A stretch of 64,000 bases of DNA, from positions 7,809,241 through 7,873,240 of the forward strand of contig NZ_JAUSQZ010000001.1 in NCBI RefSeq assembly GCF_030811555.1, given 5' to 3'. The stretch's first letter is position 1, and every line of letters starts with the position of its first letter. The notes beneath the pieces were generated by a model. The model did no database searches, was not told the DNA's origin, and saw nothing but the letters and a program-made list of their open reading frames with translations. Source of the stretch: Kineosporia succinea. GTDB taxonomy: Bacteria > Actinomycetota > Actinomycetes > Actinomycetales > Kineosporiaceae. Shown piece after piece: positions 1-64,000 of this stretch. Both the position numbers and the translations under genes were made by a program.

Positions 1-1333
1 TCACACACCCCAGATAGTTGTCCGGGCGCACCAGCAAGAGCGTCGGGCCCCGCACGTCGTAGATCTCCGCGGCCTCGTCGACCGCATGCACCGGCACGCC
101 CAGATCGGGCGCAGCGGCGGTCCAGTTCACCGTGAGCAGGGTCGCGTGGGCGCCGCGCAGCAGGTCGAAAACGCGTCGCCCGTCGTTCAGCGGCGCGTCG
201 GGAGCACGGTCACCGGCCTGCAGCGCACCGGGTTCGGGCCGGTGCTCGCTCGCCAGGGGCCCACCCCGGTAGCTCAGCGAGAGCTGCTTGAGCACCGGGT
301 CGTCGCGGCGCATACCGTCGTGCGAGCGGTCGGCCATCTTCTGGTAGAGCTTCGTGCTGATGCCCAGCACCGCGGCCGCGACCGGAAGGCGCTCGGCCTC
401 GTAGGTGTCGAGCAGCGCGTCGTCGCCCGTGGCCAGTTTCCACCCCAGGTTGTAGGCGTCCTGGATCCCGGTGTTCAGCCCCTGCCCACCGGCCGGGGTG
501 TGCACGTGAGCCGCGTCACCCGCCAGGAACACGTTCCCGACCCGGAACCGTGACGCCATGCGGATGTTCGGCCTCCAGACCGAGGTCCAGCTGACGTTCT
601 TCACCGTCACCCCGGGGGCGATCCCGGGCACCAGCTCCTCCAGCGGCCGGTCGAGGATCTGCGAGTGGAGCTGGAACTGGCCGGTGCCGGCCAGCGGGCA
701 CAGACCGAGCCGCACGGCCTGATCGGCCCCGGGCCACACGTGCCAGTGCTCGCGGTCGAGCCCCTCCAGCTCGACGTCGGCCAGGCGCACCTTCTCACCC
801 TCCCGGGTCTCCCCCTCGAAACCCACACCCAGAGCGCGACGTACAGCACTGCGTCCGCCGTCGGCCCCCACCACGTACCGGGCGGTGACGCGCTCACCGG
901 TGCCGAGCGTCAGGTGCACGCCCCGGTCGTCCTGGGTGAGCGACTCCAGCTCGACGCCGAACTCGACCGGGACGCCCTCGGCCAGGATCTGCCCGGTGCG
1001 CCACTGCGGCACCATCAGACTGTTGGGGTGGGGCACCGACGGGGTGGGCTCGTGGTGCTCGTCCATCCGGAACGTCATCGTCTCGCCGTCGGGCCGGTGC
1101 ACGAGCATCGGCGGGTACTCGCCGCCGTGCTCCAGGAACCGCGGCAGCACGCCGAGGTCGTCGAGCACCTCGAGCGTGCGGGGCTGAAGTCCCTTGCCCC
1201 GCGAGCCGTCGAAGAGGGCGGAGGCCTTCTCGACGATGCGGAAGGGGACGCCGTGGCGCTGCAGCTGACGGGCCAGGGTCAGGCCGGTCGGGCCGGCTCC
1301 CACAATTACGGTGAACTTGGATTCACTGAACAT
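1..1333 (-). CDS. FAD-dependent aromatic monooxygenase (3' end outside window)
   Basis: This is a class A flavoprotein monooxygenase, expected to use NAD(P)H, FAD and O2 to hydroxylate a small aromatic or polyketide substrate. The frame is open for 444 codons from the ATG at 1333 and runs off the left edge without a stop. Visible motifs are the N-terminal dinucleotide fold VIVGAGPTGLTLA, the internal VVGADGGRSAVRR (DG motif) and FLAGDAAHVHTPAGGQGLN (GD motif that binds the FAD ribityl chain), followed by the start of a thioredoxin-like C-terminal domain typical of PHBH/MhpA-like enzymes. A GGTGA Shine-Dalgarno-like stretch lies a few bases upstream of the ATG. A TetR gene is divergent, and the dyad at 1308-1344 covers the start codon, so repression by that TetR is likely. 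The substrate cannot be inferred. Confidence 0.9.
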   Translation of the reverse strand, partial: MFSESKFTVIVGAGPTGLTLARQLQRHGVPFRIVEKASALFDGSRGKGLQPRTLEVLDDLGVLPRFLEHGGEYPPMLVHRPDGETMTFRMDEHHEPTPSVPHPNSLMVPQWRTGQILAEGVPVEFGVELESLTQDDRGVHLTLGTGERVTARYVVGADGGRSAVRRALGVGFEGETREGEKVRLADVELEGLDREHWHVWPGADQAVRLGLCPLAGTGQFQLHSQILDRPLEELVPGIAPGVTVKNVSWTSVWRPNIRMASRFRVGNVFLAGDAAHVHTPAGGQGLNTGIQDAYNLGWKLATGDDALLDTYEAERLPVAAAVLGISTKLYQKMADRSHDGMRRDDPVLKQLSLSYRGGPLASEHRPEPGALQAGDRAPDAPLNDGRRVFDLLRGAHATLLTVNWTAAAPDLGVPVHAVDEAAEIYDVRGPTLLLVRPDNYLGCV

Positions 1334-1344
1334 GAGTTCACCGT
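1308..1344. promoter_or_regulatory. 37-bp dyad, probable TetR operator over the monooxygenase start
   Basis: Perfect 10-bp arms ACGGTGAACT (1308-1317) and AGTTCACCGT (1335-1344) flank 17 bases that contain an inner TTCA-C-TGAA palindrome on the same centre (1326). The start codon of the monooxygenase (1333-1331) lies inside it. Position and symmetry fit the operator of the divergent TetR protein, but binding is inferred. Confidence 0.6.
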
Positions 1345-1387
1345 AGGAAGCGAGGTAGGGTCCCGTCAAGACCGAAGGGGTGACGAG

Positions 1388-1978
1388 GTGGCAGCAGTGG
1401 GCGTGCGCAGGCAGCAGGCGGCGCAGACCGAGACCGAGCTGAAGGCCGCCGCCGTGCGGGTCTTCGGGCGGGTGGGCTATCTCAACACCAAGATCACCGA
1501 CATCACCGCCGAGGCCGGGCGCGCGACCGGGTCGTTCTACAAGCACTTCACCGGCAAGGAGAAACTGCTCGAGGCACTGCTGGCCGACCTGCTGGCCGAG
1601 ACCGACGACGATCTGCACGGGCGCGCCGAGCCCCACCCGAGCGACTTCCGCGACCGCGAGGCCGTGCGTTTCCACGTCGAGCACTTCTGGCGGTTCTTCC
1701 AGCGACACCGCACCGTGATGGTCGCCCTGCAGCAGGCCGCCACGGTCGACGAGTCGTTCGCCCGTCGGCAGGACGAGATGCTCGACCCCGATCTGCACCA
1801 CCTGGCCACCCATCTCACCGGTCTCGACCTGCGGGGCGACCCGCTCGTGGCGGCTGCGATCATCAGCCGTCTGATGTGGTCGTTCGCCTCGACGTCGCTC
1901 CCGAACACCGGTGACGACGAGGCGATCGAGACCCTGACCACCTTCATCCACGCGGGGCTGGCGGGCCTGGCCTCCTGA
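1388..1978 (+). CDS. TetR/AcrR-family transcriptional regulator
   Basis: A 196-residue repressor. The N-terminal helix-turn-helix covers about residues 8-55 and includes ITDITAEAGRATGSFYKHFTGKEKLLEALL, the usual TetR recognition segment. The remainder is a helical ligand-binding domain that I cannot assign to a ligand class. The GTG at 1388 was chosen because AAGGGG at 1375-1380 lies seven bases upstream; in-frame GTGs at 1397 and 1403 are alternatives. The gene is divergent from the flavin monooxygenase and probably controls it, and possibly itself, through the dyad at 1308-1344. The downstream phosphotransferase gene starts 15 bases after the stop and may be cotranscribed. Confidence 0.9.
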   Translation: MAAVGVRRQQAAQTETELKAAAVRVFGRVGYLNTKITDITAEAGRATGSFYKHFTGKEKLLEALLADLLAETDDDLHGRAEPHPSDFRDREAVRFHVEHFWRFFQRHRTVMVALQQAATVDESFARRQDEMLDPDLHHLATHLTGLDLRGDPLVAAAIISRLMWSFASTSLPNTGDDEAIETLTTFIHAGLAGLAS

Positions 1979-1993
1979 CGGCGGGAGCACCCC

Positions 1994-2815
1994 GTGCACC
2001 TGGACGCGATCACCACCGCCCTGCGCGTCGCCTCGTCGATCGGCCTGGCCGCCACCGACGCGCTCGTCCTGTCCAACTCCAACCGCCTGACCCTGCACCT
2101 GCTCCCGTGCGACACCCTGGCCCAGGTCGCGCCGGTGCCGTCCGTGGCCGCCTTCGAGATCGAGATCGCCCGGCGCCTGGGCGAACTGGACGCCCCGGTG
2201 GCCCGGCTCGATCCGCGCGCCGAGCCGCGTCCGCACCCTCTCGACGGACGCGAGGTGACCTTCTGGACCCACTACACCCCCGCGTCCCCCATCTCCCCGG
2301 AGGCCTACGCGGATGCCCTGCACCGGCTGCACCGGTCGATGCGCGAGATCCCGGTCGAGGCCCCCTCGTTCCGTGACCGCGTGAGCTCGGCCCGCCGGCT
2401 GCTCGACGACCCCGGTCGCACCCCGGAACTGCCTGCGGCACACCGTGAACTCCTGATGGACGTGATCGGCCACACGCTCTCGGTGATCGGCGCGAGAGGA
2501 GGCGCCGAGCAGCTGCTGCACGGCGAGCCTCACGAGGGCAATCTGCTGGCCACGGCGCACGGCCCGCTGTTCATCGATTTCGAGACGTGCTGCACCGGTC
2601 CCGTCGAGTTCGACATCGCGCACGCACCGCCCGCCGTCGAGACGCATTACCCCGGGGCCGACCCCGCGATGCTGCGCGCCTGCCGGATGCTCGCGCTCGC
2701 CCTGGTGATCACCTGGCGCTGGGATCGTGACGACCAGCTGCCGGACGGCCGCCGACGTGGTTCCCTCTGGCTCGCCGAGCTGATGTCGCTCCGGGGCGGA
2801 GATCTCACGGCTTGA
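1994..2815 (+). CDS. Aminoglycoside-phosphotransferase-fold kinase family protein
   Basis: A 273-residue protein with the APH/choline-kinase catalytic signature: LLHGEPHEGNLL (Brenner HGxxHxxN motif) near residue 175, followed by FIDFETCCTGPVEFDIA, in which the Asp after the hydrophobic strand would bind Mg-ATP. The substrate is not evident. Members of this fold phosphorylate antibiotics, sugars or unknown metabolites, and neither length nor context singles out a drug-resistance enzyme. It starts at a GTG and follows the TetR gene closely in the same direction. Confidence 0.75.
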   Translation: MHLDAITTALRVASSIGLAATDALVLSNSNRLTLHLLPCDTLAQVAPVPSVAAFEIEIARRLGELDAPVARLDPRAEPRPHPLDGREVTFWTHYTPASPISPEAYADALHRLHRSMREIPVEAPSFRDRVSSARRLLDDPGRTPELPAAHRELLMDVIGHTLSVIGARGGAEQLLHGEPHEGNLLATAHGPLFIDFETCCTGPVEFDIAHAPPAVETHYPGADPAMLRACRMLALALVITWRWDRDDQLPDGRRRGSLWLAELMSLRGGDLTA

Positions 2816-2969
2816 GGACGCGCCGGTCGGCCTTCATTTCAATTGTGTGTAATCGCGCCGGACGGCTTTGTTAAGGCTTCCCTTTGAGTCGCCTGTGTGG
2901 GTATCTTTTTAGACAGCAATTGGTAAAGACTCTTCACTAATCATGACTCCCGCCCTGAAGGGGAATGCC
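2816..2969 (+). promoter_or_regulatory. Low-GC leader region of the chitinase gene
   Basis: About 150 bases, clearly more AT-rich than the surroundings between 2835 and 2940, separate the kinase and chitinase genes and should hold the chitinase promoter. TGGTAAAGAC at 2921-2930 resembles half of the DasR/chitinase operator consensus (TGGTCTAGACCA) but matches only 8 of 12 positions. A GAAGGGGA ribosome-binding site at 2957-2964 supports the ATG at 2970. Confidence 0.4.
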
Positions 2970-4427
<1,458 letters not shown>

Positions 4428-4471
4428 CCCGGCAGCACCTGCACTGCACCATCTGCTTCATGCGCACGGCA

Positions 4472-4511
4472 AACGGTCACGGCCGGGATCCCTCCCCCGG
4501 CCGTGACCGTT
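4472..4511 (+). terminator. Strong hairpin terminator after the chitinase gene
   Basis: A perfect 16-bp stem (AACGGTCACGGCCGGG at 4472-4487 with its complement at 4496-4511) encloses an 8-base loop, 45 bases after the chitinase stop. There is no long T run, as is common in high-GC actinomycetes. Confidence 0.8.
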
Positions 4512-4622
4512 CTGCGTGGGTGACCGGTCAATTCGTCGAGGGCCGGGAGTCCTGCGGGAGCGGGATTTTCGTGCCCGCGCGCGGGACGTCTCGCCGGGAT
4601 CCGGCGGGTGCGGACGCGGGAG

Positions 4623-4646
4623 ACTCGGGTGTTTCAGTACCCGAGT
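4623..4646. promoter_or_regulatory. Inverted repeat just upstream of the FNT channel gene
   Basis: ACTCGGGT (4623-4630) and ACCCGAGT (4639-4646) form perfect 8-bp arms with an 8-base loop, ending 13 bases before the ATG and abutting its GGAG ribosome-binding site (4649-4652). It could be an operator or an mRNA hairpin that modulates translation. Confidence 0.45.
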
Positions 4647-4659
4647 GCGGAGAGCCCCG

Positions 4660-5763
4660 ATGTCCACCTCGTCCACGATTCCGGCCCGGCCCGCGGTTTC
4701 ACCTGCGGCCGGGCCGCCCCCCGAAGCCGAGCCCTCTTCCGAAGCCGAGCCCTCCTCCGGAGCGCAGTCCGCCGGGGCGTCGGCCCCGGGGTCGTTGCCG
4801 CCGCAGCAGATGGCCCTCAAGGCCGTCGCCGTGGGCGTGGCCAAGGCCGGCAGTCCGCCGCTGACCACGTTCGTGCTCGCGGTGCTGGCCGGTGGGTTCA
4901 TCGCGTTCGGCGCCCTCTTCGCCACGATCGCCTCCTCCACCGCGCCCGGGTCGGTCGGCCTCCCCTACGGCGTGACCAAAGTCTTCATGGGTCTGGCCTT
5001 CTCGGTCGGGCTGATCCTGGTCGTGGTCGGCGGGGCGGAACTGTTCACCAGCAACGTGCTGCTGGTGATGGCCTGGGCGCAGGGACGGATCAGCGGGGCC
5101 CGGGTGCTGCGCAACTGGGCGATCGTCTACGCCGGAAACCTCGCGGGCGCGGTGAGCGTGGCCGGGCTCGTCGCGGTCTCGGGTGAGTACCGTTCGGGCG
5201 GAGGCGGAGTCGGGCTGGCCGCGCTGAAGATCGCCGAGGGCAAGGGGGAACTCGGCTTCGGCGAGGCGCTGGTGCTCGGGGTGCTGTGCAACGTGCTGGT
5301 CTGCCTGGCCGTGTGGCTGACCTATTCGGCCCGCACCACCGCCGACCGGATCATGGCCGTGATCCCGCCGGTGACCGCCTTCGTCGCCGCCGGTTTCGAG
5401 CACAGCGTCGCCAACATGTTCTTCCTGCCGGTCGCCACGCTGGTCAAGGCCCTGGCCCCGGAGTCGTTCTGGACCTCGATCGGCGCCGGCCCGGAGCAGT
5501 TCGCGCACGTGAGCTGGACCGCCTTCGCCCACAACCTGCTGCCGGTCACGATCGGCAACCTCGTCGGCGGGGCGGTGATCGTGGGCGGCCTGTACGGGCT
5601 GGCCTATCTGCGGCCCACCCGTTCCGCCGGAGCCGACCCGCACATCCGTCCGCGAACCGCCCACCCGACCACCGCGTCCGTCCGCCGACCGTCCCACCCG
5701 GCCACCGCGTCCACCATCAGGACCCGCCCGGGCCCCTTCAGCGCCCGTTCAACCCCGGCGTAG
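4660..5763 (+). CDS. Formate/nitrite transporter (FNT) family membrane channel
   Basis: A 367-residue protein of the pentameric FNT channel family, which moves formate, nitrite, hydrosulfide or similar small anions across the cytoplasmic membrane. After a Pro/Ser/Glu-rich cytoplasmic N-terminus (about 55 residues) there are six predicted membrane segments. Family-typical stretches are GGAELFTSNVLLVMAW, the aqueous-pore region GFEHSVANMFFLP and HNLLPVTIGNLVGGA. The C-terminal 45 residues are low-complexity (HPTTASVRRPSHPATAS) and unusual. The ATG at 4660 has GGAG seven bases upstream; the frame is open further upstream but without a comparable site. A two-component system begins seven bases downstream and may be cotranscribed. 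The transported anion is not decidable. Confidence 0.9.
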   Translation: MSTSSTIPARPAVSPAAGPPPEAEPSSEAEPSSGAQSAGASAPGSLPPQQMALKAVAVGVAKAGSPPLTTFVLAVLAGGFIAFGALFATIASSTAPGSVGLPYGVTKVFMGLAFSVGLILVVVGGAELFTSNVLLVMAWAQGRISGARVLRNWAIVYAGNLAGAVSVAGLVAVSGEYRSGGGGVGLAALKIAEGKGELGFGEALVLGVLCNVLVCLAVWLTYSARTTADRIMAVIPPVTAFVAAGFEHSVANMFFLPVATLVKALAPESFWTSIGAGPEQFAHVSWTAFAHNLLPVTIGNLVGGAVIVGGLYGLAYLRPTRSAGADPHIRPRTAHPTTASVRRPSHPATASTIRTRPGPFSARSTPA

Positions 5764-5769
5764 CAGACT

Positions 5770-6450
5770 GTGCCCGTGCGAGTCCTGGTGGTTGACGACG
5801 AGGCGCGGTTCGCCGAAGGCATCCGCCGGGGGCTGGTGGCCGAGGGATTCTCGGTAGACGTGGCCGAGAACGGGATCGACGGGCTCTGGCGCGCCCGCGA
5901 GGTGCGGTACGACGCGATCCTTCTCGACGTGATGATGCCGGGGCTGGGCGGGTTCGACGTGTGCCGCACCCTGCGCGAGGAGGAGAACTGGACCCCGATC
6001 CTCGTGCTCACGGCCCTGGACGGGTCGTCCGACCAGGTCGAGGGGCTCGACACGGGCGCGGACGACTACGTGGTCAAACCGGTCGAGTTCCCCGTGCTGG
6101 TGGCCCGGTTGAGGGCGCTGGTGCGGCGGGGCCGACCCGAACGTCCCACGGTTCTGACCGTCGGGACCCTGGTGGTCGACCCGGCCTCGCGGGAGGTGCG
6201 GCGCGGCCGGACGCCGATCACGCTGACCAGCCGGGAGTTCGCGGTGCTGGCCTTCCTGGCCCGGCGCGCGGGCACGGTGATGTCGAAGCTCGACATCCTG
6301 GGCGGCGTCTGGGACGACGACTTCGAGGGTGACCCGAACATCGTCGAGGTCTACATCGCCCATCTGCGCGCGAAGATCGACCGCCCGTTCGGGGTGGACA
6401 CGGTCGTGACCGTGCGCGGCGCCGGGTACCGCCTGGTCGCCGATGTCTAG
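5770..6450 (+). CDS. OmpR/PhoB-family response regulator
   Basis: A 226-residue DNA-binding response regulator. The receiver domain (about 1-118) has the acidic pair Asp9/Asp10, the phospho-acceptor Asp53 in ILLDVMMPG and the conserved Lys103 in GADDYVVKP. The C-terminal winged helix (about 130-224) includes LTSREFAVLAFLARRAGTVMSK and VEVYIAHLRAKID with the terminal TVRGAGYRL hairpin. The start is GTG at 5770, with GTG at 5776 also possible. It overlaps the kinase gene by 8 bp, so the two form one unit, and it sits 6 bp after the FNT gene, which may be a regulated target or operon partner. Confidence 0.95.
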   Translation: MPVRVLVVDDEARFAEGIRRGLVAEGFSVDVAENGIDGLWRAREVRYDAILLDVMMPGLGGFDVCRTLREEENWTPILVLTALDGSSDQVEGLDTGADDYVVKPVEFPVLVARLRALVRRGRPERPTVLTVGTLVVDPASREVRRGRTPITLTSREFAVLAFLARRAGTVMSKLDILGGVWDDDFEGDPNIVEVYIAHLRAKIDRPFGVDTVVTVRGAGYRLVADV

Positions 6451-7744
6451 CCGCTGGACCCTGCGCGTCCGCATCACCACGATCACGACGTTCATCGTCC
6501 TGGTCGTCCTGCTGCTCGGCGCGGCCGGTTTCGTCCTCCTGCTGCGCTCGCAGGTGACCCGCGCGCAGTCCACGACCGCGCGTCAGCAATCCACCCAGAT
6601 CGCCCGCGAGACCCAGGCCGCCGGAGCCCTGCCGCCGTTCGAGGCCGACGAGGTGATCATCCAGCTGCAGCGCGACGGGCAGGTGATGACGGTCGCCGAC
6701 GACGACTTCGCCGAGGTCCCGCCCCTGCCCGTCAGCGCGCAGCCCCGCATCGTGAAGCTGCTCGGCGAACGCTGGGCCGTGCGGTCGAGCCCGGTGACGC
6801 TCGGGGGGACGAAGCAGTACGTGGTGGTGGCCCGCTCACTGGAGGGGGTGGACGACGCGACCCGCTCGGCCGGGCTGCTGCTGGGGGCCGGGGTGCCCGC
6901 GGTGAGTCTGTTCGTGGCCGCGCTGACCTGGTCGGTGGTCGGGCGTTCGCTGCGGCCGGTGGAGCGGATCCGCTCGGACGTGGAGAAGATCGGCGACGAC
7001 CCCTCGGGCCGGGTGCTGCCCCCGCCGGGCCGGGACGAGGTGGCGCGGCTGGCCGAGACGATGAACCGGATGCTGGAGCGCCTGGAGAAGGCGCGGGTGG
7101 TGCAGCAGCGTTTCGTCTCGGACGCCTCGCACGAACTGCGCTCGCCGGTGGCCGCGATCCGGCAGCACGCGCAGGTGGCGCTGATGCATCCGGACGCGAC
7201 GACGCTGAGCGGGCTGGCCGAGGTCGTCGACACCGAGGCGGCGCGGTTGGAGGAGCTGGTCAGCGGCCTGCTGCTGCTGGCCCGGGTGGACGAGCGGCGT
7301 TCGGTGAACCGCCAGGAGATCGATCTGGACGATCTGGTGCTCAGCGAGGGGACGCGGCTGCGGGCGCTGGGTGTGAAGGTGGACGCCACCGGGGTGGGGC
7401 CGGCGCGGGTGGTCGCGGACATCGCCCTGATGACGCGGGCGGTGCGGAACGCGGCCGACAACGCGCGGCGCCACGCCCGCTCGGCGGTGGCCTTCTCGCT
7501 GCACGACGACGGCACGCAGGCGGTGCTGCGCGTGGACGACGACGGCCCGGGTGTGCCGGTGGAGGACCGCGAGCGCGTGTTCCGGCGCTTCGTGCGGCTC
7601 GACGACGCCCGTACCCGCGACAAGGGCGGTGCCGGGCTGGGTCTGGCGATCATCGCCGAGGCGGCGCGGGACGCGGGTGGCTCGGCCCGGCTGGACGACT
7701 CACCCCTGGGTGGGGCCCGGCTGGAGATGCGGCTGCCGACGTAG
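6443..7744 (+). CDS. Sensor histidine kinase
   Basis: A 433-residue membrane kinase that partners the response regulator whose gene it overlaps. It has two membrane segments (about 15-37 and 140-165) around a small extracytoplasmic sensor of about 100 residues, then a HAMP linker (ERIRSDVEKIGDD region), a HisKA dimerisation helix with the phospho-accepting His in SDASHELRSPVAAIRQHAQ, and a HATPase domain with an N box (NAADNARRHA), G1 box (VDDDGPGVP), F box (VFRRFVRLDDARTRDKGG) and G2 (GAGLGLAI). The sensed signal is unknown. Confidence 0.94.
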   Translation: MSSRWTLRVRITTITTFIVLVVLLLGAAGFVLLLRSQVTRAQSTTARQQSTQIARETQAAGALPPFEADEVIIQLQRDGQVMTVADDDFAEVPPLPVSAQPRIVKLLGERWAVRSSPVTLGGTKQYVVVARSLEGVDDATRSAGLLLGAGVPAVSLFVAALTWSVVGRSLRPVERIRSDVEKIGDDPSGRVLPPPGRDEVARLAETMNRMLERLEKARVVQQRFVSDASHELRSPVAAIRQHAQVALMHPDATTLSGLAEVVDTEAARLEELVSGLLLLARVDERRSVNRQEIDLDDLVLSEGTRLRALGVKVDATGVGPARVVADIALMTRAVRNAADNARRHARSAVAFSLHDDGTQAVLRVDDDGPGVPVEDRERVFRRFVRLDDARTRDKGGAGLGLAIIAEAARDAGGSARLDDSPLGGARLEMRLPT

Positions 7745-7754
7745 GCCCGCCTCG

Positions 7755-7771
7755 GGGCCGACCACCGGCCC
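7755..7771 (+). terminator. Small GC hairpin after the histidine kinase
   Basis: GGGCCG (7755-7760) pairs with CGGCCC (7766-7771) across a 5-base loop, followed by TTCTC. It lies 10 bases after the kinase stop. It is short, so only a plausible terminator. Confidence 0.4.
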
Positions 7772-7856
7772 TTCTCGATCAAACTGGTTGCCTTTGCCGG
7801 CCCCGGCGTGGTGCACTCGTGCGGCCCGTCAGCGATCCTCCCCAGAGGCGAACCCC

Positions 7857-8558
7857 ATGAGTGACGTGACCCATCTTCTCGACAACCCCAGCTGGGCGTC
7901 CCTCACCGGTGCCCACGCCGCCCTCGCGATCGGCACCGGGCGGGCCCGGCGCTATCCGGCCGACATCTCGCCGATCAGTGCCATCGCCGACTACGACGAT
8001 CCGGCGGCCTGGGCCGATCTGGCCGAGCTGGTCGGGCCGGGGCGGTCCGCGTTCTTCCCGGGGCCGGCCGACCTGGCCGAGCGGCTGCCGGACGGCTGGA
8101 CGATCTCGATGAGCATCCCGGGCATCCAGATGGTCTCGACCCAGGCACTGGTCAGCGCCCCCGAGCCGGAAGCGGTCAGACTGGGCGCGGACGACGTCGA
8201 CGACATGCTCGACCTGGTCGCCCGCACCGAGCCCGGGCCGTTCGAGCGCCGCACCGTGGAACTCGGCACGTACCTGGGAATCCGGCGCGAGGGCAAGCTC
8301 GTGGCCATGGCCGGCGAGCGCCTGCACCCGCCCGGCCACACCGAGATCAGCGCCGTCTGCACGGATGCCGCGCACCGGGGTCAGGGGCTGGCCGGGCGGT
8401 TGATCCGGGCGGTCGCCCACGCCATTCGCGAACGCGGTGACGTACCCATGCTGCACACCGGCGCCTCCAACACCACCGCGATCCGGCTGTACGAGTACCT
8501 GGGTTTCGAGGTCCGGTGGCGGCCGACGTTCACCGTGGTCGTGGCACCGCCCGCATGA
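7857..8558 (+). CDS. GNAT-family N-acetyltransferase (FR47-like)
   Basis: A 233-residue protein whose C-terminal half (about 105-230) is a GNAT acetyl-CoA-dependent transferase. The acetyl-CoA pyrophosphate loop is TDAAHRGQGLAGRLIRA (Q/RxxGxG/A type), and MLHTGASNTTAIRLYEYLGFE gives the last conserved strand and helix. The N-terminal half is not recognised. The start at ATG 7857 follows GAGGCGAA. The gene is separated from the kinase by 112 bases with a weak hairpin and is probably its own unit. The acceptor is unknown. Confidence 0.85.
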   Translation: MSDVTHLLDNPSWASLTGAHAALAIGTGRARRYPADISPISAIADYDDPAAWADLAELVGPGRSAFFPGPADLAERLPDGWTISMSIPGIQMVSTQALVSAPEPEAVRLGADDVDDMLDLVARTEPGPFERRTVELGTYLGIRREGKLVAMAGERLHPPGHTEISAVCTDAAHRGQGLAGRLIRAVAHAIRERGDVPMLHTGASNTTAIRLYEYLGFEVRWRPTFTVVVAPPA

Positions 8559-8808
8559 AGTCTACTGATCCAGTCGACTTTGCGGGACGGCCTTGTCAGC
8601 GTGACGGGAAGGCGACCAGCGCGTCGGAGGCGGACATGGCCCAGGCCGGAACCATCCAGCGAACCGATTCAGTCCGGGCGGCCGGATTCCCGGCCACCCT
8701 CGTCCCGGTGGCGCCGAGCCCGGCCGTTTCCACCTCTGCGCCAGTCGCTCGGGCGCACCCGCCCACCGCAGCGCCCTGGTCGTCGCGCTCCCGGGAATCG
8801 GTGCGGCG
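8559..8808 (+). other. Region without a convincing gene, possibly a degraded 5' coding part
   Basis: No gene is clear in these 250 bases. An open frame starts at ATG 8636 and reads into the next feature's region in a different frame, with weaker third-position GC and an unstructured Pro/Ser/Ala-rich product. An AAGTC/GACTT inverted repeat lies just after the acetyltransferase stop (about 8556-8580). Confidence 0.3.
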
Positions 8809-9123
8809 GTGTCGGTTTCATGTATTGAAGACGCGCCGGTCGCTTCCGGCGAACGTCACCTCACCGCCGTTCCCGGCCACCGCGCCCGGGTCCCGTCGCC
8901 GGCCGACGCCTACCGCGCCACCGGGTTCGACGGGCCGGAAACCGTTCCCGCGCTGTCGGACCGCGAGACCTGCCGGGCCGTGAGCAACGGCTGTCCCAGC
9001 CGGGAGGGGCGGATCCCGGCCGAGCCGCAGGGGTTCGTGAGTCTCTGGGCGTACGCCCAGAACCCGTACGAGCGCGAGGAGTTCAGGGCGACGACCGTGC
9101 CGCAGGCGCTGCGGAGGCCCTGA
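8809..9123 (+). CDS. Hypothetical protein, possibly the 3' part of a frameshifted gene
   Basis: A 104-codon frame whose codons end almost always in G or C from about 8850 onward, the pattern of genuine genes here. The product ends in VSLWAYAQNPYEREEFRATTVPQALRRP and matches no family I know. The GTG at 8809 has no ribosome-binding site. The frame immediately upstream (from ATG 8636) is shifted, so the real gene may be longer and broken, or may contain a sequencing error. No function is proposed. Confidence 0.35.
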   Translation: MSVSCIEDAPVASGERHLTAVPGHRARVPSPADAYRATGFDGPETVPALSDRETCRAVSNGCPSREGRIPAEPQGFVSLWAYAQNPYEREEFRATTVPQALRRP

Positions 9124-9170
9124 GCGAGCCGTGCCCGGGCCGGGTTCGGGGCCCGAGACCGATTCCCTCA

Positions 9171-9191
9171 GCCCGGTTCAGGCCCGGTTCA
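9171..9191 (+). repeat. Tandem direct repeat upstream of the LCP gene
   Basis: GCCCGGTTCA occurs at 9171-9180 and again at 9182-9191, an 11-bp period (one helical turn), directly before the GGGAGG ribosome-binding site. It may be a regulator-binding pair. Confidence 0.4.
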
Positions 9192-9215
9192 GCCTCCGGG
9201 AGGCACCATGCGAGG

Positions 9216-10808
9216 GTGGGACCCAGTGAGCGCCGTGCCCGGAGCCGGCCGATCGACGCACCGAGACCGGTCCGTCACTCCCGGGCACGCAGGACCACCG
9301 GCCTCGGCAAGGTGGTGCTCGGCACGGTGGTGGTGCTCGTCAGCGGCACGCTCGGCGGCGGTGCGTACGTCTACCAGCACCTGAACGGCAACATCGCCTC
9401 GTCGGCGCTGTTCAGCGGCACGACCGGCAGCGCCGGGGTGCGCAAGGCCGACGAGCAGGGCCGCTTCCCGATCAACGTGCTGGTGATCGGCACCGACTCG
9501 CGCTCGTCGGAGGAGAACTGCAAGCTGGGCGGCGCCTGTGACAACGCCGTCGGCAACGCGGACGTCCAGCTGCTGGTGCACGTGTCGGCCGACCGCTCGA
9601 ACATCACCGCGATGAGCATCCCGCGCGACACGATGACCGACATGCCCGGCTGCAAGGACGCCACGACCGGCGCGACCAGCGAGGCCCACTACGGCCAGAT
9701 CAACTCCAGCCTCAGCTACGGCCCGGGCTGCTCGGTGGCGGCCGTGCACCAGCTCACCGGCGTCACGATCGACCACTTCGTCATGGTCGACTTCGCCGGG
9801 GTCATCGCGATGTCCGACGCCACCGGCGGTGTGCAGGTGTGCGTCAGCGCCGACATCTACGACACGTACTCGCACCTGAAGCTCTCCGAGGGCAAGCACA
9901 CGCTCAAGGGTGAGGGCGCCCTGCAGTTCGTGCGCACGCGGCACGGTTTCGGCGACGGCAGCGATCTGGGACGCACGTACGGCCAGCACGCGTTCCTCTC
10001 GGCGGCCATCCAGTCGCTCAAGGACAAGGGCACCCTGCTGAACCCGACCAAGCTCTACGGCGTGGCCGACGCCGCGACCAAGGCCCTGACCGTGGACGAG
10101 GGCCTGAACAGCATCCCCAAGCTCGTCGACCTCGCCACCGAGTTCAACAAGGTCGACACCGACCGCATCACCTTCACCACGATGCAGACCGCGGCCGACC
10201 CGAACAACTCCAACCGCGTGGTGCCGGCCGAGGCCGCGCAGAAGCTGTTCTCCACGATCGCCGCCGACGAGTCACTGTCGAAGGACCCGGCCACCGCGAC
10301 GGCCACCCCGTCCGCGGCCGCGACCACCGCGTCCGCCGGCGTGGCCACCGACTTCACGGTGAAGGTCCAGAACCACGGCGGCGTGGACGGCCGGGCCGGC
10401 TCGATCACCCAGGTCCTGACCGAGGCGGGCTACGACCGGGCGGTGACCGACGCGTCCGCCGGTGACCTGGAGACCCGCACCGCCGTGCTCTACGCCCAGG
10501 GCCAGGTCGACCAGGCGCGGCAGCTGGCCGCCGACCTGAAGATCCCCTCCTCGCTGCTGCGGCAGAGCACCGACGTCGACGACGTCACGCTGGCGATCGG
10601 CAAGGACTGGTCCGAGGGCGACACCTACCCCCGGACCACCGCCAAGACCCGCAAGGAGGCGCTGGCCGACTCGCACGCCTCCACGGCCAAGAACTCCGGG
10701 TGCGTGCCGGTGAGCACCTACAGGACGGTGAAGTACAACGGTGTGCCGATGACCCCCAGCCAGGCGTACGCGGCGGCGACGACCAAGAAGGACTCGGACT
10801 CCGACTAG
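9216..10808 (+). CDS. LytR-CpsA-Psr (LCP) family cell-wall glycopolymer transferase
   Basis: A 530-residue membrane-anchored enzyme expected to transfer lipid-linked glycopolymers onto peptidoglycan outside the membrane. A basic N-terminus is followed by one membrane segment (about 31-50), the LCP catalytic domain (about 85-250) with INVLVIGTDSRS, MSIPRDTM and the FVRTRHGFGDGSDLGRTYGQ stretch whose Arg residues bind the pyrophosphate lipid, then an Ala/Thr linker and a LytR_C domain (about 375-460, FTVKVQNHGGVDGRAGSITQVL). The start is assigned to GTG 9216. ATG 9208 has better spacing to the GGGAGG site but is in another frame, so the exact N-terminus is uncertain. Confidence 0.92.
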   Translation: MGPSERRARSRPIDAPRPVRHSRARRTTGLGKVVLGTVVVLVSGTLGGGAYVYQHLNGNIASSALFSGTTGSAGVRKADEQGRFPINVLVIGTDSRSSEENCKLGGACDNAVGNADVQLLVHVSADRSNITAMSIPRDTMTDMPGCKDATTGATSEAHYGQINSSLSYGPGCSVAAVHQLTGVTIDHFVMVDFAGVIAMSDATGGVQVCVSADIYDTYSHLKLSEGKHTLKGEGALQFVRTRHGFGDGSDLGRTYGQHAFLSAAIQSLKDKGTLLNPTKLYGVADAATKALTVDEGLNSIPKLVDLATEFNKVDTDRITFTTMQTAADPNNSNRVVPAEAAQKLFSTIAADESLSKDPATATATPSAAATTASAGVATDFTVKVQNHGGVDGRAGSITQVLTEAGYDRAVTDASAGDLETRTAVLYAQGQVDQARQLAADLKIPSSLLRQSTDVDDVTLAIGKDWSEGDTYPRTTAKTRKEALADSHASTAKNSGCVPVSTYRTVKYNGVPMTPSQAYAAATTKKDSDSD

Positions 10809-10830
10809 GCGTCGGTTAGGCTGGCCACGT

Positions 10831-11020
10831 CGCTGGTTCTCCCTGCCATCCAGGCAGGGCGCCGTAAGAGGGAACCCGGTGTGAATCCGGGACTGCCCCG
10901 CAGCGGTGAGTGGGAACGACCGCCGTCATCAGCACTGGGCGCCCGTGGGCACCTGGGAAGCGACGGCCAGTAGGTGCGTTCGTCAGAGCGCGGGCCCACG
11001 AGTCCGAAGACCTGCCAGTG
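10831..11020 (+). promoter_or_regulatory. Cobalamin (B12) riboswitch aptamer
   Basis: The leader has the conserved core of adenosylcobalamin aptamers: AGAGGGAACCCGGTG, GAATCCGGGACTG, CCGCAGCGGTGAG, TGGGAAGCGACGGCCAGTAGG and the B12 box AGTCCGAAGACCTGCC (11001-11016). A closing P1 helix can form between CGCTGG (10831-10836) and CCAGTG (11015-11020). It precedes metE, the cobalamin-independent methionine synthase, so B12 should switch metE off. Confidence 0.93.
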
Positions 11021-11151
11021 ATGCCGTGGGCCCACCGTGCCCTCGGGTTTCCGGTGACCCCGTGGGACGGTCGGCGAGACGGCGATCCGCCGTGCGTGCG
11101 CCCCCTCCTGCCCGGTCACCGGTGAAGACCGAGCTCGCGAGGAGAGAGCAC
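11021..11151 (+). promoter_or_regulatory. Expression platform between the B12 aptamer and metE
   Basis: Several mutually exclusive pairings are visible. GGGCCCACG (10992-11000, inside the aptamer) complements CGTGGGCCC (11025-11033). CCGGTGACC (11051-11059) complements GGTCACCGG (11114-11122). CTCCT (11105-11109) complements AGGAG (11140-11144), the metE ribosome-binding site. This fits translational control by ribosome-site sequestration. Confidence 0.5.
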
Positions 11152-13455
11152 GTGACCAGCAGCAGTTTCCGTGGCAGTCCCCTGCCCGCAACCCTTCTCG
11201 GCCATCCCCGGATCGGTCGCAACCGCGCGACGAAGAAGGCGATCGAGGCCTACTGGCGCGGCGAGCTGAGCGCCGAGAACCTTCGTCGCACCGTCGTCGA
11301 CGAGCGCCGCGCGGTGTTCGAGACCCTGAAGTCGGCCGGGCTCACCGAGGTTCCCAGCAACGACTTCTCGCTCTACGACCAGGTGCTCGACACCCTCGTC
11401 ATGGTCGGCGCCGTGCCCGCCCGGCACCGCGATCTGGGCCTGGACGACCTGGACACCTACTTCGCCATGGCCCGGGGCACCGCCGACGTGGCGCCGCTCG
11501 AGATGACCAAGTGGTTCGACACCAACTACCACTACCTGGTGCCCGAACTCGGCCCGGACACCGAGTTCACCCTCGATGCGGCCAAACCGCTGCAGGAGTA
11601 CCGCCAGGCCCGCACGCTCGGGCTGGACGCGCGGCCGGTGCTCGTCGGGCCGCTCACGTTCCTGCGCCTGGCCAAGGCCGCGCCCGGGGTGGCCGGGGGC
11701 TTCGACCCGGTCTCGCTCGTCGACCGTCTGCTGCCCGTGTACGAGCAGGCCCTGGCCGAGCTGGCCGCCGCCGGGGTGAACTGGGTGCAGCTCGACGAAC
11801 CGGTTCTGGTGCAGGACCAGCCGCCGGCGGTGCTGGCGGCCGCCCGCACCGCGTTGCAGCGTCTCGGGGAGGCCACGAACCGCCCCAAGATCCTGGTGGC
11901 CACCTACTTCGGGCTGGTGCGCGAGGCCCTGCCGATCCTGCGCGAGGCGCCCGTCGAGGGCATCGCCCTCGACCTGTCCGGGGACTGGGCCGAGGCGAAC
12001 CTGCACGAACTCGCCGCCGTGGGTGGGCTTCCCGGCAAGCGGCTGGTCGCCGGGGTGATCGACGGCCGCAACGTCTGGGCCGCCGACCTGCGCGCCCAGC
12101 TGGCCCGGCTGGCCACGCTGCACGCCCTGGCCGACGAGATCGTGGTCGCGCCGTCCTGCTCGCTCCTGCACGTGCCGCTCGACGTGAGCCTGGAGACCGG
12201 GCTCGACCACGACGTCCGCCGCTGGTTCGCCTTCGCCCGCCAGAAGATCGACGAGGTGGCCACCCTGGCCCGGGGCATCACCGCCGGGACGGCCACCATC
12301 GAGGCCGAACTGCGGGACAACGACGAGGTTCTCGCCCACCGGGCGGCCTCACCCATCACCCACGACCCGGCCGTGCGCGAAAGGGTCAGGGCCACGACGG
12401 GGGACGACGAACACCGGGCCACGCCCTACGCCGACCGGGCGCCGCGGCAGGCCGAGCGCCTCGGGCTGCCGAACCTGCCGACGACCACGATCGGCTCGTT
12501 CCCGCAGACGCCGGCGCTGCGCTCGGCGCGGGCCCGGTTCCGCCGCGGTGACCTCGACCGGGCCTGGTACACCGCGCGGATGCGGGCCGAGGTGGATCAC
12601 GTCATCCGCCTGCAGGAGACCCTCGGCCTGGACGTGCTCGTGCACGGCGAGCCCGAACGCAACGACATGGTGCAGTATTTCGCCGAGCAGCTCACCGGTT
12701 TCGTGACCACGCAGCACGGCTGGGTGCAGTCGTACGGAACCCGCTACGTGCGTCCGCCGGTCGTCGTCGGTGACGTCTCGCGGCCCGCCCCGATGACGGT
12801 GGAGTGGACGTCGTACGCCCAGTCGCTCACGCCGAAGCCGGTCAAGGGCATGCTCACCGGCCCGGTGACGATGCTGTGCTGGTCGTTCGTGCGGGACGAC
12901 CAGCCGCTGGAGCAGACCGCCCGGCAGGTCGCGCTGGCCCTGCGCGACGAGGTGACCGATCTCGAGAACGCCGGTACCGCGGTGATTCAGGTCGACGAGC
13001 CCGCGCTGCGCGAGGGGCTGCCGCTACGGGCGGCCGAGCGGCCGGAGTACCTGCGCTGGGCCACGGCCGCGTTCCGGCTGGCGACCGGCGGGGTACGCGA
13101 CGACACCCAGGTGCACACCCACATGTGCTACGCCGAGTTCGGCGAGATCCTCTCCGCCGTCATCGATCTCGACACCGACGTGATCAGCCTGGAGGGTGCC
13201 CGCTCGCACCTGTCGATCGCGGCCGACCTGTCCGGGGCCGGGTATCCCTCGGGGGTCGGGCCGGGTGTCTACGACATCCACTCCCCCCGGGTGCCGGACC
13301 GCGCCGAGCTCACCGGGATGCTGCGCCGGGCGCTGGAGCACGTTCCGGCCGGGCGCCTGTGGGTGAACCCGGACTGCGGGCTGAAGACGCGCGACGAGGC
13401 GGAGGTGAAGGCGTCGCTGGCCAACCTGGTCGCCGCGGCGGAGAGCCTGCGGTGA
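11152..13455 (+). CDS. metE: 5-methyltetrahydropteroyltriglutamate-homocysteine methyltransferase (cobalamin-independent methionine synthase)
   Basis: A 767-residue cytosolic enzyme that makes methionine from homocysteine and methyl-tetrahydrofolate-polyglutamate without B12. The length is normal for MetE. It has the N-terminal (about 10-330) and catalytic C-terminal (about 430-760) barrels. Zinc ligands are visible in VHTHMCYAEFGE (His and Cys) and in NPDCGLKTR near the end, and LPTTTIGSFPQT opens the catalytic domain. The start at GTG 11152 has AGGAG seven bases upstream. It is controlled by the cobalamin riboswitch, which implies the cell also has or can use a B12-dependent MetH. Confidence 0.97.
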   Translation: MTSSSFRGSPLPATLLGHPRIGRNRATKKAIEAYWRGELSAENLRRTVVDERRAVFETLKSAGLTEVPSNDFSLYDQVLDTLVMVGAVPARHRDLGLDDLDTYFAMARGTADVAPLEMTKWFDTNYHYLVPELGPDTEFTLDAAKPLQEYRQARTLGLDARPVLVGPLTFLRLAKAAPGVAGGFDPVSLVDRLLPVYEQALAELAAAGVNWVQLDEPVLVQDQPPAVLAAARTALQRLGEATNRPKILVATYFGLVREALPILREAPVEGIALDLSGDWAEANLHELAAVGGLPGKRLVAGVIDGRNVWAADLRAQLARLATLHALADEIVVAPSCSLLHVPLDVSLETGLDHDVRRWFAFARQKIDEVATLARGITAGTATIEAELRDNDEVLAHRAASPITHDPAVRERVRATTGDDEHRATPYADRAPRQAERLGLPNLPTTTIGSFPQTPALRSARARFRRGDLDRAWYTARMRAEVDHVIRLQETLGLDVLVHGEPERNDMVQYFAEQLTGFVTTQHGWVQSYGTRYVRPPVVVGDVSRPAPMTVEWTSYAQSLTPKPVKGMLTGPVTMLCWSFVRDDQPLEQTARQVALALRDEVTDLENAGTAVIQVDEPALREGLPLRAAERPEYLRWATAAFRLATGGVRDDTQVHTHMCYAEFGEILSAVIDLDTDVISLEGARSHLSIAADLSGAGYPSGVGPGVYDIHSPRVPDRAELTGMLRRALEHVPAGRLWVNPDCGLKTRDEAEVKASLANLVAAAESLR

Positions 13456-13491
13456 GCTGATTCCTGCCCGATCGCGCGTCTGCTCGTGCCC

Positions 13492-14559
13492 TCAGCCGAG
13501 CTTGCCGTCCACTTCCGGCACCAGCGTCTCGAGCAGCCAGGTCTGTGAGAGCACGCTGGGCCGGTCGAGGGCCTGCAGGTAGGGCTTCTCGGGGTCCGGG
13601 GACAGCGTGATCACGTGGCCGTCGCGCACGGCGGGCACGGCCAGGAAGTTCTTGTCCTCCAGAACGGGCCGCCGGGCGTTGGTCTCGTCCACCACGACCA
13701 GATCGGCGTCGAAGACCTTCAGGTTCCGGGCCGGCACCTCGACCTGGTCGGGCTCGTAGCCCAGATCGGTGTCGGCGGTGCTGGCCAGGTCCTGGAAGGC
13801 CGGGTTGGGCCGGAACCCCAGGTCGAGGAAGAACTTCAGCCGGTCGATCGCGAAGATCTGCCCGAACCAGGTGGTCTCGATGCGCTGACCGACCGAGACG
13901 ATGGCGCCCTTGAACTCCGGGTGGTCCCGCACGGTGGACGCGCGGGTCGCCTCGAGGTCGTCGAGCAGCTTCTGCCCCTGCTGGGGGATCCCGAGCACGC
14001 GGGCGACCGTGAGGGTCTGCTCGGCCATGGTCGGGACGTAGAACTCGCCCGCGCCCCTGGGGGCGGCGATGACCGGCGCGATCTTCGACAGGCCCTGGTA
14101 GCGCTCGGAATCGTCGTGCAGCCCGGTCTCGACGATCAGGTCGGGCCTGAGCTTGGCGACCTCGGCGACCTGGTCGTAGTCGGCGTCCATCTGCGGGCTG
14201 GGGATGAGCGTGGGCCGGGACTCGAGGCGGTCCTCGGCCCAGGGCCCGGTGCCCAGGTTCCCGAGCTCCTCCCAGGCCGTCATCGCGATCGGCGTGACCC
14301 CGAGGGCCAGCAGGGCGTCGGCGTCGCCGCGGCCGAGCGCGACGACCCGCCGGGGCTGCTGCTTCACGGTGACGTCGCCGTACCGGCCCTCGAACGTCAC
14401 CGGGAACTCGGCTTCGGGGGCCGCCGAGACCGCGACCGGGCCGATGGGCGAGGCGTCACCGGGCTGGATCTGGCCGTCGCGGCTGTCCGAGCAGGCGGCC
14501 AGCCCGGCGGCCAGCACGACGGCGACGAGCACGGCCGTCGTCCGTTTCGGGCGATTCAT
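13492..14559 (-). CDS. Iron-siderophore ABC transporter substrate-binding lipoprotein
   Basis: A 355-residue FecB/FepB-like protein that should bind ferric siderophores at the outer face of the membrane. Residues 1 to about 22 form a lipoprotein signal ending in the lipobox LAAC. The mature part has the two-lobed class III fold, with VVALGRGDADALLALGVTPIAM, RPDLIVETGLHD and DADLVVVDETN. No permease or ATPase gene is adjacent, so it must work with a transporter encoded elsewhere. It is convergent with metE and divergent from the mannosyltransferase gene. No clear iron box was seen upstream. Confidence 0.88.
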   Translation of the reverse strand: MNRPKRTTAVLVAVVLAAGLAACSDSRDGQIQPGDASPIGPVAVSAAPEAEFPVTFEGRYGDVTVKQQPRRVVALGRGDADALLALGVTPIAMTAWEELGNLGTGPWAEDRLESRPTLIPSPQMDADYDQVAEVAKLRPDLIVETGLHDDSERYQGLSKIAPVIAAPRGAGEFYVPTMAEQTLTVARVLGIPQQGQKLLDDLEATRASTVRDHPEFKGAIVSVGQRIETTWFGQIFAIDRLKFFLDLGFRPNPAFQDLASTADTDLGYEPDQVEVPARNLKVFDADLVVVDETNARRPVLEDKNFLAVPAVRDGHVITLSPDPEKPYLQALDRPSVLSQTWLLETLVPEVDGKLG

Positions 14560-14654
14560 GACCAGGAGGGTAGTTCACCCGAGGGCAGCGTCCGACGGGT
14601 GCGAGTGCCCGGGCCGGGTGCCCCTGCCCAGGCGAGCGCGAGAACTCGACCAGG

Positions 14655-16139
14655 GTGACCCAGGTCACATCGCTTCGGGAATCCCTGGCGCCGGTGGCCG
14701 GCGTCTTGAGAACCATGCTGCTCGAACTCGGGTACGAGACCACTGCCGTCCACGACACCACCCGCCGCGAGGCGCCGGTGCGCCGCTGGCTCGTCATGGC
14801 TGCGACCGGTTGTGCCGCAACAACTGTGCTGACGCTCGCCACCTCCGGCCTGCTGCCCGGCCCGACCCTGACGACGGCCGTGAGCGTCGTCGCGATGGGC
14901 CTGCTGGTGCTGGCCTGGCTGGGCCTGGGCCGCGACCTCCAGCACCTGACAACCCGCCGTCTGTACGCGATCACGGCCGCCTGGTCGGTTCCGCTGCTCG
15001 CCGCGCGACCGCTGTTCAGCAACGACGTGTGGAGTTACGTCGCGCAGGGCCTGACCGCGGCGCGGGGCCTGGACCCCTACCGCCTCGGCCCGGCGCAGGC
15101 GCTGGACCCCTCGTCCGAGGTGGTCGGGCACGTGAGTCACTACTGGCTCGACACCCCGGCGCCCTACGGCCCGGCCTGGATGCTGCTCTCGCGGCTGGCC
15201 GGGCTGGTCGCGGGCGAGAACCTGGTGCTGAGCGTGGTGCTGTACCGGCTGCTGGTGGTGGCCGGGGTCGTGCTGATCGCCTGGTCGCTGCCCTTCCTGG
15301 CGCGGCGCTCGGGAACCGCTGCGGGAACGGCCCTCTGGCTGGGCCTGGCCAACCCGCTCGTGCTGTGGCACCTCGTCGCCGGCGTGCACAACGACGCGCT
15401 GATGCTGGGTCTCATGCTGGCCGGAATGCGCCTGGTGCTCACCGGTCTCGAAACCCGGCCCGCCCACGGCCGTCTGGCCGCCGGGGCCGGGATGATCACG
15501 CTCGCCGCCTCGGTCAAGATCGTCGCCGCCGCCGCCCTGCTGGGCCTGTGCCTGGTGGCCGTGCGCCGCTGCGCCCGGCCGGTGCCCGCGATCGCGCTGA
15601 TGGTCTCGGTGTTCGCGGCCGTCACCGTGATCCTCTCGGCCCTGACCGGTTTCGGCTGGGTGACGGCCCCGTTCACCGCGACCACGTCGGTCTACAGCTG
15701 GATGTCGCCCACCACCCTGACCGGCCTGCTCGTGGGCTTCTTCCACTCCGGGCTCACCGCCTCGGCGGTCTCCGCGGCCAACCTGCTCGGCCTGATCATC
15801 GCCACACCGGTCGTGATCCGGCTCCTGCTGGGCCTGCGGGACGGGATGGACCCGGTGCGCGGCATCGGCCTGCTGTTCGTCGTCACGCTGCTGGCCAGCC
15901 CGGTGGTGCAGCCCTGGTACCTGCTGTGGGCGCTGCTGCCGCTGGCCGCGAGCGCCGCCGGTGACCGGGCCGCGCGTCCGCTGGTGATCTTCAGCGCGGT
16001 GACGGCGATGGTGCTGCCGCCGTTCGTGACCGGGGGCGTGAGCCTGGGGATCGGTTACGCCGCAGCGGTGCTCGCGCTGGGGGCGGGGCTGTGGATGCTG
16101 CGCCGCACCGGACGGCTGCTGGTGCTGCAGACCGCATGA
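14655..16139 (+). CDS. mptB: Polyprenol-phosphomannose-dependent alpha-1,6-mannosyltransferase (MptB-like GT-C)
   Basis: A 494-residue integral membrane glycosyltransferase with about 12-13 predicted membrane helices. The large extracytoplasmic loop after the first helices carries RPLFSNDVWSYVAQG, in which the Asp of the ND pair is the GT-C catalytic/acceptor motif, and YGPAWMLLSRLAG follows. MptB proteins extend lipomannan/lipoglycan backbones in actinobacteria. The GTG at 14655 lies in the palindrome GTGACC-ca-GGTCAC, which might be an operator; ATG 14715 is an alternative start. The stop overlaps the next gene's ATG, so the two are translationally coupled. Confidence 0.8.
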   Translation: MTQVTSLRESLAPVAGVLRTMLLELGYETTAVHDTTRREAPVRRWLVMAATGCAATTVLTLATSGLLPGPTLTTAVSVVAMGLLVLAWLGLGRDLQHLTTRRLYAITAAWSVPLLAARPLFSNDVWSYVAQGLTAARGLDPYRLGPAQALDPSSEVVGHVSHYWLDTPAPYGPAWMLLSRLAGLVAGENLVLSVVLYRLLVVAGVVLIAWSLPFLARRSGTAAGTALWLGLANPLVLWHLVAGVHNDALMLGLMLAGMRLVLTGLETRPAHGRLAAGAGMITLAASVKIVAAAALLGLCLVAVRRCARPVPAIALMVSVFAAVTVILSALTGFGWVTAPFTATTSVYSWMSPTTLTGLLVGFFHSGLTASAVSAANLLGLIIATPVVIRLLLGLRDGMDPVRGIGLLFVVTLLASPVVQPWYLLWALLPLAASAAGDRAARPLVIFSAVTAMVLPPFVTGGVSLGIGYAAAVLALGAGLWMLRRTGRLLVLQTA

Positions 16140-18109
16140 GGTGGCTCGGGGTTCTCGGGGTGACGCTCGGGCTGTTGCTGACCGGGGGCGGTTCGGCCCG
16201 GGCCGAGCCGTCTCCCGGGCCGGTGGTGCTGATCGGCACCGGGAGCCTGCGCTGGGACCAGGTCACGGCCGCCCAGCCGACGCTGAACACGCTGCGGGAG
16301 AACGGTTCCAGCGGGTGGATGGTGGTCCGGAGTGTGCGCGCCGTCACCTGCCCGGTGGACGGCTGGCTGGCGATCTCGGCCGGGTCGCGGGCGGCGGACG
16401 CGGAGTGCGGGCAGCCGCAGGTGCGGGTGCCGTCCGAGGGCGGGCCGGGGCGGGTGACCGGCTGGCCGCGTTACCTCGACCAGGCCGCCCGCGACGACTA
16501 CGACGCCCGGCCGGGCCTTCTCGGCGAGACGCTGGCCGCCCACGGGGTGAGCACGGCAGCCGTCGGGCCGGGGGCGGCCGTCGCACTGGCGGACGCGGAC
16601 GGCCGGGTGCCGCACGTGATGCGCGACGTGCCGGCCGCCGTGGCCACGGATCCGGACGTGCTGGTGGTGGATCTGGCCCCGGAGGGCAGCACTCCGGTCG
16701 CGGCGCTCGAGAAGCGGCTCTCGGCAACCCTGAACGCGCTGCCCACGAACGCCACCGTGATGGTGGCGTCCCCGCACGACGCGGGCACCTCGTCCCGGCT
16801 CCGGCTCGTGTCGGTGACCGGCGGCAGCTACGGGAATTCGCTGCTGGGCAGCGCCTCGACCCGGCAGGACGCTCTGGTGCAGACCACCGATCTGCTCCCG
16901 ACGATCCTGGAGCTGGCCGGGGTGCCGGTGCCCGTGAGTGCCGTCGGGGCGCCGATGCGCCCGGTAAACGCCGCACCGCGCACGCTCGCCGACCTCGACG
17001 CCGCGTCGGAGGCGATCGGCCCGGTGGTGGTGCCGTTCTTCGCCGGGCTGGTGGGTACCCAGGTGCTGGTCTACGGCCTGGCGTGGTGGCGCGGGCGCCG
17101 GGTGCCGTACCGGACGGCGATCGCGTTCGCCTGCGTTCCGGCCGCGACGTTCCTGGCGAACGAGATTGCCTGGTGGCGCTTTCCGGTGCCGAGCCTGGCC
17201 CTGTGCCTGGCGGTTCTGGTCTGGGTGCTGCCGATGGCCGTCATCGCCCTGGCCGGGCCCTGGCGGCACACGCTGCTGGGGCCGCCCGGCGTGGTGGCGG
17301 CGATGAGTGCGCTGGTGCTGGCCCGGGACGCGCTGAGTGGTTCGCCGCTGGCGCTCTCGAGCCTGCTGGGTCTGCAGCCGGTGATCGGGGGCCGCTTCCA
17401 CGGTTTCGGCAATCCGGCGTTCGCGGTGTTCGCGACCGCGGCCCTGGTGAGCGCGGTCGCGCTGGCCGACGTGCTGCCGACGAGGCGGGGCCGGGTGCTC
17501 GCGGTGGGGGCGGTCGGGATCGCGGCGGTGGTCGTGGACGGTGCTCCCGGTCTGGGCAGTGACTTCGGTGGGCCGCCGGCGCTCGTGCCCGCGTTCGCCG
17601 TGCTGGGCCTGCTGGTCGCCGGGGTGCGGGTGACCGGGCGCCGGCTGCTGCTGGTCGGGGTGGGCACGCTCGGGCTGGTGACGGTCGCCGCGGGGGCGGA
17701 CTGGATGCGGGAACCGGGCAGCCGTACGCACCTGGGCCGGTTCGCGCAGACGGTGATCGACGGCGGGGCGCTGCCGGTGATCACGCGCAAGGCCGAGCTG
17801 AACCTGCACATCCTGCTCACGACATACCTGGTGGTGCTGGTGCCGGCCGTGGTGGTGCTCGTGGCGCACCGGCTGGCGCGGGGCCACCGGATGCTGCCGG
17901 CCGGGCCGCCGGCGTTGCGGGCCGGGCTGATCGCGTTCGGGGTCCTCGCGGTGATCGGTTCGCTGGTCAACGACTCGGGGGCGACGGTCGCGACCGACGC
18001 CTGCCTGCTGATGGCGCCCCTGATGGCCACCACCCACAGCCGGATGTGTGCCACATCACATCCGGATCGCAATCCCTCCGGCACCGTCGCCTCGTCTGGC
18101 GGGAGGTGA
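16136..18109 (+). CDS. Membrane protein with alkaline-phosphatase-like extracytoplasmic domain
   Basis: A 657-residue protein with a signal peptide (MRWLGVLGVTLGLLLTGGGSARA), an extracytoplasmic domain of about 270 residues and then about ten membrane helices (310-640). The outer domain has features of the alkaline-phosphatase/sulfatase superfamily, such as VLIGTGSLRW, ATVMVASPHDAG and a terminal TTDLLPTILELAGVPVP as in many phosphodiesterase-like members, but it is divergent and I do not see a full metal-ligand set. It starts inside the mptB stop (ATGA), suggesting a shared role in envelope glycolipid or polymer metabolism. Confidence 0.65.
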   Translation: MRWLGVLGVTLGLLLTGGGSARAEPSPGPVVLIGTGSLRWDQVTAAQPTLNTLRENGSSGWMVVRSVRAVTCPVDGWLAISAGSRAADAECGQPQVRVPSEGGPGRVTGWPRYLDQAARDDYDARPGLLGETLAAHGVSTAAVGPGAAVALADADGRVPHVMRDVPAAVATDPDVLVVDLAPEGSTPVAALEKRLSATLNALPTNATVMVASPHDAGTSSRLRLVSVTGGSYGNSLLGSASTRQDALVQTTDLLPTILELAGVPVPVSAVGAPMRPVNAAPRTLADLDAASEAIGPVVVPFFAGLVGTQVLVYGLAWWRGRRVPYRTAIAFACVPAATFLANEIAWWRFPVPSLALCLAVLVWVLPMAVIALAGPWRHTLLGPPGVVAAMSALVLARDALSGSPLALSSLLGLQPVIGGRFHGFGNPAFAVFATAALVSAVALADVLPTRRGRVLAVGAVGIAAVVVDGAPGLGSDFGGPPALVPAFAVLGLLVAGVRVTGRRLLLVGVGTLGLVTVAAGADWMREPGSRTHLGRFAQTVIDGGALPVITRKAELNLHILLTTYLVVLVPAVVVLVAHRLARGHRMLPAGPPALRAGLIAFGVLAVIGSLVNDSGATVATDACLLMAPLMATTHSRMCATSHPDRNPSGTVASSGGR

Positions 18110-18126
18110 AACGGCAACCTGGAGCG

Positions 18127-18666
18127 ATGGGCGACGCGGCGCTGCTCCGTCGCGTCAGCCGGGGCGACCGCGCGGCCTTCGACGAGCTGTACCGGCGCAC
18201 CTCCCCCTGGCTGCTGGTGCGGCTGCGCCGGCGCTGCAGCGACGACGACCTGGTGGCGGAGGTCCTGCAGGACACCTACCTGGCCGTCTGGCGGGCGGCG
18301 GGGTCCTTCTCCGGCCGGTCCGACGGCGAGGACACCTCGGCGGGCTGGCTGTGGACGATCGCCTCGCACCGGCTCGTCGACGCCTTCCGGCGGCGCGCGC
18401 GGCACGCGGCCGAGACCCCGACCGAGGAGGAGCCGCTGGTCGCCACCGAACCGGCGGCCGAGGACGTGGTGCTCCGGGGCCACGTGTCCGGCGAGATGGA
18501 ACAGGCGCTGCTCGCGCTGCCGCCGGAACTGCGGCAGGTCCTGTCCCACATGGTGCTCGACGGCCTGACCGCACGAGAGACGTCCGTGATGCTCGGCGTG
18601 GCCGAGGGCACGGTGAAGACCCGGGTCCGGCGGGCACGCCTGGCCCTCAGGGAGGCACTGTCATGA
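18127..18666 (+). CDS. ECF-type RNA polymerase sigma factor
   Basis: A 179-residue sigma factor with only regions 2 and 4. Region 2 (about 10-85) includes GDRAAFDELYRRTSPWLL, AEVLQDTYLAVWRAAGSF and GWLWTIASHRLVDAFRRRARH. Region 4 (about 120-178) has LPPELRQVLSHMVLDGLTARETSVMLGVAEGTVKTRVRRARLALRE. ATG 18127 fits the family's N-terminus. The strong GGGAGGTGA at 18101-18109 is 17 bases upstream, so GTG 18106 or another start is not excluded. The stop overlaps the anti-sigma start, the standard coupling of an ECF sigma with its inhibitor. Confidence 0.92.
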   Translation: MGDAALLRRVSRGDRAAFDELYRRTSPWLLVRLRRRCSDDDLVAEVLQDTYLAVWRAAGSFSGRSDGEDTSAGWLWTIASHRLVDAFRRRARHAAETPTEEEPLVATEPAAEDVVLRGHVSGEMEQALLALPPELRQVLSHMVLDGLTARETSVMLGVAEGTVKTRVRRARLALREALS

Positions 18667-19451
18667 ACACCCCTCACCCCGACGCCACCCTCATCGATCG
18701 CTACACCACGGGCGACCCGACGCTGGACGACGTGAGCGTCTGGTCGCTCGAGGCCCACCTCGAGTCGTGCGAACAGTGCCGGGCCCAGCAGGTTTCCGTC
18801 TTCCGGACCACGGGTGACGACATCCTCCAGCGGGTCGCGGCCGCCCTCGACGAGGGCATCGCCACCGGTCCCGGCCCCCAGCCGGTCCCCCGCCTCGCCG
18901 CGCGCCGCCGCTGGGCGGTGTGGTCGCTGATGCCCTGGCTGGCCATGACGTTCGGCATCCTGGCGGCCGCGCTCGGCCTGGGCGCGTTCGCCCCCGAGCA
19001 CCCCTCACCGGTGCTGCTGCTGGCCCCGGTGCTGCCGCTGCTGCCGGTCGCGGGCAGCTGGACCCGGTACAGCGACCCGGCCTGGGAACTGCTCGGCACC
19101 TCACCGCGCACCGGGCTGTGGATGCTCCTGCGCCGCAGCGTCGCCGCGCTGCTGCTGGTCATCCCCGTACTCCTGGCCGCGAGCTGGATCGTCGGTCTGG
19201 CCCCGGCCCTGTGGCTGCTGCCCTGCCTGGCCCTCACGCTCACCACCCTGGCCCTGAGCGACCGGTTCGGCGTCGTCCGTTCCGCCCTGAGCGTCTGGGC
19301 GCTGTGGACCGCGGGCGTCCTGGTCCCCGGCGTCGTGACCGCCGAGGTGCCCACCGTGCTCACCGCGTCCGCCACCCCCGTGTGGGCCGCCGCCACCGTG
19401 ATCGCCGCCGCCACCGTGGCCGTGCGCGCCCGCGGTTTCGCGCGCCTGTGA
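18663..19451 (+). CDS. Membrane anti-sigma factor with zinc-binding N-terminus
   Basis: A 262-residue protein translationally coupled to the sigma gene by ATGA. The N-terminal domain has the ZAS-type motif His32-x3-Cys36-x2-Cys39 (EAHLESCEQC), expected to bind zinc and hold the sigma factor. The rest contains about six membrane helices, more than the single helix of classical anti-sigma factors, so it may sense membrane state directly. An ABC exporter follows and may report or relieve the stress. Confidence 0.85.
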   Translation: MNTPHPDATLIDRYTTGDPTLDDVSVWSLEAHLESCEQCRAQQVSVFRTTGDDILQRVAAALDEGIATGPGPQPVPRLAARRRWAVWSLMPWLAMTFGILAAALGLGAFAPEHPSPVLLLAPVLPLLPVAGSWTRYSDPAWELLGTSPRTGLWMLLRRSVAALLLVIPVLLAASWIVGLAPALWLLPCLALTLTTLALSDRFGVVRSALSVWALWTAGVLVPGVVTAEVPTVLTASATPVWAAATVIAAATVAVRARGFARL

Positions 19452-19483
19452 ACCTCTTTCGAATGACGAAGGGACTCCCCCGC

Positions 19484-20277
<794 letters not shown>

Positions 20278-20278
<1 letters not shown>

Positions 20279-21603
20279 TGCGCGCCCTGCGGATCGAACT
20301 GCGCCGCTCGGTCACCGCCGGGCTCACTCTGCTCCTGCTCGCCGTCGGCCTGTTCAGCCTCTTCGGCGGCGGCAACTCCAGCAACCCGGCCGGCTGGGCC
20401 GCACTCGCCTACACCCTGCGCGACGCCCTGGTCATGATGTGGCCGCTGGCCGTCGGCGCCGGCGCCTGGCAGGCCCGCCGCGAGCAGATGGCCGGCCTCG
20501 GCGAACTCACCGGCACCAGCCCCCGGCCACCCGCGCGCCGACTCGTGCCCGTCGCCGTCTGCCTGGCCCTCGGCGTCGTCACCGCGTACCTGCTCAGCCT
20601 GCTGGCCGGCACCGTGCGCCTGTACCTGTCCCCCGCCGAGGCCTACCTGACCGGACCCGCCCTCGTCGCCACCGCCGTCGGCGCGCTCTCCCTCGTCGCC
20701 GCCACCTGGCTGGGCCTGGCCGCCGGGGCCCTGGCCCCCTCCCGCTTCACCGCGCCGATGGTCACCGTGCTCGCCCTCGCCCTGACCACCCTGCTGCCCG
20801 AACTCAGCATGCTCCGCGGCGGCCCCGACGCCGGCCTGCTCCTGCCCGGCCTGCACGCCCCGTTCCAGATGGACTGGGTCGAACTGCCGCTCGTCCTCAG
20901 CGGCAAGCAGGCGATCTGGCTGGCCGCGCTCGCCGTCACCGGGTACGGCCTGGCCGTGGCCCGGCGCCGCGGCACGAAACTGCTGGCCGCCGTGCCCGCG
21001 CTGGCCACCGCCGTGATCCTGGTGCCGACGCTGCCGGCCGCGAACGCCATGGACGCGCAGGGGCACTACGCCCGCGACGCCGAGGCGATGAGCCCCGTCT
21101 GCTCGGACGCCACCGGCGACACCCCCCGGGTGTGCGTCATGCGGGTGCACTCCGGGCTGCTGCCCGAGGTCACCGACCTGGGCCGCCGGATCCTGGAGAC
21201 CGCCTCGGTGCTCCCGGACGCGCCGACCTCGGCCCGCGAGGTCCCGGCCGGGGAGGGCACCGGCGACCCCCGGGTCGTGCCCATCTCGCTCTACCTCGAC
21301 GCCCGGGGCCACCTCGACGACCCCGACCAGATGGTCGCGATGTCCCTGGCCGACGTCGCCAGCCCCACCGACTGCGACGTCGACCTGCGCGACCCCGCCG
21401 ACGAGGGACGCTCGGTGGCCGGGGACCTCGCCACCCGCTGGCTCACCGACCGGGCCGGTGTCGAACCGAACTTCGTGTACTACCAGGAGACGTTCGACCG
21501 GGCCTGGGCCGTCTTCTCCGCCCTGCCCGCCGCGACGCAGGAAGAGCGGGTCGCCGCGTTCCGCGCCCAGGGCTGCGACGCCGGGCTGGACACGCTGGTA
21601 TGA
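20278..21603 (+). CDS. ABC transporter membrane protein with large extracytoplasmic region
   Basis: A 441-residue protein with six membrane helices in about its first 250 residues (LTLLLLAVGLFSLF, VTAYLLSLLAGTV, ALSLVAATWLGLAAGAL and others). The hydrophilic C-terminus of about 190 residues contains cysteines (VCSDATGDTPRVCVM and DCDVDLR) that could form disulfides outside. The position after an ABC ATPase gene (TGATG overlap) makes it the permease partner. The substrate is unknown. Confidence 0.75.
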
Positions 21604-22193
21604 ACGGCCTCGCCCTGCACCTGCGGGCCCGGCACACCCCCGCCGCCGCCGGGCTCGCGATCGGCGTCACCGGGCTGGTCTGGCTCGGCTGGAACGCCTT
21701 CTCCGACGCCGGCCGGATCGGTGAGAAGGTCGCGAGCGTCACCGTGGCCCTGGCCTGTGCGATCGTCTCGGTGACCCTGGCCCGCTACGACGAGTCCCTC
21801 GAGGAGAGCGGTGCCCGGCCCTGGTCACGGGTGCGCGGCCTGCACCTGCTGACCGCCTTCGTGCTCCTGTCGTGCCTGTTCACCGCGTTCGCCGCGACCC
21901 CGGTCGACTTCGGGCCGGCCGACTTCCTGGTGCGCGACACCGCCGGGCTGCTCGGCCTGGCCGCCTTCGGCGCCGCTGCCCTGGGCCCCTCGCGCGCCTG
22001 GTTCGGGCCCGTCCTGATCAGCGTCGTCGGTGCCGTCTGGGGCGGCGCCACCGACAGCCACGTCCTGCAGGTCCTGACCTGGATGACCCAGCCCGCCGAC
22101 ACCACCGCCGCCAGCGTCACCGCCGCCGTTCTCGCCCTTTCGGGAACCGTTGCCCACATGCGCGGACGCGTCTTCGCGCAAACGCGGGAGTAA
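21600..22193 (+). CDS. Small integral membrane protein of the ABC operon
   Basis: A 197-residue protein with about five to six membrane helices and no recognised domain. It starts in the stop of the preceding permease gene (ATGA) and is probably a second membrane subunit of the same transporter. It is the last gene of the sigma-controlled operon, followed by 278 non-coding bases. Confidence 0.65.
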   Translation: MNGLALHLRARHTPAAAGLAIGVTGLVWLGWNAFSDAGRIGEKVASVTVALACAIVSVTLARYDESLEESGARPWSRVRGLHLLTAFVLLSCLFTAFAATPVDFGPADFLVRDTAGLLGLAAFGAAALGPSRAWFGPVLISVVGAVWGGATDSHVLQVLTWMTQPADTTAASVTAAVLALSGTVAHMRGRVFAQTRE

Positions 22194-22471
22194 TTCTTTC
22201 TTCACCGTCCCGAAATACTCACCGGAATACCTTGCCACCAGGGCATTCAACGACCGGCGCGACCAGTGGGACCGATCAAATCAGTTGCGGAGCAATCCGG
22301 TTCGTGCGAGCGGCCGCTGACCGCACCGTCCATTGTTTGAATCCACATCAATAGCAACCGACTTGCCGACCGTGAGCCATCCGTTAACGTGATCGGGCGA
22401 TCGGGAGTTCATGCCGGCCACGGTGGGGAAACACGGGACGTGGCCCGGCCCGGCACCATGGGGGTTGCTTG
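22194..22471 (+). promoter_or_regulatory. Intergenic region with candidate SARP promoter
   Basis: This gap separates the ABC operon from the SARP gene. TTGCCG (22363-22368) and TAACGT (22385-22390) are 16 bases apart and fit a weak primary-sigma promoter reading toward the SARP gene. No clear terminator hairpin was found for the upstream operon. Confidence 0.3.
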
Positions 22472-23224
22472 ATGACGAACGATGCCCGGCGGTACGCGAT
22501 TCTCGGGCCACTGGACGTACGACTCGGCTCACGCCGCCTGGACGTACCCGCCGGACGGCAGAGAACCCTGCTGGCCACCCTGCTGCTCAACCCCAACCGG
22601 GTGGTCTCGGTCGACGAGATCGTCGACCGGGTCTGGGGCGAGCGGCCACCCCAGCGGCCCCGCGCCGCCCTGCACACCTACGTCACCCGGCTGCGGCACT
22701 CACTGGAACCACTGCCTCCGGTCGAGACCACCGCGGGCGGCTACCTCATCGAGACCGACGCGCACGAGTTGGATCTGCTGCGCTTCCGCGAACTCTCGGC
22801 CGAGGCCGAACGCGCCGACCGGCGCCACGACCTGGACACCGAGGCCCACCTGCTCGAGGCCGCCCTCGACCTGTGGCACGGCCCGCTCCTGCCCGACATC
22901 ACCTCCGACTCCCTGCGCCGCGACGTCCTGCCCACCCTGCACGAAGAACGCCTGCAGGTCGTCGAGCGCCGCAACGAGGTCGCCATCGAGCTCGGGCACC
23001 ACGACGACGTGGTCGCCGAGCTGAAGTCCCTCACCCACCGGCACCGCTACCGCGAAAAGCTCTGGCATCAACTCATGCTCGCCCTCTACCGGGGCGGGCG
23101 CACCGTCGAGGCCCTGCAGACCTACGGGCGGCTCACGAACCACCTGCGCGCCGAGTTCGGCGTCGACCCGGGCGACGACCTGCAGCGACTGCACCTGGCC
23201 ATCCTGCGCAGCGAACCACGGTGA
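22472..23224 (+). CDS. cinR1: SARP-family pathway-specific transcriptional activator (CinR1-like)
   Basis: A 250-residue SARP with an OmpR-like winged helix (about 8-95, YAILGPLDVRLGSRRLDVPAGRQRTLLATLLL and VVSVDEIVDRVWGERPPQRPRAALHTYVTRLR) and a bacterial transcriptional activation domain (about 100-245, LDLLRFRELSAEAERA to LQTYGRLTNHLRAEFGVDPGDDLQRLH). SARPs activate antibiotic operons by binding direct repeats spaced by one helical turn. It is convergent with the lanthipeptide exporter genes with no gap between stops, and three 11-bp-phased repeats lie upstream of the lanthipeptide operon. CinR1/KyaR1 of cinnamycin-type clusters is also a SARP. The ATG at 22472 has GGGG upstream. Confidence 0.88.
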   Translation: MTNDARRYAILGPLDVRLGSRRLDVPAGRQRTLLATLLLNPNRVVSVDEIVDRVWGERPPQRPRAALHTYVTRLRHSLEPLPPVETTAGGYLIETDAHELDLLRFRELSAEAERADRRHDLDTEAHLLEAALDLWHGPLLPDITSDSLRRDVLPTLHEERLQVVERRNEVAIELGHHDDVVAELKSLTHRHRYREKLWHQLMLALYRGGRTVEALQTYGRLTNHLRAEFGVDPGDDLQRLHLAILRSEPR

Positions 23225-24076
23225 TCACTCGGTGCGGGAGAAGCGGTGCGCGGCCACCGCCAGCACCACCACCACGAACCCCGCCACCAGTCCGAGCTCC
23301 AGCGGCACCGGCGGCACCCACCCGGCCCAGGAGACCGGCTCGGCGAGCCCGGCGTCGTCCACGAAAACGCCCACGGTGCGCCGCATCGCGTCGATCACGT
23401 AGGTCAGCGGGTTGACCAGGGCCAGGGCCGCCATCCAGGCCGGCATCGCGGCCAGCGGGAACATCGCGCCGGACAGGAACAGCAGCGGCGTCACGATCAC
23501 CCCGAGCACGGTGTTGAACGTGGTCAGGCGCCGGATCGTGACGGCCACCACCGCACCGGTCACGGTCATCGCCATCGACGCCAGCAGCAGCTCCGCGAAC
23601 AGGAGAACGAAGAGATCGGGCCGGTAGGGAACCCCGACCAGACCGGCCGCCGCCAGCACCACCGCGCCCTGCACGGCCGCGACCGTGGCGCCGCCCAGGC
23701 ACTTGCCGACCAGCACCGTGCTGCGGCGCACCGGGGCCACGAGCATCTCGCGCAGGAAACCACTCTGGCGGTCCCAGACGATCGAGGCCCCGACCGAGAT
23801 CGCCGGTGCCTGCGACGCCATCACCAGCACCCCCGGGAAGAGGAACACCAGGTAGGCCTCACCCGTGGCGCTGTCACCACCGACCGAGGCCAGCAACCGC
23901 GACAGCCCGACCCCGAGCACGAGCAGGAACAGGAACGGCTGCAGCAGCGACATCACCGCCCGGGTGCGGTCGCGGGCCAGGTGGATCATCTCGCGGGTCC
24001 AGATCATCCGGGCCGCGCGCAGTTCGTGACGCAGGCCCCCGTTCTCCCTTTCGCCGAGCAGGGTCATGGAAATCAT
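23225..24076 (-). CDS. cinH: ABC-2 type permease of the lanthipeptide exporter (CinH-like)
   Basis: A 283-residue membrane protein with six predicted helices and the ABC-2 permease signature (GFLREMLVAPVRRSTVLVGKCLGGATVAAVQGAVV, ending in NPLTYVIDAMR). With the ATPase encoded three bases upstream it should export the mature lanthipeptide or its precursor, and may contribute self-protection. It is the last gene of the minus-strand operon. Order and type match cinT-cinH at the end of the cinnamycin operon. ATG 24067 is an alternative start. Confidence 0.85.
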   Translation of the reverse strand: MISMTLLGERENGGLRHELRAARMIWTREMIHLARDRTRAVMSLLQPFLFLLVLGVGLSRLLASVGGDSATGEAYLVFLFPGVLVMASQAPAISVGASIVWDRQSGFLREMLVAPVRRSTVLVGKCLGGATVAAVQGAVVLAAAGLVGVPYRPDLFVLLFAELLLASMAMTVTGAVVAVTIRRLTTFNTVLGVIVTPLLFLSGAMFPLAAMPAWMAALALVNPLTYVIDAMRRTVGVFVDDAGLAEPVSWAGWVPPVPLELGLVAGFVVVVLAVAAHRFSRTE

Positions 24077-24079
24077 GTC

Positions 24080-25009
24080 CTAACGGATACGCCGGCCGGT
24101 GTGGTGCATGAACACGTCGTCCAGGCTGGGCCGGGTCACGGACACCTCGAACACCGGCACGTCGAGCCCGGCGCACAGACGGGGCACGAGGCGGGCGCCG
24201 TCCTTCGCCCGGATCCGCAACCCGGCCCGCCGTTCTCCGGCGAGTTCAGCGTCCAGACCGAACTTCTCACGAACGGCCCGGACGGCCGACCCGTCGTCCC
24301 CGGTGCGCAGCTGCACGAGATCCGCCCCGATCACGGCCTTCAGCGCGTCCGGAGTGCCCTGGGCCACGATGCGGCCGTCGTCGATGATCGCGATGCGGTC
24401 GCACTGCTCGGCCTCGTCGAGGTAGTGCGTGGTGAGAAACAGCGTGGTGCCCTCACTCTCACGCACCCGGCGCAGGTGTTCCCACACGCCGTTACGGGTC
24501 TGCGGGTCGAGGCCGACCGTGGGCTCGTCGAGGAACAGCACCCGGGGCCGGTGCAGCAGGCCCCGGGCGATCTCCAGGCGGCGCCGCATGCCGCCCGAGA
24601 AGGTGCCGGCCACGTCATGCTCGCGCTCGAGGAGGCCGACCAGCTGAAGCATCTGGGTGATCCGCTGCTTCACCTGGGCGCGGGGCACCGCGTACAGGTC
24701 GGCGTGGAATCTCAGGTTCTCCGCCGCCGTCAGCTCACCGTCGAGCGTGCTCTCCTGAAAGACCAGACCCAAGAGCTTACGGACGCGTGTGGGCACCTTC
24801 TGCACGTCCAGCCCGGCGATCTCGATGCGGCCCGCGGTGGGGCGCACCAGCGTGGTCAGCATCGAGATCGTGGTGGACTTGCCCGCGCCGTTCGGGCCGA
24901 GGAACCCGAAGGTCTCCCCCGGCCCGACGGCGAGGTCGATGCCCCGCACCGCGTGCGTGGTGCCGTAGGACTTGTGCAGGTCCTCGACGAGGATGGCCGG
25001 CGCACTCAT
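24080..25009 (-). CDS. cinT: ABC transporter ATPase of the lanthipeptide exporter (CinT-like)
   Basis: A 309-residue DrrA-type ATPase: Walker A GFLGPNGAGKSTTISML, signature FSGGMRRRLEIARG, Walker B VLFLDEPTVGLDP, and a C-terminal extension of about 80 residues ending in PSLDDVFMHHTGR, as in daunorubicin-resistance ATPases. It starts at ATG 25009, overlapping the hydroxylase stop (ATGA), and is followed at once by the permease gene. It should power export of the cinnamycin-like product. Confidence 0.88.
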   Translation of the reverse strand: MSAPAILVEDLHKSYGTTHAVRGIDLAVGPGETFGFLGPNGAGKSTTISMLTTLVRPTAGRIEIAGLDVQKVPTRVRKLLGLVFQESTLDGELTAAENLRFHADLYAVPRAQVKQRITQMLQLVGLLEREHDVAGTFSGGMRRRLEIARGLLHRPRVLFLDEPTVGLDPQTRNGVWEHLRRVRESEGTTLFLTTHYLDEAEQCDRIAIIDDGRIVAQGTPDALKAVIGADLVQLRTGDDGSAVRAVREKFGLDAELAGERRAGLRIRAKDGARLVPRLCAGLDVPVFEVSVTRPSLDDVFMHHTGRRIR

Positions 25010-25920
25010 CAGCGCACCCGGATCTTGTCCTGCCAGTCGTCCGGCACGACGAACCCGAAACTCCAGCGGTGACGGTCGGTCGGGTTGACGATGCAGTGCC
25101 AGAACAACCGGTCCGGGTCCTGCTCGGCCTTGAAGAACCGCACGATGCGCGGCTTCTCGTGCAGGGTCACGATCTGGCCGGTCTGCGGGTTCTGGTAGCG
25201 GAAGAACGAGGTGTCGTGCTCGTTCTCGAACGGCTCGTCGAGATCGACCACGTACATCCGCCAGCCCGGCTGGGTCTCGTTGGTGTGCCACAGGCGGTAG
25301 CTGTGCGGCGGGTACCACATGCTGCCGGAGAACCGGATCTCGGAGTCGAACAGGTTCTCCAGCGCGCCGATCGTGCGGGTCTTGGCGTCGAAGTACTCGT
25401 CGTAGCCCGGGTACTCGGTGTGGTCGTCGAGGTTGACCAGGTGGAAGTCGCGGCGCAGGGTGTGCTGGTTGCCCTGTGGGTCGAGGTAGCCCTCCTCCAT
25501 CATCGTGCGGTGCCACTCCTGGTACTCCGGGCCGGCCGGGGAGCGGTTGGTGGAGGCGGCGTCGTCGGGACGGTAGCTGCGGTCGAACTCGGCCAGGTCG
25601 ACCGTGGGCGGGCGCACCTTCAGGCGGGGCAGCTCGTCGATGACGGCCTCGAAGCCGGGGATGTCCTCCAGGCTGTACTCGTGGTGGAGGAAGGTGGTGT
25701 TCCTCGGCTGCGGCGATGTCGTGACGGGCGCTTCGGGCGCTTGAGCCGCGGGCCGGTAGAACGTCGACGCCTCGCGGAAATCGTTGGCGGTGAAGTCGAA
25801 CCCGTGCCGGTGGCCCAGGCGCACCACCTCCTCGATACCGGTGACGGCCTTGAGCTGCTGCGCCACCGAGGGGGTTCCGTTCAGAACCTTCAGGAAGGCC
25901 TCGGATGCTTGGACGGACAT
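25009..25920 (-). CDS. cinX: CinX-like peptide aspartate hydroxylase with N-terminal Nif11-like domain
   Basis: A 303-residue protein in the position of cinX/durX, the Fe(II)/2-oxoglutarate enzyme that hydroxylates Asp15 of cinnamycin. Residues 1 to about 52 match the Nif11 pattern (SEAFLKVLNGTPSV, then GIEEVVRLGHRHGFDFTANDF), a domain better known as a RiPP leader. The rest looks like a 2-oxoglutarate oxygenase: SMWYPPHSYRLWHTNETQPGW with His212 as a likely iron ligand, RLFWHCI with His275, and RWSFGFVV, whose Arg285 could bind 2-oxoglutarate. The Asp at core position 15 of the precursor supports the role. It lies 11 bases after lanM and overlaps the exporter ATPase start. Residue roles are inferred. 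Confidence 0.82.
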   Translation of the reverse strand: MSVQASEAFLKVLNGTPSVAQQLKAVTGIEEVVRLGHRHGFDFTANDFREASTFYRPAAQAPEAPVTTSPQPRNTTFLHHEYSLEDIPGFEAVIDELPRLKVRPPTVDLAEFDRSYRPDDAASTNRSPAGPEYQEWHRTMMEEGYLDPQGNQHTLRRDFHLVNLDDHTEYPGYDEYFDAKTRTIGALENLFDSEIRFSGSMWYPPHSYRLWHTNETQPGWRMYVVDLDEPFENEHDTSFFRYQNPQTGQIVTLHEKPRIVRFFKAEQDPDRLFWHCIVNPTDRHRWSFGFVVPDDWQDKIRVR

Positions 25921-25931
25921 GAGGTTTCTCC

Positions 25932-28900
25932 TTATCGGTTGTCAGTACCAGGTGAATCGAGCAGGAGCACCGACGGCACCTGACCGGGGCGGGCCAGACG
26001 CAGGAAGTGCATCCCGAAACCGGACAGACCGAGCATGAGCCCGGGGAAGAACCCGGCCGTGCCCTCGGAGGTGCCGGCCAGGGCCTCGTCGACGTTGCGC
26101 CACTGGCTCTGCACCTGCACGTTGGCCTCGAGCTGGAACGCGGGCTCGTCGTTCAGCAGGGCGAATCGCAGCAGCAGCTCGGCGTTTCCGGAACGGCCGT
26201 GGCACAACGTGTCGTTGCGCAGTTGCGGGAAGTTGCGCATGGTCGCGGCCAGGCCCTGATGAGCCTCGCGCAGCAGGGGTTCGTCGTCGCGACCGAGCAG
26301 GTCCCAGGCCGAGATACGGCTCAGGCCGATGCCCGCGGCGCCGTTGCACCAGGCGTTCGCGTAGTGGCGGCCGTTCTTCTCCAGCCCGCCGCCGCTGCGC
26401 CGCAGGTCGTACCAGTCCTGCTCGTCGCCGTCGTAACGGGTTGCCTCGTAGGCGAACGCCTGCTTGCCGGCCGCGATCCAGCGCTCCTCACCGAGGGTGC
26501 GGCCGAGCAGGATCAGGGCCCAGCCCATGCCTCCGGCGCCGTGCGAGAATCCGGTCAGGCTCGCCGAGGCCTCGTCCGGGTCGGTCAGAGGCCAGCTGAG
26601 CACGCCGCCGTCACCGGGGATGGCGGCGTCCAGCAGGCGCTCCCCACACCGACGGGCCAGGTCGTGCTGACCGAGGCCCAGCAGCACCGGCACCAGACCG
26701 GCGCAGCCGCCGAGGATGTCGAACCGCCGGTCGCGCTCGATCAGCGGCTCCAGACGGTTCCCGAGCTCGAGGGCCGTGCGGGTCAGGTGCTCGTCGTCCC
26801 AGAGCCGGCCGAGGTGGTTCAGCGTGTACATCAGCCCACCGATGCCCTGGAACGCGCCGGGCTGATTCAGGTCGGTGGTGCGCAGGGCGTGTTCCAGACC
26901 CCGCCGGGCGGCCGCGCGGAACCGTGGATCGGGCCGGGCCGCGTCGAGATGGGCCAGGAAGAAGGCCATTCCGGCCGAGCCGTGATACAGGTCGCCGTCG
27001 ACGTCGACCTTGCTCAGCCCGTCCGGGCCGGCGATGTCCCACGAGGCCCAGGGAGCACCGTCGGTGCGCATCTGCTCGAGCAGGTGTTCACCGATGCGGG
27101 CGGCGTAGTCGGTGCAGGTGTCCACGAACGCCGGGTTGCTGATCTCGGCCGCGGACAGGCTCGCGGTGATGTAACGCCGCTGCTGCTCGCGGTTGTGGTG
27201 GTCCAGGCGGGCGATGCGGCGTGCGGCGAACTCGACCGGGCTGACGTCGAGGGGGCTGTCGAGGGGCTCGGCGTGGTCGTGCACCAGGGCGTGGGCGTCG
27301 CCGCGGGCGGTGAAGATGGGCACGTCGAGCTGCCACATCGAGGCCAGTTCGCGGTCGGCGAGCACCCCGCCGGTGTCCCAGGTGCGCGGGAACGTGCGCA
27401 CGGTGCCGAACAGCCAGTCGACCTCGAGCGGGTCGATCAGGCAGCGCGGGTGCCGGGCCTGGGCGATCAGCTGGGTGTAGATCTGGGTGCCCCAGTTGAT
27501 GAACCGGATCGGTGCGTCCCGGAACAGGTCCCGCACGATGCCCTGGGTGCGCGCGGGCTCGGCGCCGAACCAGTCGTAGACCTGCCCGAAGCCCTCCAGG
27601 ATGTCGTCGACGTGGTCCTCGGGCCGGACCAGCTCACCGTCGAGGAACACCCGGTTCGCGGCGTCGGGCTCGACCCGGATGCCGGCCTCGTGCGTCACCG
27701 CGGTCTCGAAACTCAGCGCCCTGCCGGTGATCCGGGCGACCGGCACGGGCATGTCGTAGGCCTCGCCCCCGGCGTAGCCGCTGATGCGCATCGTGCCCTC
27801 GGCGGGCTGGCCGGCGGTGGGCCACTCGAGCAGGGCGGTCTTGAACACCGAGTCCAGCAGGGTGCCCTCGGGACGGTGCTGGCCGGTCGGGAGCACGCCG
27901 AGCACGGTCTCGCAGTCGCACACGTGAGCGTGACCGTCGGCGACGATGATGTTCTCGAGGTGCAGGTCTCCCCCGCCGAGCACGTAGAACGCGGCCAGGT
28001 GGGCGCCGAGGTCGCGGTAGACCTGGCGCACCTCGTGCTCGTCGCGGGCGTGGTTGCGGCCGCCGGGAACCATTTCCTCGTAGCCGTACCCGGGGCGCAG
28101 GATCACGCGGCGCCCGGCCGAGCCGGTGCCGGCCTCCGCGGCCAGGCGGGTGAGCAGCTCCTGCACGGCGGCCTCGGCACTGATGTCGCGGGGCTTGTAG
28201 ACGATGGACGACGGGCCGCTGTCGGTCAGCAGGTCGACCATGACCACGGTGCGGGCACCGGCGTGGTGGTCGGACTGGCCGGGACGGACCGCCCTCACCT
28301 GCCGGATCGGGCCGGTCAGGGTGGCCAGGACCGGGCGGTCGGCGTCGAGGCGGGTCAGCAGGTCGCGGCCGTTGCGCGCGGCCAGGTGGGTGGCGCGGGC
28401 CAGCCAGCGCCCGAGCACCGGGTAGCGCAGGTAGAACTCGTGGTAGGCCTCCTCGTCGCGGAAGGTGTCGCGCAGGAAGTCCAGGTAGTCGGGCGGGTTC
28501 TCGCCGTGCCGGCTGAGACAGACCTTGGCCTCGGTCTCCATCGCCCAGGCCAGGGGCAGCTCGAACCGGTCGAGCAGGGTGTCGCGCAGGGTCTCGACCA
28601 CCTCGTCGGCGAAGTCCAGCGTGGTGCCGGTGACGGCGTCGCGGAGCTCTCGCTCGAGCAGGTCGAGGAACGGGGCGGCCACGATCGCCAGGCGCTGGTA
28701 GCGCGGGCGGGCCGGGGGCCGGTAGCCGCTGAGCGCGGCCCGGTAGGTGGGCAACCAGCTCTGGTGCACCTCCTCGAGGTGGGCGACCGGCGCGTCCGCC
28801 GTTCGGGCCTCAAAACGACGGTAGAGATCGAGCACCCGGGTGATGCCCTCGCTGTCACGACGGGGCGGGTGGTTACGGTGCAGGGCCTCCTGGGCGAACT

Positions 28901-29102
28901 TGGCCGCGATGCGGGTGGACGTGCGCTCGGTCCACCAGGACTCGAAAGCATCCGGCCCGGGCGCACTTTCGAGCATTCCGAGACAGCCGTCACGTTCCAG
29001 GCGCTCGATCACGGCGGTGCGCTCGGCGAGATTGGCGGCACGGGCCGCGAGACGCAGGCCCCGGTCAGTTCCTGATGTACTGCGGACCGCGGTGGCCGTC
29101 AT
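25932..29102 (-). CDS. lanM: Class II lanthipeptide synthetase LanM (CinM-like)
   Basis: A 1056-residue bifunctional enzyme. The N-terminal dehydratase (DUF4135 type, about 100-560, including VVMVDLLTDSGPSSIVYKPRD and GGGDLHLENIIVADGHAHVCDCETVLG) phosphorylates and eliminates Ser/Thr of the precursor. The C-terminal LanC-like cyclase (about 690-1040) adds Cys thiols to the dehydro residues; its zinc ligands are Cys919 (AWCNGAAGIGL) and Cys967-His968 (LCHGRSGN). The start at ATG 29102 has GGAGAGGAAG upstream; the frame is open further up but covers a hairpin. It lies 99 bases after the precursor gene. Product: a labionin-free, multiply bridged cinnamycin-type peptide (inferred from the core). 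Confidence 0.96.
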   Translation of the reverse strand: MTATAVRSTSGTDRGLRLAARAANLAERTAVIERLERDGCLGMLESAPGPDAFESWWTERTSTRIAAKFAQEALHRNHPPRRDSEGITRVLDLYRRFEARTADAPVAHLEEVHQSWLPTYRAALSGYRPPARPRYQRLAIVAAPFLDLLERELRDAVTGTTLDFADEVVETLRDTLLDRFELPLAWAMETEAKVCLSRHGENPPDYLDFLRDTFRDEEAYHEFYLRYPVLGRWLARATHLAARNGRDLLTRLDADRPVLATLTGPIRQVRAVRPGQSDHHAGARTVVMVDLLTDSGPSSIVYKPRDISAEAAVQELLTRLAAEAGTGSAGRRVILRPGYGYEEMVPGGRNHARDEHEVRQVYRDLGAHLAAFYVLGGGDLHLENIIVADGHAHVCDCETVLGVLPTGQHRPEGTLLDSVFKTALLEWPTAGQPAEGTMRISGYAGGEAYDMPVPVARITGRALSFETAVTHEAGIRVEPDAANRVFLDGELVRPEDHVDDILEGFGQVYDWFGAEPARTQGIVRDLFRDAPIRFINWGTQIYTQLIAQARHPRCLIDPLEVDWLFGTVRTFPRTWDTGGVLADRELASMWQLDVPIFTARGDAHALVHDHAEPLDSPLDVSPVEFAARRIARLDHHNREQQRRYITASLSAAEISNPAFVDTCTDYAARIGEHLLEQMRTDGAPWASWDIAGPDGLSKVDVDGDLYHGSAGMAFFLAHLDAARPDPRFRAAARRGLEHALRTTDLNQPGAFQGIGGLMYTLNHLGRLWDDEHLTRTALELGNRLEPLIERDRRFDILGGCAGLVPVLLGLGQHDLARRCGERLLDAAIPGDGGVLSWPLTDPDEASASLTGFSHGAGGMGWALILLGRTLGEERWIAAGKQAFAYEATRYDGDEQDWYDLRRSGGGLEKNGRHYANAWCNGAAGIGLSRISAWDLLGRDDEPLLREAHQGLAATMRNFPQLRNDTLCHGRSGNAELLLRFALLNDEPAFQLEANVQVQSQWRNVDEALAGTSEGTAGFFPGLMLGLSGFGMHFLRLARPGQVPSVLLLDSPGTDNR

Positions 29103-29133
29103 GGTTCTTCCTCTCCTGTCGAGACGTCCGGGA

Positions 29134-29168
29134 CCGGTGGGCCGGCCGGATGACGACCGGCCCACCGG
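29134..29168 (-). terminator. Hairpin between lanthipeptide precursor and lanM (attenuator)
   Basis: A perfect 12-bp stem, CCGGTGGGCCGG (29134-29145) with CCGGCCCACCGG (29157-29168), has an 11-base loop and lies between the precursor stop and the lanM ribosome-binding site. It probably causes partial termination or RNA stabilisation, giving more precursor than enzyme. Confidence 0.65.
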
Positions 29169-29201
29169 ACAACTGGCGGAGTTGCCTGACTGCCCGAGGT
29201 G

Positions 29202-29438
29202 TTACTTGGTCGTACCGTCACAGATGGCGGTGATCGGGCCCCAGCTGCAGCTGGTCTGGCAGGCGTAGATCTCCAGGGAGGAAACCCCCTCGGTGAAGAA
29301 GTCGAGCGACTTCTGGTCCGGGGCCTCGACCTCGGCGGGCAGAGCGCCCGCGGTGGCACCGAACCTCACCGGGTCGGCCTCGATGAGGGCGCGGAACTCG
29401 CTGTCGACAGCGGCCTGCTGGAGAAGCGTCGTGTTCAT
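29202..29438 (-). CDS. lanA: Cinnamycin/duramycin-type lanthipeptide precursor
   Basis: A 78-residue precursor with a 59-residue leader, the length of the cinnamycin leader, and a 19-residue core CQTSCSWGPITAICDGTTK. Cinnamycin is CRQSCSFGPFTFVCDGNTK. All ring residues are kept: Cys1-Thr18, Ser4-Cys14, Cys5-Thr11, Ser6-Lys19 (lysinoalanine) and Asp15 (hydroxylation). The leader keeps the acidic and FGA-containing pattern of the family (VDSEFRALIEADPVRFGATA, then DQKSLDFFTE) and ends in IYA before Cys1, where signal-peptidase-like cleavage is known for cinnamycin. Positions 2, 3, 7, 10, 12, 13 and 17 differ. A strong GAGGAGG ribosome-binding site precedes the ATG at 29438. It is the second gene of the operon. 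Confidence 0.96.
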   Translation of the reverse strand: MNTTLLQQAAVDSEFRALIEADPVRFGATAGALPAEVEAPDQKSLDFFTEGVSSLEIYACQTSCSWGPITAICDGTTK

Positions 29439-29488
29439 GTGTGCCTCCTCGATCGCGAAACGGGTCGTACCACTAACCGCAGGTGCGG

Positions 29489-29848
29489 CTAGACCTTTTC
29501 GGCCGCCAGCCGGAATCCGGACGCGCGCTCGACGGCGCGCAACTCGTCCATGGCGGCGGCCATGCTCTCGCTGGTGCCCTGGAACCGCAGGAGGTGACGC
29601 TCGGCCAGGCCGGCGTGGCCGCCCAGCCAGATCTCCTCGAGCCAGCCCTTCATGGTGTGCGGGTGGGTGTCGGGCACCGGGTTCACCCGTGGGGTCACGG
29701 TCTCGGCCGGGACGTCGAGGGCCAGGCGCAGGGCGCGGGCCATCTCGCCGTCGGAGGGCAGCATGGACGCGAGAACCAGCAGTTCCTGGACCTCGCGGAT
29801 GGTGTCGACGCCGGGATAGATCGTCGGGACCTTCGCGCTCTTCATCAT
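29489..29848 (-). CDS. cinorf7: Cinorf7/DurN-like lysinoalanine-forming protein
   Basis: A 119-residue soluble protein directly upstream of the precursor gene, with no common domain except the cinnamycin-cluster family to which Cinorf7 and DurN belong. DurN catalyses the final addition of Lys19 to dehydroalanine 6 in duramycin. Size and synteny (N-A-M-X-T-H order) and the presence of Ser6 and Lys19 in the core support this assignment; no sequence alignment could be run. Readable landmarks are KSAKVPTIYPGVDTIREVQEL and HPHTMKGWLEEIWLGGH. GGAAGGAGAGC precedes the paired ATGs at 29848 and 29845. It is the first gene of the lanthipeptide operon, just downstream of the SARP-like repeats. Confidence 0.8.
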   Translation of the reverse strand: MMKSAKVPTIYPGVDTIREVQELLVLASMLPSDGEMARALRLALDVPAETVTPRVNPVPDTHPHTMKGWLEEIWLGGHAGLAERHLLRFQGTSESMAAAMDELRAVERASGFRLAAEKV

Positions 29849-29888
29849 GCTCTCCTTCCGGGCCGTTCCCTTCCTGCTGACGTGAATG

Positions 29889-29932
29889 AACCTACGCAGG
29901 GCGGCTTTCAGGACGCTTTCACTGTTCTTTCA
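29889..29932 (-). promoter_or_regulatory. Three 11-bp-phased direct repeats and -10 box upstream of the lanthipeptide operon
   Basis: On the minus strand TGAAAG occurs three times (29932-29927, 29921-29916 and 29910-29905) at an exact 11-bp period, twice as AGTGAAAG. A TAGGTT -10-like hexamer (29894-29889) follows about ten bases later. This is the layout of SARP operators, which replace the -35 box, and a SARP gene lies at the other end of the cluster. Confidence 0.7.
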
Positions 29933-30061
29933 CTGGCGTGCACCCGGTGGGGTAGTCTCGGGCACAGCATCGCGCGCCGGTGGCAGTCCGTGTCAGGCGT
30001 GGAGGTGCCGGAGCCAGAAGGAGGTCGACGTCGATGGCGTCACTCCCTTCGCCCTCCCTCC

Positions 30062-30511
30062 GTGTCTGAGGGCGGCGAGAAGACCAGGCTGGTGGCCTGG
30101 GGTCAGGAACTACGCCGGGTGCACGCCCGGCTGCGTGAGGCTCTGAGCGTCACGCTGTCCACCTCGGATCCCCGTGACCTGCTGCTGTTCTGTCACGGGT
30201 TCTGCTCGGCGCTCGACGGGCATCATCGCGGCGAGGACCGCACCCTGTTCCCGGCGATCGCGGCGGCGCACCCCGAACTGCAAGACACCCTGCGCAATCT
30301 CGAGCAGGACCACTCGATGATCGCGCACCTGCTGTCCGGCCTGCAGAGCGCGGTCGACCGTTCGGCCTCACCGGAACAGCTGCGGCGGCACCTGCGGAGC
30401 GTGGCCCCGATCATGGAGAACCACTTCCGCTACGAGGAGCGGGCTCTGCTCACCGTGCTGGAGGGCCTGACGCTGGACGCGTCCGGGACGCAGGTCCTGG
30501 GTCCCCTGTGA
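30062..30511 (+). CDS. Hemerythrin HHE-domain protein
   Basis: About 149 residues of a four-helix hemerythrin-like protein with the expected di-iron His/Glu pattern: FCHGFCSALDGHHRGEDRTLFPAI, LEQDHSMIAHLL and MENHFRYEERALL. It may bind O2, NO or act in redox sensing. The start is uncertain. GTG 30062 has no ribosome-binding site, but a short frame beginning at ATG 30034 behind AGAAGGAGG ends in a stop (30067-30069) overlapping this GTG, so reinitiation from a leader peptide is possible; GTG 30005 is another candidate. It is divergent from the lanthipeptide operon and probably unrelated to it. Confidence 0.8.
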   Translation: MSEGGEKTRLVAWGQELRRVHARLREALSVTLSTSDPRDLLLFCHGFCSALDGHHRGEDRTLFPAIAAAHPELQDTLRNLEQDHSMIAHLLSGLQSAVDRSASPEQLRRHLRSVAPIMENHFRYEERALLTVLEGLTLDASGTQVLGPL

Positions 30512-30539
30512 CCGACGGCCCGGTCCTAGGATGGCGTCC

Positions 30540-31130
30540 ATGCAGGAGAACCTCTGGCTGCGCCGGATCGAGGACAACCCCGGTCACTCGCAGTGGTACA
30601 TCGACCGGTTCCGCGCGATGGCGGCCCAGGGGGCCGACCTGAACGGCGAGGCGCGCATGGTGGACGCGATGGTCCCCCGGGGGTCGCGGATCCTGGACGC
30701 GGGGTGTGGTCCGGGACGTCTGGGTGGGCATCTCGCCTCGCTCGGCCACGAGGTCACCGGGGTCGACATCGACCCCGCGCTCATCGCGGCGGCCGAGCAG
30801 GACTTCCCGGGCCCGGCCTGGCGGGTGGGTGACCTGTCGCAGCTCTCGCTGCCGGGTGCGGGCTTCGACGTGATCGTCTGCGCCGGCAATGTGATGACGT
30901 TCTGCGCGCCCTCCACGCGGGGCGAGATCCTGCGCCGTTTCCGGCAGCACCTGGCACCGGGAGGCCGGGCCGTGGTCGGTTTCGGCGCCGGGCGCGGTTA
31001 CGAGTTCGACGACTTCCTCGGTGACGCGAACCGGGCCGACCTGGTGGCCGACCTGCTGCTGAGCACCTGGGACCTGCGGCCTTTCACGCCCGACGCGGAC
31101 TTCGTCGTGGCGGTGCTGAGCGCAGCCTGA
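30540..31130 (+). CDS. Class I SAM-dependent methyltransferase
   Basis: A 196-residue enzyme with the SAM-binding glycine loop in ILDAGCGPGRLGGHLA, the acidic ribose-binding end of strand 2 in VTGVDIDPALI, and post-motif strands FDVIVCAGNVMTF and HLAPGGRAVVGFGAGRGY. It belongs to a family widespread in actinobacteria that opens with ENLWLRRI and lacks an assigned substrate; ATG 30540 gives that N-terminus (ATG 30531 is the alternative). It starts 28 bases after the hemerythrin gene and may be cotranscribed. Confidence 0.85.
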   Translation: MQENLWLRRIEDNPGHSQWYIDRFRAMAAQGADLNGEARMVDAMVPRGSRILDAGCGPGRLGGHLASLGHEVTGVDIDPALIAAAEQDFPGPAWRVGDLSQLSLPGAGFDVIVCAGNVMTFCAPSTRGEILRRFRQHLAPGGRAVVGFGAGRGYEFDDFLGDANRADLVADLLLSTWDLRPFTPDADFVVAVLSAA

Positions 31131-31167
31131 GACTCGGGCCGGGCGCAGCACCGCGTCGTCGCAGGGC

Positions 31168-31578
31168 TCAGTCGCTCTTGAACACCTCGTTGCAGAGGTA
31201 CTTCGTGCCGGTGTCGGGGCCGGTCCAGATCCAGGTGACGACCTTGGCGACGTTGTTGTGGTTGACCGCGTTCTCGTAGACCAGCGGCGACGAGCTCTTC
31301 TTGGTGAGCGACAGGTTCGGGCCGCTCGAGCCGTCCCGGTAGATGATCCAGATCTTCGACTCGGAGACCCGGATGGCCTTCTCGGCCTCCACCGTGAAAC
31401 CGGTCTGCGAGCGGCCGTTCTGGTCGGAGTAGGTGGCCTCGACCCACAGGCTGTTGTTGGGGTTCTCGTTGCAGCTGGTGCCCTTGACGTAGGTGTAGGC
31501 CGCCTCAGCCGGAGCGGCGAAGGCGAGCACCGCGGTCGACGCGGCGAGCGCACCCACGGCCAACGATCTGAATCGCAC
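31168..31578 (-). CDS. Small secreted protein of unknown function
   Basis: A 136-residue protein with a clear signal peptide (MRFRSLAVGALAASTAVLAF, cleavage near APAEA-AYTY) and a mature domain of about 108 residues rich in beta-strand patterns, Trp and Asn. Two cysteines (SCNE near the start, LCNE near the end) probably form one disulfide. I do not recognise the family. The GTG start at 31578 has AAGGGG seven bases upstream. It is monocistronic between convergent and divergent neighbours. Confidence 0.75.
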   Translation of the reverse strand: MRFRSLAVGALAASTAVLAFAAPAEAAYTYVKGTSCNENPNNSLWVEATYSDQNGRSQTGFTVEAEKAIRVSESKIWIIYRDGSSGPNLSLTKKSSSPLVYENAVNHNNVAKVVTWIWTGPDTGTKYLCNEVFKSD

Positions 31579-31722
31579 GTGATACCCCTTTGAACCTGGT
31601 CCGGCTTGTCCGTTTCGTGACCGTAACGCTAGGTACCGGTGCCGTCACGGTCAATGTGGGCGATGTCTCACCCGTTCGTCCGGAGTCCGGCCGAAGTCCG
31701 TTGCCCGGAGGGGCTTCTCGGT
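31579..31722. other. Intergenic spacer between secreted protein and dehydrogenase genes
   Basis: About 140 bases hold the promoter of the secreted-protein gene and the downstream end of the dehydrogenase operon. No convincing hairpin or further gene was seen. Confidence 0.4.
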
Positions 31723-32736
31723 TCAGCGGCGGGGATCGACGTGGATCTTCGGGCCGGCGGTCGCGTCGGCGGGGCGGCGGCCCGCCAGGATCCCGGCGAC
31801 GCCGTCGAGACCGACCGTGGCCGCGACCAGGGGGCGGGCGTCGAGGGTGCCGTCGGCCATCAGGCCGGCGGCCCCGGCCAGGGCGCCGGAGCCGGACAGG
31901 ACGCCCACGGCGGAGACGTCTTTCAGCACCAGGGCGCGGGTGTCGAGCAGGCTCGGGGTCGTGGACAGGCCGATGAACACCAGGCGGCCGCCCGGGACGA
32001 CCAGGTCGGCGGCGGCCGCGGGCACGGTGTGGTCGTTGGACGCGTCGATCACGGCGTCGAAGGGGCCGGCACCCAGGTCGGGTCCGGTCCAGACGTGCTG
32101 GAAACCGAGGTCCACGGCGAACTTCAGGGATTCGGGGGTGCGGCCGAGCAGACTGACGGTGGCCCCGGCGGCCCGCGCGATCATCGCCGACAGCAGGCCG
32201 ATCGCACCCGGGCCGACGACGAGCAGCCGGGTGCCGGGCCCGGCCGCCGCGGCCCGGACCGCCCGCAGAGCGTTCGCCGAGGGCTCGATCAGGGCGCCGG
32301 CCACCTCGTCCACCGTTGGAGGCAGTTCGACCAGGGCGGACGCGGGCACGGGGAGTTTCTCGGCGAGCGCACCGGGCCAGCCGCGGCGGATGCCGATCTC
32401 GTGGCGGTCGGCGCACAGGTGCTGGCGGCCGGTCGAGCACAGGGGGCAGGTGCCGCATCCGAGCATGGTGTCGCCGGAGACCCGTTTGCCGAGCCAGGTT
32501 TCGTCGACACCGGGGCCTGTCTGGCTGACGCGGCCGCACCATTCGTGGCCGATGCGGATGGGGAAGGACGCGTGGCCGGTGGCGAGGTAGGACATGTGGC
32601 CGGAGAAGAACTCGGCGTCGGTGCCGCAGACACCGGCGCGCTCGACGTCGACGACGACCTGGCCGGGGGCGGCGACCGGGTCGGGGACCTCCTGGACCTC
32701 GGCCTGGCCGGGAGCGGTGATGACGAACGCTTTCAC
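31723..32736 (-). CDS. Zinc-dependent medium-chain alcohol/polyol dehydrogenase
   Basis: A 337-residue MDR oxidoreductase with both zinc sites. Catalytic ligands are in AGVCGTDAEFF, IGHEWCGRV and the GALIEPSANALRAV region; structural cysteines are in MLGCGTCPLCSTGRQHLC. The NAD(P)-binding fold is LLVVGPGAIGLLSAMIARAAG, with no clear acidic NAD selector after strand 2 (LLGRTPES), which would allow NADP. It starts with GTG overlapping the stop of the second dehydrogenase gene upstream (GTGA). The substrate is probably a secondary alcohol or sugar alcohol, but not defined. Confidence 0.88.
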   Translation of the reverse strand: MKAFVITAPGQAEVQEVPDPVAAPGQVVVDVERAGVCGTDAEFFSGHMSYLATGHASFPIRIGHEWCGRVSQTGPGVDETWLGKRVSGDTMLGCGTCPLCSTGRQHLCADRHEIGIRRGWPGALAEKLPVPASALVELPPTVDEVAGALIEPSANALRAVRAAAAGPGTRLLVVGPGAIGLLSAMIARAAGATVSLLGRTPESLKFAVDLGFQHVWTGPDLGAGPFDAVIDASNDHTVPAAAADLVVPGGRLVFIGLSTTPSLLDTRALVLKDVSAVGVLSGSGALAGAAGLMADGTLDARPLVAATVGLDGVAGILAGRRPADATAGPKIHVDPRR

Positions 32737-33746
32737 AGTCGTACCAGGACCTTTCCGGGGGTGCCGTCGCCCCGGGCGAGGTCGGCGAAGGCCTGCGGGG
32801 CCTCGTCGAGCGCGACGATGCGGCTGATCAGGGCGGCCGAGACGGCCGGGTCGGAGGCGACCAGGTCGACGGCGGCACGGAAGTCGTCGTCGGAGTAGGT
32901 GAAGCTGCCGACGAGGGAGCGCTCCATGGTGCTGATGGCGTAGGCGTCGATCTGGACGGCCGGTTTCCCCATGCCGACGAGGCTGACGGTGCCGCCGACG
33001 CGGGTGGAGGTGAGGGCGTCGGCGAGGCTGGCGTCGATGCCGACGGCGTCCACGGCGATGTCGGCGAGGCGCCCGAAGCGGGCCTCGACGCGTTCGGCGA
33101 GGGGGCCGGTGGCGGGGTCGATGGCGACGGCACCGAGGTGCTCGGTGAGTTCGCGGCGGGCCGGGTCGATCTCGCTCACCAGGACATGCTGCACCCCGGC
33201 GCGGCGCAGGGCGAGCACCACGGACTGGCCGATCGGGCCGCCGCCGACGACCAGGGCGGTGCTCGCCCCCTCGGCGCCGGCGCGGCCGACGGCGTGAACG
33301 GCGACGGCGAGCGGTTCGACGAGGGCGCCGTGCTCGACGGGCAGGCCCTCCGGCAGGGGCACGAGGTTGGCGGCGGGCACGAGCATCCGCTCGGCGAAGG
33401 CGGCGTCGATGTCGGGGCGGACGCCGAGGACGTACTTGCCGGGGTCGTGGTGCTCGCCCCGGATCCAGCCGGGGGTGCCGGGGCGCACGACGGGGTTGAG
33501 CGTGACGAGTTGCCCGGGGCGGACGCCCTCGGTGCCGGGGCCGGTGGCGCGGACGTGGCCGACGGTTTCGTGGCCCATCACCTGGCCGGGCTGCCGGCGG
33601 CCGTTGGCTCCGGTGTATCCGTGCAGGTCGGAGCCGCAGATGCCGGTGTAGGCGAGGTCGAGCACGACCTCGCCGGGCCCGGGCTGCGGGTCGGGACGCT
33701 CGGTGACGCTCAGGTGGTGGAAGTCCTCGAGAACCAGGGCGCGCAT
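32733..33746 (-). CDS. Medium-chain alcohol dehydrogenase lacking the structural zinc site
   Basis: A 337-residue MDR protein with catalytic zinc ligands (TGICGSDLHGY, MGHETVGHV, ALVEPLAVAVHAV) and a Rossmann motif LVVGGGPIGQSVVLALRRAG followed by SEIDPARR (Glu/Asp, NAD-like). The lobe that normally carries four structural cysteines reads LNPVVRPGTPGWIRGEHHD and has none. ATG 33746 is preferred for the GAGGAG site just upstream, over an ATG 51 bases earlier. It is first in a two-dehydrogenase operon, pointing to a stepwise oxidation of an unknown alcohol. Confidence 0.87.
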   Translation of the reverse strand: MRALVLEDFHHLSVTERPDPQPGPGEVVLDLAYTGICGSDLHGYTGANGRRQPGQVMGHETVGHVRATGPGTEGVRPGQLVTLNPVVRPGTPGWIRGEHHDPGKYVLGVRPDIDAAFAERMLVPAANLVPLPEGLPVEHGALVEPLAVAVHAVGRAGAEGASTALVVGGGPIGQSVVLALRRAGVQHVLVSEIDPARRELTEHLGAVAIDPATGPLAERVEARFGRLADIAVDAVGIDASLADALTSTRVGGTVSLVGMGKPAVQIDAYAISTMERSLVGSFTYSDDDFRAAVDLVASDPAVSAALISRIVALDEAPQAFADLARGDGTPGKVLVRL

Positions 33747-33813
33747 GACACTCCTCGGGCCGGGGTGAATACCCTTATACGTCACCATTCGATTCAAGTT
33801 CCAGGGGTTGGTC

Positions 33814-35379
33814 GTGCGCGGGGCGAGCTGGCAGCGGCTGACCTATGAGATCGGGCTGGCGCTGTTCTGCGGTCTGGGCACCGCGGTGGTGCATCTGGAG
33901 CTGACCTACGACCCGCCGCAGGACTCGATGGCCTCGGCGATCGGGTTCGCGGTGCTGGGGTTCTTCGCCTCGGTGGCGCTCGTGCCGTTGCGGTTGGTGC
34001 GGCCGCTGAGCGCGCTGATGATCTGTGGCCTGCTGTCGGTCGCGATGGGCGGGTTCAGTCTCACGCTGGTGCCGTTGAGCGCGTCGGTGGGCTACCGGGC
34101 GTGGCGGTCGGTGCCGATCGTGCTGGCCTATCTGACGGTGCTGGTCGGGTGCGTCGGCGGGATCTACCGGGTGACGGGTTTCCCGCTGCTGACGTCGTTC
34201 CTGCTGGGCCTGATGGAGTTCAGCGCGTTCGTGCTGCTGCCGGGGGCGGTCGCGGCGATGGTCGCGCAGCGGCGTCTGCTGGTGATGACCATGCACCAGC
34301 GCAACCTGGAGCTGCACGCCGAGCGCAGGCTGGCGGTGGGTCAGGCGCAGACCCGCGAGCGCAACCGGATCGCGGCCGAGCTGCACGACTCGCTGGGGCA
34401 CCGGCTGACGCTGATCTCGCTGTACGCGGGTGGTCTGGCGCAGGCTCCGGCGGTGGCCGGGGACGCGCCCGCCCCGGAGCGGCAGCAGGCGCTGGGGCTG
34501 TTGCGGGACACCTCGGCGCAGGCGATGGGTGAGCTGCGGCAGATCCTGCGGATCCTGCACCAGGACGGTGCGGACCCCGAGGGCGGACGTTCGCTGGCGC
34601 AGGTGGAGGACACGGTCGCCTCGGCGCGGGGCACGGGGACGCGGGTGGATCTGGTGCGGGTCGGCGAGGCCCGTCCGCTGCCGTTGCTGGCCGAGCACGC
34701 GGCGTATCGGGTCGTGCAGGAAGGGATCACGAACGCGCTCAAGCACGCCGGGGGTGCGCCGATCCGGGTGGAGGTCCGGTACGAGGACGACGCGTTGTTC
34801 GTCGAGGTGCGCAACGGGCCGGGCCGTGCCTACGAGGGGCAGAGCACGGGTCAGGGCCTGGCGGGGCTGGCCGAGCGGGTGCGTCTGGCCGGTGGGGTGC
34901 TGTCGTCGGGGCCGCTGATCTCCGAACCTTCCGCCGGGGGCGGCTTCCGGGTGGGCGCGGTGCTGCCGTACGAGGGTGAGGTGCCCGAGGCGGCGCCCGA
35001 GCCGGAGGGCGACTTCCCGGGTGAGCTGCGACGCAGCACCCGCCGTCAGCAGATCGGGGCGGTGGCGGTGGTGACGTCGATCGTGCTGAGCCTGGGCTCG
35101 TGCGTGGGGTCGATCGTGGTCCCGATCCCGCCGGACACGGTGTCGCAGAACGAGTTCGACCGGTTCGCGGTCGGCGCGCCCGAGTCCGACGTGCGGGACA
35201 TGACGCCGCGCTCGTCGTGGTGGACGGAGGACGACGTGGGCGACGGGAAGGTCTGCGAGTACTACATGGCGAGCCCGTCGGTGGAGCCCCGCAGCGCCGA
35301 GGCGGTCGAGGTGCACTTCGTGTTCTGTTTCCGCGACGGGGTTCTCGTCGAGAAGCGTGCCGACGACATCACCGAGTAG
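33814..35379 (+). CDS. NarL-type sensor histidine kinase with extra C-terminal membrane helix and outer domain
   Basis: A 521-residue kinase: about five or six N-terminal membrane helices (residues 8-155), a HisKA_3 dimerisation region with RNRIAAELHDSLGHRLTLIS (phospho-His in the LHD motif), and a HATPase domain with EGITNALKHAGG and GQGLAGLAERVRLAGG. Unusually, another membrane helix (about 415-440) and an approximately 80-residue extracytoplasmic domain follow. FDRFAVGAPESDVRDMTP and VHFVFCFRDGVLVEK in it recall small BamE/SmpA-like domains. No response-regulator gene is adjacent, so it is an orphan kinase. The GTG at 33814 has AGGGG upstream. Its 3' end overlaps the convergent AraC gene by 11 bp. 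Confidence 0.85.
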   Translation: MRGASWQRLTYEIGLALFCGLGTAVVHLELTYDPPQDSMASAIGFAVLGFFASVALVPLRLVRPLSALMICGLLSVAMGGFSLTLVPLSASVGYRAWRSVPIVLAYLTVLVGCVGGIYRVTGFPLLTSFLLGLMEFSAFVLLPGAVAAMVAQRRLLVMTMHQRNLELHAERRLAVGQAQTRERNRIAAELHDSLGHRLTLISLYAGGLAQAPAVAGDAPAPERQQALGLLRDTSAQAMGELRQILRILHQDGADPEGGRSLAQVEDTVASARGTGTRVDLVRVGEARPLPLLAEHAAYRVVQEGITNALKHAGGAPIRVEVRYEDDALFVEVRNGPGRAYEGQSTGQGLAGLAERVRLAGGVLSSGPLISEPSAGGGFRVGAVLPYEGEVPEAAPEPEGDFPGELRRSTRRQQIGAVAVVTSIVLSLGSCVGSIVVPIPPDTVSQNEFDRFAVGAPESDVRDMTPRSSWWTEDDVGDGKVCEYYMASPSVEPRSAEAVEVHFVFCFRDGVLVEKRADDITE

Positions 35380-36478
35380 GCGGTTGCCGGCGGGTGACCT
35401 CGTGGTCACCCTCGCGGTCGCGGAACTGCCGGGGTGAGTGACCGGTCACCCGGCGGAAGGCCGTGCTGAACGAGCTCTCGGACTCGTAACCGATGAGCGC
35501 GGCGAGTTCGCCGATGGTGTGGGTACCGTGCCGGAGGGCGTCGCGGGCCAGGAGCATCCGCCACTGGATCACGTATTCCAGCGGTGTGGTGCCGACCTGA
35601 CGCCGGAACGCCTCGACGAACGACGTGCGGGACCGGTGGCCGACCGCGGCCAGCTCGCCGAGGGTCCAGCGGTGGGAGACGTCGGCGTGCACCGCGCGCA
35701 GGGCGGCGCCGACGCCGTCGTCGTTGAGCGCGGCCAGCCATCCCGCCGGCCGCCCCGGGCGCGGCCCGGTGACGAGACCGGCCGCGTCGCCGGCCGGGTC
35801 GGGGCCGGACCGGCGGCGCGGGCGGGTGTTTTCGGCGTGGGCCCGCAGCATGTGCACGAGCAGGATCTGGGCCAGGTGCTGCTGCACCAGGGGGCCGCTG
35901 ACGGTGGCGGCCCGGGCCTCGGCGAGCATCAGTGCGGTGATGTGGGTGAGGATCTCTCCCCCGGGGTCGTCGGCCCGCACGACCGTCAGCGGCGGCAGAT
36001 GGTCGAGCAGCAGGGGCGAGTTCGCCTCGTCGAACGAGAAGAGCCCCTGGAAGAGGTGGGTGTCCTCGTCGGCCTCGGACCCGATGCGCACGGTGCCGGT
36101 CGCGGGCTCGCGCCGGTCCCACAGTTGCTGTGCCGTCATCGGTTCGGCGCCGAGACCGGTGGCCAGCAGGTAGGGCGGAGGGTTGCCCAGGAGGTAGAAG
36201 TCACCGGCGCTCAGCCGGACCGGGTCGTGATCGTCGCCGTCGAGAACGAGCCAGCACGCGCCGTGCACGACGCCGCCGACCTTGACGTGCGGAAACGGCT
36301 CGAAGCGCGCGGCCCAGGGGCCGGCGGTGCGGACGGCCGGGTCGATCACGGTGCGGGGCCGGAGGAGGCGGATGACGTCCGTCAGCGGATCCCCGGTCGA
36401 TGCGTAAAGCTTTCCGGCCTGCACATCATGGATCGTACAGGCGGGCGCCGGTCCGGCGCCCGCCCGCTTCGGGGTCAC
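35369..36478 (-). CDS. AraC-family transcriptional regulator with cupin-like sensor domain
   Basis: A 369-residue regulator. The N-terminal part (about 25-215) resembles the AraC_binding/cupin_6 domain (DVIRLLRPRTVIDPAVRTAGPWAARF and HGACWLVLDGDDHDPVRLSAGDFYLL). The C-terminal pair of helix-turn-helix motifs (about 260-360) includes WTLGELAAVGHRSRTSFVEAFRRQVGTTPLEYVIQWRM and ELAALIGYESESSFSTAFRRVTGHSPRQFR. It starts with GTG in the stop of the methyltransferase gene upstream (GTGA), so the two are coupled. An internal GTG near 36425 is an alternative start. The target is unknown. Confidence 0.88.
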   Translation of the reverse strand: MTPKRAGAGPAPACTIHDVQAGKLYASTGDPLTDVIRLLRPRTVIDPAVRTAGPWAARFEPFPHVKVGGVVHGACWLVLDGDDHDPVRLSAGDFYLLGNPPPYLLATGLGAEPMTAQQLWDRREPATGTVRIGSEADEDTHLFQGLFSFDEANSPLLLDHLPPLTVVRADDPGGEILTHITALMLAEARAATVSGPLVQQHLAQILLVHMLRAHAENTRPRRRSGPDPAGDAAGLVTGPRPGRPAGWLAALNDDGVGAALRAVHADVSHRWTLGELAAVGHRSRTSFVEAFRRQVGTTPLEYVIQWRMLLARDALRHGTHTIGELAALIGYESESSFSTAFRRVTGHSPRQFRDREGDHEVTRRQPPTR

Positions 36479-37449
36479 GACTGGTTGCGCACCAGGGTCA
36501 GGTTGCCGAGGTGGGTGGCCACCTCACGGACGAGACGGAAGCCGGCCTTCTCGGCCTCCCGGGCGAGTTCGGAGGTCGTGTGCCCGGCGCTGATCCCCCG
36601 CTGGGCCAGCTGCACGGCGTCGTACGGGGTGGACAGCTGCTCCTGCAGGATGAGCAGGCCGTCGTCGGTCAGCACCCGGCGCAGGGCGGCGAGGGTGCCT
36701 TCGCGGGTGTCGTCGGGGAAGAAGCACTGGGCCCAGTACGCGACGCGGAAGGCGTTGTCGTCGGCCAGGTCCCGGGCGTCGGCGCAGCGGATCTCGACCC
36801 GGTCGGCGAGGCCGAGGTCGTCACGGCGGCGTTCGGCCTCGGCGGCGACCTCGGGCACGATCTCGACGCCGACGAGCTTCAGCTTCGGGTAGAGCTGGGC
36901 CGTGGTCAGCAGGGCACCGCCGACGCCGCTGCCGAGGTCGAGCATCGGGCCACCACCCCGCAGCAGCTCGGCGACCTCGGGGAGCGCGTCGTAGACGGAT
37001 CGGTAGAGCGCCTGCGTCACCGGGTCGGCCCGCACCCCGGCGTCGCGGGCGACGACGAGGGCCGCTTCCCCGTCGACGGGCCGGGGCGCGTCCCGGTCGA
37101 GCGTGGCCAGGGCCTGCAGGTCCTGGCGCACCGAGGCCAGCACGACGTCCAGCCCCACCCCCGAGGGGCCGCTCAGCAAGGCCGCGAACGGGGGTGTCAG
37201 TTGCAGGCCGGCCTCGGTCCGCGTGATCACGCCGGCCTCGGCCAGCACGTCGGTGACCACCCGCACCCGGTTCGCCGACCAGCCCGGGCCGACCAGCGCG
37301 TCCACCGTGACCGGCTCCCGAAGCGCTTCGAGCCAGCCCAGACGGTGCGCGGCCTCGACCACGGCCAGGGTCTGCGCGCCGCGGGCCCATTCACGCACCA
37401 CGCCGCGGGCACCCAGTGCCTGGATCAGTGCGGGCTGCTGTTCGGTCAT
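36475..37449 (-). CDS. SAM-dependent O-methyltransferase-like protein
   Basis: A 324-residue two-domain enzyme like plant and polyketide O-methyltransferases. A winged-helix dimerisation domain (about 10-100, ARGAQTLAVVEAAHRLGWLEALREPVTVDALV) precedes a Rossmann methyltransferase fold with the SAM loop in PMLDLGSGVGGALL, acidic LVGVEIVPE and RIEI-type strand VEIRCADARDL. The usual catalytic His is not obvious where it is expected, so methyl transfer to small phenols is only a guess. ATG 37449 is backed by AGGAGA seven bases upstream. It is coupled to the AraC regulator downstream. Confidence 0.82.
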   Translation of the reverse strand: MTEQQPALIQALGARGVVREWARGAQTLAVVEAAHRLGWLEALREPVTVDALVGPGWSANRVRVVTDVLAEAGVITRTEAGLQLTPPFAALLSGPSGVGLDVVLASVRQDLQALATLDRDAPRPVDGEAALVVARDAGVRADPVTQALYRSVYDALPEVAELLRGGGPMLDLGSGVGGALLTTAQLYPKLKLVGVEIVPEVAAEAERRRDDLGLADRVEIRCADARDLADDNAFRVAYWAQCFFPDDTREGTLAALRRVLTDDGLLILQEQLSTPYDAVQLAQRGISAGHTTSELAREAEKAGFRLVREVATHLGNLTLVRNQS

Positions 37450-37576
37450 GTTCGGTCTCCTGTCACCTGGATGCGACGTTCTGAATGCGACGCGACGGGA
37501 CGCGCGTCGGCACAGGAGGCGGCCGAGCGACGGAAAATGCGCCGATCCGGCTGTGATCCAGGTCTCCCCGCAGCAG

Positions 37577-38005
37577 TCAGGGCGTTCGGTGCGGGTCGGC
37601 CGCGCGGGCCTCGACGTCCGCGTCGCTGCAGAACCCGTGCAGGCGGCGCTTGAGGCACAGCAGGCCGAGCAGGTGACCGGTGTCGTCGACCACCGCGAGG
37701 CGGCGTGCGCCCCGGCGCACGAGCAGCTCGCGGGCCTGGTCGGCGGGGACGTCGGCGGGGATCGTGCGACCCTCGAGCCGGGCCCGGTCGAGGGCCGGGG
37801 AGCCGGCGTCACCGGTGAGGTCCTCACGCACGAGAGTGCCCCGCAGGACCCCGTGCTCGGTGAGCAGAAGCATGTGCACGTGGTCACCGAACGCCGCCCG
37901 CGCCTGACCGACCGTGATGCCGGCCGGGAGGGTCTTGGGGTGGCGCACCACGAGGTCGCCCACGGTGCCCGTGAGCGAGCGGCGCGTGGTCAGGTGCTCG
38001 TTCAT
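37577..38005 (-). CDS. Tandem CBS-domain protein
   Basis: A 142-residue protein formed of two CBS motifs (about 10-65, VGDLVVRHPKTLPAGITVGQARAAF; and about 80-128, RTIPADVPADQARELLVRRGARRLAVVDDTGHLLG), a Bateman module that normally binds adenosyl nucleotides. There is no attached enzyme or channel domain, so it may regulate another protein. ATG 38005 is the likely start; the frame extends upstream without support. It is divergent from the TetR gene at 38089. Confidence 0.82.
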   Translation of the reverse strand: MNEHLTTRRSLTGTVGDLVVRHPKTLPAGITVGQARAAFGDHVHMLLLTEHGVLRGTLVREDLTGDAGSPALDRARLEGRTIPADVPADQARELLVRRGARRLAVVDDTGHLLGLLCLKRRLHGFCSDADVEARAADPHRTP

Positions 38006-38088
38006 GATGCACAGCAGCGTCTCACGGACGCGCCACCCCCGCAGAGGGCGCATGGACCGCGCGAACCCCGGTGAAGCACGATGTCCCC

Positions 38089-38667
38089 ATGAGGCAGAAG
38101 AGCGTCGTGGACGACGTGATGCGGGCAGCCCTGGAGCTGTTCGCCGAACAGGGGTACGCCAACACCTCGGTGCAGCAGCTGGTCGAGGCCGCCGGTGTCA
38201 CCAAAGGCGCCCTGTACCACTACTTCCAGTCCAAGGACGACCTGCTCTTCGCCATCTACGAGCGCATCCTGACCGTCCAGACCGAGCACCTGCACGCCAT
38301 CGTCGAGAAGAACCTCGGCGTCGAGGAGACGGTGCGCCGGGTCTGTGTCGACGTGGTCGAGACCTCGGTCGACTTCCTGCTCGAGGGCACCGTCTTCTTC
38401 CGCAGCCAGCACATGCTCTCGGCACCGCGCCAGCAGGAGGTCACCCGCCGCCGCCGGGCCTACCACGACGTCTTCACCGGTCTGCTCACCCAGGGCCAGG
38501 CCGAGGGGCTGTACCGCACCGACGTCCCGGTGACCGTGATGACGGCCCACTTCTTCTCCGACCTGCACTACCTGTCGTCGTGGTACTCCCCGGCCGGCGC
38601 GGAGGACAAGACGACACTGGCCCATCAGCTGACGGACATGTTCCTGCGTTCCATCCGGACCGACTGA
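38089..38667 (+). CDS. TetR-family regulator of the acyl/branched-chain uptake region
   Basis: A 192-residue TetR protein with the HTH in YANTSVQQLVEAAGVTKGALYHYFQSKDDLLFAIYERI, closely of the FadR/KstR2/AcnR-like type often linked to acyl-CoA metabolism. It lies directly upstream of the Liv-type transporter operon, whose promoter region carries the 18-bp near-palindrome at 38705-38722. Two similar sites precede beta-oxidation genes further on, so this protein, or the TetR at 47.9 kb, may control all three. ATG 38089 is used; GTG 38071 is in frame. Confidence 0.88.
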   Translation: MRQKSVVDDVMRAALELFAEQGYANTSVQQLVEAAGVTKGALYHYFQSKDDLLFAIYERILTVQTEHLHAIVEKNLGVEETVRRVCVDVVETSVDFLLEGTVFFRSQHMLSAPRQQEVTRRRRAYHDVFTGLLTQGQAEGLYRTDVPVTVMTAHFFSDLHYLSSWYSPAGAEDKTTLAHQLTDMFLRSIRTD

Positions 38668-38704
38668 CCGCCCGGCCCTGGATCCGCCTACTTCGGACAA
38701 ACAC

Positions 38705-38722
38705 ATACCGTCCGGTCGGTTT
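38705..38722. promoter_or_regulatory. TetR operator copy 1, upstream of the Liv-type operon
   Basis: ATACCGTCCGGTCGGTTT, with ACCG/CGGT arms around a CCGG centre. It matches the sites at 47470-47487 and 52365-52382 in at least 14 of 18 positions. Confidence 0.65.
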
Positions 38723-38761
38723 AGGTCGTAACCTGTCGACACCCGACTCGATGAGGTGTCG

Positions 38762-39474
<713 letters not shown>

Positions 39475-39478
<4 letters not shown>

Positions 39479-40188
39479 GCGCGGCCCTCGACATACGCTC
39501 CGTCACCGCCGGATACGGCGCCGAACCGGTGCTGCACGACCTCGACCTGAGCATCCCCGACGGCCAGGTCGTCACCCTCCTGGGAGCCAACGGCGCCGGC
39601 AAGACCACCCTGCTGCGCGCCGTCTCCGGCCTCATGCCCACCACCGGCTCCGTGCACCTGCGCGGCCGCGACATCAGCCGGCTCGACCCCGAGCAGCGCG
39701 TGCGCCAGGGCCTGGCCCACGTCCCCGAAGGCCGCGGCGTCATCACCGAGCTCACCGTCGACGAGAACCTCCGCCTGGGCGGTCTGTGGCGCCACGACCG
39801 CACCACGCTGCGCCAGCACATCGACGCCGAGTACGAACGCTTCGAACCCCTCGCCCGTCGCCGCCACGCCCTGGGCCACCAGCTCTCCGGCGGCGAACGC
39901 CAGATGCTCGCCCTCGCCCGCGCCCTCGTGGCCACCCCCGACGTGCTCCTGCTCGACGAGCCCTCGCTCGGCCTCGCCCCCCAGGTCGTTCACACCATCA
40001 TGCAGACCCTGCGCCAGGAGTGTGACCGCACCGGCCTGACCGTCCTGCTCGCCGAACAGAACGCCGCCAGCGCCCTTTCCGTCGCCGACCGGGGCGTCGT
40101 GCTGCACCTCGGCCGGATCCGCACCGACGGCCCCGCCGCCCACATCGCCCAGGACGACGCCCTCCGACACGCCTACCTCGGTTACTGA
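39475..40188 (+). CDS. livF: Branched-chain-type ABC transporter ATPase (LivF-like)
   Basis: A 237-residue ATPase with Walker A TLLGANGAGKTTLLRAV, signature HQLSGGERQMLALARAL, Walker B VLLLDEPSLGLAP and the LivF-typical HVPEGRGVITELTVDENL. It pairs with LivG to power the LivH-LivM permease. It starts in the livG stop (ATGA). Confidence 0.92.
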
Positions 40189-40263
40189 AAGGGCCTTGAA
40201 AGGGCACCGAAAGCAACCGCACGCCATAGACCATCACTGACCCGGCCACCGAAAGGCCACCGC

Positions 40264-41136
40264 ATGGAACGCTTCGTCTTCCTGGTCGCCGCCGGCACCG
40301 CCGACGGCGTCGTCTTCGCCCTCTTCGCCCTCTCCCTCGTGCTGATCTGGCGCTCCACCCGCATCATCAACTTCGCCGCCGCCGCCATGGCCGTCGCCGC
40401 CTGCTACCTCGCCCTGGCCACCACCACCCTCACCGGCAGCTACTGGATCGGCCTGCTCACCGCCGTCCTCACCGGTGCCGCCCTCGGCGCCGCCGTCGAA
40501 CGCGGCATCATGCGCACCACCCAGAACCCCCTCGCCGGCGTCATTCTCGCCATCGGAACCGTCATGGTGCTCCAGGCCCTCACCGGCATCCTCGCCGGAC
40601 CCGAGTACCGCCCCGTCCCCACCCCCTTCGACGACCGCCCCCTTTCCGTCGCCGGCGTCCCCACCCTCTCCCCCTACGACCTCTTCGCCATCACCGTCGC
40701 CGTCCTCCTCATGACCACCCTGCGCCTGCTCTTCACCCGCACCTCCCTCGGCCTGCAGATGCGCGCCGCCGCCTTCGCCCCCGAGATGTCCCGCCTGCTC
40801 GGCGTTCCCGCCGCCCGCATGCGCACCATCGGCTGGATCCTGGCCACCGCCGTGGGCGCGCTCGCCGTCATGCTCGCCCTGCCCGGCGACCTCGGCCTGC
40901 ACCCGCACGCCGGTGACGCCCTGTTCGTCAGCGCGTTCGCCGTCGCGGTCATCGGCAGCCTCGACTCCCCCGAGGGCGCCGTGATCGGAGGGCTTCTCGT
41001 CGGCGTCCTCATCAGTCTGGTCACCGGCTACCTGGGCGCGGGCGTCGCCCCGCTCGGCGTGCTCGCCCTGCTCATCGCCGTGCTCCTGCTCAGACCGGCC
41101 GGGCTCTTCGCCGGGGCGGAGGCGCGACGGGTATGA
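40264..41136 (+). CDS. livH: Branched-chain-type ABC transporter permease (LivH-like)
   Basis: A 290-residue permease with about eight helices. The LivH signature AAAFAPEMSRLLGVPAARMRTIGWILATAVGALAV contains the cytoplasmic coupling helix. It follows livF after 75 bases and overlaps livM by 4 bp. The family carries amino acids, but actinobacterial members next to acyl-CoA genes often take up organic acids; here the substrate is open. Confidence 0.9.
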   Translation: MERFVFLVAAGTADGVVFALFALSLVLIWRSTRIINFAAAAMAVAACYLALATTTLTGSYWIGLLTAVLTGAALGAAVERGIMRTTQNPLAGVILAIGTVMVLQALTGILAGPEYRPVPTPFDDRPLSVAGVPTLSPYDLFAITVAVLLMTTLRLLFTRTSLGLQMRAAAFAPEMSRLLGVPAARMRTIGWILATAVGALAVMLALPGDLGLHPHAGDALFVSAFAVAVIGSLDSPEGAVIGGLLVGVLISLVTGYLGAGVAPLGVLALLIAVLLLRPAGLFAGAEARRV

Positions 41137-42188
41137 AGCAGCGCATCCTCCTGTTCACCGTCGCCGGGCTGGTCCTGGCGATCGGCGGCACCTTCCTGCT
41201 CGACCCGTACCGCAACTATCTCCTGGCCCTGATCGCCGCCCACCTGTGCGCGATCGCGGGACTCGGCCTGCTCATCGGCCGCACCGGGCAGCTCTCCCTC
41301 GGGCACGCCGCCCTGATGGCCTGCGGCGGCTACGGTTACGCGCTCACCGTCAACGCCACCGAGACCAGTGTTCCCGGGCCGCTCCAGCCCGTGCTGGGTC
41401 TCGCCGCCGCGGTGATCACCGCCGCCGTCGTCGGCCTGCTCCTGGGCACCGCCGGCGCGCGCCTGCACGGGCCCTACCTGGCCGGGCTCACCCTCGCCGT
41501 CGTCATGGCGCTGCCCGCCCTCACGAACGAGATCGGTGGACTCGGCGGTGACCAGGGCCTCATGGTGGCCTTCCGTTCCGTTCCCGAAAGCCTCTCCCGC
41601 CTGATCGCTCTCGAGCAGTGGCAGGCCTGGGTCGCACTCACCGTCGCCGCCGTGGTCCTGGCCGTGCTGTCGATGGTGGACGCGGGGCGCACCGGGGTGC
41701 GCATGCGGGCCGTTCGGGACGACGAGGTGGCGGCCGCCCTGGCCGGTGTGCATCCCGGGCGCACCAAGGTGCTGGCCTTCGTCGTGTCCGCCGCGTCGGC
41801 CGGGGCCGGTGGCGGCGTGCTGTGCTTCGTCGACTCCGGCGTCCGGCCGGGCGGTTACGGCGTGTCCCTGTCGCTGCTCCTGGTCGTCGCCGTCGTCGTC
41901 GGGGGCACCGGCCGCCTCGCCGGGGCCGCGATCGGCGCCGCCCTGGTGGTGCTGCTGCCCTGGCTCATCGGCCAGGCCACGTCCGCGGTCGACCTCTCGC
42001 CCGAGCTCGCCCGGCGACTCGACGGCAACCTCGCCGTGCTGCTCTTCGGGCTGCTGCTGATCTGGCTCACCCTCGCCGCCCCCGCGGGGCTGGTCAGCCT
42101 GCTCCGACGACCCGCCCGAAGGTCCCGCACGAGTCCCACCGAACCATCCGTAACGCCCATCCCCACACTGGAAAAGGACAGACAATGA
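41133..42188 (+). CDS. livM: Branched-chain-type ABC transporter permease (LivM-like)
   Basis: A 351-residue permease with about ten helices, including the family stretch AHLCAIAGLGLLIGRTGQLSLGHAALMACGGYG and the coupling region VRDDEVAAALAGVHPGRTKVLAFVVSAASAGAGG. The hydrophilic C-terminal tail of about 30 residues has no known role. It overlaps both neighbours by 4 bp. Confidence 0.9.
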   Translation: MKQRILLFTVAGLVLAIGGTFLLDPYRNYLLALIAAHLCAIAGLGLLIGRTGQLSLGHAALMACGGYGYALTVNATETSVPGPLQPVLGLAAAVITAAVVGLLLGTAGARLHGPYLAGLTLAVVMALPALTNEIGGLGGDQGLMVAFRSVPESLSRLIALEQWQAWVALTVAAVVLAVLSMVDAGRTGVRMRAVRDDEVAAALAGVHPGRTKVLAFVVSAASAGAGGGVLCFVDSGVRPGGYGVSLSLLLVVAVVVGGTGRLAGAAIGAALVVLLPWLIGQATSAVDLSPELARRLDGNLAVLLFGLLLIWLTLAAPAGLVSLLRRPARRSRTSPTEPSVTPIPTLEKDRQ

Positions 42189-43486
42189 CGTCGCGTTCAC
42201 GGTCCGCAGTCCGCCGTCCGGCCATCGCGCTCATCACCCTGAGCCTGCTCGGGGCGGGTCTGGCCGCCTGCAGCAAGCCCGCCGACTCGAACGGTGGCGC
42301 CCAGACCCAGGACACCCCCGGCATCACCGGGACCTCGGTGAAGATCGGCACCCACACCCCGCTCACCGGCCCCGCGGCGGCCGGGTACTCCCCGATCTCC
42401 AAGGCCGCGTCCGCCTACTTCGCCTACCTCAACGCGAAGGGAGGAGTGAACGGCCGGAAGATCGAGTACGTGGTGCGCGACGACGGCTACAACCCGGCCA
42501 CCACGTCCACCGTCGTGCGCGAACTGGTGCAGCAGGACAAGGTCTTCGCGATCGTCAACGGGCTCGGCACCCCCACGCACTCGGCCGTCGTCGACTACCT
42601 CAACCAGCAGAAGGTGCCCGACCTGTTCGTCGCCTCCGGCGCCAGCCTCTGGAACCAGCCCGAGAAGTCGCCCTACACCTTCGGATTCAACCTCGACTAC
42701 GTGCGCGAGGGCAAGATCCTGGCGCACTACCTGAAGGAGAAGAACCCGGACGCGAAGTTCTGCGTGCTGCGCCAGGACGACGACTTCGGCGCCGACCTGA
42801 CCACCGGGATCAAGCAGGTGCTGGGCGACCTCACCGCCGAGCAGGAGTACGCGGTCTCGAACGAGTCGCTCACCGCCCAGATCGGTGCCCTGAAGGCGGC
42901 CGGCTGCACGGTCAACCTCCTGGCCACCGTCACCCCGTTCACCGCGATCGCCCTCGGCACCGCCGCCAAGATGAGCTACCCCGCCCAGTGGGCGGCCTCG
43001 TCCTCCGGCGGCGACTACCCCAGCCTGGTGGGCTATCTCGGCGAGGACATCGGGCCCAAGCTGCTCGAGGGACTGGTCGCGGCGAACTACCTGCCCTTCG
43101 ACGCCGACGACGAATGGGTCGAGCTGTTCCGGCAGATCAACACCGAGTACAACGCCGACGCCCCGTTCACCGGCAACACCGTCTACGGCATGTCGATGGC
43201 CTACACCTTCGCCGAGGCCCTGAGCCGCGCCGGCGACAGTCCCACCCGCGAGAGCATCGTCGAGGCCCTGCGATCGGGTGAGGTGATGTCGAACGGCATC
43301 ACCCCGGCCGGATTCTCCGCCGACAACCACGACCCGTTCGCCGGAGCGGGAATCACCGTCGTCAGCAAGGGGGTTCAGGCCTACGTCGACGGGCAGGTGT
43401 TCACCACCGACGCGGAGGGCGGCCCGGTCGAGCCGTTCTCCGGGCAGGCCGTCCCTCTGAGCGGCGAGGGCGTCCCGGCCCCGTAG
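42185..43486 (+). CDS. ABC transporter substrate-binding lipoprotein (LivJ/K type)
   Basis: A 433-residue periplasmic-binding-like lipoprotein: signal with lipobox LAAC (Cys about 28), then a type I binding fold (Peripla_BP_6) with KIGTHTPLTGPAAAGYSPISKAASAYFAYLNAKGGVNGRKIEYVVRDDGYNP. It delivers the substrate to LivHMGF and is the last gene of the operon, closed by the hairpin at 43511-43544. The ligand contacts (TGPAA, ASGASLW) do not tell amino acid from organic acid. Confidence 0.9.
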   Translation: MTSRSRSAVRRPAIALITLSLLGAGLAACSKPADSNGGAQTQDTPGITGTSVKIGTHTPLTGPAAAGYSPISKAASAYFAYLNAKGGVNGRKIEYVVRDDGYNPATTSTVVRELVQQDKVFAIVNGLGTPTHSAVVDYLNQQKVPDLFVASGASLWNQPEKSPYTFGFNLDYVREGKILAHYLKEKNPDAKFCVLRQDDDFGADLTTGIKQVLGDLTAEQEYAVSNESLTAQIGALKAAGCTVNLLATVTPFTAIALGTAAKMSYPAQWAASSSGGDYPSLVGYLGEDIGPKLLEGLVAANYLPFDADDEWVELFRQINTEYNADAPFTGNTVYGMSMAYTFAEALSRAGDSPTRESIVEALRSGEVMSNGITPAGFSADNHDPFAGAGITVVSKGVQAYVDGQVFTTDAEGGPVEPFSGQAVPLSGEGVPAP

Positions 43487-43510
43487 TCACACCTCCCACC
43501 CCACGAAGAT

Positions 43511-43544
43511 GCCCCCGGTGCGGGCCAGAACCCGCGCCGGGGGC
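43511..43544 (+). terminator. Hairpin terminator between Liv operon and acyl-CoA ligase gene
   Basis: A 14-bp stem with one G-T pair (43511-43524 with 43531-43544), 6-base loop, followed by TTCTTCT. It lies between convergent genes and probably serves mainly the plus-strand operon. Confidence 0.8.
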
Positions 43545-43550
43545 TTCTTC

Positions 43551-45113
43551 TCAGGCCAGGTACTGCGCGACCAGTTCGCGCTTGAGGAGCTTGCCGCTCA
43601 CACCGGTCGGCAGGGACTCCCGCACGTGCACCACCCGCGGGTACTTGTAGGCCGCCACCCGCTCCCGGGTGAAGTCCAGAATCTCCTGCGCCGTGGCCTC
43701 CGCACCCGGCGCGAGCACCACGGCCGCCTGCACTTCCTGGCCGTGCGCGTCGTCGGGCACCCCGAACACCGCGACCTGGGCGACCGCCGGGTGCCGCACC
43801 ATCACGTCCTCGACCTCGCGCGGGTACACGTTGTAGCCGTTGCGCACGATCATGTCCTTCTTGCGGTCGACGATCGTGAGCACGCCGTCCGCACTCAGGG
43901 TTCCCAGGTCACCGGTGCGGAACCAGCCGTCGACGAGCACCGACGCGGTCGCCTCCGGGTTGCCCAGGTAGCCCTTGAACAGGTTGTGCCCCCGCACCAC
44001 GACCTCCCCCAGCCGCCCGCGCTCCAGGTACACGATCGCGTCCTCCACGACCGGGTCGGCGATCTCCACGTCCACCCCCCACAGCGCGCGCCCGACGGTG
44101 CCCGGCCGGGTCGGCTCCCCCACGTAGTTGAACGACACCGTCGGGGAGGTCTCGGTGAGGCCGTAGCCCTCGTGAACCTCGGCGCCGTAGGTCTTCTCGA
44201 AGGCCTCCAGCAACGGCACCGGCAACGCCGCACCGCCCGAGACCGCATACTTCAGCGGCGGCCTGGCCTCGGTACGGGCCGCCGCCTGCACCACGCCCAG
44301 GAACATCGTGGGCACCGCCGTGAAGATCGTCGCCCCGTGCCGCACCATCAGCGCCAGGGCCTCGTCCGGGTCGAAGCGGGGCAGCAGCAGAACGCAGGCT
44401 CCGCGCCGGAAACCGATGTTCAGCACGGACGACTGGCCGAAGGTGTGGAAGAACGGCAGCCCGCCGAAGATCACGTCGTCCGGCCCCACCTCTCCGCTGT
44501 CGATCAGCGCGACGTGCACCTGCTCGACCAGCGCGAGATGGCTCGAGACCGCGCCTTTCGGGCGCCCCGTGGTGCCGCTGGTGTAGAGGATCGTGGCCGG
44601 GGCCAGCGGATTGACCGAGACATAATGGCGGATCGGTGTGCTCTCGCGCGCCTCGTCCTCCAGGCGCGGGCCCGGGTTCCCGTCGGGCAGCATCACCGTC
44701 ACCACCGGCACCCCGGCCGCCGCGGCCGCCGGCAGGCCCTCGGCCAGCAGCGGCGCGGCCACCACCAGCAGCGAGGCGCCACTGTCCCGCAGCACGTGCT
44801 CGATCTCGCCCGACTTGAGCAGCAGGTGCACCGGCACCACCACCGCCCCCAGCGACAGCACCGCGTAGTACACCCGCGGGAAGTCGGGCACGTTCGGGAT
44901 CAGCAGGGCCACCCGGCTTCCGGGCCCGATCCCGCGAGCAGCCAGAGCGCCCGCGTAGGAACGGGTCTGGTCCCAGAGCGGGCCGTAGCGCACCGCGTGC
45001 TCGCCGATGACCAGCGCCGTGCGGTCGGGGGTGCGGCGGGCGGTCTCGGCCAGGATCGCGGCGACCGAGAGGGTGCCGTGCCCCGGGCCGGTCAGGGCTT
45101 CGTCTTTGCTCAT
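43551..45113 (-). CDS. Acyl-CoA synthetase (AMP-forming)
   Basis: A 520-residue ANL-superfamily ligase that activates a carboxylic acid to its CoA thioester through an acyl-adenylate. Core motifs: P-loop TILYTSGTTGRPKGAV, A5 EGYGLTETSP, A7/A8 DGWFRTGDLGTL and DRKKDMIVRNGYNVYPREVED, and the catalytic Lys in PTGVSGKLLKRE. It resembles FadD/DitJ-like long or medium-chain enzymes. It is the third gene of a minus-strand operon with an acyl-CoA dehydrogenase and an APH-fold protein, presumably activating the acid imported by the adjacent Liv-type transporter. Confidence 0.92.
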   Translation of the reverse strand: MSKDEALTGPGHGTLSVAAILAETARRTPDRTALVIGEHAVRYGPLWDQTRSYAGALAARGIGPGSRVALLIPNVPDFPRVYYAVLSLGAVVVPVHLLLKSGEIEHVLRDSGASLLVVAAPLLAEGLPAAAAAGVPVVTVMLPDGNPGPRLEDEARESTPIRHYVSVNPLAPATILYTSGTTGRPKGAVSSHLALVEQVHVALIDSGEVGPDDVIFGGLPFFHTFGQSSVLNIGFRRGACVLLLPRFDPDEALALMVRHGATIFTAVPTMFLGVVQAAARTEARPPLKYAVSGGAALPVPLLEAFEKTYGAEVHEGYGLTETSPTVSFNYVGEPTRPGTVGRALWGVDVEIADPVVEDAIVYLERGRLGEVVVRGHNLFKGYLGNPEATASVLVDGWFRTGDLGTLSADGVLTIVDRKKDMIVRNGYNVYPREVEDVMVRHPAVAQVAVFGVPDDAHGQEVQAAVVLAPGAEATAQEILDFTRERVAAYKYPRVVHVRESLPTGVSGKLLKRELVAQYLA

Positions 45114-45149
45114 CCTTGGATCCCCTGTCTCGTCCTTGAGGGTGGGTCC

Positions 45150-46364
45150 TTACAGAACGGGTGCGCGGCGGAGCTCGGCCTTGCCCAGCGACGACAGGTG
45201 CACCTCGTCGGGCCCGTCGGCCAGGCGCAGCGCGCGGGCCCCGGCCCACAGCGCCGCCAGGGGCGCGTCGCCCGAGACCCCGGCGGCACCGAACAGCTGC
45301 ACGGCGTGGTCGAGGATGCCCAGAACGGCCCGGGGCACCGCGATCTTGATGGCCTGGATCTCGGTCATCGCGGCCCGGTTCCCGGCCGTGTCCATGAGCC
45401 AGGCGGTCTTGAGCACCAGCAGCCGCAGCGCCTCGACCTGGATCCGGGCCTGCGCCATCCACTCCCGCACCACCCCCTGGTCGGCCAGCGGACGCCCGAA
45501 CGTCGAGCGGGACGAGGCCCGTTCGCGCATCAGGTCCAGGGCCCGCTCAGCGCCGCCCAGCGCCCGCATGCAGTGATGGATGCGCCCGGGCCCGAGCCGG
45601 GCCTGGGCGATCGCGAACCCCTCGCCGGGCGCACTGAGGATCGCGTCACCGGGCATCCGCACCTCGTCGAAGGCGACCTCGGCATGACCTCCGTGGTCAC
45701 GGTCGTCGTACCCGAACACGCTCAGCGGACGCACGACCCGGACCCCCGGCGCGTCGCGGGGCACGAGCACCATGCTCTGCTGCCGGTGACGCGGGGCGTC
45801 CGGATCGGTGACGCCCATGACGATGAGCAGACGTGCGTCGGGGCTCATGGCGCCCGTCGACCACCACTTGCGCCCCGTGATCACCCAGTCGTCACCGTCG
45901 CGGCGGATGCGGGTCGCGATCTGCGTGGCGTCCGAGGAGGCGACACCGGGCTCGGTCATGCAGAACGCCGAGCGGATCCGGGCCTCGAGCAGGGGTTCCA
46001 GCCACTGTTCCTGCTGGGCCGGGGTGCCGAACTGGGCCAGCAGCTCCATGTTCCCGGTGTCGGGGGCGGCACAGTTCATCGCCACCGGGGCCAGCTGGGG
46101 CGAGTGCCCGGTGAGCTCGGCGATCGGCGCGTACTGCAGCTGCGTGAGACCGGCGCCGTGCGCACCGGGCAGGAACAGGTTCCACAGCCCGGCCTCCCGG
46201 GCGCGGTCCTGCAGGTCGTGAATGATCGGGGTGCGGCCCCAGTGGGCCGGTTCGGCGGCGAGCTGTTTCTCCAGTTCCGGTTCGGCGGGCAGCACCTGCT
46301 CGGCGACGAAACGGCGCGCCCGCTCGGTGATCTCCTGGCTGGCTGGATCCGGTGCGAAGTCCAC
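45150..46364 (-). CDS. Acyl-CoA dehydrogenase (ACAD10/11-like)
   Basis: A 404-residue flavoenzyme that introduces the alpha-beta double bond. FAD/acyl contacts are in FCMTEPGVASSDATQIATRI and WWSTGAMSPDARLLIVMG; RASSRSTFGRPLADQGVVREWMAQARIQVEALRLLV and QLFGAAGVSGD are typical of the ACAD11-like subfamily, in which the base is an Asp or Glu near the latter. It starts at GTG 46364, ten bases after the APH-fold gene. In animals the two activities are fused in ACAD10/11. Confidence 0.92.
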   Translation of the reverse strand: MDFAPDPASQEITERARRFVAEQVLPAEPELEKQLAAEPAHWGRTPIIHDLQDRAREAGLWNLFLPGAHGAGLTQLQYAPIAELTGHSPQLAPVAMNCAAPDTGNMELLAQFGTPAQQEQWLEPLLEARIRSAFCMTEPGVASSDATQIATRIRRDGDDWVITGRKWWSTGAMSPDARLLIVMGVTDPDAPRHRQQSMVLVPRDAPGVRVVRPLSVFGYDDRDHGGHAEVAFDEVRMPGDAILSAPGEGFAIAQARLGPGRIHHCMRALGGAERALDLMRERASSRSTFGRPLADQGVVREWMAQARIQVEALRLLVLKTAWLMDTAGNRAAMTEIQAIKIAVPRAVLGILDHAVQLFGAAGVSGDAPLAALWAGARALRLADGPDEVHLSSLGKAELRRAPVL

Positions 46365-46374
46365 GCTGGTCTCC

Positions 46375-47421
46375 TCAGGCTTGCGACAGAACGCTCAGGC
46401 CGTGCTCGGCGAGCGGGACGGCCAGGTCGCCGACCGTCTCGAAGCCCTCGCCGACCGTGCCGCCGGCCCGGTGCCGGAAGTGCACTCCCTCGAGGATCAC
46501 GGCGAGCTTGTAGGCGGCGAAGGCGCGGTACCACGACAGGTGCTCGACGCGGGTGCCGAGGATCTCGCCGTAGGTGTCGAGCAGTTCGGCGAACGAGGGA
46601 TACCCCGCCTCCGGGTCGACGGCGCTGAACGCGGCGTGCGGGCTGATCAGGTTGATCTCCCAGTACAGCCCGAGCAGGCCGATGTCGACGGCGGTGTCGC
46701 CCAGCGACGACAGCTCCCAGTCGAGGATCGCACGGATCGGCGAGGCGTCGCCGTCGACCTGCACGAGGGTGTTGTCGAGGCGGAAGTCGCCGTGCACCAG
46801 ACCGGTTCGCACGGTGCCGGGCACCCGCTCGCGCAGTCGCCGCTGCAGCCGGTCGAGGGCGGGCAGGTCGCGGGAACGGGAGCCGTCGTACTGCAGGCCC
46901 CAGCGGTGCAGCTGACGCTCCAGGTAACCGCCGGGACGGCCGAAGTCGCTCAGCCCGACCGCGGCCGGGTCGAGCCGGTGCAGTTCGGCGAGCAGGCGGA
47001 CCAGCTCGAGACTGACGCGGCGCAGCTGCTCCGGGGTGTGGCCGGCGTTGTGGTGACGCCGGGCCAGGACGTGACCGGGTTCGCGGCTCATCAGGAAGAA
47101 CGGGGCGTCGACACCGGTGGACGCGTCGGGGACGGCCTGCAGCGCCAGCGCCTCGGGCACGGGCACGGCGGTGCCGCGCAGGGCGCTGATCACCCGGTGC
47201 TCGCGGGACATGTCGTGGGCGGTGGCCTGCACGTGCCCGAGCGGCGGGCGGCGCAGCACCAGAGGTCTCGCGGCGCCGGTGATGCCGTAGGTGACGTTGG
47301 AGCGCCCGCCGGTCATCAGGGTGGCGGCGAGCGGCCCGGCGCCACCGAGGGCGGGGTGGGCCTGTCTCAGCCAGGACTCGAAGAGGGGCACGTCGAGACC
47401 GGGCGTCGGGCCTTCGATCAT
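46375..47421 (-). CDS. APH-fold phosphotransferase of the ACAD10/11 type
   Basis: A 348-residue kinase-fold protein with GLVHGDFRLDNTLVQ (catalytic Asp in HGDxxxxN) and AILDWELSSLGDTAVDIG (Mg-binding Asp). This subfamily is the N-terminal kinase half of mammalian ACAD10/ACAD11, which phosphorylate 4-hydroxyacyl-CoAs so that the partner dehydrogenase-like half can process them. A bacterial role in 4-hydroxy acid (for example lactone-derived) catabolism is therefore plausible. It is the first gene of the operon, with operator copy 2 about 50 bases upstream. Confidence 0.88.
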   Translation of the reverse strand: MIEGPTPGLDVPLFESWLRQAHPALGGAGPLAATLMTGGRSNVTYGITGAARPLVLRRPPLGHVQATAHDMSREHRVISALRGTAVPVPEALALQAVPDASTGVDAPFFLMSREPGHVLARRHHNAGHTPEQLRRVSLELVRLLAELHRLDPAAVGLSDFGRPGGYLERQLHRWGLQYDGSRSRDLPALDRLQRRLRERVPGTVRTGLVHGDFRLDNTLVQVDGDASPIRAILDWELSSLGDTAVDIGLLGLYWEINLISPHAAFSAVDPEAGYPSFAELLDTYGEILGTRVEHLSWYRAFAAYKLAVILEGVHFRHRAGGTVGEGFETVGDLAVPLAEHGLSVLSQA

Positions 47422-47469
47422 CCTTGATCCTCCCGCGTGGAACTGGGGACGCGTCGTCGCCCGGCTAGC

Positions 47470-47487
47470 ATACCGCGCGGTCGGTTT
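47470..47487. promoter_or_regulatory. TetR operator copy 2, upstream of the kinase/dehydrogenase/ligase operon
   Basis: ATACCGCGCGGTCGGTTT, identical to copy 1 (38705-38722) except at two central bases. It lies about 50 bases upstream of the minus-strand operon start at 47421. Confidence 0.65.
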
Positions 47488-47504
47488 GCGGAGGAGTCCT
47501 GTTC

Positions 47505-47897
47505 TCAGACGAGCCGCTCGACGGCCTCCCGCAGGGCCGAGGGGATCGGCACCGGGCGGCGGGTGCCCGGGTCGACGAAGACGTGCACGAAGCGACCGGT
47601 CGCGACCGGGTCCCCGTCTCCCCCGCGATGGAGTTCCAGGTTCCAGGTGACGCTGCTGGTGCCCACCCGGCCCGTGCGCAGCACGACCCGCATCACGTCG
47701 GGGAACGAGATCGGCGCGTGGTACTCACATCCCGACGACACGCACAGGGCGATGGTTCCGCTCTCCCGCAGCCCGGCCCCGATCAGCCAGGTGTTGATCG
47801 TGGTGTCCATCGCCTCGTAGTAGACGACGTTGTTCACGTGGGCGTACTGGTCGTTGTCGTTCCAGCGGGTCGGGAAGAGCTGTTCGTGGGCGCTCAT
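47505..47897 (-). CDS. Acyl-CoA thioesterase, 4HBT hotdog family
   Basis: A 130-residue single hotdog-fold protein beginning HEQLFPTRWNDNDQYAHVNNVVYYEAMDTTIN, in which the Asp of the RWNDND segment and the following HVNN are the YbgC/4-hydroxybenzoyl-CoA thioesterase catalytic pattern. It should hydrolyse a short or aromatic acyl-CoA. It starts in the stop of the upstream TetR gene (ATGA), so the pair is one unit. Confidence 0.87.
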   Translation of the reverse strand: MSAHEQLFPTRWNDNDQYAHVNNVVYYEAMDTTINTWLIGAGLRESGTIALCVSSGCEYHAPISFPDVMRVVLRTGRVGTSSVTWNLELHRGGDGDPVATGRFVHVFVDPGTRRPVPIPSALREAVERLV

Positions 47898-48556
47898 GCC
47901 GGCCTCATCACGAACGCGAAGGCCGCCCGCACCCGCTCGGTGCTGGGCTCGTCACCGGTGATCAGGTCGGCGTAGGTGTGCGACTCCGAGATCCGCACCA
48001 GCAGATACGCCAGGTCGTGCGGGGTGATGGCCGCACCGAACGGCTGCTCACCGAGCTCGGAGCGCACCAGGTGCTCGACCACCGCGACGTAGCGGCGCTG
48101 GATCTCGCTCTCGTCGGTGGTCAGCAACCGCAGGGCCCGGGCCGGTTCACGGCGCAGGAACGTGCGGAAATAGGTGGCCGAGATCAGGTTCTGGGCGAAC
48201 GAGGTCAGCACCGCCACCACCCGTTCGGCCCCCGGCGCGGCAGGCACACCGTCGGCCTGGGACAACGTCGGCACCGCCAGCGACCACAGCACCTCGGACA
48301 GCAGGCTGTCCCGGTTGCCCACCCAGCGGAACAGCGACGTCCGGTCGACCCCGAGACCGGACGCGAGACGTCCCATGTCGATACGGTCACCGGCGATGAA
48401 CGTCTCCCGGGCCGCCCGGAACGCCGCCCGGGTGTGCGGGTGCTCGCCGCTCTCGAGCCGCCGCGAGAGCCAGGAGGGTGCGCTCGCGGTGCCGATCAGG
48501 GCCAGGGAGGTGCCGTGGAAGCCCGGGAGTTCGGCCAGGTCGTCGCTCAGCGGCAT
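47894..48556 (-). CDS. TetR-family regulator, second of the beta-oxidation region
   Basis: A 220-residue regulator whose HTH lies further in than usual (about residues 40-85): FIAGDRIDMGRLASGLGVDRTSLFRWVGNRDSLLSEVLW, with LFRW instead of the common LYYHF. It carries a QsdR-like C-terminal domain. It is divergent from the acyl-CoA dehydrogenase gene at 48646, with a 26-bp dyad between them, and coupled to the thioesterase gene. Confidence 0.86.
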   Translation of the reverse strand: MPLSDDLAELPGFHGTSLALIGTASAPSWLSRRLESGEHPHTRAAFRAARETFIAGDRIDMGRLASGLGVDRTSLFRWVGNRDSLLSEVLWSLAVPTLSQADGVPAAPGAERVVAVLTSFAQNLISATYFRTFLRREPARALRLLTTDESEIQRRYVAVVEHLVRSELGEQPFGAAITPHDLAYLLVRISESHTYADLITGDEPSTERVRAAFAFVMRPA

Positions 48557-48587
48557 GGACCGACTCTAGACCGCGCACACCTGCGTG

Positions 48588-48613
48588 GTGCAACATTCTG
48601 CGAAGTGATGCAC
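48588..48613. promoter_or_regulatory. 26-bp dyad between TetR and acyl-CoA dehydrogenase genes
   Basis: GTGCAACATT (48588-48597) and AGTGATGCAC (48604-48613) are inverted repeats matching at 8 of 10 positions with a 6-base centre. It lies in the divergent promoter region and is a likely autoregulatory operator for the TetR at 47.9-48.6 kb. Confidence 0.5.
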
Positions 48614-48645
48614 GCCCGGCTCGGACGACGACGATCGAGGGGATC

Positions 48646-49827
48646 ATGGCGGTACCTTCCACGCTCCACGCCGACTTCTACGGCTTCCAGGCCGACCTGA
48701 GCCCGCTCGAGCAGGAGAAGGCCCTGCAGATCCGGGATTTCCTGGAGCACGAGGTGCGGCCGATCGCGAACGACTACTGGGCCCGTGCCGAGTTCCCGCA
48801 CCAGATCGTCAAGCCGCTGGCCGAACTCGGCCTGTTCGGGATGCAGATCCCCGAGACCGCCCGGTTCGAGAACAGTTCCGTGTTCCGTGGCTGGGTGGCG
48901 ATGGAGATCGGACGCGTCGACGCGTCCACCGCCACGTTCGTCGGCGTGCAGAGCGGCCTGTCGATGAACGCGATCGCCCGGGGCGGCTCGCCCGAACAGC
49001 GCCGCACCTGGCTGCCGCCGATGAGCCGGGGCGAGCTGATCGGGGCGTTCGCGCTGACCGAGCCGCTGTCCGGCTCCGACTCCGCGCGCGGTCTGCGCAC
49101 CACGGCCGAACGCCGCGGTGACACCTGGGTTCTCCACGGCGCCAAGCGCTGGATCGGCAACGCGACGATGGCGGACGTGGTGGTCGTGTGGGCGCGCGAC
49201 GTCGCCGACCGGCAGGTGAAGGGTTTCCTGGTGCGCCGGGAAACCCCGGGCTTCCACGCGTCCAAGATCGACGACAAGCAGTCGCTGCGCATCGTGCAGA
49301 ACGCCGACATCACGCTCGAGAACGTCGAGGTGCACGAGAGCGACCGGCTGCCGCTCATTCTCGGCTTCGACGACGTGGCGACCGTCCTGCGCCTGACCCG
49401 GGCCGGCGTGGCCTGGCAGTCGGTCGGCGTCGCGATCGGCGCCTACGAGACCGCGCTGCGCTACGTCGGCGAACGCGAGCAGTTCGGCAAGCCCCTGGCC
49501 TCGTACCAGCTCGTGCAGGACCGGCTGGCGCAGTGCCTGGGCAACATCACCGCCTGCCTGGCGATGTGCGTGCAGGTCTCGCGCATGGAGGACGAAGACC
49601 GTCAGAGCCACGCACACGCCGCCCTGGCCAAGGGCTACGCCACGTCGCGGGCCCGCGAGGTGGTGGCCTGGTGCCGGGAGCTGCTGGGCGGCAACGGGAT
49701 CACGCTCTCCGGTGGCGTGGTGCGATACTTCGCCGACGCCGAGGCCCTCTACTCGCTCGAGGGCACCCGCGACATGAGCAACCTCATCGTCGGGCGCGAC
49801 ATCACCGGTGTTTCCGCGTTCGTGTGA
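48646..49827 (+). CDS. Acyl-CoA dehydrogenase, glutaryl-CoA-dehydrogenase-like
   Basis: A 393-residue flavoenzyme of the GCDH-like branch: FGMQIPETARFENSSVFRGWVAMEIGRVDASTATFVGVQSGL, FALTEPLSGSDSARGLRTTAER, GAKRWIGNATMADVVVVWAR, and the C-terminal SLEGTRDMSNLIVGRDITGVSAF, where the Glu of the EGT motif is the catalytic base. It may oxidise a dicarboxyl or branched acyl-CoA. ATG 48646 follows GAGGGGATC. A thiolase gene starts 18 bases downstream in the same direction. Confidence 0.92.
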   Translation: MAVPSTLHADFYGFQADLSPLEQEKALQIRDFLEHEVRPIANDYWARAEFPHQIVKPLAELGLFGMQIPETARFENSSVFRGWVAMEIGRVDASTATFVGVQSGLSMNAIARGGSPEQRRTWLPPMSRGELIGAFALTEPLSGSDSARGLRTTAERRGDTWVLHGAKRWIGNATMADVVVVWARDVADRQVKGFLVRRETPGFHASKIDDKQSLRIVQNADITLENVEVHESDRLPLILGFDDVATVLRLTRAGVAWQSVGVAIGAYETALRYVGEREQFGKPLASYQLVQDRLAQCLGNITACLAMCVQVSRMEDEDRQSHAHAALAKGYATSRAREVVAWCRELLGGNGITLSGGVVRYFADAEALYSLEGTRDMSNLIVGRDITGVSAFV

Positions 49828-49845
49828 ACAATTCTGGGAGTTGAG

Positions 49846-51054
49846 ATGGCCGAGGCCTACATCGTCGCCACCGCCCGCTCGCCGATCGGCCGGGCCCACA
49901 AGGGCTCGCTGACCGGCATGCGCGGTGACGACCTCGCCGCCGCGATGGTCCAGGCCGCGCTGGCGCAGGTGCCGCAGCTGGACCCGGCCCGGGTCGAAGA
50001 CCTGATGCTGGGCTGCGGCATGCCCGGCGGCGAGCAGGGCATGAACATGGCCCGGGTGGTCGCGATCCTGGCCGGGCTCGGCGACGTGCCCGGCACCACC
50101 GTGAACCGTTACTGCTCCTCGAGTCTGCAGACCACCCGCATGGCGCTGCACGCGATCAGGGCCGGTGAGGGCGACGTGTTCGTCTCGGCCGGGGTCGAGG
50201 CGGTGAGCCGCATGAACCGCGGCAGCAGCGACTACATCCCGGGTGAGGACCTGACCAATCCACGCTTCGCCGAGGCCGTCTCGCGCACCGCCCGGGCCGC
50301 CGAGGGCGGCACGACGTGGCAGGACGACGGGTCTCTGCCCGACGTCTACATCGCCATGGGCCAGACCGCGGAGAACGTCGCCCAGCTCACCGGCACCACG
50401 CGCGAGGAGCAGGACGCGTTCGCGGCCCTGAGCCAGGGCCGGGCCGAGGCGTCGAAAGACTTCTGGGCACGGGACATCACACCGGTCACGTTGCCCGACG
50501 GCACGGTGATCGCGGCCGACGACTGCCCCCGGGCCGGCACCACCGTCGAGACCCTGGCCGGGCTGCAGCCGCGTTTCCGGCCCGACGGCACGGTCACCGC
50601 CGGCAACGCCTGCCCGCTCAACGACGGGGCGGCCGCGCTGGTGATCGTCAGCGACCGGGTCGTGGACGAGCTCGGTCTCACTCCCCTGGCCCGCATCGTG
50701 TCCACCGCCGTGACCGGCCTGTCGCCCGAGATCATGGGCCTGGGACCGGTCGAGGCGAGCCGCCGGGCCCTGTCGCGGGCCGGGCTGACCATCGGCGACA
50801 TCGACCTGGTGGAGCTGAACGAGGCCTTCGCGGCGCAGGTGCTGCCCTCGGCCAAGGAGATCGGCGCCGACCTCGACAAGGTCAACGTGCACGGCGGGGC
50901 CATCGCGGTGGGCCACCCGTTCGGCATGACCGGGGCCCGCATCACCACCACGCTGATCCACGGGCTGCAGGAGCGCGACGGCACTTTCGGGCTCGAGACC
51001 ATGTGCGTCGGCGGCGGTCAGGGTATGGCGATGGTGCTCGAGCGGGTGAGCTGA
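49846..51054 (+). CDS. Acetyl-CoA C-acyltransferase (thiolase)
   Basis: A 402-residue thiolase that cleaves 3-ketoacyl-CoA with CoA at the end of a beta-oxidation round. The nucleophile is the Cys of TTVNRYCSSSLQ (about residue 89), the His is in VNVHGGAIAVGHPFGMTGAR, and the second Cys is in TMCVGGGQGMAM. The ELNEAFAAQVL stretch is the thiolase N-E-A-F motif. It is probably cotranscribed with the upstream dehydrogenase and ends at the perfect hairpin at 51068. Confidence 0.94.
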   Translation: MAEAYIVATARSPIGRAHKGSLTGMRGDDLAAAMVQAALAQVPQLDPARVEDLMLGCGMPGGEQGMNMARVVAILAGLGDVPGTTVNRYCSSSLQTTRMALHAIRAGEGDVFVSAGVEAVSRMNRGSSDYIPGEDLTNPRFAEAVSRTARAAEGGTTWQDDGSLPDVYIAMGQTAENVAQLTGTTREEQDAFAALSQGRAEASKDFWARDITPVTLPDGTVIAADDCPRAGTTVETLAGLQPRFRPDGTVTAGNACPLNDGAAALVIVSDRVVDELGLTPLARIVSTAVTGLSPEIMGLGPVEASRRALSRAGLTIGDIDLVELNEAFAAQVLPSAKEIGADLDKVNVHGGAIAVGHPFGMTGARITTTLIHGLQERDGTFGLETMCVGGGQGMAMVLERVS

Positions 51055-51067
51055 CACCGCCCCAGCG

Positions 51068-51099
51068 GTGCCTGGTCCCGGCTCGGCGGGACCAGGCAC
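51068..51099. terminator. Bidirectional hairpin terminator
   Basis: A perfect 12-bp stem (GTGCCTGGTCCC at 51068-51079, complement 51088-51099) with an 8-base loop fills the 45-base gap between the convergent thiolase and MaoC genes. Confidence 0.85.
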
Positions 51100-51558
51100 T
51101 CAGGCCGCGGGCACGATCAGTGCGATCGACCGGGCCACGATCGCGGGCCGCTCGTGCCCCTCGATCTCGACCACCACGTCCATCATCGCCTTGGTGCCAC
51201 TGCTCGACGGCTCGACCGAGACGACGGTGGTGGTGGCGCGCACCCGTGAGCCCACGGCCACCGGGGTCACGAACCGCACCCGGTCGAGGCCGTAGTTGAC
51301 GATCATCTCGACCCCGCCGACGCGCAGAAGACCGTGCGTGAGGCGGGGAATCAGCGAGAGCGTCAGGTAGCCGTGCGCGACCGTGGCCCCGAACGGGCCG
51401 GCCGCGGCCCGCTCGGCATCGAGGTGGATCCACTGGTGGTCCTCGGTGACGTCGGCGAAGAGCTCGATGCGGCGCTGCTCGATGCGCAGCCACTCCCCGG
51501 TCGCCGAGCGGCCCACCGCGTCGGGCAGTGCGGCGGGAGATTCCACGTCGATCGTCAT
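51100..51558 (-). CDS. MaoC-like enoyl-CoA hydratase/dehydratase
   Basis: A 152-residue hotdog protein with the MaoC/R-hydratase signature: FADVTEDHQWIHLDAERAAAGPFGATVAHGYLTLSLIP, where Asp and His of the DHQWIH hydratase motif are catalytic. It should hydrate enoyl-CoA to 3-hydroxyacyl-CoA. Its ATG overlaps the SDR stop upstream (ATGA), so the two steps, hydration and oxidation, are encoded together. Confidence 0.92.
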   Translation of the reverse strand: MTIDVESPAALPDAVGRSATGEWLRIEQRRIELFADVTEDHQWIHLDAERAAAGPFGATVAHGYLTLSLIPRLTHGLLRVGGVEMIVNYGLDRVRFVTPVAVGSRVRATTTVVSVEPSSSGTKAMMDVVVEIEGHERPAIVARSIALIVPAA

Positions 51559-52331
51559 GAGCGTGGCCCCCCGGCGACGTAGAGCACCTGCCCACTGACG
51601 AAAGAGGCCTCGGGAGAACAGAAGAACGCCACGGCCGCCGCCACGTCGTCGGGCCGGCCCGTGCGCCGCACCGGGATCTCGGCCGCCGCGGCCGCGACGA
51701 AATCCTCGAACGCGACACCCATCCGGGCCGCGGTGGCCTGCGTCATGGCGGTCTCGATCAGGCCGGGCGCGACCGCGTTGGCCGTGACCCCGAACGGCCC
51801 GAGCTCGATCGCCAGCGTCTTGGTCAGGCCCTGCAGACCGGCCTTGGCGGCGGCGTAGTTGACCTGCCCCCGGTTGCCCAGGGCCGAGGTGCTCGACAGG
51901 TTCACGATCCGGCCCCAGCGCGCCGCGACCTGGTAGCGCTGCACGGCCCGGCTCATCAGGAACGCGCCGCGCAGGTGCACGGTGATCACGTCGTCCCAGT
52001 CCCCGGCGGACATCTTGAAAAGCAGGTTGTCACGCAGGATCCCGGCATTGTTGACCAGCACCGTGGGCTCACCCAGCTCGGCCACGACGCGCTCGAGCGC
52101 CTGCGTCACCGTGTCCTCGCCGGAGATGTCGGCGCCCACCGCGATCGCGGTGCCCCCGGCGGCCGTGATCTCGTCGGCCGTGGCCCGGGCCTGCGACTCG
52201 TCGAGGTCGACGACCGCCACGTGGTGACCGTCGGCCGCCAGGCGCCGGGCGGTCGCCGCGCCGATGCCGCGGGCGGCGCCGGTGACGACGGCGACCCGGG
52301 TGGCCGGAGGCGTGAAAGGCTCAGGACTCAC
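51555..52331 (-). CDS. Short-chain dehydrogenase/reductase (FabG-like, 3-hydroxyacyl-CoA dehydrogenase)
   Basis: A 258-residue classical SDR: cofactor loop VAVVTGAARGIGAATAR, NAD-selecting acidic VVDLDES, NNAGIL, catalytic Ser in IVNLSSTSAL, and YAAAKAGL (Tyr-x3-Lys). The C-terminus VSGQVLYVAGG is FabG-like. In this context it probably oxidises 3-hydroxyacyl-CoA. GTG 52331 was chosen for GAGAGGAAG upstream; the frame is open 120 bases further but passes through the operator at 52365-52382. Confidence 0.9.
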   Translation of the reverse strand: MSPEPFTPPATRVAVVTGAARGIGAATARRLAADGHHVAVVDLDESQARATADEITAAGGTAIAVGADISGEDTVTQALERVVAELGEPTVLVNNAGILRDNLLFKMSAGDWDDVITVHLRGAFLMSRAVQRYQVAARWGRIVNLSSTSALGNRGQVNYAAAKAGLQGLTKTLAIELGPFGVTANAVAPGLIETAMTQATAARMGVAFEDFVAAAAAEIPVRRTGRPDDVAAAVAFFCSPEASFVSGQVLYVAGGPRS

Positions 52332-52364
52332 GATGGCTTCCTCTCGGCAGTGAGTGGAGCTACA

Positions 52365-52382
52365 GAACCGACCAGTCGGTAT
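52365..52382. promoter_or_regulatory. TetR operator copy 3, upstream of the SDR-MaoC operon
   Basis: Read on the minus strand it is ATACCGACTGGTCGGTTC, the same ATACCG-N3-GGTCGGTT pattern as copies 1 and 2. It lies 34 bases upstream of the SDR start. Confidence 0.65.
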
Positions 52383-52492
52383 GAGAAATCTAGCCGAGTT
52401 CGCCCGCCGCCGGAAGACGGCCGGAAGATACCTCCGGCCGAACACCCACATAGGGCTGGTCGTGGGTGCCGCGGCCAGCTACGGTGCCGGGA

Positions 52493-54199
52493 ATGCGCAG
52501 TGACGCGTGGTACGCGGGCGACGACCGCAATGCCTACATCCATCGGGCCTGGATGCGACGCGGCGTGCCCGACTCGGCCTTCGAGGGCAGACCGCAGATC
52601 GCCGTCGCCAACACCGCTTCCGACCTGACGCCCTGCAACTCGCACCTGGACGAGGTCGCGCGGTCGGTGAAGAACGGCATCTACGAGGCCGGCGGCATCC
52701 CGCTCGAGCTGCCCGTCGTCTCCCTCGGCGAGACCCTGGTGCGGCCCACCGCGATGCTGTGGCGCAACATGGCCGCGATGGCGACCGAGGAGATGCTGCG
52801 CGCCAACCCGATCGACGGTGTGGTGCTGCTCGGCGGGTGCGACAAGACCATCCCCTCGCTGCTCATGGCCGCGGCCTCCGTCGACATCCCGGCCGTCGTC
52901 GTTCCCGGCGGGCCCATGCTGACCGGCACCTTCCGCGGGGTGCCGCTGGGCTGCGGCACGGACGTCTGGCGCCTGTCGGAGGAGGTCAGGGCGGGAACCC
53001 TGTCGCAGGAGGACTTCCTGAGGAGTGAGTCGGCCACCATCCGCAGCCGCGGGCACTGCAACACGATGGGCACCGCGTCCACCATGGGCCTGCTCGCCGA
53101 GGCCCTCGGTACCGTGATCCCGGGCACCGCGGGCACTCCCGCGCCCGACAGCCGCCTCCTGGTGGCCGCGCACGAGACCGGCGTGCTGGCGGTGGATCTC
53201 GTGCGGTCCGAACGACGCCCGAGCACGATCCTGACGAAGGCGTCCTTCCACAACGCCATCGTGGCCCTGGCCGCGATCGGCGGCTCGACGAACGCGGTCG
53301 TGCACCTGCTGGCCGTCGCCGGGCGGCTCGGGATCGACCTGACGCTCGAGGACTTCGACCGCATCGGCTCCCGGGTGCCCCTGCTGGTCGACCTGGCGCC
53401 GGCCGGGCGGTTCCTGATGGACGACCTGTTCCGCGCGGGCGGGCTCCTGGCCGTGCTCGAGCAGGTTTCGGACCTGCTGGACCCCACGGCCCTGACGGTG
53501 ACCGGGGAACCGCTGGTGTCGTACCTGGGCTCGTCGCCGATCTGGGACCCTGAGGTGATCCGGCCCCGCCCGCGGCCGCTGCTCGAGGAGGGCGGGATCG
53601 CCGTGCTGCGCGGCAACCTCGCGCCGTCGGGGGCGGTGATCAAGCCGGCCGCGGCGTCGGCGCACCTCCTCCGGCACCGGGGGCGGGCCGTGGTGTTCGA
53701 CAGCATCGAGGACTTCCACGCCCGCGTCGACGACCCCGACCTGCCGGTCGATGCTGCCTCCGTGATGGTTCTGCGGGGGTGCGGTCCGAAGGGATACCCG
53801 GGCATGCCCGAGGTCTCGAACATGCCGCTGCCGAAGAAGCTGCTGGAGGCGGGGATCCGCGACGTGGTGCGGATCTGCGACGGGCGGATGAGCGGCACGG
53901 CCTACGGAACCGTGGTCCTCCATGTCAGCCCGGAGTCCGCCGCCGGCGGGCCCCTTTCACTGGTACGCGACGGCGACTGGATCATCCTCGATGTCCCCGG
54001 TCGCACGCTCACGCTGGACGTCCCGACCGACGAACTGGCCACCCGAACCTCCAGCCCCGAAGCGGCCGCCGCGTACGCGGCACCGACCCGGGGCTGGGAG
54101 AAGCTCTACGTTGACCATGTTCTTCAGGCTGACACCGGCGCCGACCTGGACTTCCTCGTCGGCTCCTCCGGTGACCAGGTATCGCGGGAGTCGCACTGA
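52493..54199 (+). CDS. IlvD/Edd-family sugar-acid dehydratase
   Basis: A 568-residue iron-sulfur dehydratase. Likely cluster and Mg ligands are in LTPCNSHL, VLLGGCDKTIPSLLMA and RGHCNTMGTASTM; the C-terminal CDGRMSGTAYGTVVLHVSPESAAGGPL is the family's active-site region. It groups by context with sugar-acid (arabonate, xylonate, gluconate type) dehydratases rather than biosynthetic IlvD, because an SMP-30 lactonase follows directly and hexuronate genes lie next door. ATG 52493 is used. The exact substrate is unknown. Confidence 0.88.
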   Translation: MRSDAWYAGDDRNAYIHRAWMRRGVPDSAFEGRPQIAVANTASDLTPCNSHLDEVARSVKNGIYEAGGIPLELPVVSLGETLVRPTAMLWRNMAAMATEEMLRANPIDGVVLLGGCDKTIPSLLMAAASVDIPAVVVPGGPMLTGTFRGVPLGCGTDVWRLSEEVRAGTLSQEDFLRSESATIRSRGHCNTMGTASTMGLLAEALGTVIPGTAGTPAPDSRLLVAAHETGVLAVDLVRSERRPSTILTKASFHNAIVALAAIGGSTNAVVHLLAVAGRLGIDLTLEDFDRIGSRVPLLVDLAPAGRFLMDDLFRAGGLLAVLEQVSDLLDPTALTVTGEPLVSYLGSSPIWDPEVIRPRPRPLLEEGGIAVLRGNLAPSGAVIKPAAASAHLLRHRGRAVVFDSIEDFHARVDDPDLPVDAASVMVLRGCGPKGYPGMPEVSNMPLPKKLLEAGIRDVVRICDGRMSGTAYGTVVLHVSPESAAGGPLSLVRDGDWIILDVPGRTLTLDVPTDELATRTSSPEAAAAYAAPTRGWEKLYVDHVLQADTGADLDFLVGSSGDQVSRESH

Positions 54200-55056
54200 T
54201 GTTCGAGGTTGTCGGGGGAACCCACTGCATTCTGGGTGAGGGACCGATCTGGGACGAGGCACGCAACGTCGTACGGTGGGTGGACATCGAGGGTGGCCGG
54301 GTCTGGGAGGGACTGTCCGAGCCCCACGTGGTGCTCAAACGCGAACCCACGCTGAGCGCGGTCGTTCACAGCGAGTCCGGCGATCTGCTGCTGGCGCTGC
54401 GGCGGGGGCTGGAGCACGTGGATCCGACCGGTGACAGCGTCGGGTCCCTGACGCTGATCCCTTCCGACGTGAACAGCCGCCTCAACGACGGCACGTGCGA
54501 CCCGGCAGGGCGTTTCGTGGTCGGCAGCATGGCCCTCGACAACCGCCGGGGGGCCGAGCACCTGTGGCGGCTGGAGCACGACGGCTCGGTGACCGTGCTC
54601 GACGACGACCTGTCGCTGTCGAACGGCCTGGGCTGGAGCCCCGACGGCGCCACGATGTACCAGATCGACACCATCCCCGGCATCGTGTACCGCCGCCGCT
54701 ACGACCCGGACTCCGGCACCGTCGGCTCCCGCCACGTGCTGGTCGCGATGGGCGGGGCCGACGGGCTCACCGTCGATGCCGAGGGCAACCTCTGGGTCGC
54801 CGTCTGGGGAGCCGGGCAGATCCGCGTGATCTCGCCCCAGGGCGTCCTTCTCGAGCGACTCGAGACCGGTGCGCCCCTGACCACGAGCTGCGCGTTCACC
54901 GGTCCCGAACTCGACACCCTCGTGGTGACGACGGCCGACCAGGCCCTACCCGGCGTCCCCCCTTCCGATCGCGCCGGCGCGCTGCTGACGCATCGCACCT
55001 CTCAGCGCGGTTTACCGGCGAACGCCTGGAAAGTGGCTCCGCTGGAAGCCTTGTGA
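54199..55056 (+). CDS. SMP-30/gluconolactonase-family lactonase
   Basis: A 285-residue six-bladed propeller. Metal ligands expected in the family are visible as Glu in CILGEGPIWDE, Asn/Asp in SRLNDGTCDPAGRFVVGSM, SNGLGWSPDG and ADGLTVDAEGNLWVAVWG. It should open a sugar lactone to the acid that the preceding dehydratase uses. Its ATG overlaps the dehydratase stop (TGATG), confirming a two-gene operon, closed by the hairpin at 55168. Confidence 0.9.
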   Translation: MFEVVGGTHCILGEGPIWDEARNVVRWVDIEGGRVWEGLSEPHVVLKREPTLSAVVHSESGDLLLALRRGLEHVDPTGDSVGSLTLIPSDVNSRLNDGTCDPAGRFVVGSMALDNRRGAEHLWRLEHDGSVTVLDDDLSLSNGLGWSPDGATMYQIDTIPGIVYRRRYDPDSGTVGSRHVLVAMGGADGLTVDAEGNLWVAVWGAGQIRVISPQGVLLERLETGAPLTTSCAFTGPELDTLVVTTADQALPGVPPSDRAGALLTHRTSQRGLPANAWKVAPLEAL

Positions 55057-55167
55057 AGGCTACCGCCCGAACACCTGCTGATAGGCCCCCGACAGCCGTG
55101 AGTCGTCCTCCGGCCCGACCGGGCATTCCCGGACGTTCCCGTCGTTCGCCGCCATGAGACAGCTTCG

Positions 55168-55203
55168 CCCCTGAGCGAATTCAGTGCCGTTCCCGCTCAG
55201 GGG
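55168..55203. terminator. Hairpin terminator between lactonase and uxuB genes
   Basis: CCCCTGAGCG (55168-55177) and CGCTCAGGGG (55194-55203) form a perfect 10-bp stem with a 16-base loop, followed by ATCCTTTTCC, in the 234-base gap between convergent operons. No gene was seen in that gap. Confidence 0.75.
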
Positions 55204-55290
55204 ATCCTTTTCCAGCTGCACGCTCTGCCCCCTGTGCCCGAGGTGAGCGGTGACCTTTCACCGGAGTCGCGCGGCTTTTCGATGGAGTCC

Positions 55291-56625
55291 TCAGCGGATG
55301 CTTCCGGCGCGGACCTGGGCCACCAGATCACCCAGGAGCGCGCGGAATTCGCGGTCCTCGGGCAGATCGGCGCCGAATACCGCTTCCAGCGACAGCAGGG
55401 CGGCGACCAGATCGGAGGACGACCCGACGGCCTCGCGCAGGACGTCGGCCTGGGGATCGTCCAGAGGAAGGTCGTTCTCGGTCGTGGCCCGTTCGACGTA
55501 GACCATCCAGGCGGCCACGGCGAGCGTCGCGGCCCGGGGCAGGTGGCCCACGGCGCGGGCGTCGCGAATGGTGCCGAGCAGGCGGGGGCCGAGTTTCTGG
55601 GTTCCGTCCATCGCGACCTGGACGGTGCGGTGACGCAGCGCGGGGTTGGCGAACCGTTCCAGTACCGTGCGCCCGTAGCCGGTGACGTCGAGGCCGTCGG
55701 CGGCCAGGGTGGGGGCGACGTCGTGCTCGATGAGTTGCCAGGCGGCGCCGGCCAGGGAGTCGTCGGCGACCGCCTCGGCGATGGTCGGGTACCCGGCGAG
55801 GGCTCCCAGGTAGGCCAGCAGCGAGTGGGTCCCGTTGAGGACGCGGAGTTTTCGGCGTTCGTAGGGGGCGACGTCGGTGACCAGCTCGGCGCCGGCCTTC
55901 TCCCAGGCGGGGCGGGCCGCGGCGAATCGGTCTTCGATCACCCACTGCCGGAACGGCTCGGCCACGACCAGTCCCGCGTCGTCGACGCCGAGCCGGCGGG
56001 CGACCTCGTCGCGGTCGGCCGGGGTGGTGGCGGGAACGATGCGGTCGACCATCGAGCTGGGGAAACGGACGTTCGTGGCGGCCCAGGCGGCCAGGTCGTC
56101 GTCGCGGTGGTCGAGCACGAGCCGGGACAGGACCTCGCCGTTGCCGCTGAGGTTGTCGCAGGACAGAACGGTGACCGGTCCGGCGTCGGCGCGCCTGCGG
56201 GCCTGCAGGCCGTCGATCAGCCGGCCGACGGCACCACCGGGCCGGTAGCCCTTCTCGGTGACGGTGAGGGTGACGACCTGGACGCGGGGGTCGGCGAGAC
56301 GCTCGGTGAGGCGGCCGGTCTCGGTGCTGCCGTCGATGACGTCGTGGACCTGGGAGACCACGTCGGCCCGGGTGTGGTCGGCGTCGCGCTGCAGCACGGT
56401 GTAGAGACCATCTTGCGGGCGCAGGTGCCCGGCGACCGTGGCCGAGCGCTGGGTGACACCGCAGATGCCCCAGGCTCCGTCGGGATCGGCCTCCTGCGTG
56501 TAGACCGCCTGGTGGGCCCGGTGGAAGGCGCCGATGCCCAGGTGCACGATGCCGACGGGGGCCGACGGGCCGAAAGCACGGACGCGGGTGCCGGGCGGTG
56601 CGGTGGCGGGCGTCAGGCGGGTCAC
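55291..56625 (-). CDS. uxuB: Mannitol-dehydrogenase-family oxidoreductase, probable fructuronate/tagaturonate reductase
   Basis: A 444-residue polyol-specific long-chain dehydrogenase. The N-terminal Rossmann part has IVHLGIGAFHRAHQAVYTQEA, VVTLTVTEKGY and LSCDNLSGNGE; the C-terminal catalytic part has ERRKLRVLNGTHSLLAYLG with the Lys-x5-Asn-x2-His active-site pattern. Neighbouring uxaA and uxaC homologues make D-fructuronate or D-tagaturonate reduction more likely than mannitol oxidation. The GTG start overlaps the uxaA stop (GTGA). It is the last gene of the minus-strand hexuronate operon. Confidence 0.87.
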   Translation of the reverse strand: MTRLTPATAPPGTRVRAFGPSAPVGIVHLGIGAFHRAHQAVYTQEADPDGAWGICGVTQRSATVAGHLRPQDGLYTVLQRDADHTRADVVSQVHDVIDGSTETGRLTERLADPRVQVVTLTVTEKGYRPGGAVGRLIDGLQARRRADAGPVTVLSCDNLSGNGEVLSRLVLDHRDDDLAAWAATNVRFPSSMVDRIVPATTPADRDEVARRLGVDDAGLVVAEPFRQWVIEDRFAAARPAWEKAGAELVTDVAPYERRKLRVLNGTHSLLAYLGALAGYPTIAEAVADDSLAGAAWQLIEHDVAPTLAADGLDVTGYGRTVLERFANPALRHRTVQVAMDGTQKLGPRLLGTIRDARAVGHLPRAATLAVAAWMVYVERATTENDLPLDDPQADVLREAVGSSSDLVAALLSLEAVFGADLPEDREFRALLGDLVAQVRAGSIR

Positions 56626-58139
56626 AGGACTGCTCCGATCTGCCAGGGGACGATCTCTTCCTGGCCCGCTCCCAGGTCTTCACTGCGGGTGGCCCGGCCC
56701 GAGGCGGTCTCGACGACCAGGTCGTAGATGCGGCGCCCGACCTCGGCCACGCTCGTGCCCTTCTCGACGATGTCGGAGCAGTCCACGTCGATGTCGTCGG
56801 CCATGCGGCGGGCCAGCTCAGCGTTCGTGGCCAGTTTCAGGGTGGGCGCCGGGCGGCTGCCCAGCACCGAGCCACGGCCGGTGGTGAAGCACAGCAGGGT
56901 CGCGCCGCCGGCGACCATGCCGGTGACCGAGACCGGGTCGTAGCCGGGGGTGTCCATGAAGACCAGACCGGGCCGGGGCACCGGTTCGCCGTAGCCGACG
57001 ACGGCCGACAGCGGGCTGTGCCCGGCCTTGGCGACGGCGCCGAGCGACTTCTCGAGAATGGTGGTGATGCCGCCGGCCTTGTTGCCCGGCGACGGGTTGC
57101 CGTCGAGGGTGGTGCCCAGCGACGAGGTGTACTCCCGCCACCATTCGATGCGCGCACGAAGGTCGTCGACCACGTGGGACGAGGTGGCGCGGCGCATGAG
57201 AAGCGTCTCGGCGCCGTAGATCTCGGGGGTCTCACCGAGGATGCTCGTGCCCCCGGCCGCGACCAGCAGGTCGCTGGCCACGCCCAGCGCCGGGTTGGCC
57301 GTCAGCCCCGACCAGCCGTCCGAGCCCCCGCACTGCAGGCCCAGGACCAGCTCGGAGACGTCGGCCGGACGGCGCTCCTGACGGGCCAGGTCGGAGGCCA
57401 GCTCGCGCACCACGGACACCCCTCGGGCCACGGCGGCCTGGGTGCCGCCGCTGTCCTGGATGGTGAACGAGACCAGCGGGATCTCCGGGGACAGGTCGAG
57501 ATCGGCCAGCACACCGGTCATCTCGTTGACCTCGCACCCCAGGCCGACGACGACGAGGGCGCCGATGTTGGGGTGGCGGGCGTACCCGGTCAGGGTGCGG
57601 CGCAGGATGTCCCACCCGGGACCGGAGTTGGCCATGCCGCAGCCGGTTCCGTGGGTGAGGGCGACCACCCCGTCGACCCGGCCGCCGGAATCCTCCCGGA
57701 CCACGTCGTCCGTACGCCTCGCGATCGCCCGGGCCACCCCGGCCGAGCAGTTGACGGTGGTCAGGATCGCGATGCTGTTGCGGGTGCCGACCCGCCCGTC
57801 GGCCCGGTGGTGGCCGAGGAACGTGCGGGGCAGGTCGGCGGGCGGCGTGAGGGTGACGCCCTGCGCGCGGACGCCCGCCTCGCCCGGGCCGTCGTCGATG
57901 AAGGCGAGGTTGTCGGTGTGCACGTGCTCCCCCGCCCGCACCGGACGGGTGGTGATGCCGATGACCTGGCCGTACTTGCGCACAGCGGCGCCCTGGGACA
58001 GGTCTCGCACCGCGGCCTTGTGCCCGGCGGGGATGGCCTGGCCGGCGAGCAGCCCGGGCTCCAGTTCGTCACCGGCGGCCACCTCGCGGCGCACCACCGC
58101 GACATCGTCGTCGGGCCCCAGGCGCAGCAGCATGCTCAT
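56622..58139 (-). CDS. uxaA: Altronate dehydratase
   Basis: A 505-residue enzyme that converts altronate to 2-keto-3-deoxygluconate. The N-terminal SAF domain (about 1-95, IPAGHKAAVRDLSQGAAVRKYGQVIG) and the C-terminal iron-dependent UxaA domain are both present; THGTGCGMANSG and LGLQCGGSDGWSGLTANPALG carry the conserved cysteines of the family. The length is that of full UxaA/GarD-type enzymes. It starts at ATG 58139 overlapping the LacI gene's stop, and its own stop overlaps uxuB. Confidence 0.93.
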   Translation of the reverse strand: MSMLLRLGPDDDVAVVRREVAAGDELEPGLLAGQAIPAGHKAAVRDLSQGAAVRKYGQVIGITTRPVRAGEHVHTDNLAFIDDGPGEAGVRAQGVTLTPPADLPRTFLGHHRADGRVGTRNSIAILTTVNCSAGVARAIARRTDDVVREDSGGRVDGVVALTHGTGCGMANSGPGWDILRRTLTGYARHPNIGALVVVGLGCEVNEMTGVLADLDLSPEIPLVSFTIQDSGGTQAAVARGVSVVRELASDLARQERRPADVSELVLGLQCGGSDGWSGLTANPALGVASDLLVAAGGTSILGETPEIYGAETLLMRRATSSHVVDDLRARIEWWREYTSSLGTTLDGNPSPGNKAGGITTILEKSLGAVAKAGHSPLSAVVGYGEPVPRPGLVFMDTPGYDPVSVTGMVAGGATLLCFTTGRGSVLGSRPAPTLKLATNAELARRMADDIDVDCSDIVEKGTSVAEVGRRIYDLVVETASGRATRSEDLGAGQEEIVPWQIGAVL

Positions 58140-59185
58140 TCGTCGTCGTCCGATCGTCGGGAGCGGTCTGGTCGGGTGCGGTCCGGTCGGGCGGCCCGGC
58201 GCGGCCTCGGGGCCGGGCCGGTGGAGCCCCGCTCGCGCAGGGTGGTCGGCATCTCGCGGCGCTGCGGGCCCAGCTCGGGATCGGCCAGGTGCGCCAGCAT
58301 CAGCTCGACCGCCTCGCGCCCGGCCTGGTGCAGGGGCATGGCCACGGTGGTCAGGGAGGGACGCAGCATGCCGGCCATCGGGATGTCGTCGAAGCCGGCC
58401 ACGCTCAGCTCGCCGGGCACGTCGACACCGCGGTCGGCCAGGGCCTGCCCCAGGCCGACGGCCACCAGGTCGTTGAAGGCCACGACCGCGCTCACCCGGG
58501 CCTGCAGCACCACCCTCGCGGCGCCGAGACCACCCTCGAAGGTCGGGGCGACCGGGCCCAGCTCCTTCAGGGTGACGCGGTGGGACGCCGCGGCCTCGCG
58601 CAGCCCGCGCAGTCGCTGGGCCGCCGACCAGCTGCCCGCCGGGCCGCCCAGGAAGCCGATGCGGCGGTGCCCGAGCCCGCCCAGGTGGTTCAGCAGCTGC
58701 GCGGCGCCGCCCCGGTTGTCGAAGGTGACGCTGGAGGCCCGGGGCAGCGCCCGGTTCACCAGCACGGTCGGCGCCAGGCTGACCGCCTCGCGCAGCCCGG
58801 CCGGGCGCATGCGGGGCGAGCACAGCACCAGCCCGTCGGCCTGCTTGGCCAGCTGCCGCACCAGCTCGCTCTCGGCCTCCGCGTCCTCGTCGGTGTCGAC
58901 GACGAACAGCTGCTGGTCGGCCTCCAGGGCGCGGGACTGCACCCCCTTCACCAGGCCGGGGAAGAACGGGTTGGCCAGGTCGGGGACCAGCAGGCCGAGG
59001 TTGCCGGTGCGGCCGGTGATCAGGCCCCGCGCGGCCCGGTTCGGCCGGTAGCCGAGCTCGTCGGCCACGGCCACCACGCGGGCGCGGGTGACCTCGTCGA
59101 CCTTGCCGGGCACGTTGAGCGCCCGGGACACGGTTGCCGTGGACACGCCCGCGACCCGCGCCACGTCACGGATCGTCACCGCCAC
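58136..59185 (-). CDS. LacI-family repressor of the hexuronate genes
   Basis: A 349-residue regulator with an N-terminal LacI HTH and hinge helix (VTIRDVARVAGVSTATVSRALNVPGKVDEVTRARV) and a type I sugar-binding domain. The C-terminal tail of about 35 residues is Arg/Asp-rich and unusual. The start is uncertain among GTG 59206, 59185 and 59179; GGAGGT lies just upstream of 59185. It is first in the operon with uxaA and uxuB, and divergent from uxaC. Two AAACGTTT palindromes in the shared promoter region are its probable operators. Confidence 0.9.
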   Translation of the reverse strand: MAVTIRDVARVAGVSTATVSRALNVPGKVDEVTRARVVAVADELGYRPNRAARGLITGRTGNLGLLVPDLANPFFPGLVKGVQSRALEADQQLFVVDTDEDAEAESELVRQLAKQADGLVLCSPRMRPAGLREAVSLAPTVLVNRALPRASSVTFDNRGGAAQLLNHLGGLGHRRIGFLGGPAGSWSAAQRLRGLREAAASHRVTLKELGPVAPTFEGGLGAARVVLQARVSAVVAFNDLVAVGLGQALADRGVDVPGELSVAGFDDIPMAGMLRPSLTTVAMPLHQAGREAVELMLAHLADPELGPQRREMPTTLRERGSTGPAPRPRRAARPDRTRPDRSRRSDDDE

Positions 59186-59206
59186 GGGACCTCCACTCCT
59201 CGACAC

Positions 59207-59214
59207 AAACGTTT
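59207..59214. promoter_or_regulatory. LacI-type operator, left copy
   Basis: The palindrome AAACGTTT, flanked by CAC and ACA, lies next to the LacI gene start. It matches the core of the second copy at 59268-59275, 61 bp away, close to six helical turns, which would suit repression by looping. Confidence 0.6.
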
Positions 59215-59264
59215 ACACAGACCATGGCGTTTGTAAAAGGCTGCTTGCTTTGACCATTTTCAGG

Positions 59265-59278
59265 TGCAAACGTTTTCA
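59265..59278. promoter_or_regulatory. LacI-type operator, right copy
   Basis: TGCAAACGTTTTCA is a near-perfect 14-bp palindrome ending three bases before the uxaC ATG, so a bound repressor would block initiation or early elongation. Confidence 0.65.
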
Positions 59279-59280
59279 TC

Positions 59281-60696
59281 ATGGCAACGACGCTGACCCT
59301 GCACCCCGACCGCGCCCTCCCCGCCGACCCGGCCACGCGCGGGCTGGCCCGGCGCATCCACGCCCACACCGCCGCCCTGCCGCTGGTGAGCATGCACGGG
59401 CACGTCGAGGCCCAGGTCCTGGCCGACGACGTCCCCTTCGGCGACCCGGCCGCGCTGCTGGTCACGCCCGACCACTACGTCACCCGCATGCTCGTGTCGC
59501 AGGGCGTCGCCCCGCACGAGCTCGGGGTGCGCGGCCCGGGCGATCCCGCCACCGGGCCCCGCGAGATCTGGCGCACCTTCTGCACCCACTGGAACCTGTT
59601 CCGCGGCACCCCGTCCCGGTTCTGGCTGGAACACGAGCTGGTCGAGGTCTTCGGCGTCGACGTGCGCCCCGGCGCCGGGACCGCCGACCAGATCTTCGAC
59701 CGGATCACCGCCGTGATCGGCGACCCGGCGTTCCGTCCCCGGGCCCTGCTCGACCGGTTCGGCATCGAGGTCCTGGCCACCACCGACCCGGCCACCGCCC
59801 GGCTGGAGCACCACGCGAAGCTCGCCGCCGACGGCTACGGGCAGCGCGTGATCCCCACCTTCCGCCCCGACGCCCTGGTGCACCTCGGCCGGCCGTCCTG
59901 GCGTGCGGACGCGGCCCTGCTCGCCGAGGTCTCGGGCATCGACACCGGTTCCTACGACGGGTATCTCGAGGCCCTGCGGGCGCGGCGCGCCGCGTTCGTC
60001 GAGGCCGGGGCCCTGGCCACCGACCACGGCCACCTCGGCACCGACACCACCCCGCTCAGCCGCACCGACGCGTCCACCATCTACCGCGACGCCCTCGCCG
60101 GTGACGTGAGCGCCCAGGAGGCAGATGCTTTCGCCGGTCACATGCTGCACGCGATGGCCGGGATGTCGCGCGACGACGGGCTGGTGATGCAACTGCACCC
60201 GGGCGTGCTGCGCGACCATCACGAGGCCGCGTTCGGCGCCTACGGGCCTGACCGCGGGTGGGACATCCCGGTGCACACCGAGTACACGCGCTCACTGCGC
60301 CCGCTGCTCAACGACTTCGGCACCGATCCCGGTTTCCGGGTCATCCTCTTCACGGTCGACGAGACCAGCTACAGCCGCGAGCTGGCGCCGCTGGCCGGGG
60401 TGTACCCGAGCGTGCGCCTGGGCGCGCCCTGGTGGTTCCTCGACAGCCCGCACGCCATGCGGCGGTTCCGCGAGAGCGCCACCGAGACGGCCGGTTTCCA
60501 CAACACGTCGGGCTTCGTCGACGACACCCGGGCGTTCGCCTCGATCCCGGCGCGCCACGACCTGTCCCGCCGGATCGACGCCGGGTACCTGGCCTCGCTC
60601 GTGGTGGAGCACCGGCTGGACGAGGACGAGGCGTTCGAGACCGCCACCGACCTGGCCTACCACCTGCCGAAACGGGCCTACGCACCGCGCGGTTAG
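59281..60696 (+). CDS. uxaC: Glucuronate isomerase
   Basis: A 471-residue enzyme interconverting D-glucuronate/D-fructuronate and D-galacturonate/D-tagaturonate, the first step of hexuronate breakdown. It belongs to the amidohydrolase-like UxaC family: metal-binding SMHGHVEA near the N-terminus (His-x-His), then WRTFCTHWNLFRGTPSRFWLEHELVEVFG, MQLHPGVLRDHH and LGAPWWFLDSPHAMRRFRE. The His of the normal TH-x-H pattern is in an MHGH context. The length is as expected. It is divergent from the uxaA operon under shared LacI control. Confidence 0.93.
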   Translation: MATTLTLHPDRALPADPATRGLARRIHAHTAALPLVSMHGHVEAQVLADDVPFGDPAALLVTPDHYVTRMLVSQGVAPHELGVRGPGDPATGPREIWRTFCTHWNLFRGTPSRFWLEHELVEVFGVDVRPGAGTADQIFDRITAVIGDPAFRPRALLDRFGIEVLATTDPATARLEHHAKLAADGYGQRVIPTFRPDALVHLGRPSWRADAALLAEVSGIDTGSYDGYLEALRARRAAFVEAGALATDHGHLGTDTTPLSRTDASTIYRDALAGDVSAQEADAFAGHMLHAMAGMSRDDGLVMQLHPGVLRDHHEAAFGAYGPDRGWDIPVHTEYTRSLRPLLNDFGTDPGFRVILFTVDETSYSRELAPLAGVYPSVRLGAPWWFLDSPHAMRRFRESATETAGFHNTSGFVDDTRAFASIPARHDLSRRIDAGYLASLVVEHRLDEDEAFETATDLAYHLPKRAYAPRG

Positions 60697-60712
60697 CGCC
60701 TGCTCCCGACGT

Positions 60713-61537
60713 TCAGTCCCACCAGAAGCGCCACACCGGGTCGCCGAGCAGATCGTCGGCGTACTCGGCCAGCGACGTCGCCCAGACGTTGTCGGGGCAG
60801 AACGCGAAGTGCTCGGCCGCGACCCGCAGCGCCTCGTCCTTGGTGGCCGGGGGCGCGGCGACGCTGACGTACAGATCGGCGAAGCCCACGGCGATCACGC
60901 GAGCGCCGAAACGCTCTTCCCACGATCGCAGCACCGCCGAGATCATCGCCGTGTCGTTCACGTAGTTGACCGCCCCCTGCCACCCCGCGGCGGTCAGGGC
61001 GTCGCTGCCCCCTCGGGCCGCGACGAGCCCCAGCCGCAGATGTGGCTTCTCCCTCAAAACCCGTGCCGCGCACCGGTCGGCCTGCTCCTCGGGCTCGACC
61101 GCCCCGTTCCTGCGAGGCGCCAGCCCCGGCCACCGGTCGCCGAACGGCGCGGTGACCTCCAGGCGCTCGTCCGGGGTGAGGTCGTCGTCCTCGTCCCGCT
61201 CGGTGTGCTCGTCCCACCACTCGGCGAGCACCTCGGCCGGATCGTGTTCGCCGGGTGACGACATGTCGCCCGGCCAGAGCTCGCCGTCGTCCCAGGGGCG
61301 GGCCGGGTCGCCGTCGAGATGGTCGAGCAGGAGGGGTGTCAGGCCGCTGTGGGGCTCCTCGGCCCGGAACGAGCGCCACAGATCGAGCGTCGCGGGATCA
61401 TCGCTCAACCAGAGCGCGGGAGTCCCGTCACCTCGCACCGTTCGCCCCGGCGGGAGGACCACGGTCAGGGAACGGCTCGCGTCGCTCCGGTCGAACAGCT
61501 CCTGCAGCTCGGGCGGCAGCCCGGGGGTCGTCGGCAC
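60713..61537 (-). CDS. DUF4253-domain protein
   Basis: About 274 residues; the last 110 (RLGLVAARGGSDALTAAGWQGAVNYVNDT to PVWRFWWD, with HFAFCPDNVW) form the DUF4253 domain of unknown function common in actinobacteria. The N-terminal part is acidic and variable. The start is unclear: GTG 61537 avoids overlap with the divergent acetyltransferase promoter, but ATG 61603 and GTG 61609 are in frame without stops. No function is proposed. Confidence 0.75.
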   Translation of the reverse strand: MPTTPGLPPELQELFDRSDASRSLTVVLPPGRTVRGDGTPALWLSDDPATLDLWRSFRAEEPHSGLTPLLLDHLDGDPARPWDDGELWPGDMSSPGEHDPAEVLAEWWDEHTERDEDDDLTPDERLEVTAPFGDRWPGLAPRRNGAVEPEEQADRCAARVLREKPHLRLGLVAARGGSDALTAAGWQGAVNYVNDTAMISAVLRSWEERFGARVIAVGFADLYVSVAAPPATKDEALRVAAEHFAFCPDNVWATSLAEYADDLLGDPVWRFWWD

Positions 61538-61601
61538 GGGCTGAGCATAAGCAGTGCCCTGGCCTGCTGGTCCAGGGGTCAGCTGGTCTAGGGTCACGGC
61601 C

Positions 61602-62198
61602 ATGGTCACGATCCGCCCGTACCGGCCCGAAGACCGCTCCGCCGTCTACGACATCTGCGTCCGCACCGGCGCCGCCGGCGAGGACGCGCGCGGGCGGCAC
61701 AGCACCGACGATCTGCTGGGCGACCTGTTCGCCGGTCCCTACGTGACGCTCGAACCGCAGTGGGCGTTCGTGCTCGACGACGAGGGTGACGTCACCGGCT
61801 ACGTGATCGGCACCGCCGACACCGCCGCCCTGGTCGAACGATGGACCGGGGAGTGGGTGCCCTACCTCGAGGAGCGATACCCCGAGCCGCGCGCCGGGTC
61901 CGACCGGTCGATCCTGCGCTTCGGCCTGCACCCCGAGCGGATGCTGCTGCCCGAACTCGCCGGGCACCCGGCCCATCTGCACATCGACCTGCTGCCCCGC
62001 GCTCAGGGCGGCGGCCTCGGGCGTCAGCTCATCGCCACCTTCCTGCGTGAGCTCGCGGCGGCCGGGGTTCCCGCCGTGCACCTGGGCGTCGACCCGGCCA
62101 ACGTCAGGGCCCTGGGGTTCTACGCCCACCTCGGCTTCCGCGAGATCCCGACCGCCGTCCCGGGCCTGCACCTGGGACGCGCGACCGGCGAGCTGTGA
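61602..62198 (+). CDS. GNAT-family N-acetyltransferase
   Basis: A 198-residue acetyltransferase of the type annotated as AAC(6')/O-GlcNAcase-like GNAT (VTIRPYRPEDRSAVYDICVRTG start). The acetyl-CoA loop is LPRAQGGGLGRQLIATFL and the C-terminal GVDPANVRALGFYAHLGFREI is typical. Its stop is four bases from the convergent glycosylase stop. The acceptor is unknown. Confidence 0.87.
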   Translation: MVTIRPYRPEDRSAVYDICVRTGAAGEDARGRHSTDDLLGDLFAGPYVTLEPQWAFVLDDEGDVTGYVIGTADTAALVERWTGEWVPYLEERYPEPRAGSDRSILRFGLHPERMLLPELAGHPAHLHIDLLPRAQGGGLGRQLIATFLRELAAAGVPAVHLGVDPANVRALGFYAHLGFREIPTAVPGLHLGRATGEL

Positions 62199-62202
62199 CC
62201 GC

Positions 62203-63003
62203 TCAGGCCTGTTCCTCGCTGCACCACCAGGTCGTGCGCCCACCGACCGTGCCCTGCACCATCGGCGCCCGGTCCCGGGGGCAGCGAGCCGCCTTCTTGC
62301 GGTAGGCCACGACTTTCAGGGTGTGCACTCCCCCGCCGGCGATCGCGTCGCGGATCGCGGCCCGGGTCGCGCGCAGCAACCGGGCGACCTCGTCGGGATC
62401 CAGCTCGTCGGCCGGGCGGGACGGGCTGACGCGGGCGGCCCAGAGGATCTGGTCGGCCAGCAGGTTGCCGATGCCCGCGATCCGGTCCTGGTCCATCAGC
62501 CGCGCCTTGACCGGTGCACCGCTGGACGCCAGCAGCGCCCGGAAGGCGTCGGGCCTGATGAACTGGGCGTCCGGGCCGAGCTTCTCGACCGGCGGGTCCA
62601 GGCGTACCCGGCCCAGCCGGCGCGGGTCGATGAGCAGCAGACCGCCGCCGTCCTCGAAGGTCACGCCGAACCGGGTGAAGCGGTGGTCACCCGGTTTCCG
62701 GCCCCGCTCCCAGTAGTCACCACCGTCGACCTCGGTGCCCTCGCCGTCGCTGATCACGATCTTGCCGGACATCCCCAGGTGGATCCCGACCACGGGCCCG
62801 TCACCGGACGAGTCCACCCACATGCTCTTGCCCCGCCGGTGCGCGGCCGTCAGGGTGCGGCCCAGCAGCGCGGCGCGGATCTGGCCGGGCGCGTGCGGAC
62901 GGCACTCGTAGGTATCGGTGTCGTCGACGTCCACGATCGTGCGGTTCAGGGCCAGTCTCTCGATGACGGCACGCGCGGACTCGACCTCGGGCAGCTCAGG
63001 CAC
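62203..63003 (-). CDS. Fpg/Nei-family DNA glycosylase with incomplete zinc finger
   Basis: A 266-residue base-excision repair enzyme. After removal of Met the N-terminus is PELPEVE, with catalytic Pro1 and Glu2, which fixes the start at GTG 63003. IHLGMSGKI, DPRRLGRVRL and the helix-two-turn-helix RIAGIGNLLADQILW are conserved. The C-terminal zinc finger, normally CxxC-x16-CxxC, reads ARCPRDRAPMVQ then TTWWCSEEQ: only one Cys of each pair remains, so zinc binding is doubtful and a zincless finger is possible. It is monocistronic and convergent with the acetyltransferase. Confidence 0.9.
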   Translation of the reverse strand: MPELPEVESARAVIERLALNRTIVDVDDTDTYECRPHAPGQIRAALLGRTLTAAHRRGKSMWVDSSGDGPVVGIHLGMSGKIVISDGEGTEVDGGDYWERGRKPGDHRFTRFGVTFEDGGGLLLIDPRRLGRVRLDPPVEKLGPDAQFIRPDAFRALLASSGAPVKARLMDQDRIAGIGNLLADQILWAARVSPSRPADELDPDEVARLLRATRAAIRDAIAGGGVHTLKVVAYRKKAARCPRDRAPMVQGTVGGRTTWWCSEEQA

Positions 63004-63101
63004 CGCAGCAGCTTCGCACACCGGGATTTAACCGGTTGCGCGCGCCGTCACCACTCCCGATGCTGAACGACGCAGCGACCGCCTTCGAGGGAGAGACCAG
63101 C

Positions 63102-63206
63102 ATGCGCACAGCCACCACGCCCCGCGTCCTGACCGGATCGATCGTGGAGCTGCCGCATGTCCCGTCCCACCCGCTGCCTCACCCTCGGCGTCGTCGCCCA
63201 TGTTGA
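63102..63206 (+). CDS. Possible 34-residue leader peptide overlapping the TetM-like gene
   Basis: A short frame with a good GAGGGAGAG ribosome-binding site begins at ATG 63102 (an in-frame ATG at 63060 could extend it) and ends at 63206, about 50 bases inside the TetM-like gene in another frame. The peptide ends in HPLPHPRRRRPC. Leader-peptide attenuation is known upstream of ribosome-protection genes, but this case is speculative. Confidence 0.3.
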   Translation: MRTATTPRVLTGSIVELPHVPSHPLPHPRRRRPC

Positions 63207-64000
63207 CGCCGGCAAGACCAGCCTGACCGAACGGCTGCTGTTCGCCACCGGCGCGTCCACCTTCCTCGGGAGCGTCGACGCCGGCACCACCCGCACCGAC
63301 TCGATGGACCTCGAGCGCCGTCGCGGCATCACCATCCGCGCGTCCGTCACGGCCTTCGCCCTGGGCGACCTGACCGTGACGCTCGTGGACACTCCCGGCC
63401 ACCCGGACTTCATCGCCGAGGTCGAGCGCTCGATCGGGGTGCTCGACGCGGCCGTGCTCGTGGTGTCCGCCGTCGAGGGCGTGCAGTCGCAGACCGTGCA
63501 GATCTGGCGTGCCCTGCGCCGCGCCGGCGTTCCCACCCTGATCTTCGTGAACAAGGTCGACCGTTCGGGCGCCGACACCGCGAACGTGCTGCGGCAGATC
63601 ACGAACCACCTCACCGACACACCCGTCCCCCTCACCCGGGCCGACCACGAAGGACGCCCCGACGCGTCCGTACGCGCTCTGGACCTCACCGCGGAGCCCG
63701 TGGTCACCGCACTGGCGGGCGTGAACGACGAGGTACTGGAAGACTATGTGCACGAACGCCTTCCGGGTTCCGAGCAGCTGGACAAGCTGCTCTGGGCCAG
63801 CATTCCCGCCGTGACCCCGGTGCTCTTCGGTTCGGCCCTGACCGGGGCGGGTCTCGACGAGCTGCTGAAAGCCCTGCGGCGCCTGCCCGTCTCACCCGCC
63901 GACCTCTTCGGTGAACCCACCGCCACCGTCTTCGCCATCGACCGCGACGAGCAGGGCCGGCGCCGTACCTGGGTGCGCGTGTGGCGAGGACGTCTCGTCC
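63157..64000 (+). CDS. TetM/OtrA-like ribosomal protection GTPase (3' end outside window)
   Basis: The first 281 codons of a translation-factor GTPase resembling EF-G and the tetracycline ribosomal protection proteins. G1 is GVVAHVDAGKTSLTERLL, the switch I Thr lies in RRRGITIRASV, G3 is VDTPGHPDFIAEVERSIGVLDAAVLVVSAVEGVQSQT and G4 is IFVNKVD. Direct start on the G domain and the GSVDAGTTRTDSMDLERRRGIT segment favour the Tet(M)/Otr(A) group over housekeeping EF-G. It could confer tetracycline tolerance or be a related factor. ATG 63157 has GGAG about nine bases upstream. Confidence 0.85.
   Translation, partial: MSRPTRCLTLGVVAHVDAGKTSLTERLLFATGASTFLGSVDAGTTRTDSMDLERRRGITIRASVTAFALGDLTVTLVDTPGHPDFIAEVERSIGVLDAAVLVVSAVEGVQSQTVQIWRALRRAGVPTLIFVNKVDRSGADTANVLRQITNHLTDTPVPLTRADHEGRPDASVRALDLTAEPVVTALAGVNDEVLEDYVHERLPGSEQLDKLLWASIPAVTPVLFGSALTGAGLDELLKALRRLPVSPADLFGEPTATVFAIDRDEQGRRRTWVRVWRGRLV

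Follow-up and report, generated by a model that had tools for sequence, protein, structure and literature searches.

A complete cinnamycin-type lanthipeptide cluster in Kineosporia succinea, and a possible immunity through membranes devoid of phosphatidylethanolamine

How does a bacterium that would make a peptide directed against phosphatidylethanolamine (PE) live with its own product? The question is raised by a locus of Kineosporia succinea that lies in the stretch of 64,000 nucleotides analysed here, which we call the window. In Streptomyces cinnamoneus self-protection is ascribed to CinL, which methylates PE under the control of CinKR (PMC5408092). The best explanation of what the present locus contains, and one that we hold with considerable confidence, is a complete and intact cluster for a new class II lanthipeptide of the cinnamycin family, which would mature by the steps proposed below in a host made immune by the lack of PE.

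The gene from which the case starts is cinA (29202..29438, minus strand), a reading frame of 237 bases running from ATG to TAA. Its product of 78 residues consists of a 59-residue leader ending in EIYA and a 19-residue core, CQTSCSWGPITAICDGTTK. It matches NCBIfam NF033431 (cinnamycin_RiPP) with 95.6 bits (cut-off 35) and Pfam PF19398 (DurB-like) with 89.4 bits (cut-off 26.6), and no other gene of the host genome (8,065,021 bases, a single contig) matches NF033431. The core fits the pattern C..[ST]C[ST].GP.T..CDG.[ST]K, that is, it holds the residues for three thioether rings, the lysinoalanine and the hydroxy-Asp. To judge from these matches cinA is a cinnamycin-family precursor, far beyond chance, and the predicted product of the cluster is a new member of that family (class II), a type of lanthipeptide already known. 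The initial annotation had proposed just such a precursor of 59 + 19 residues without naming a strand, and both family models bear it out; the residues that it listed as common with cinnamycin hold true for the cinnamycin core that we used in the comparison. The duramycin core yields an [M+2H]2+ of 1006.926, equal to the published value (PMC6974636). As for the novelty claimed for the core, a search of PMC full text with core strings returned no identical one, its sole match being rubrominin through CDGTTK only, but three genomes have cores that agree with it at 18 of the 19 positions.

The cluster also holds homologues of the modification enzymes that such a peptide needs, together with all the modifiable residues, as had been expected of it. 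Upstream of cinA, on the same strand, lies a homologue of DurN, cinN (also cinorf7 or durN; 29489..29848, minus), coding for a putative lysinoalanine synthase of 119 residues (PF19375, 97 bits; E 2.1e-28 against the lysinoalanine synthase of PDB 6c0g). Downstream of cinA, the class II lanthipeptide synthetase LanM is represented by cinM (25932..29102, minus; TIGR03897, 496 bits): in an alignment of 30 sequences C919, C967 and H968 of its product are invariant, and these we take to be the zinc-ligand motif of LanC. Then come cinX (25009..25920, minus), the Asp15 hydroxylase homologue, with 303 residues and an N-terminal Nif11 domain (PF07862, 35.8 bits), and the two genes of an ABC exporter, cinT for a DrrA-like ATPase (24080..25009, minus; TIGR01188, 313 bits) and cinH for an ABC-2 permease (23225..24076, minus; PF01061, 106 bits). 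A cinX homologue follows cinM in 25 related clusters, 20 of which were taken into an alignment, and this synteny, together with homology to the hydroxylase gene that PMC5408092 describes, suggests that CinX is the Asp15 hydroxylase. No oxygenase match was obtained for CinX by sequence, Nif11 being the only domain recognised, and a PDB profile search with the CinX alignment gave a Nif11 protein as the only match. The Nif11 leader-like domain occupies the N-terminus (25770-25920) and was aligned over 21 homologues; RumX is termed a Nif11 family protein in the rubrominin paper (PMC6165096).

Read in this way, the cluster is a complete and intact operon for a lysinoalanine synthase, a LanM, a hydroxylase homologue and an ABC exporter. 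In the pathway that we propose, CinM would dehydrate Ser4, Ser6, Thr11 and Thr18 and would form three thioether rings, 1-18, 4-14 and 5-11, a pairing that we assume to be that of cinnamycin; CinX would hydroxylate Asp15, and CinN would link dehydroalanine 6 to Lys19. The leader would be cut off after EIYA, and CinTH would export the mature peptide, which would grip PE in the membranes of competitors.

As in S. cinnamoneus, a SARP gene and three repeats before cinN are present. The cinR1-like activator gene (Trans_reg_C and BTAD domains; 22469..23224, plus; PF03704, 134 bits) is convergent with cinH, and its product is 81% identical to its counterpart in G009, a genome of the same genus. The proposed binding site (29905..29932, minus), upstream of cinN and 10 nt before TAGGTT, reads TGAAAG-N5-TGAAAG-N5-TGAAAG, three repeats at a spacing of 11 nt with 0 mismatches; in 100 shuffles, at a tolerance of up to 3 mismatches, the expected mean was 0.00. 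In S. cinnamoneus CinR1 is proposed to target three repeats that precede cinorf7 and are set one helical turn from each other (PMC5408092). When the best triple upstream of cinN was scored in 26 clusters (maximum 18), it reached 15-18 in all 11 that have an adjoining SARP gene and 9-12 in the 15 that have none, so that site and activator come and go together. The SARP, once bound to the triple repeat, would switch on cinN-A-M-X; a scan of 29090-30100 for sigma-70 promoters and terminators found none. Elsewhere in the window a second near-perfect triple (40186-40213, plus, 1 mismatch), which may be a further SARP target, precedes by about 50 bases the gene at 40264 for a branched-chain amino acid permease-like protein.

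Between cinA and cinM a hairpin (29134..29168, minus) is a candidate attenuator, like the attenuator hairpin reported at that place in the cinnamycin cluster (PMC5408092). It folds with a z of -3.71, and its 12-bp stem was reached by none of 1000 plain shuffles; Rfam gave no match over 22000-31500, hairpin included. The stem motif GGTGGGCC...GGCCCACC follows cinA in 12 of 31 clusters and turns up one further time at another place in the loci fetched (L077), while some related clusters have a different hairpin, or none that is clear, between the two genes. Conservation extends to the sequence of the stem and not only to its shape, and no T-run follows it here; perhaps it is a sequence-specific element for processing or termination. 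Its effect would be to hold the transcripts for CinN and the precursor above those for CinM and CinX.

The resemblance to cinnamycin and duramycin of S. cinnamoneus covers the order cinN-A-M-X, T-H and the core residues (PMC5408092, PMC6974636), as well as the SARP, the three repeats and the hairpin (PMC5408092). The differences are the seven substitutions in the core relative to cinnamycin, the convergent orientation of the SARP gene and the lack of any recognised cinKR or cinL beside the cluster. Enzymes and core pattern are likewise shared with the rubrominins of Actinomadura sp. RB29, coerumycin and kyamicin (PMC6165096, PMC12837462, PMC6974636), but the residues of the rubrominin core differ (PMC6165096) and the kyamicin cluster carries kyaK/R/L (PMC6974636). 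To the left of the SARP gene (18046-22193) we read genes for an ECF sigma factor, a zinc-finger anti-sigma-like protein and an ABC ATPase/permease operon; considered as cluster members, they were judged unrelated; nothing next to the G009 cluster matches the ECF sigma factor or one permease at more than 45% identity. A plasmid search gave no match.

To place the core within its family we relied on NF033431 searches of overlapping genome sets, which matched 2 of 13 genomes in the family of the host, 6 of 394 in its class and, in other sets, 1 of 35 and 33 of 297 (28 of them over the cut-off), and on a contig search with the single precursor, which produced a good locus and a doubtful one (L003 was left out). 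The resulting canonical set comprises 27 cores, the window's and those of 26 relatives, after removal of the duplicate L056; it does not include four His-rich cores or the weak matches L067-L072. Positions 1, 5, 8, 9, 11, 14, 15, 16 and 19 are invariant in the set, and positions 4, 6 and 18 are Ser or Thr throughout. The seven substitutions relative to cinnamycin that the initial annotation presented as new do differ from it, but each residue occurs in other cores of the family: counting the window, Q2 is found in 4 of the 27, T3 in 11, W7 in 8, I10 in 5, A12 in 4, I13 in 5 and T17 in 13. Nor does Thr3 stand out as an extra dehydratable residue, for all the cores that lack Thr there (16) have Ser. 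The core of rubrominin A contains eight Ser or Thr (2, 3, 4, 6, 7, 11, 17, 18), and its observed mass of 1914.739 comes closest to four dehydrations plus one oxygen (1914.7455 calculated; PMC6165096). This makes five dehydrations unlikely in the window's peptide, in which Thr3 is probably unmodified; with four, the predicted mature peptide has a calculated monoisotopic mass of 1914.806, and its [M+2H]2+ is expected at 958.410. The suggestion that loss of Phe10 and Phe12 alters lipid selectivity is weakened too. Position 10 is other than Phe in 9 of the 27 cores and position 12 in 17, and the published hydrogen bonds to PE at residues 10-13 come from the backbone, the PE amine touching backbone carbonyls and hydroxy-Asp15 (PMC8183687). 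An altered membrane insertion is possible.

We now come to the survival of the host. Within 18046-38667, where reading frames were read and some were scanned against Pfam, neither a cinKR pair nor a PmtA-like gene was recognised, points on which the initial annotation had been silent, as it had on the SARP gene and its site, the hairpin and the lipid genes of the host. A PmtA-like query met with no homologue in the host genome, and no immunity-like family was common to at least four loci among the 36 fetched and the window (families named by reading). PS decarboxylase (Psd, PF02666) was not found in the host either. Its best PssA-like protein scores 39 bits against the PssA model and 131-178 bits against five phosphatidylcholine-synthase models, below their cut-offs of 300-440, and is rather phosphatidylcholine-synthase-like; the host's PF04191 match, considered as a PE methyltransferase, fits a DUF1295 protein better (225.8 versus 34.7 bits). 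The polar lipids tabulated for Kineosporia are PC, DPG, PI and PIM (PMC7472656, Table 3). A host with no recognisable PssA and PS decarboxylase would be expected to survive its own peptide, and most likely it is protected because PE is not made.

The lack of Psd is shared by most producers that we sampled. PF02666 was searched in 34 genomes (23 + 11), of which 27 carry a canonical core. Psd is missing from 20 of these 27, namely the host, G009, the four tested of genus g181 and the 14 tested of g142, which suggests an intrinsic immunity by PE-free membranes; it is present in G218, G133, G374, G504, G481, G459 and G351. The remaining seven genomes are four of the host's genus without cluster, all lacking Psd, and three with His-rich cores, all having it. 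As only 129 of the 394 sampled genomes of the class possess Psd, its absence is a trait of lineages, not an adaptation. In the set of 23 genomes, PssA matches of at least 103 bits (cut-off 107, five lying above it) occur only in G218, G133, G374, G504, G481 and G459; elsewhere, G351 and the host included, they reach at most 41 bits. In G481 and G459 a PmtA-like methyltransferase gene comes directly after cinH, and since its product is below the cut-offs of both the ornithine-lipid methyltransferase model (96 bits) and PmtA (52), its substrate is uncertain. Homologues exist elsewhere in the genomes of G218, G133, G374 and G504 (E 7e-14 to 3e-10), while G351 and the six genomes of the host's genus have none; in the Psd-less G545 the homologue is strong (E 2.5e-45), and weak matches (E 4e-6 to 2e-4) occur in five further Psd-less producers. 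That most producers of cinnamycin-type peptides are immune through making no PE, the inducible methylation of PE in Streptomyces then being a special solution for hosts that contain PE, is a proposal towards which the balance leans slightly, and we did not find it in the titles and abstract openings of the open-access papers that our searches listed.

A separate family of clusters should be mentioned here. L063 (9980-15434) and L064-L066 combine a cinnamycin-type leader and homologues of CinM and CinTH with a His-rich core, CPSTHHCNHTYACHPTY or CPATHHCIHTHVCRKTY, without any match to cinN or cinX, and by this composition encode a cinnamycin-descended lanthipeptide of another kind. Psd is present in the three g40 genomes concerned (L064-L066) and absent from G546 (L063).

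Two rival accounts, one of the immunity and one of the target, must be weighed against the reading given so far. One is that the host contains PE and is defended by a dedicated gene, be it the methyltransferase at 30531-31130, CinTH or a PE-modifying enzyme that escaped recognition. It is true that next to cinN the hemerythrin gene is followed by one for a class I methyltransferase, that 33808-35379 codes for a histidine kinase, and that immunity in S. cinnamoneus is the work of a PE methyltransferase (PMC5408092). Yet the methyltransferase is conserved in all six genomes of the genus, four of which have no cluster, and was rejected as immunity gene on that ground; the families that it matches best do not include PmtA, and the PmtA-like query found no homologue in any of the six. 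The kinase (33808) and the methyltransferases at 30531 and 36475 are among the genes judged unrelated to the cluster, and we consider such a defence unlikely. The other account would have the altered hydrophobic face (Trp7, Ile10, Ala12) direct the peptide to a lipid other than PE. Seven of the 19 positions do depart from the cinnamycin core, and a host predicted to be PE-free would not betray the target through self-toxicity; but all nine family-invariant residues are kept, Asp15 included, and contacts with PE at 10-13 involve the backbone (PMC8183687), which leaves this reading most improbable. The reading that we retain is that of a predicted PE-binding peptide in a host probably free of PE.

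There remains the origin of the core. The three genomes that match it at 18 of 19 positions are Actinoallomurus purpureus (L002) and two others under the same genus handle, g181 (L048, L054), the single difference being M17 in L002 and V13 in the other two. They too have SARP and repeats and lack Psd, but their SARP gene lies upstream of cinN; the papers that our searches listed showed no product report for their clusters. Since the core is kept at this level while CinM is only 56-59% identical and the leader agrees at 33-34 of 59 positions, it must be under selection. Synonymous change has touched 5, 7 and 8 of the 17 core codons, roughly as much as in the remaining operon; the core that these genomes share must therefore be old, and its recent horizontal transfer into the window was rejected. 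A special acceleration of CinN with the core was also considered and dropped, CinN being the fastest of the compared genes even between L048 and L054, whose cores are identical. The cluster of the same-genus G009 (L004, L037) behaves in the opposite manner: its CinM (73%), CinX (80%) and leader (53 of 59) are close to those of the window, but its core, CESSCSFGPFTIVCDGGTK, is unlike the window's at all seven variable positions. It has the same SARP site, and on one side its neighbours are those of the window's cluster, the genes for hemerythrin, the methyltransferase and two dehydrogenases, from which it is separated by an additional reading frame of 844 residues. In an NF033431 search the cluster was absent from four other genomes of the genus, which in the 20 kb considered keep a match to the methyltransferase and hemerythrin genes in all four (short in G007), to the first dehydrogenase in three and to the second in one. 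By its leader sites the window belongs with G009 (19-20 versus 0), by its core sites with the Actinoallomurus-type precursors (0 versus 6), a conflict with a Fisher p of about 5e-6. This would be accounted for if recombination had replaced the core, the window receiving one of Actinoallomurus type or G009 a different one. The synonymous divergence just given speaks against any recent arrival in the window, and a six-gene IQ-TREE of 18 clusters, which sets the window and G009 clusters beside those of Actinoallomurus (UFBoot 100), points rather to a core that is ancestral and was replaced, or changed fast, in G009, and fits plain retention with rapid change there; a FastTree of CinM and CinX disagrees, placing them with L044/L045 (0.993). 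On this evidence replacement of the core is a tentative idea, and on the doubtful side.

With reference to applications, duramycin serves for the study of PE in membranes (PMC5408092) and has reached phase II trials (PMC6974636), so that studies of lipid binding would find a variant ready for use in this natural core, which bears Trp7, Ile10 and Ala12 and is conserved across two genera. The main interest of the locus lies in the hypothesis of a PE-free producer and in the conflict between leader and core, neither of which is visible from the window alone. The relevant passage of the coerumycin paper leaves open the immunity of its Actinomadura producer (PMC12837462), and the missing genes for immunity and PE synthesis provide a testable answer to that question of self-protection. 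If the proposal is true, a PE-free lineage would incur no cost to itself, clusters could settle in it without immunity genes, and cores would be free to diversify in place, as they may have done in the two clusters of this genus.
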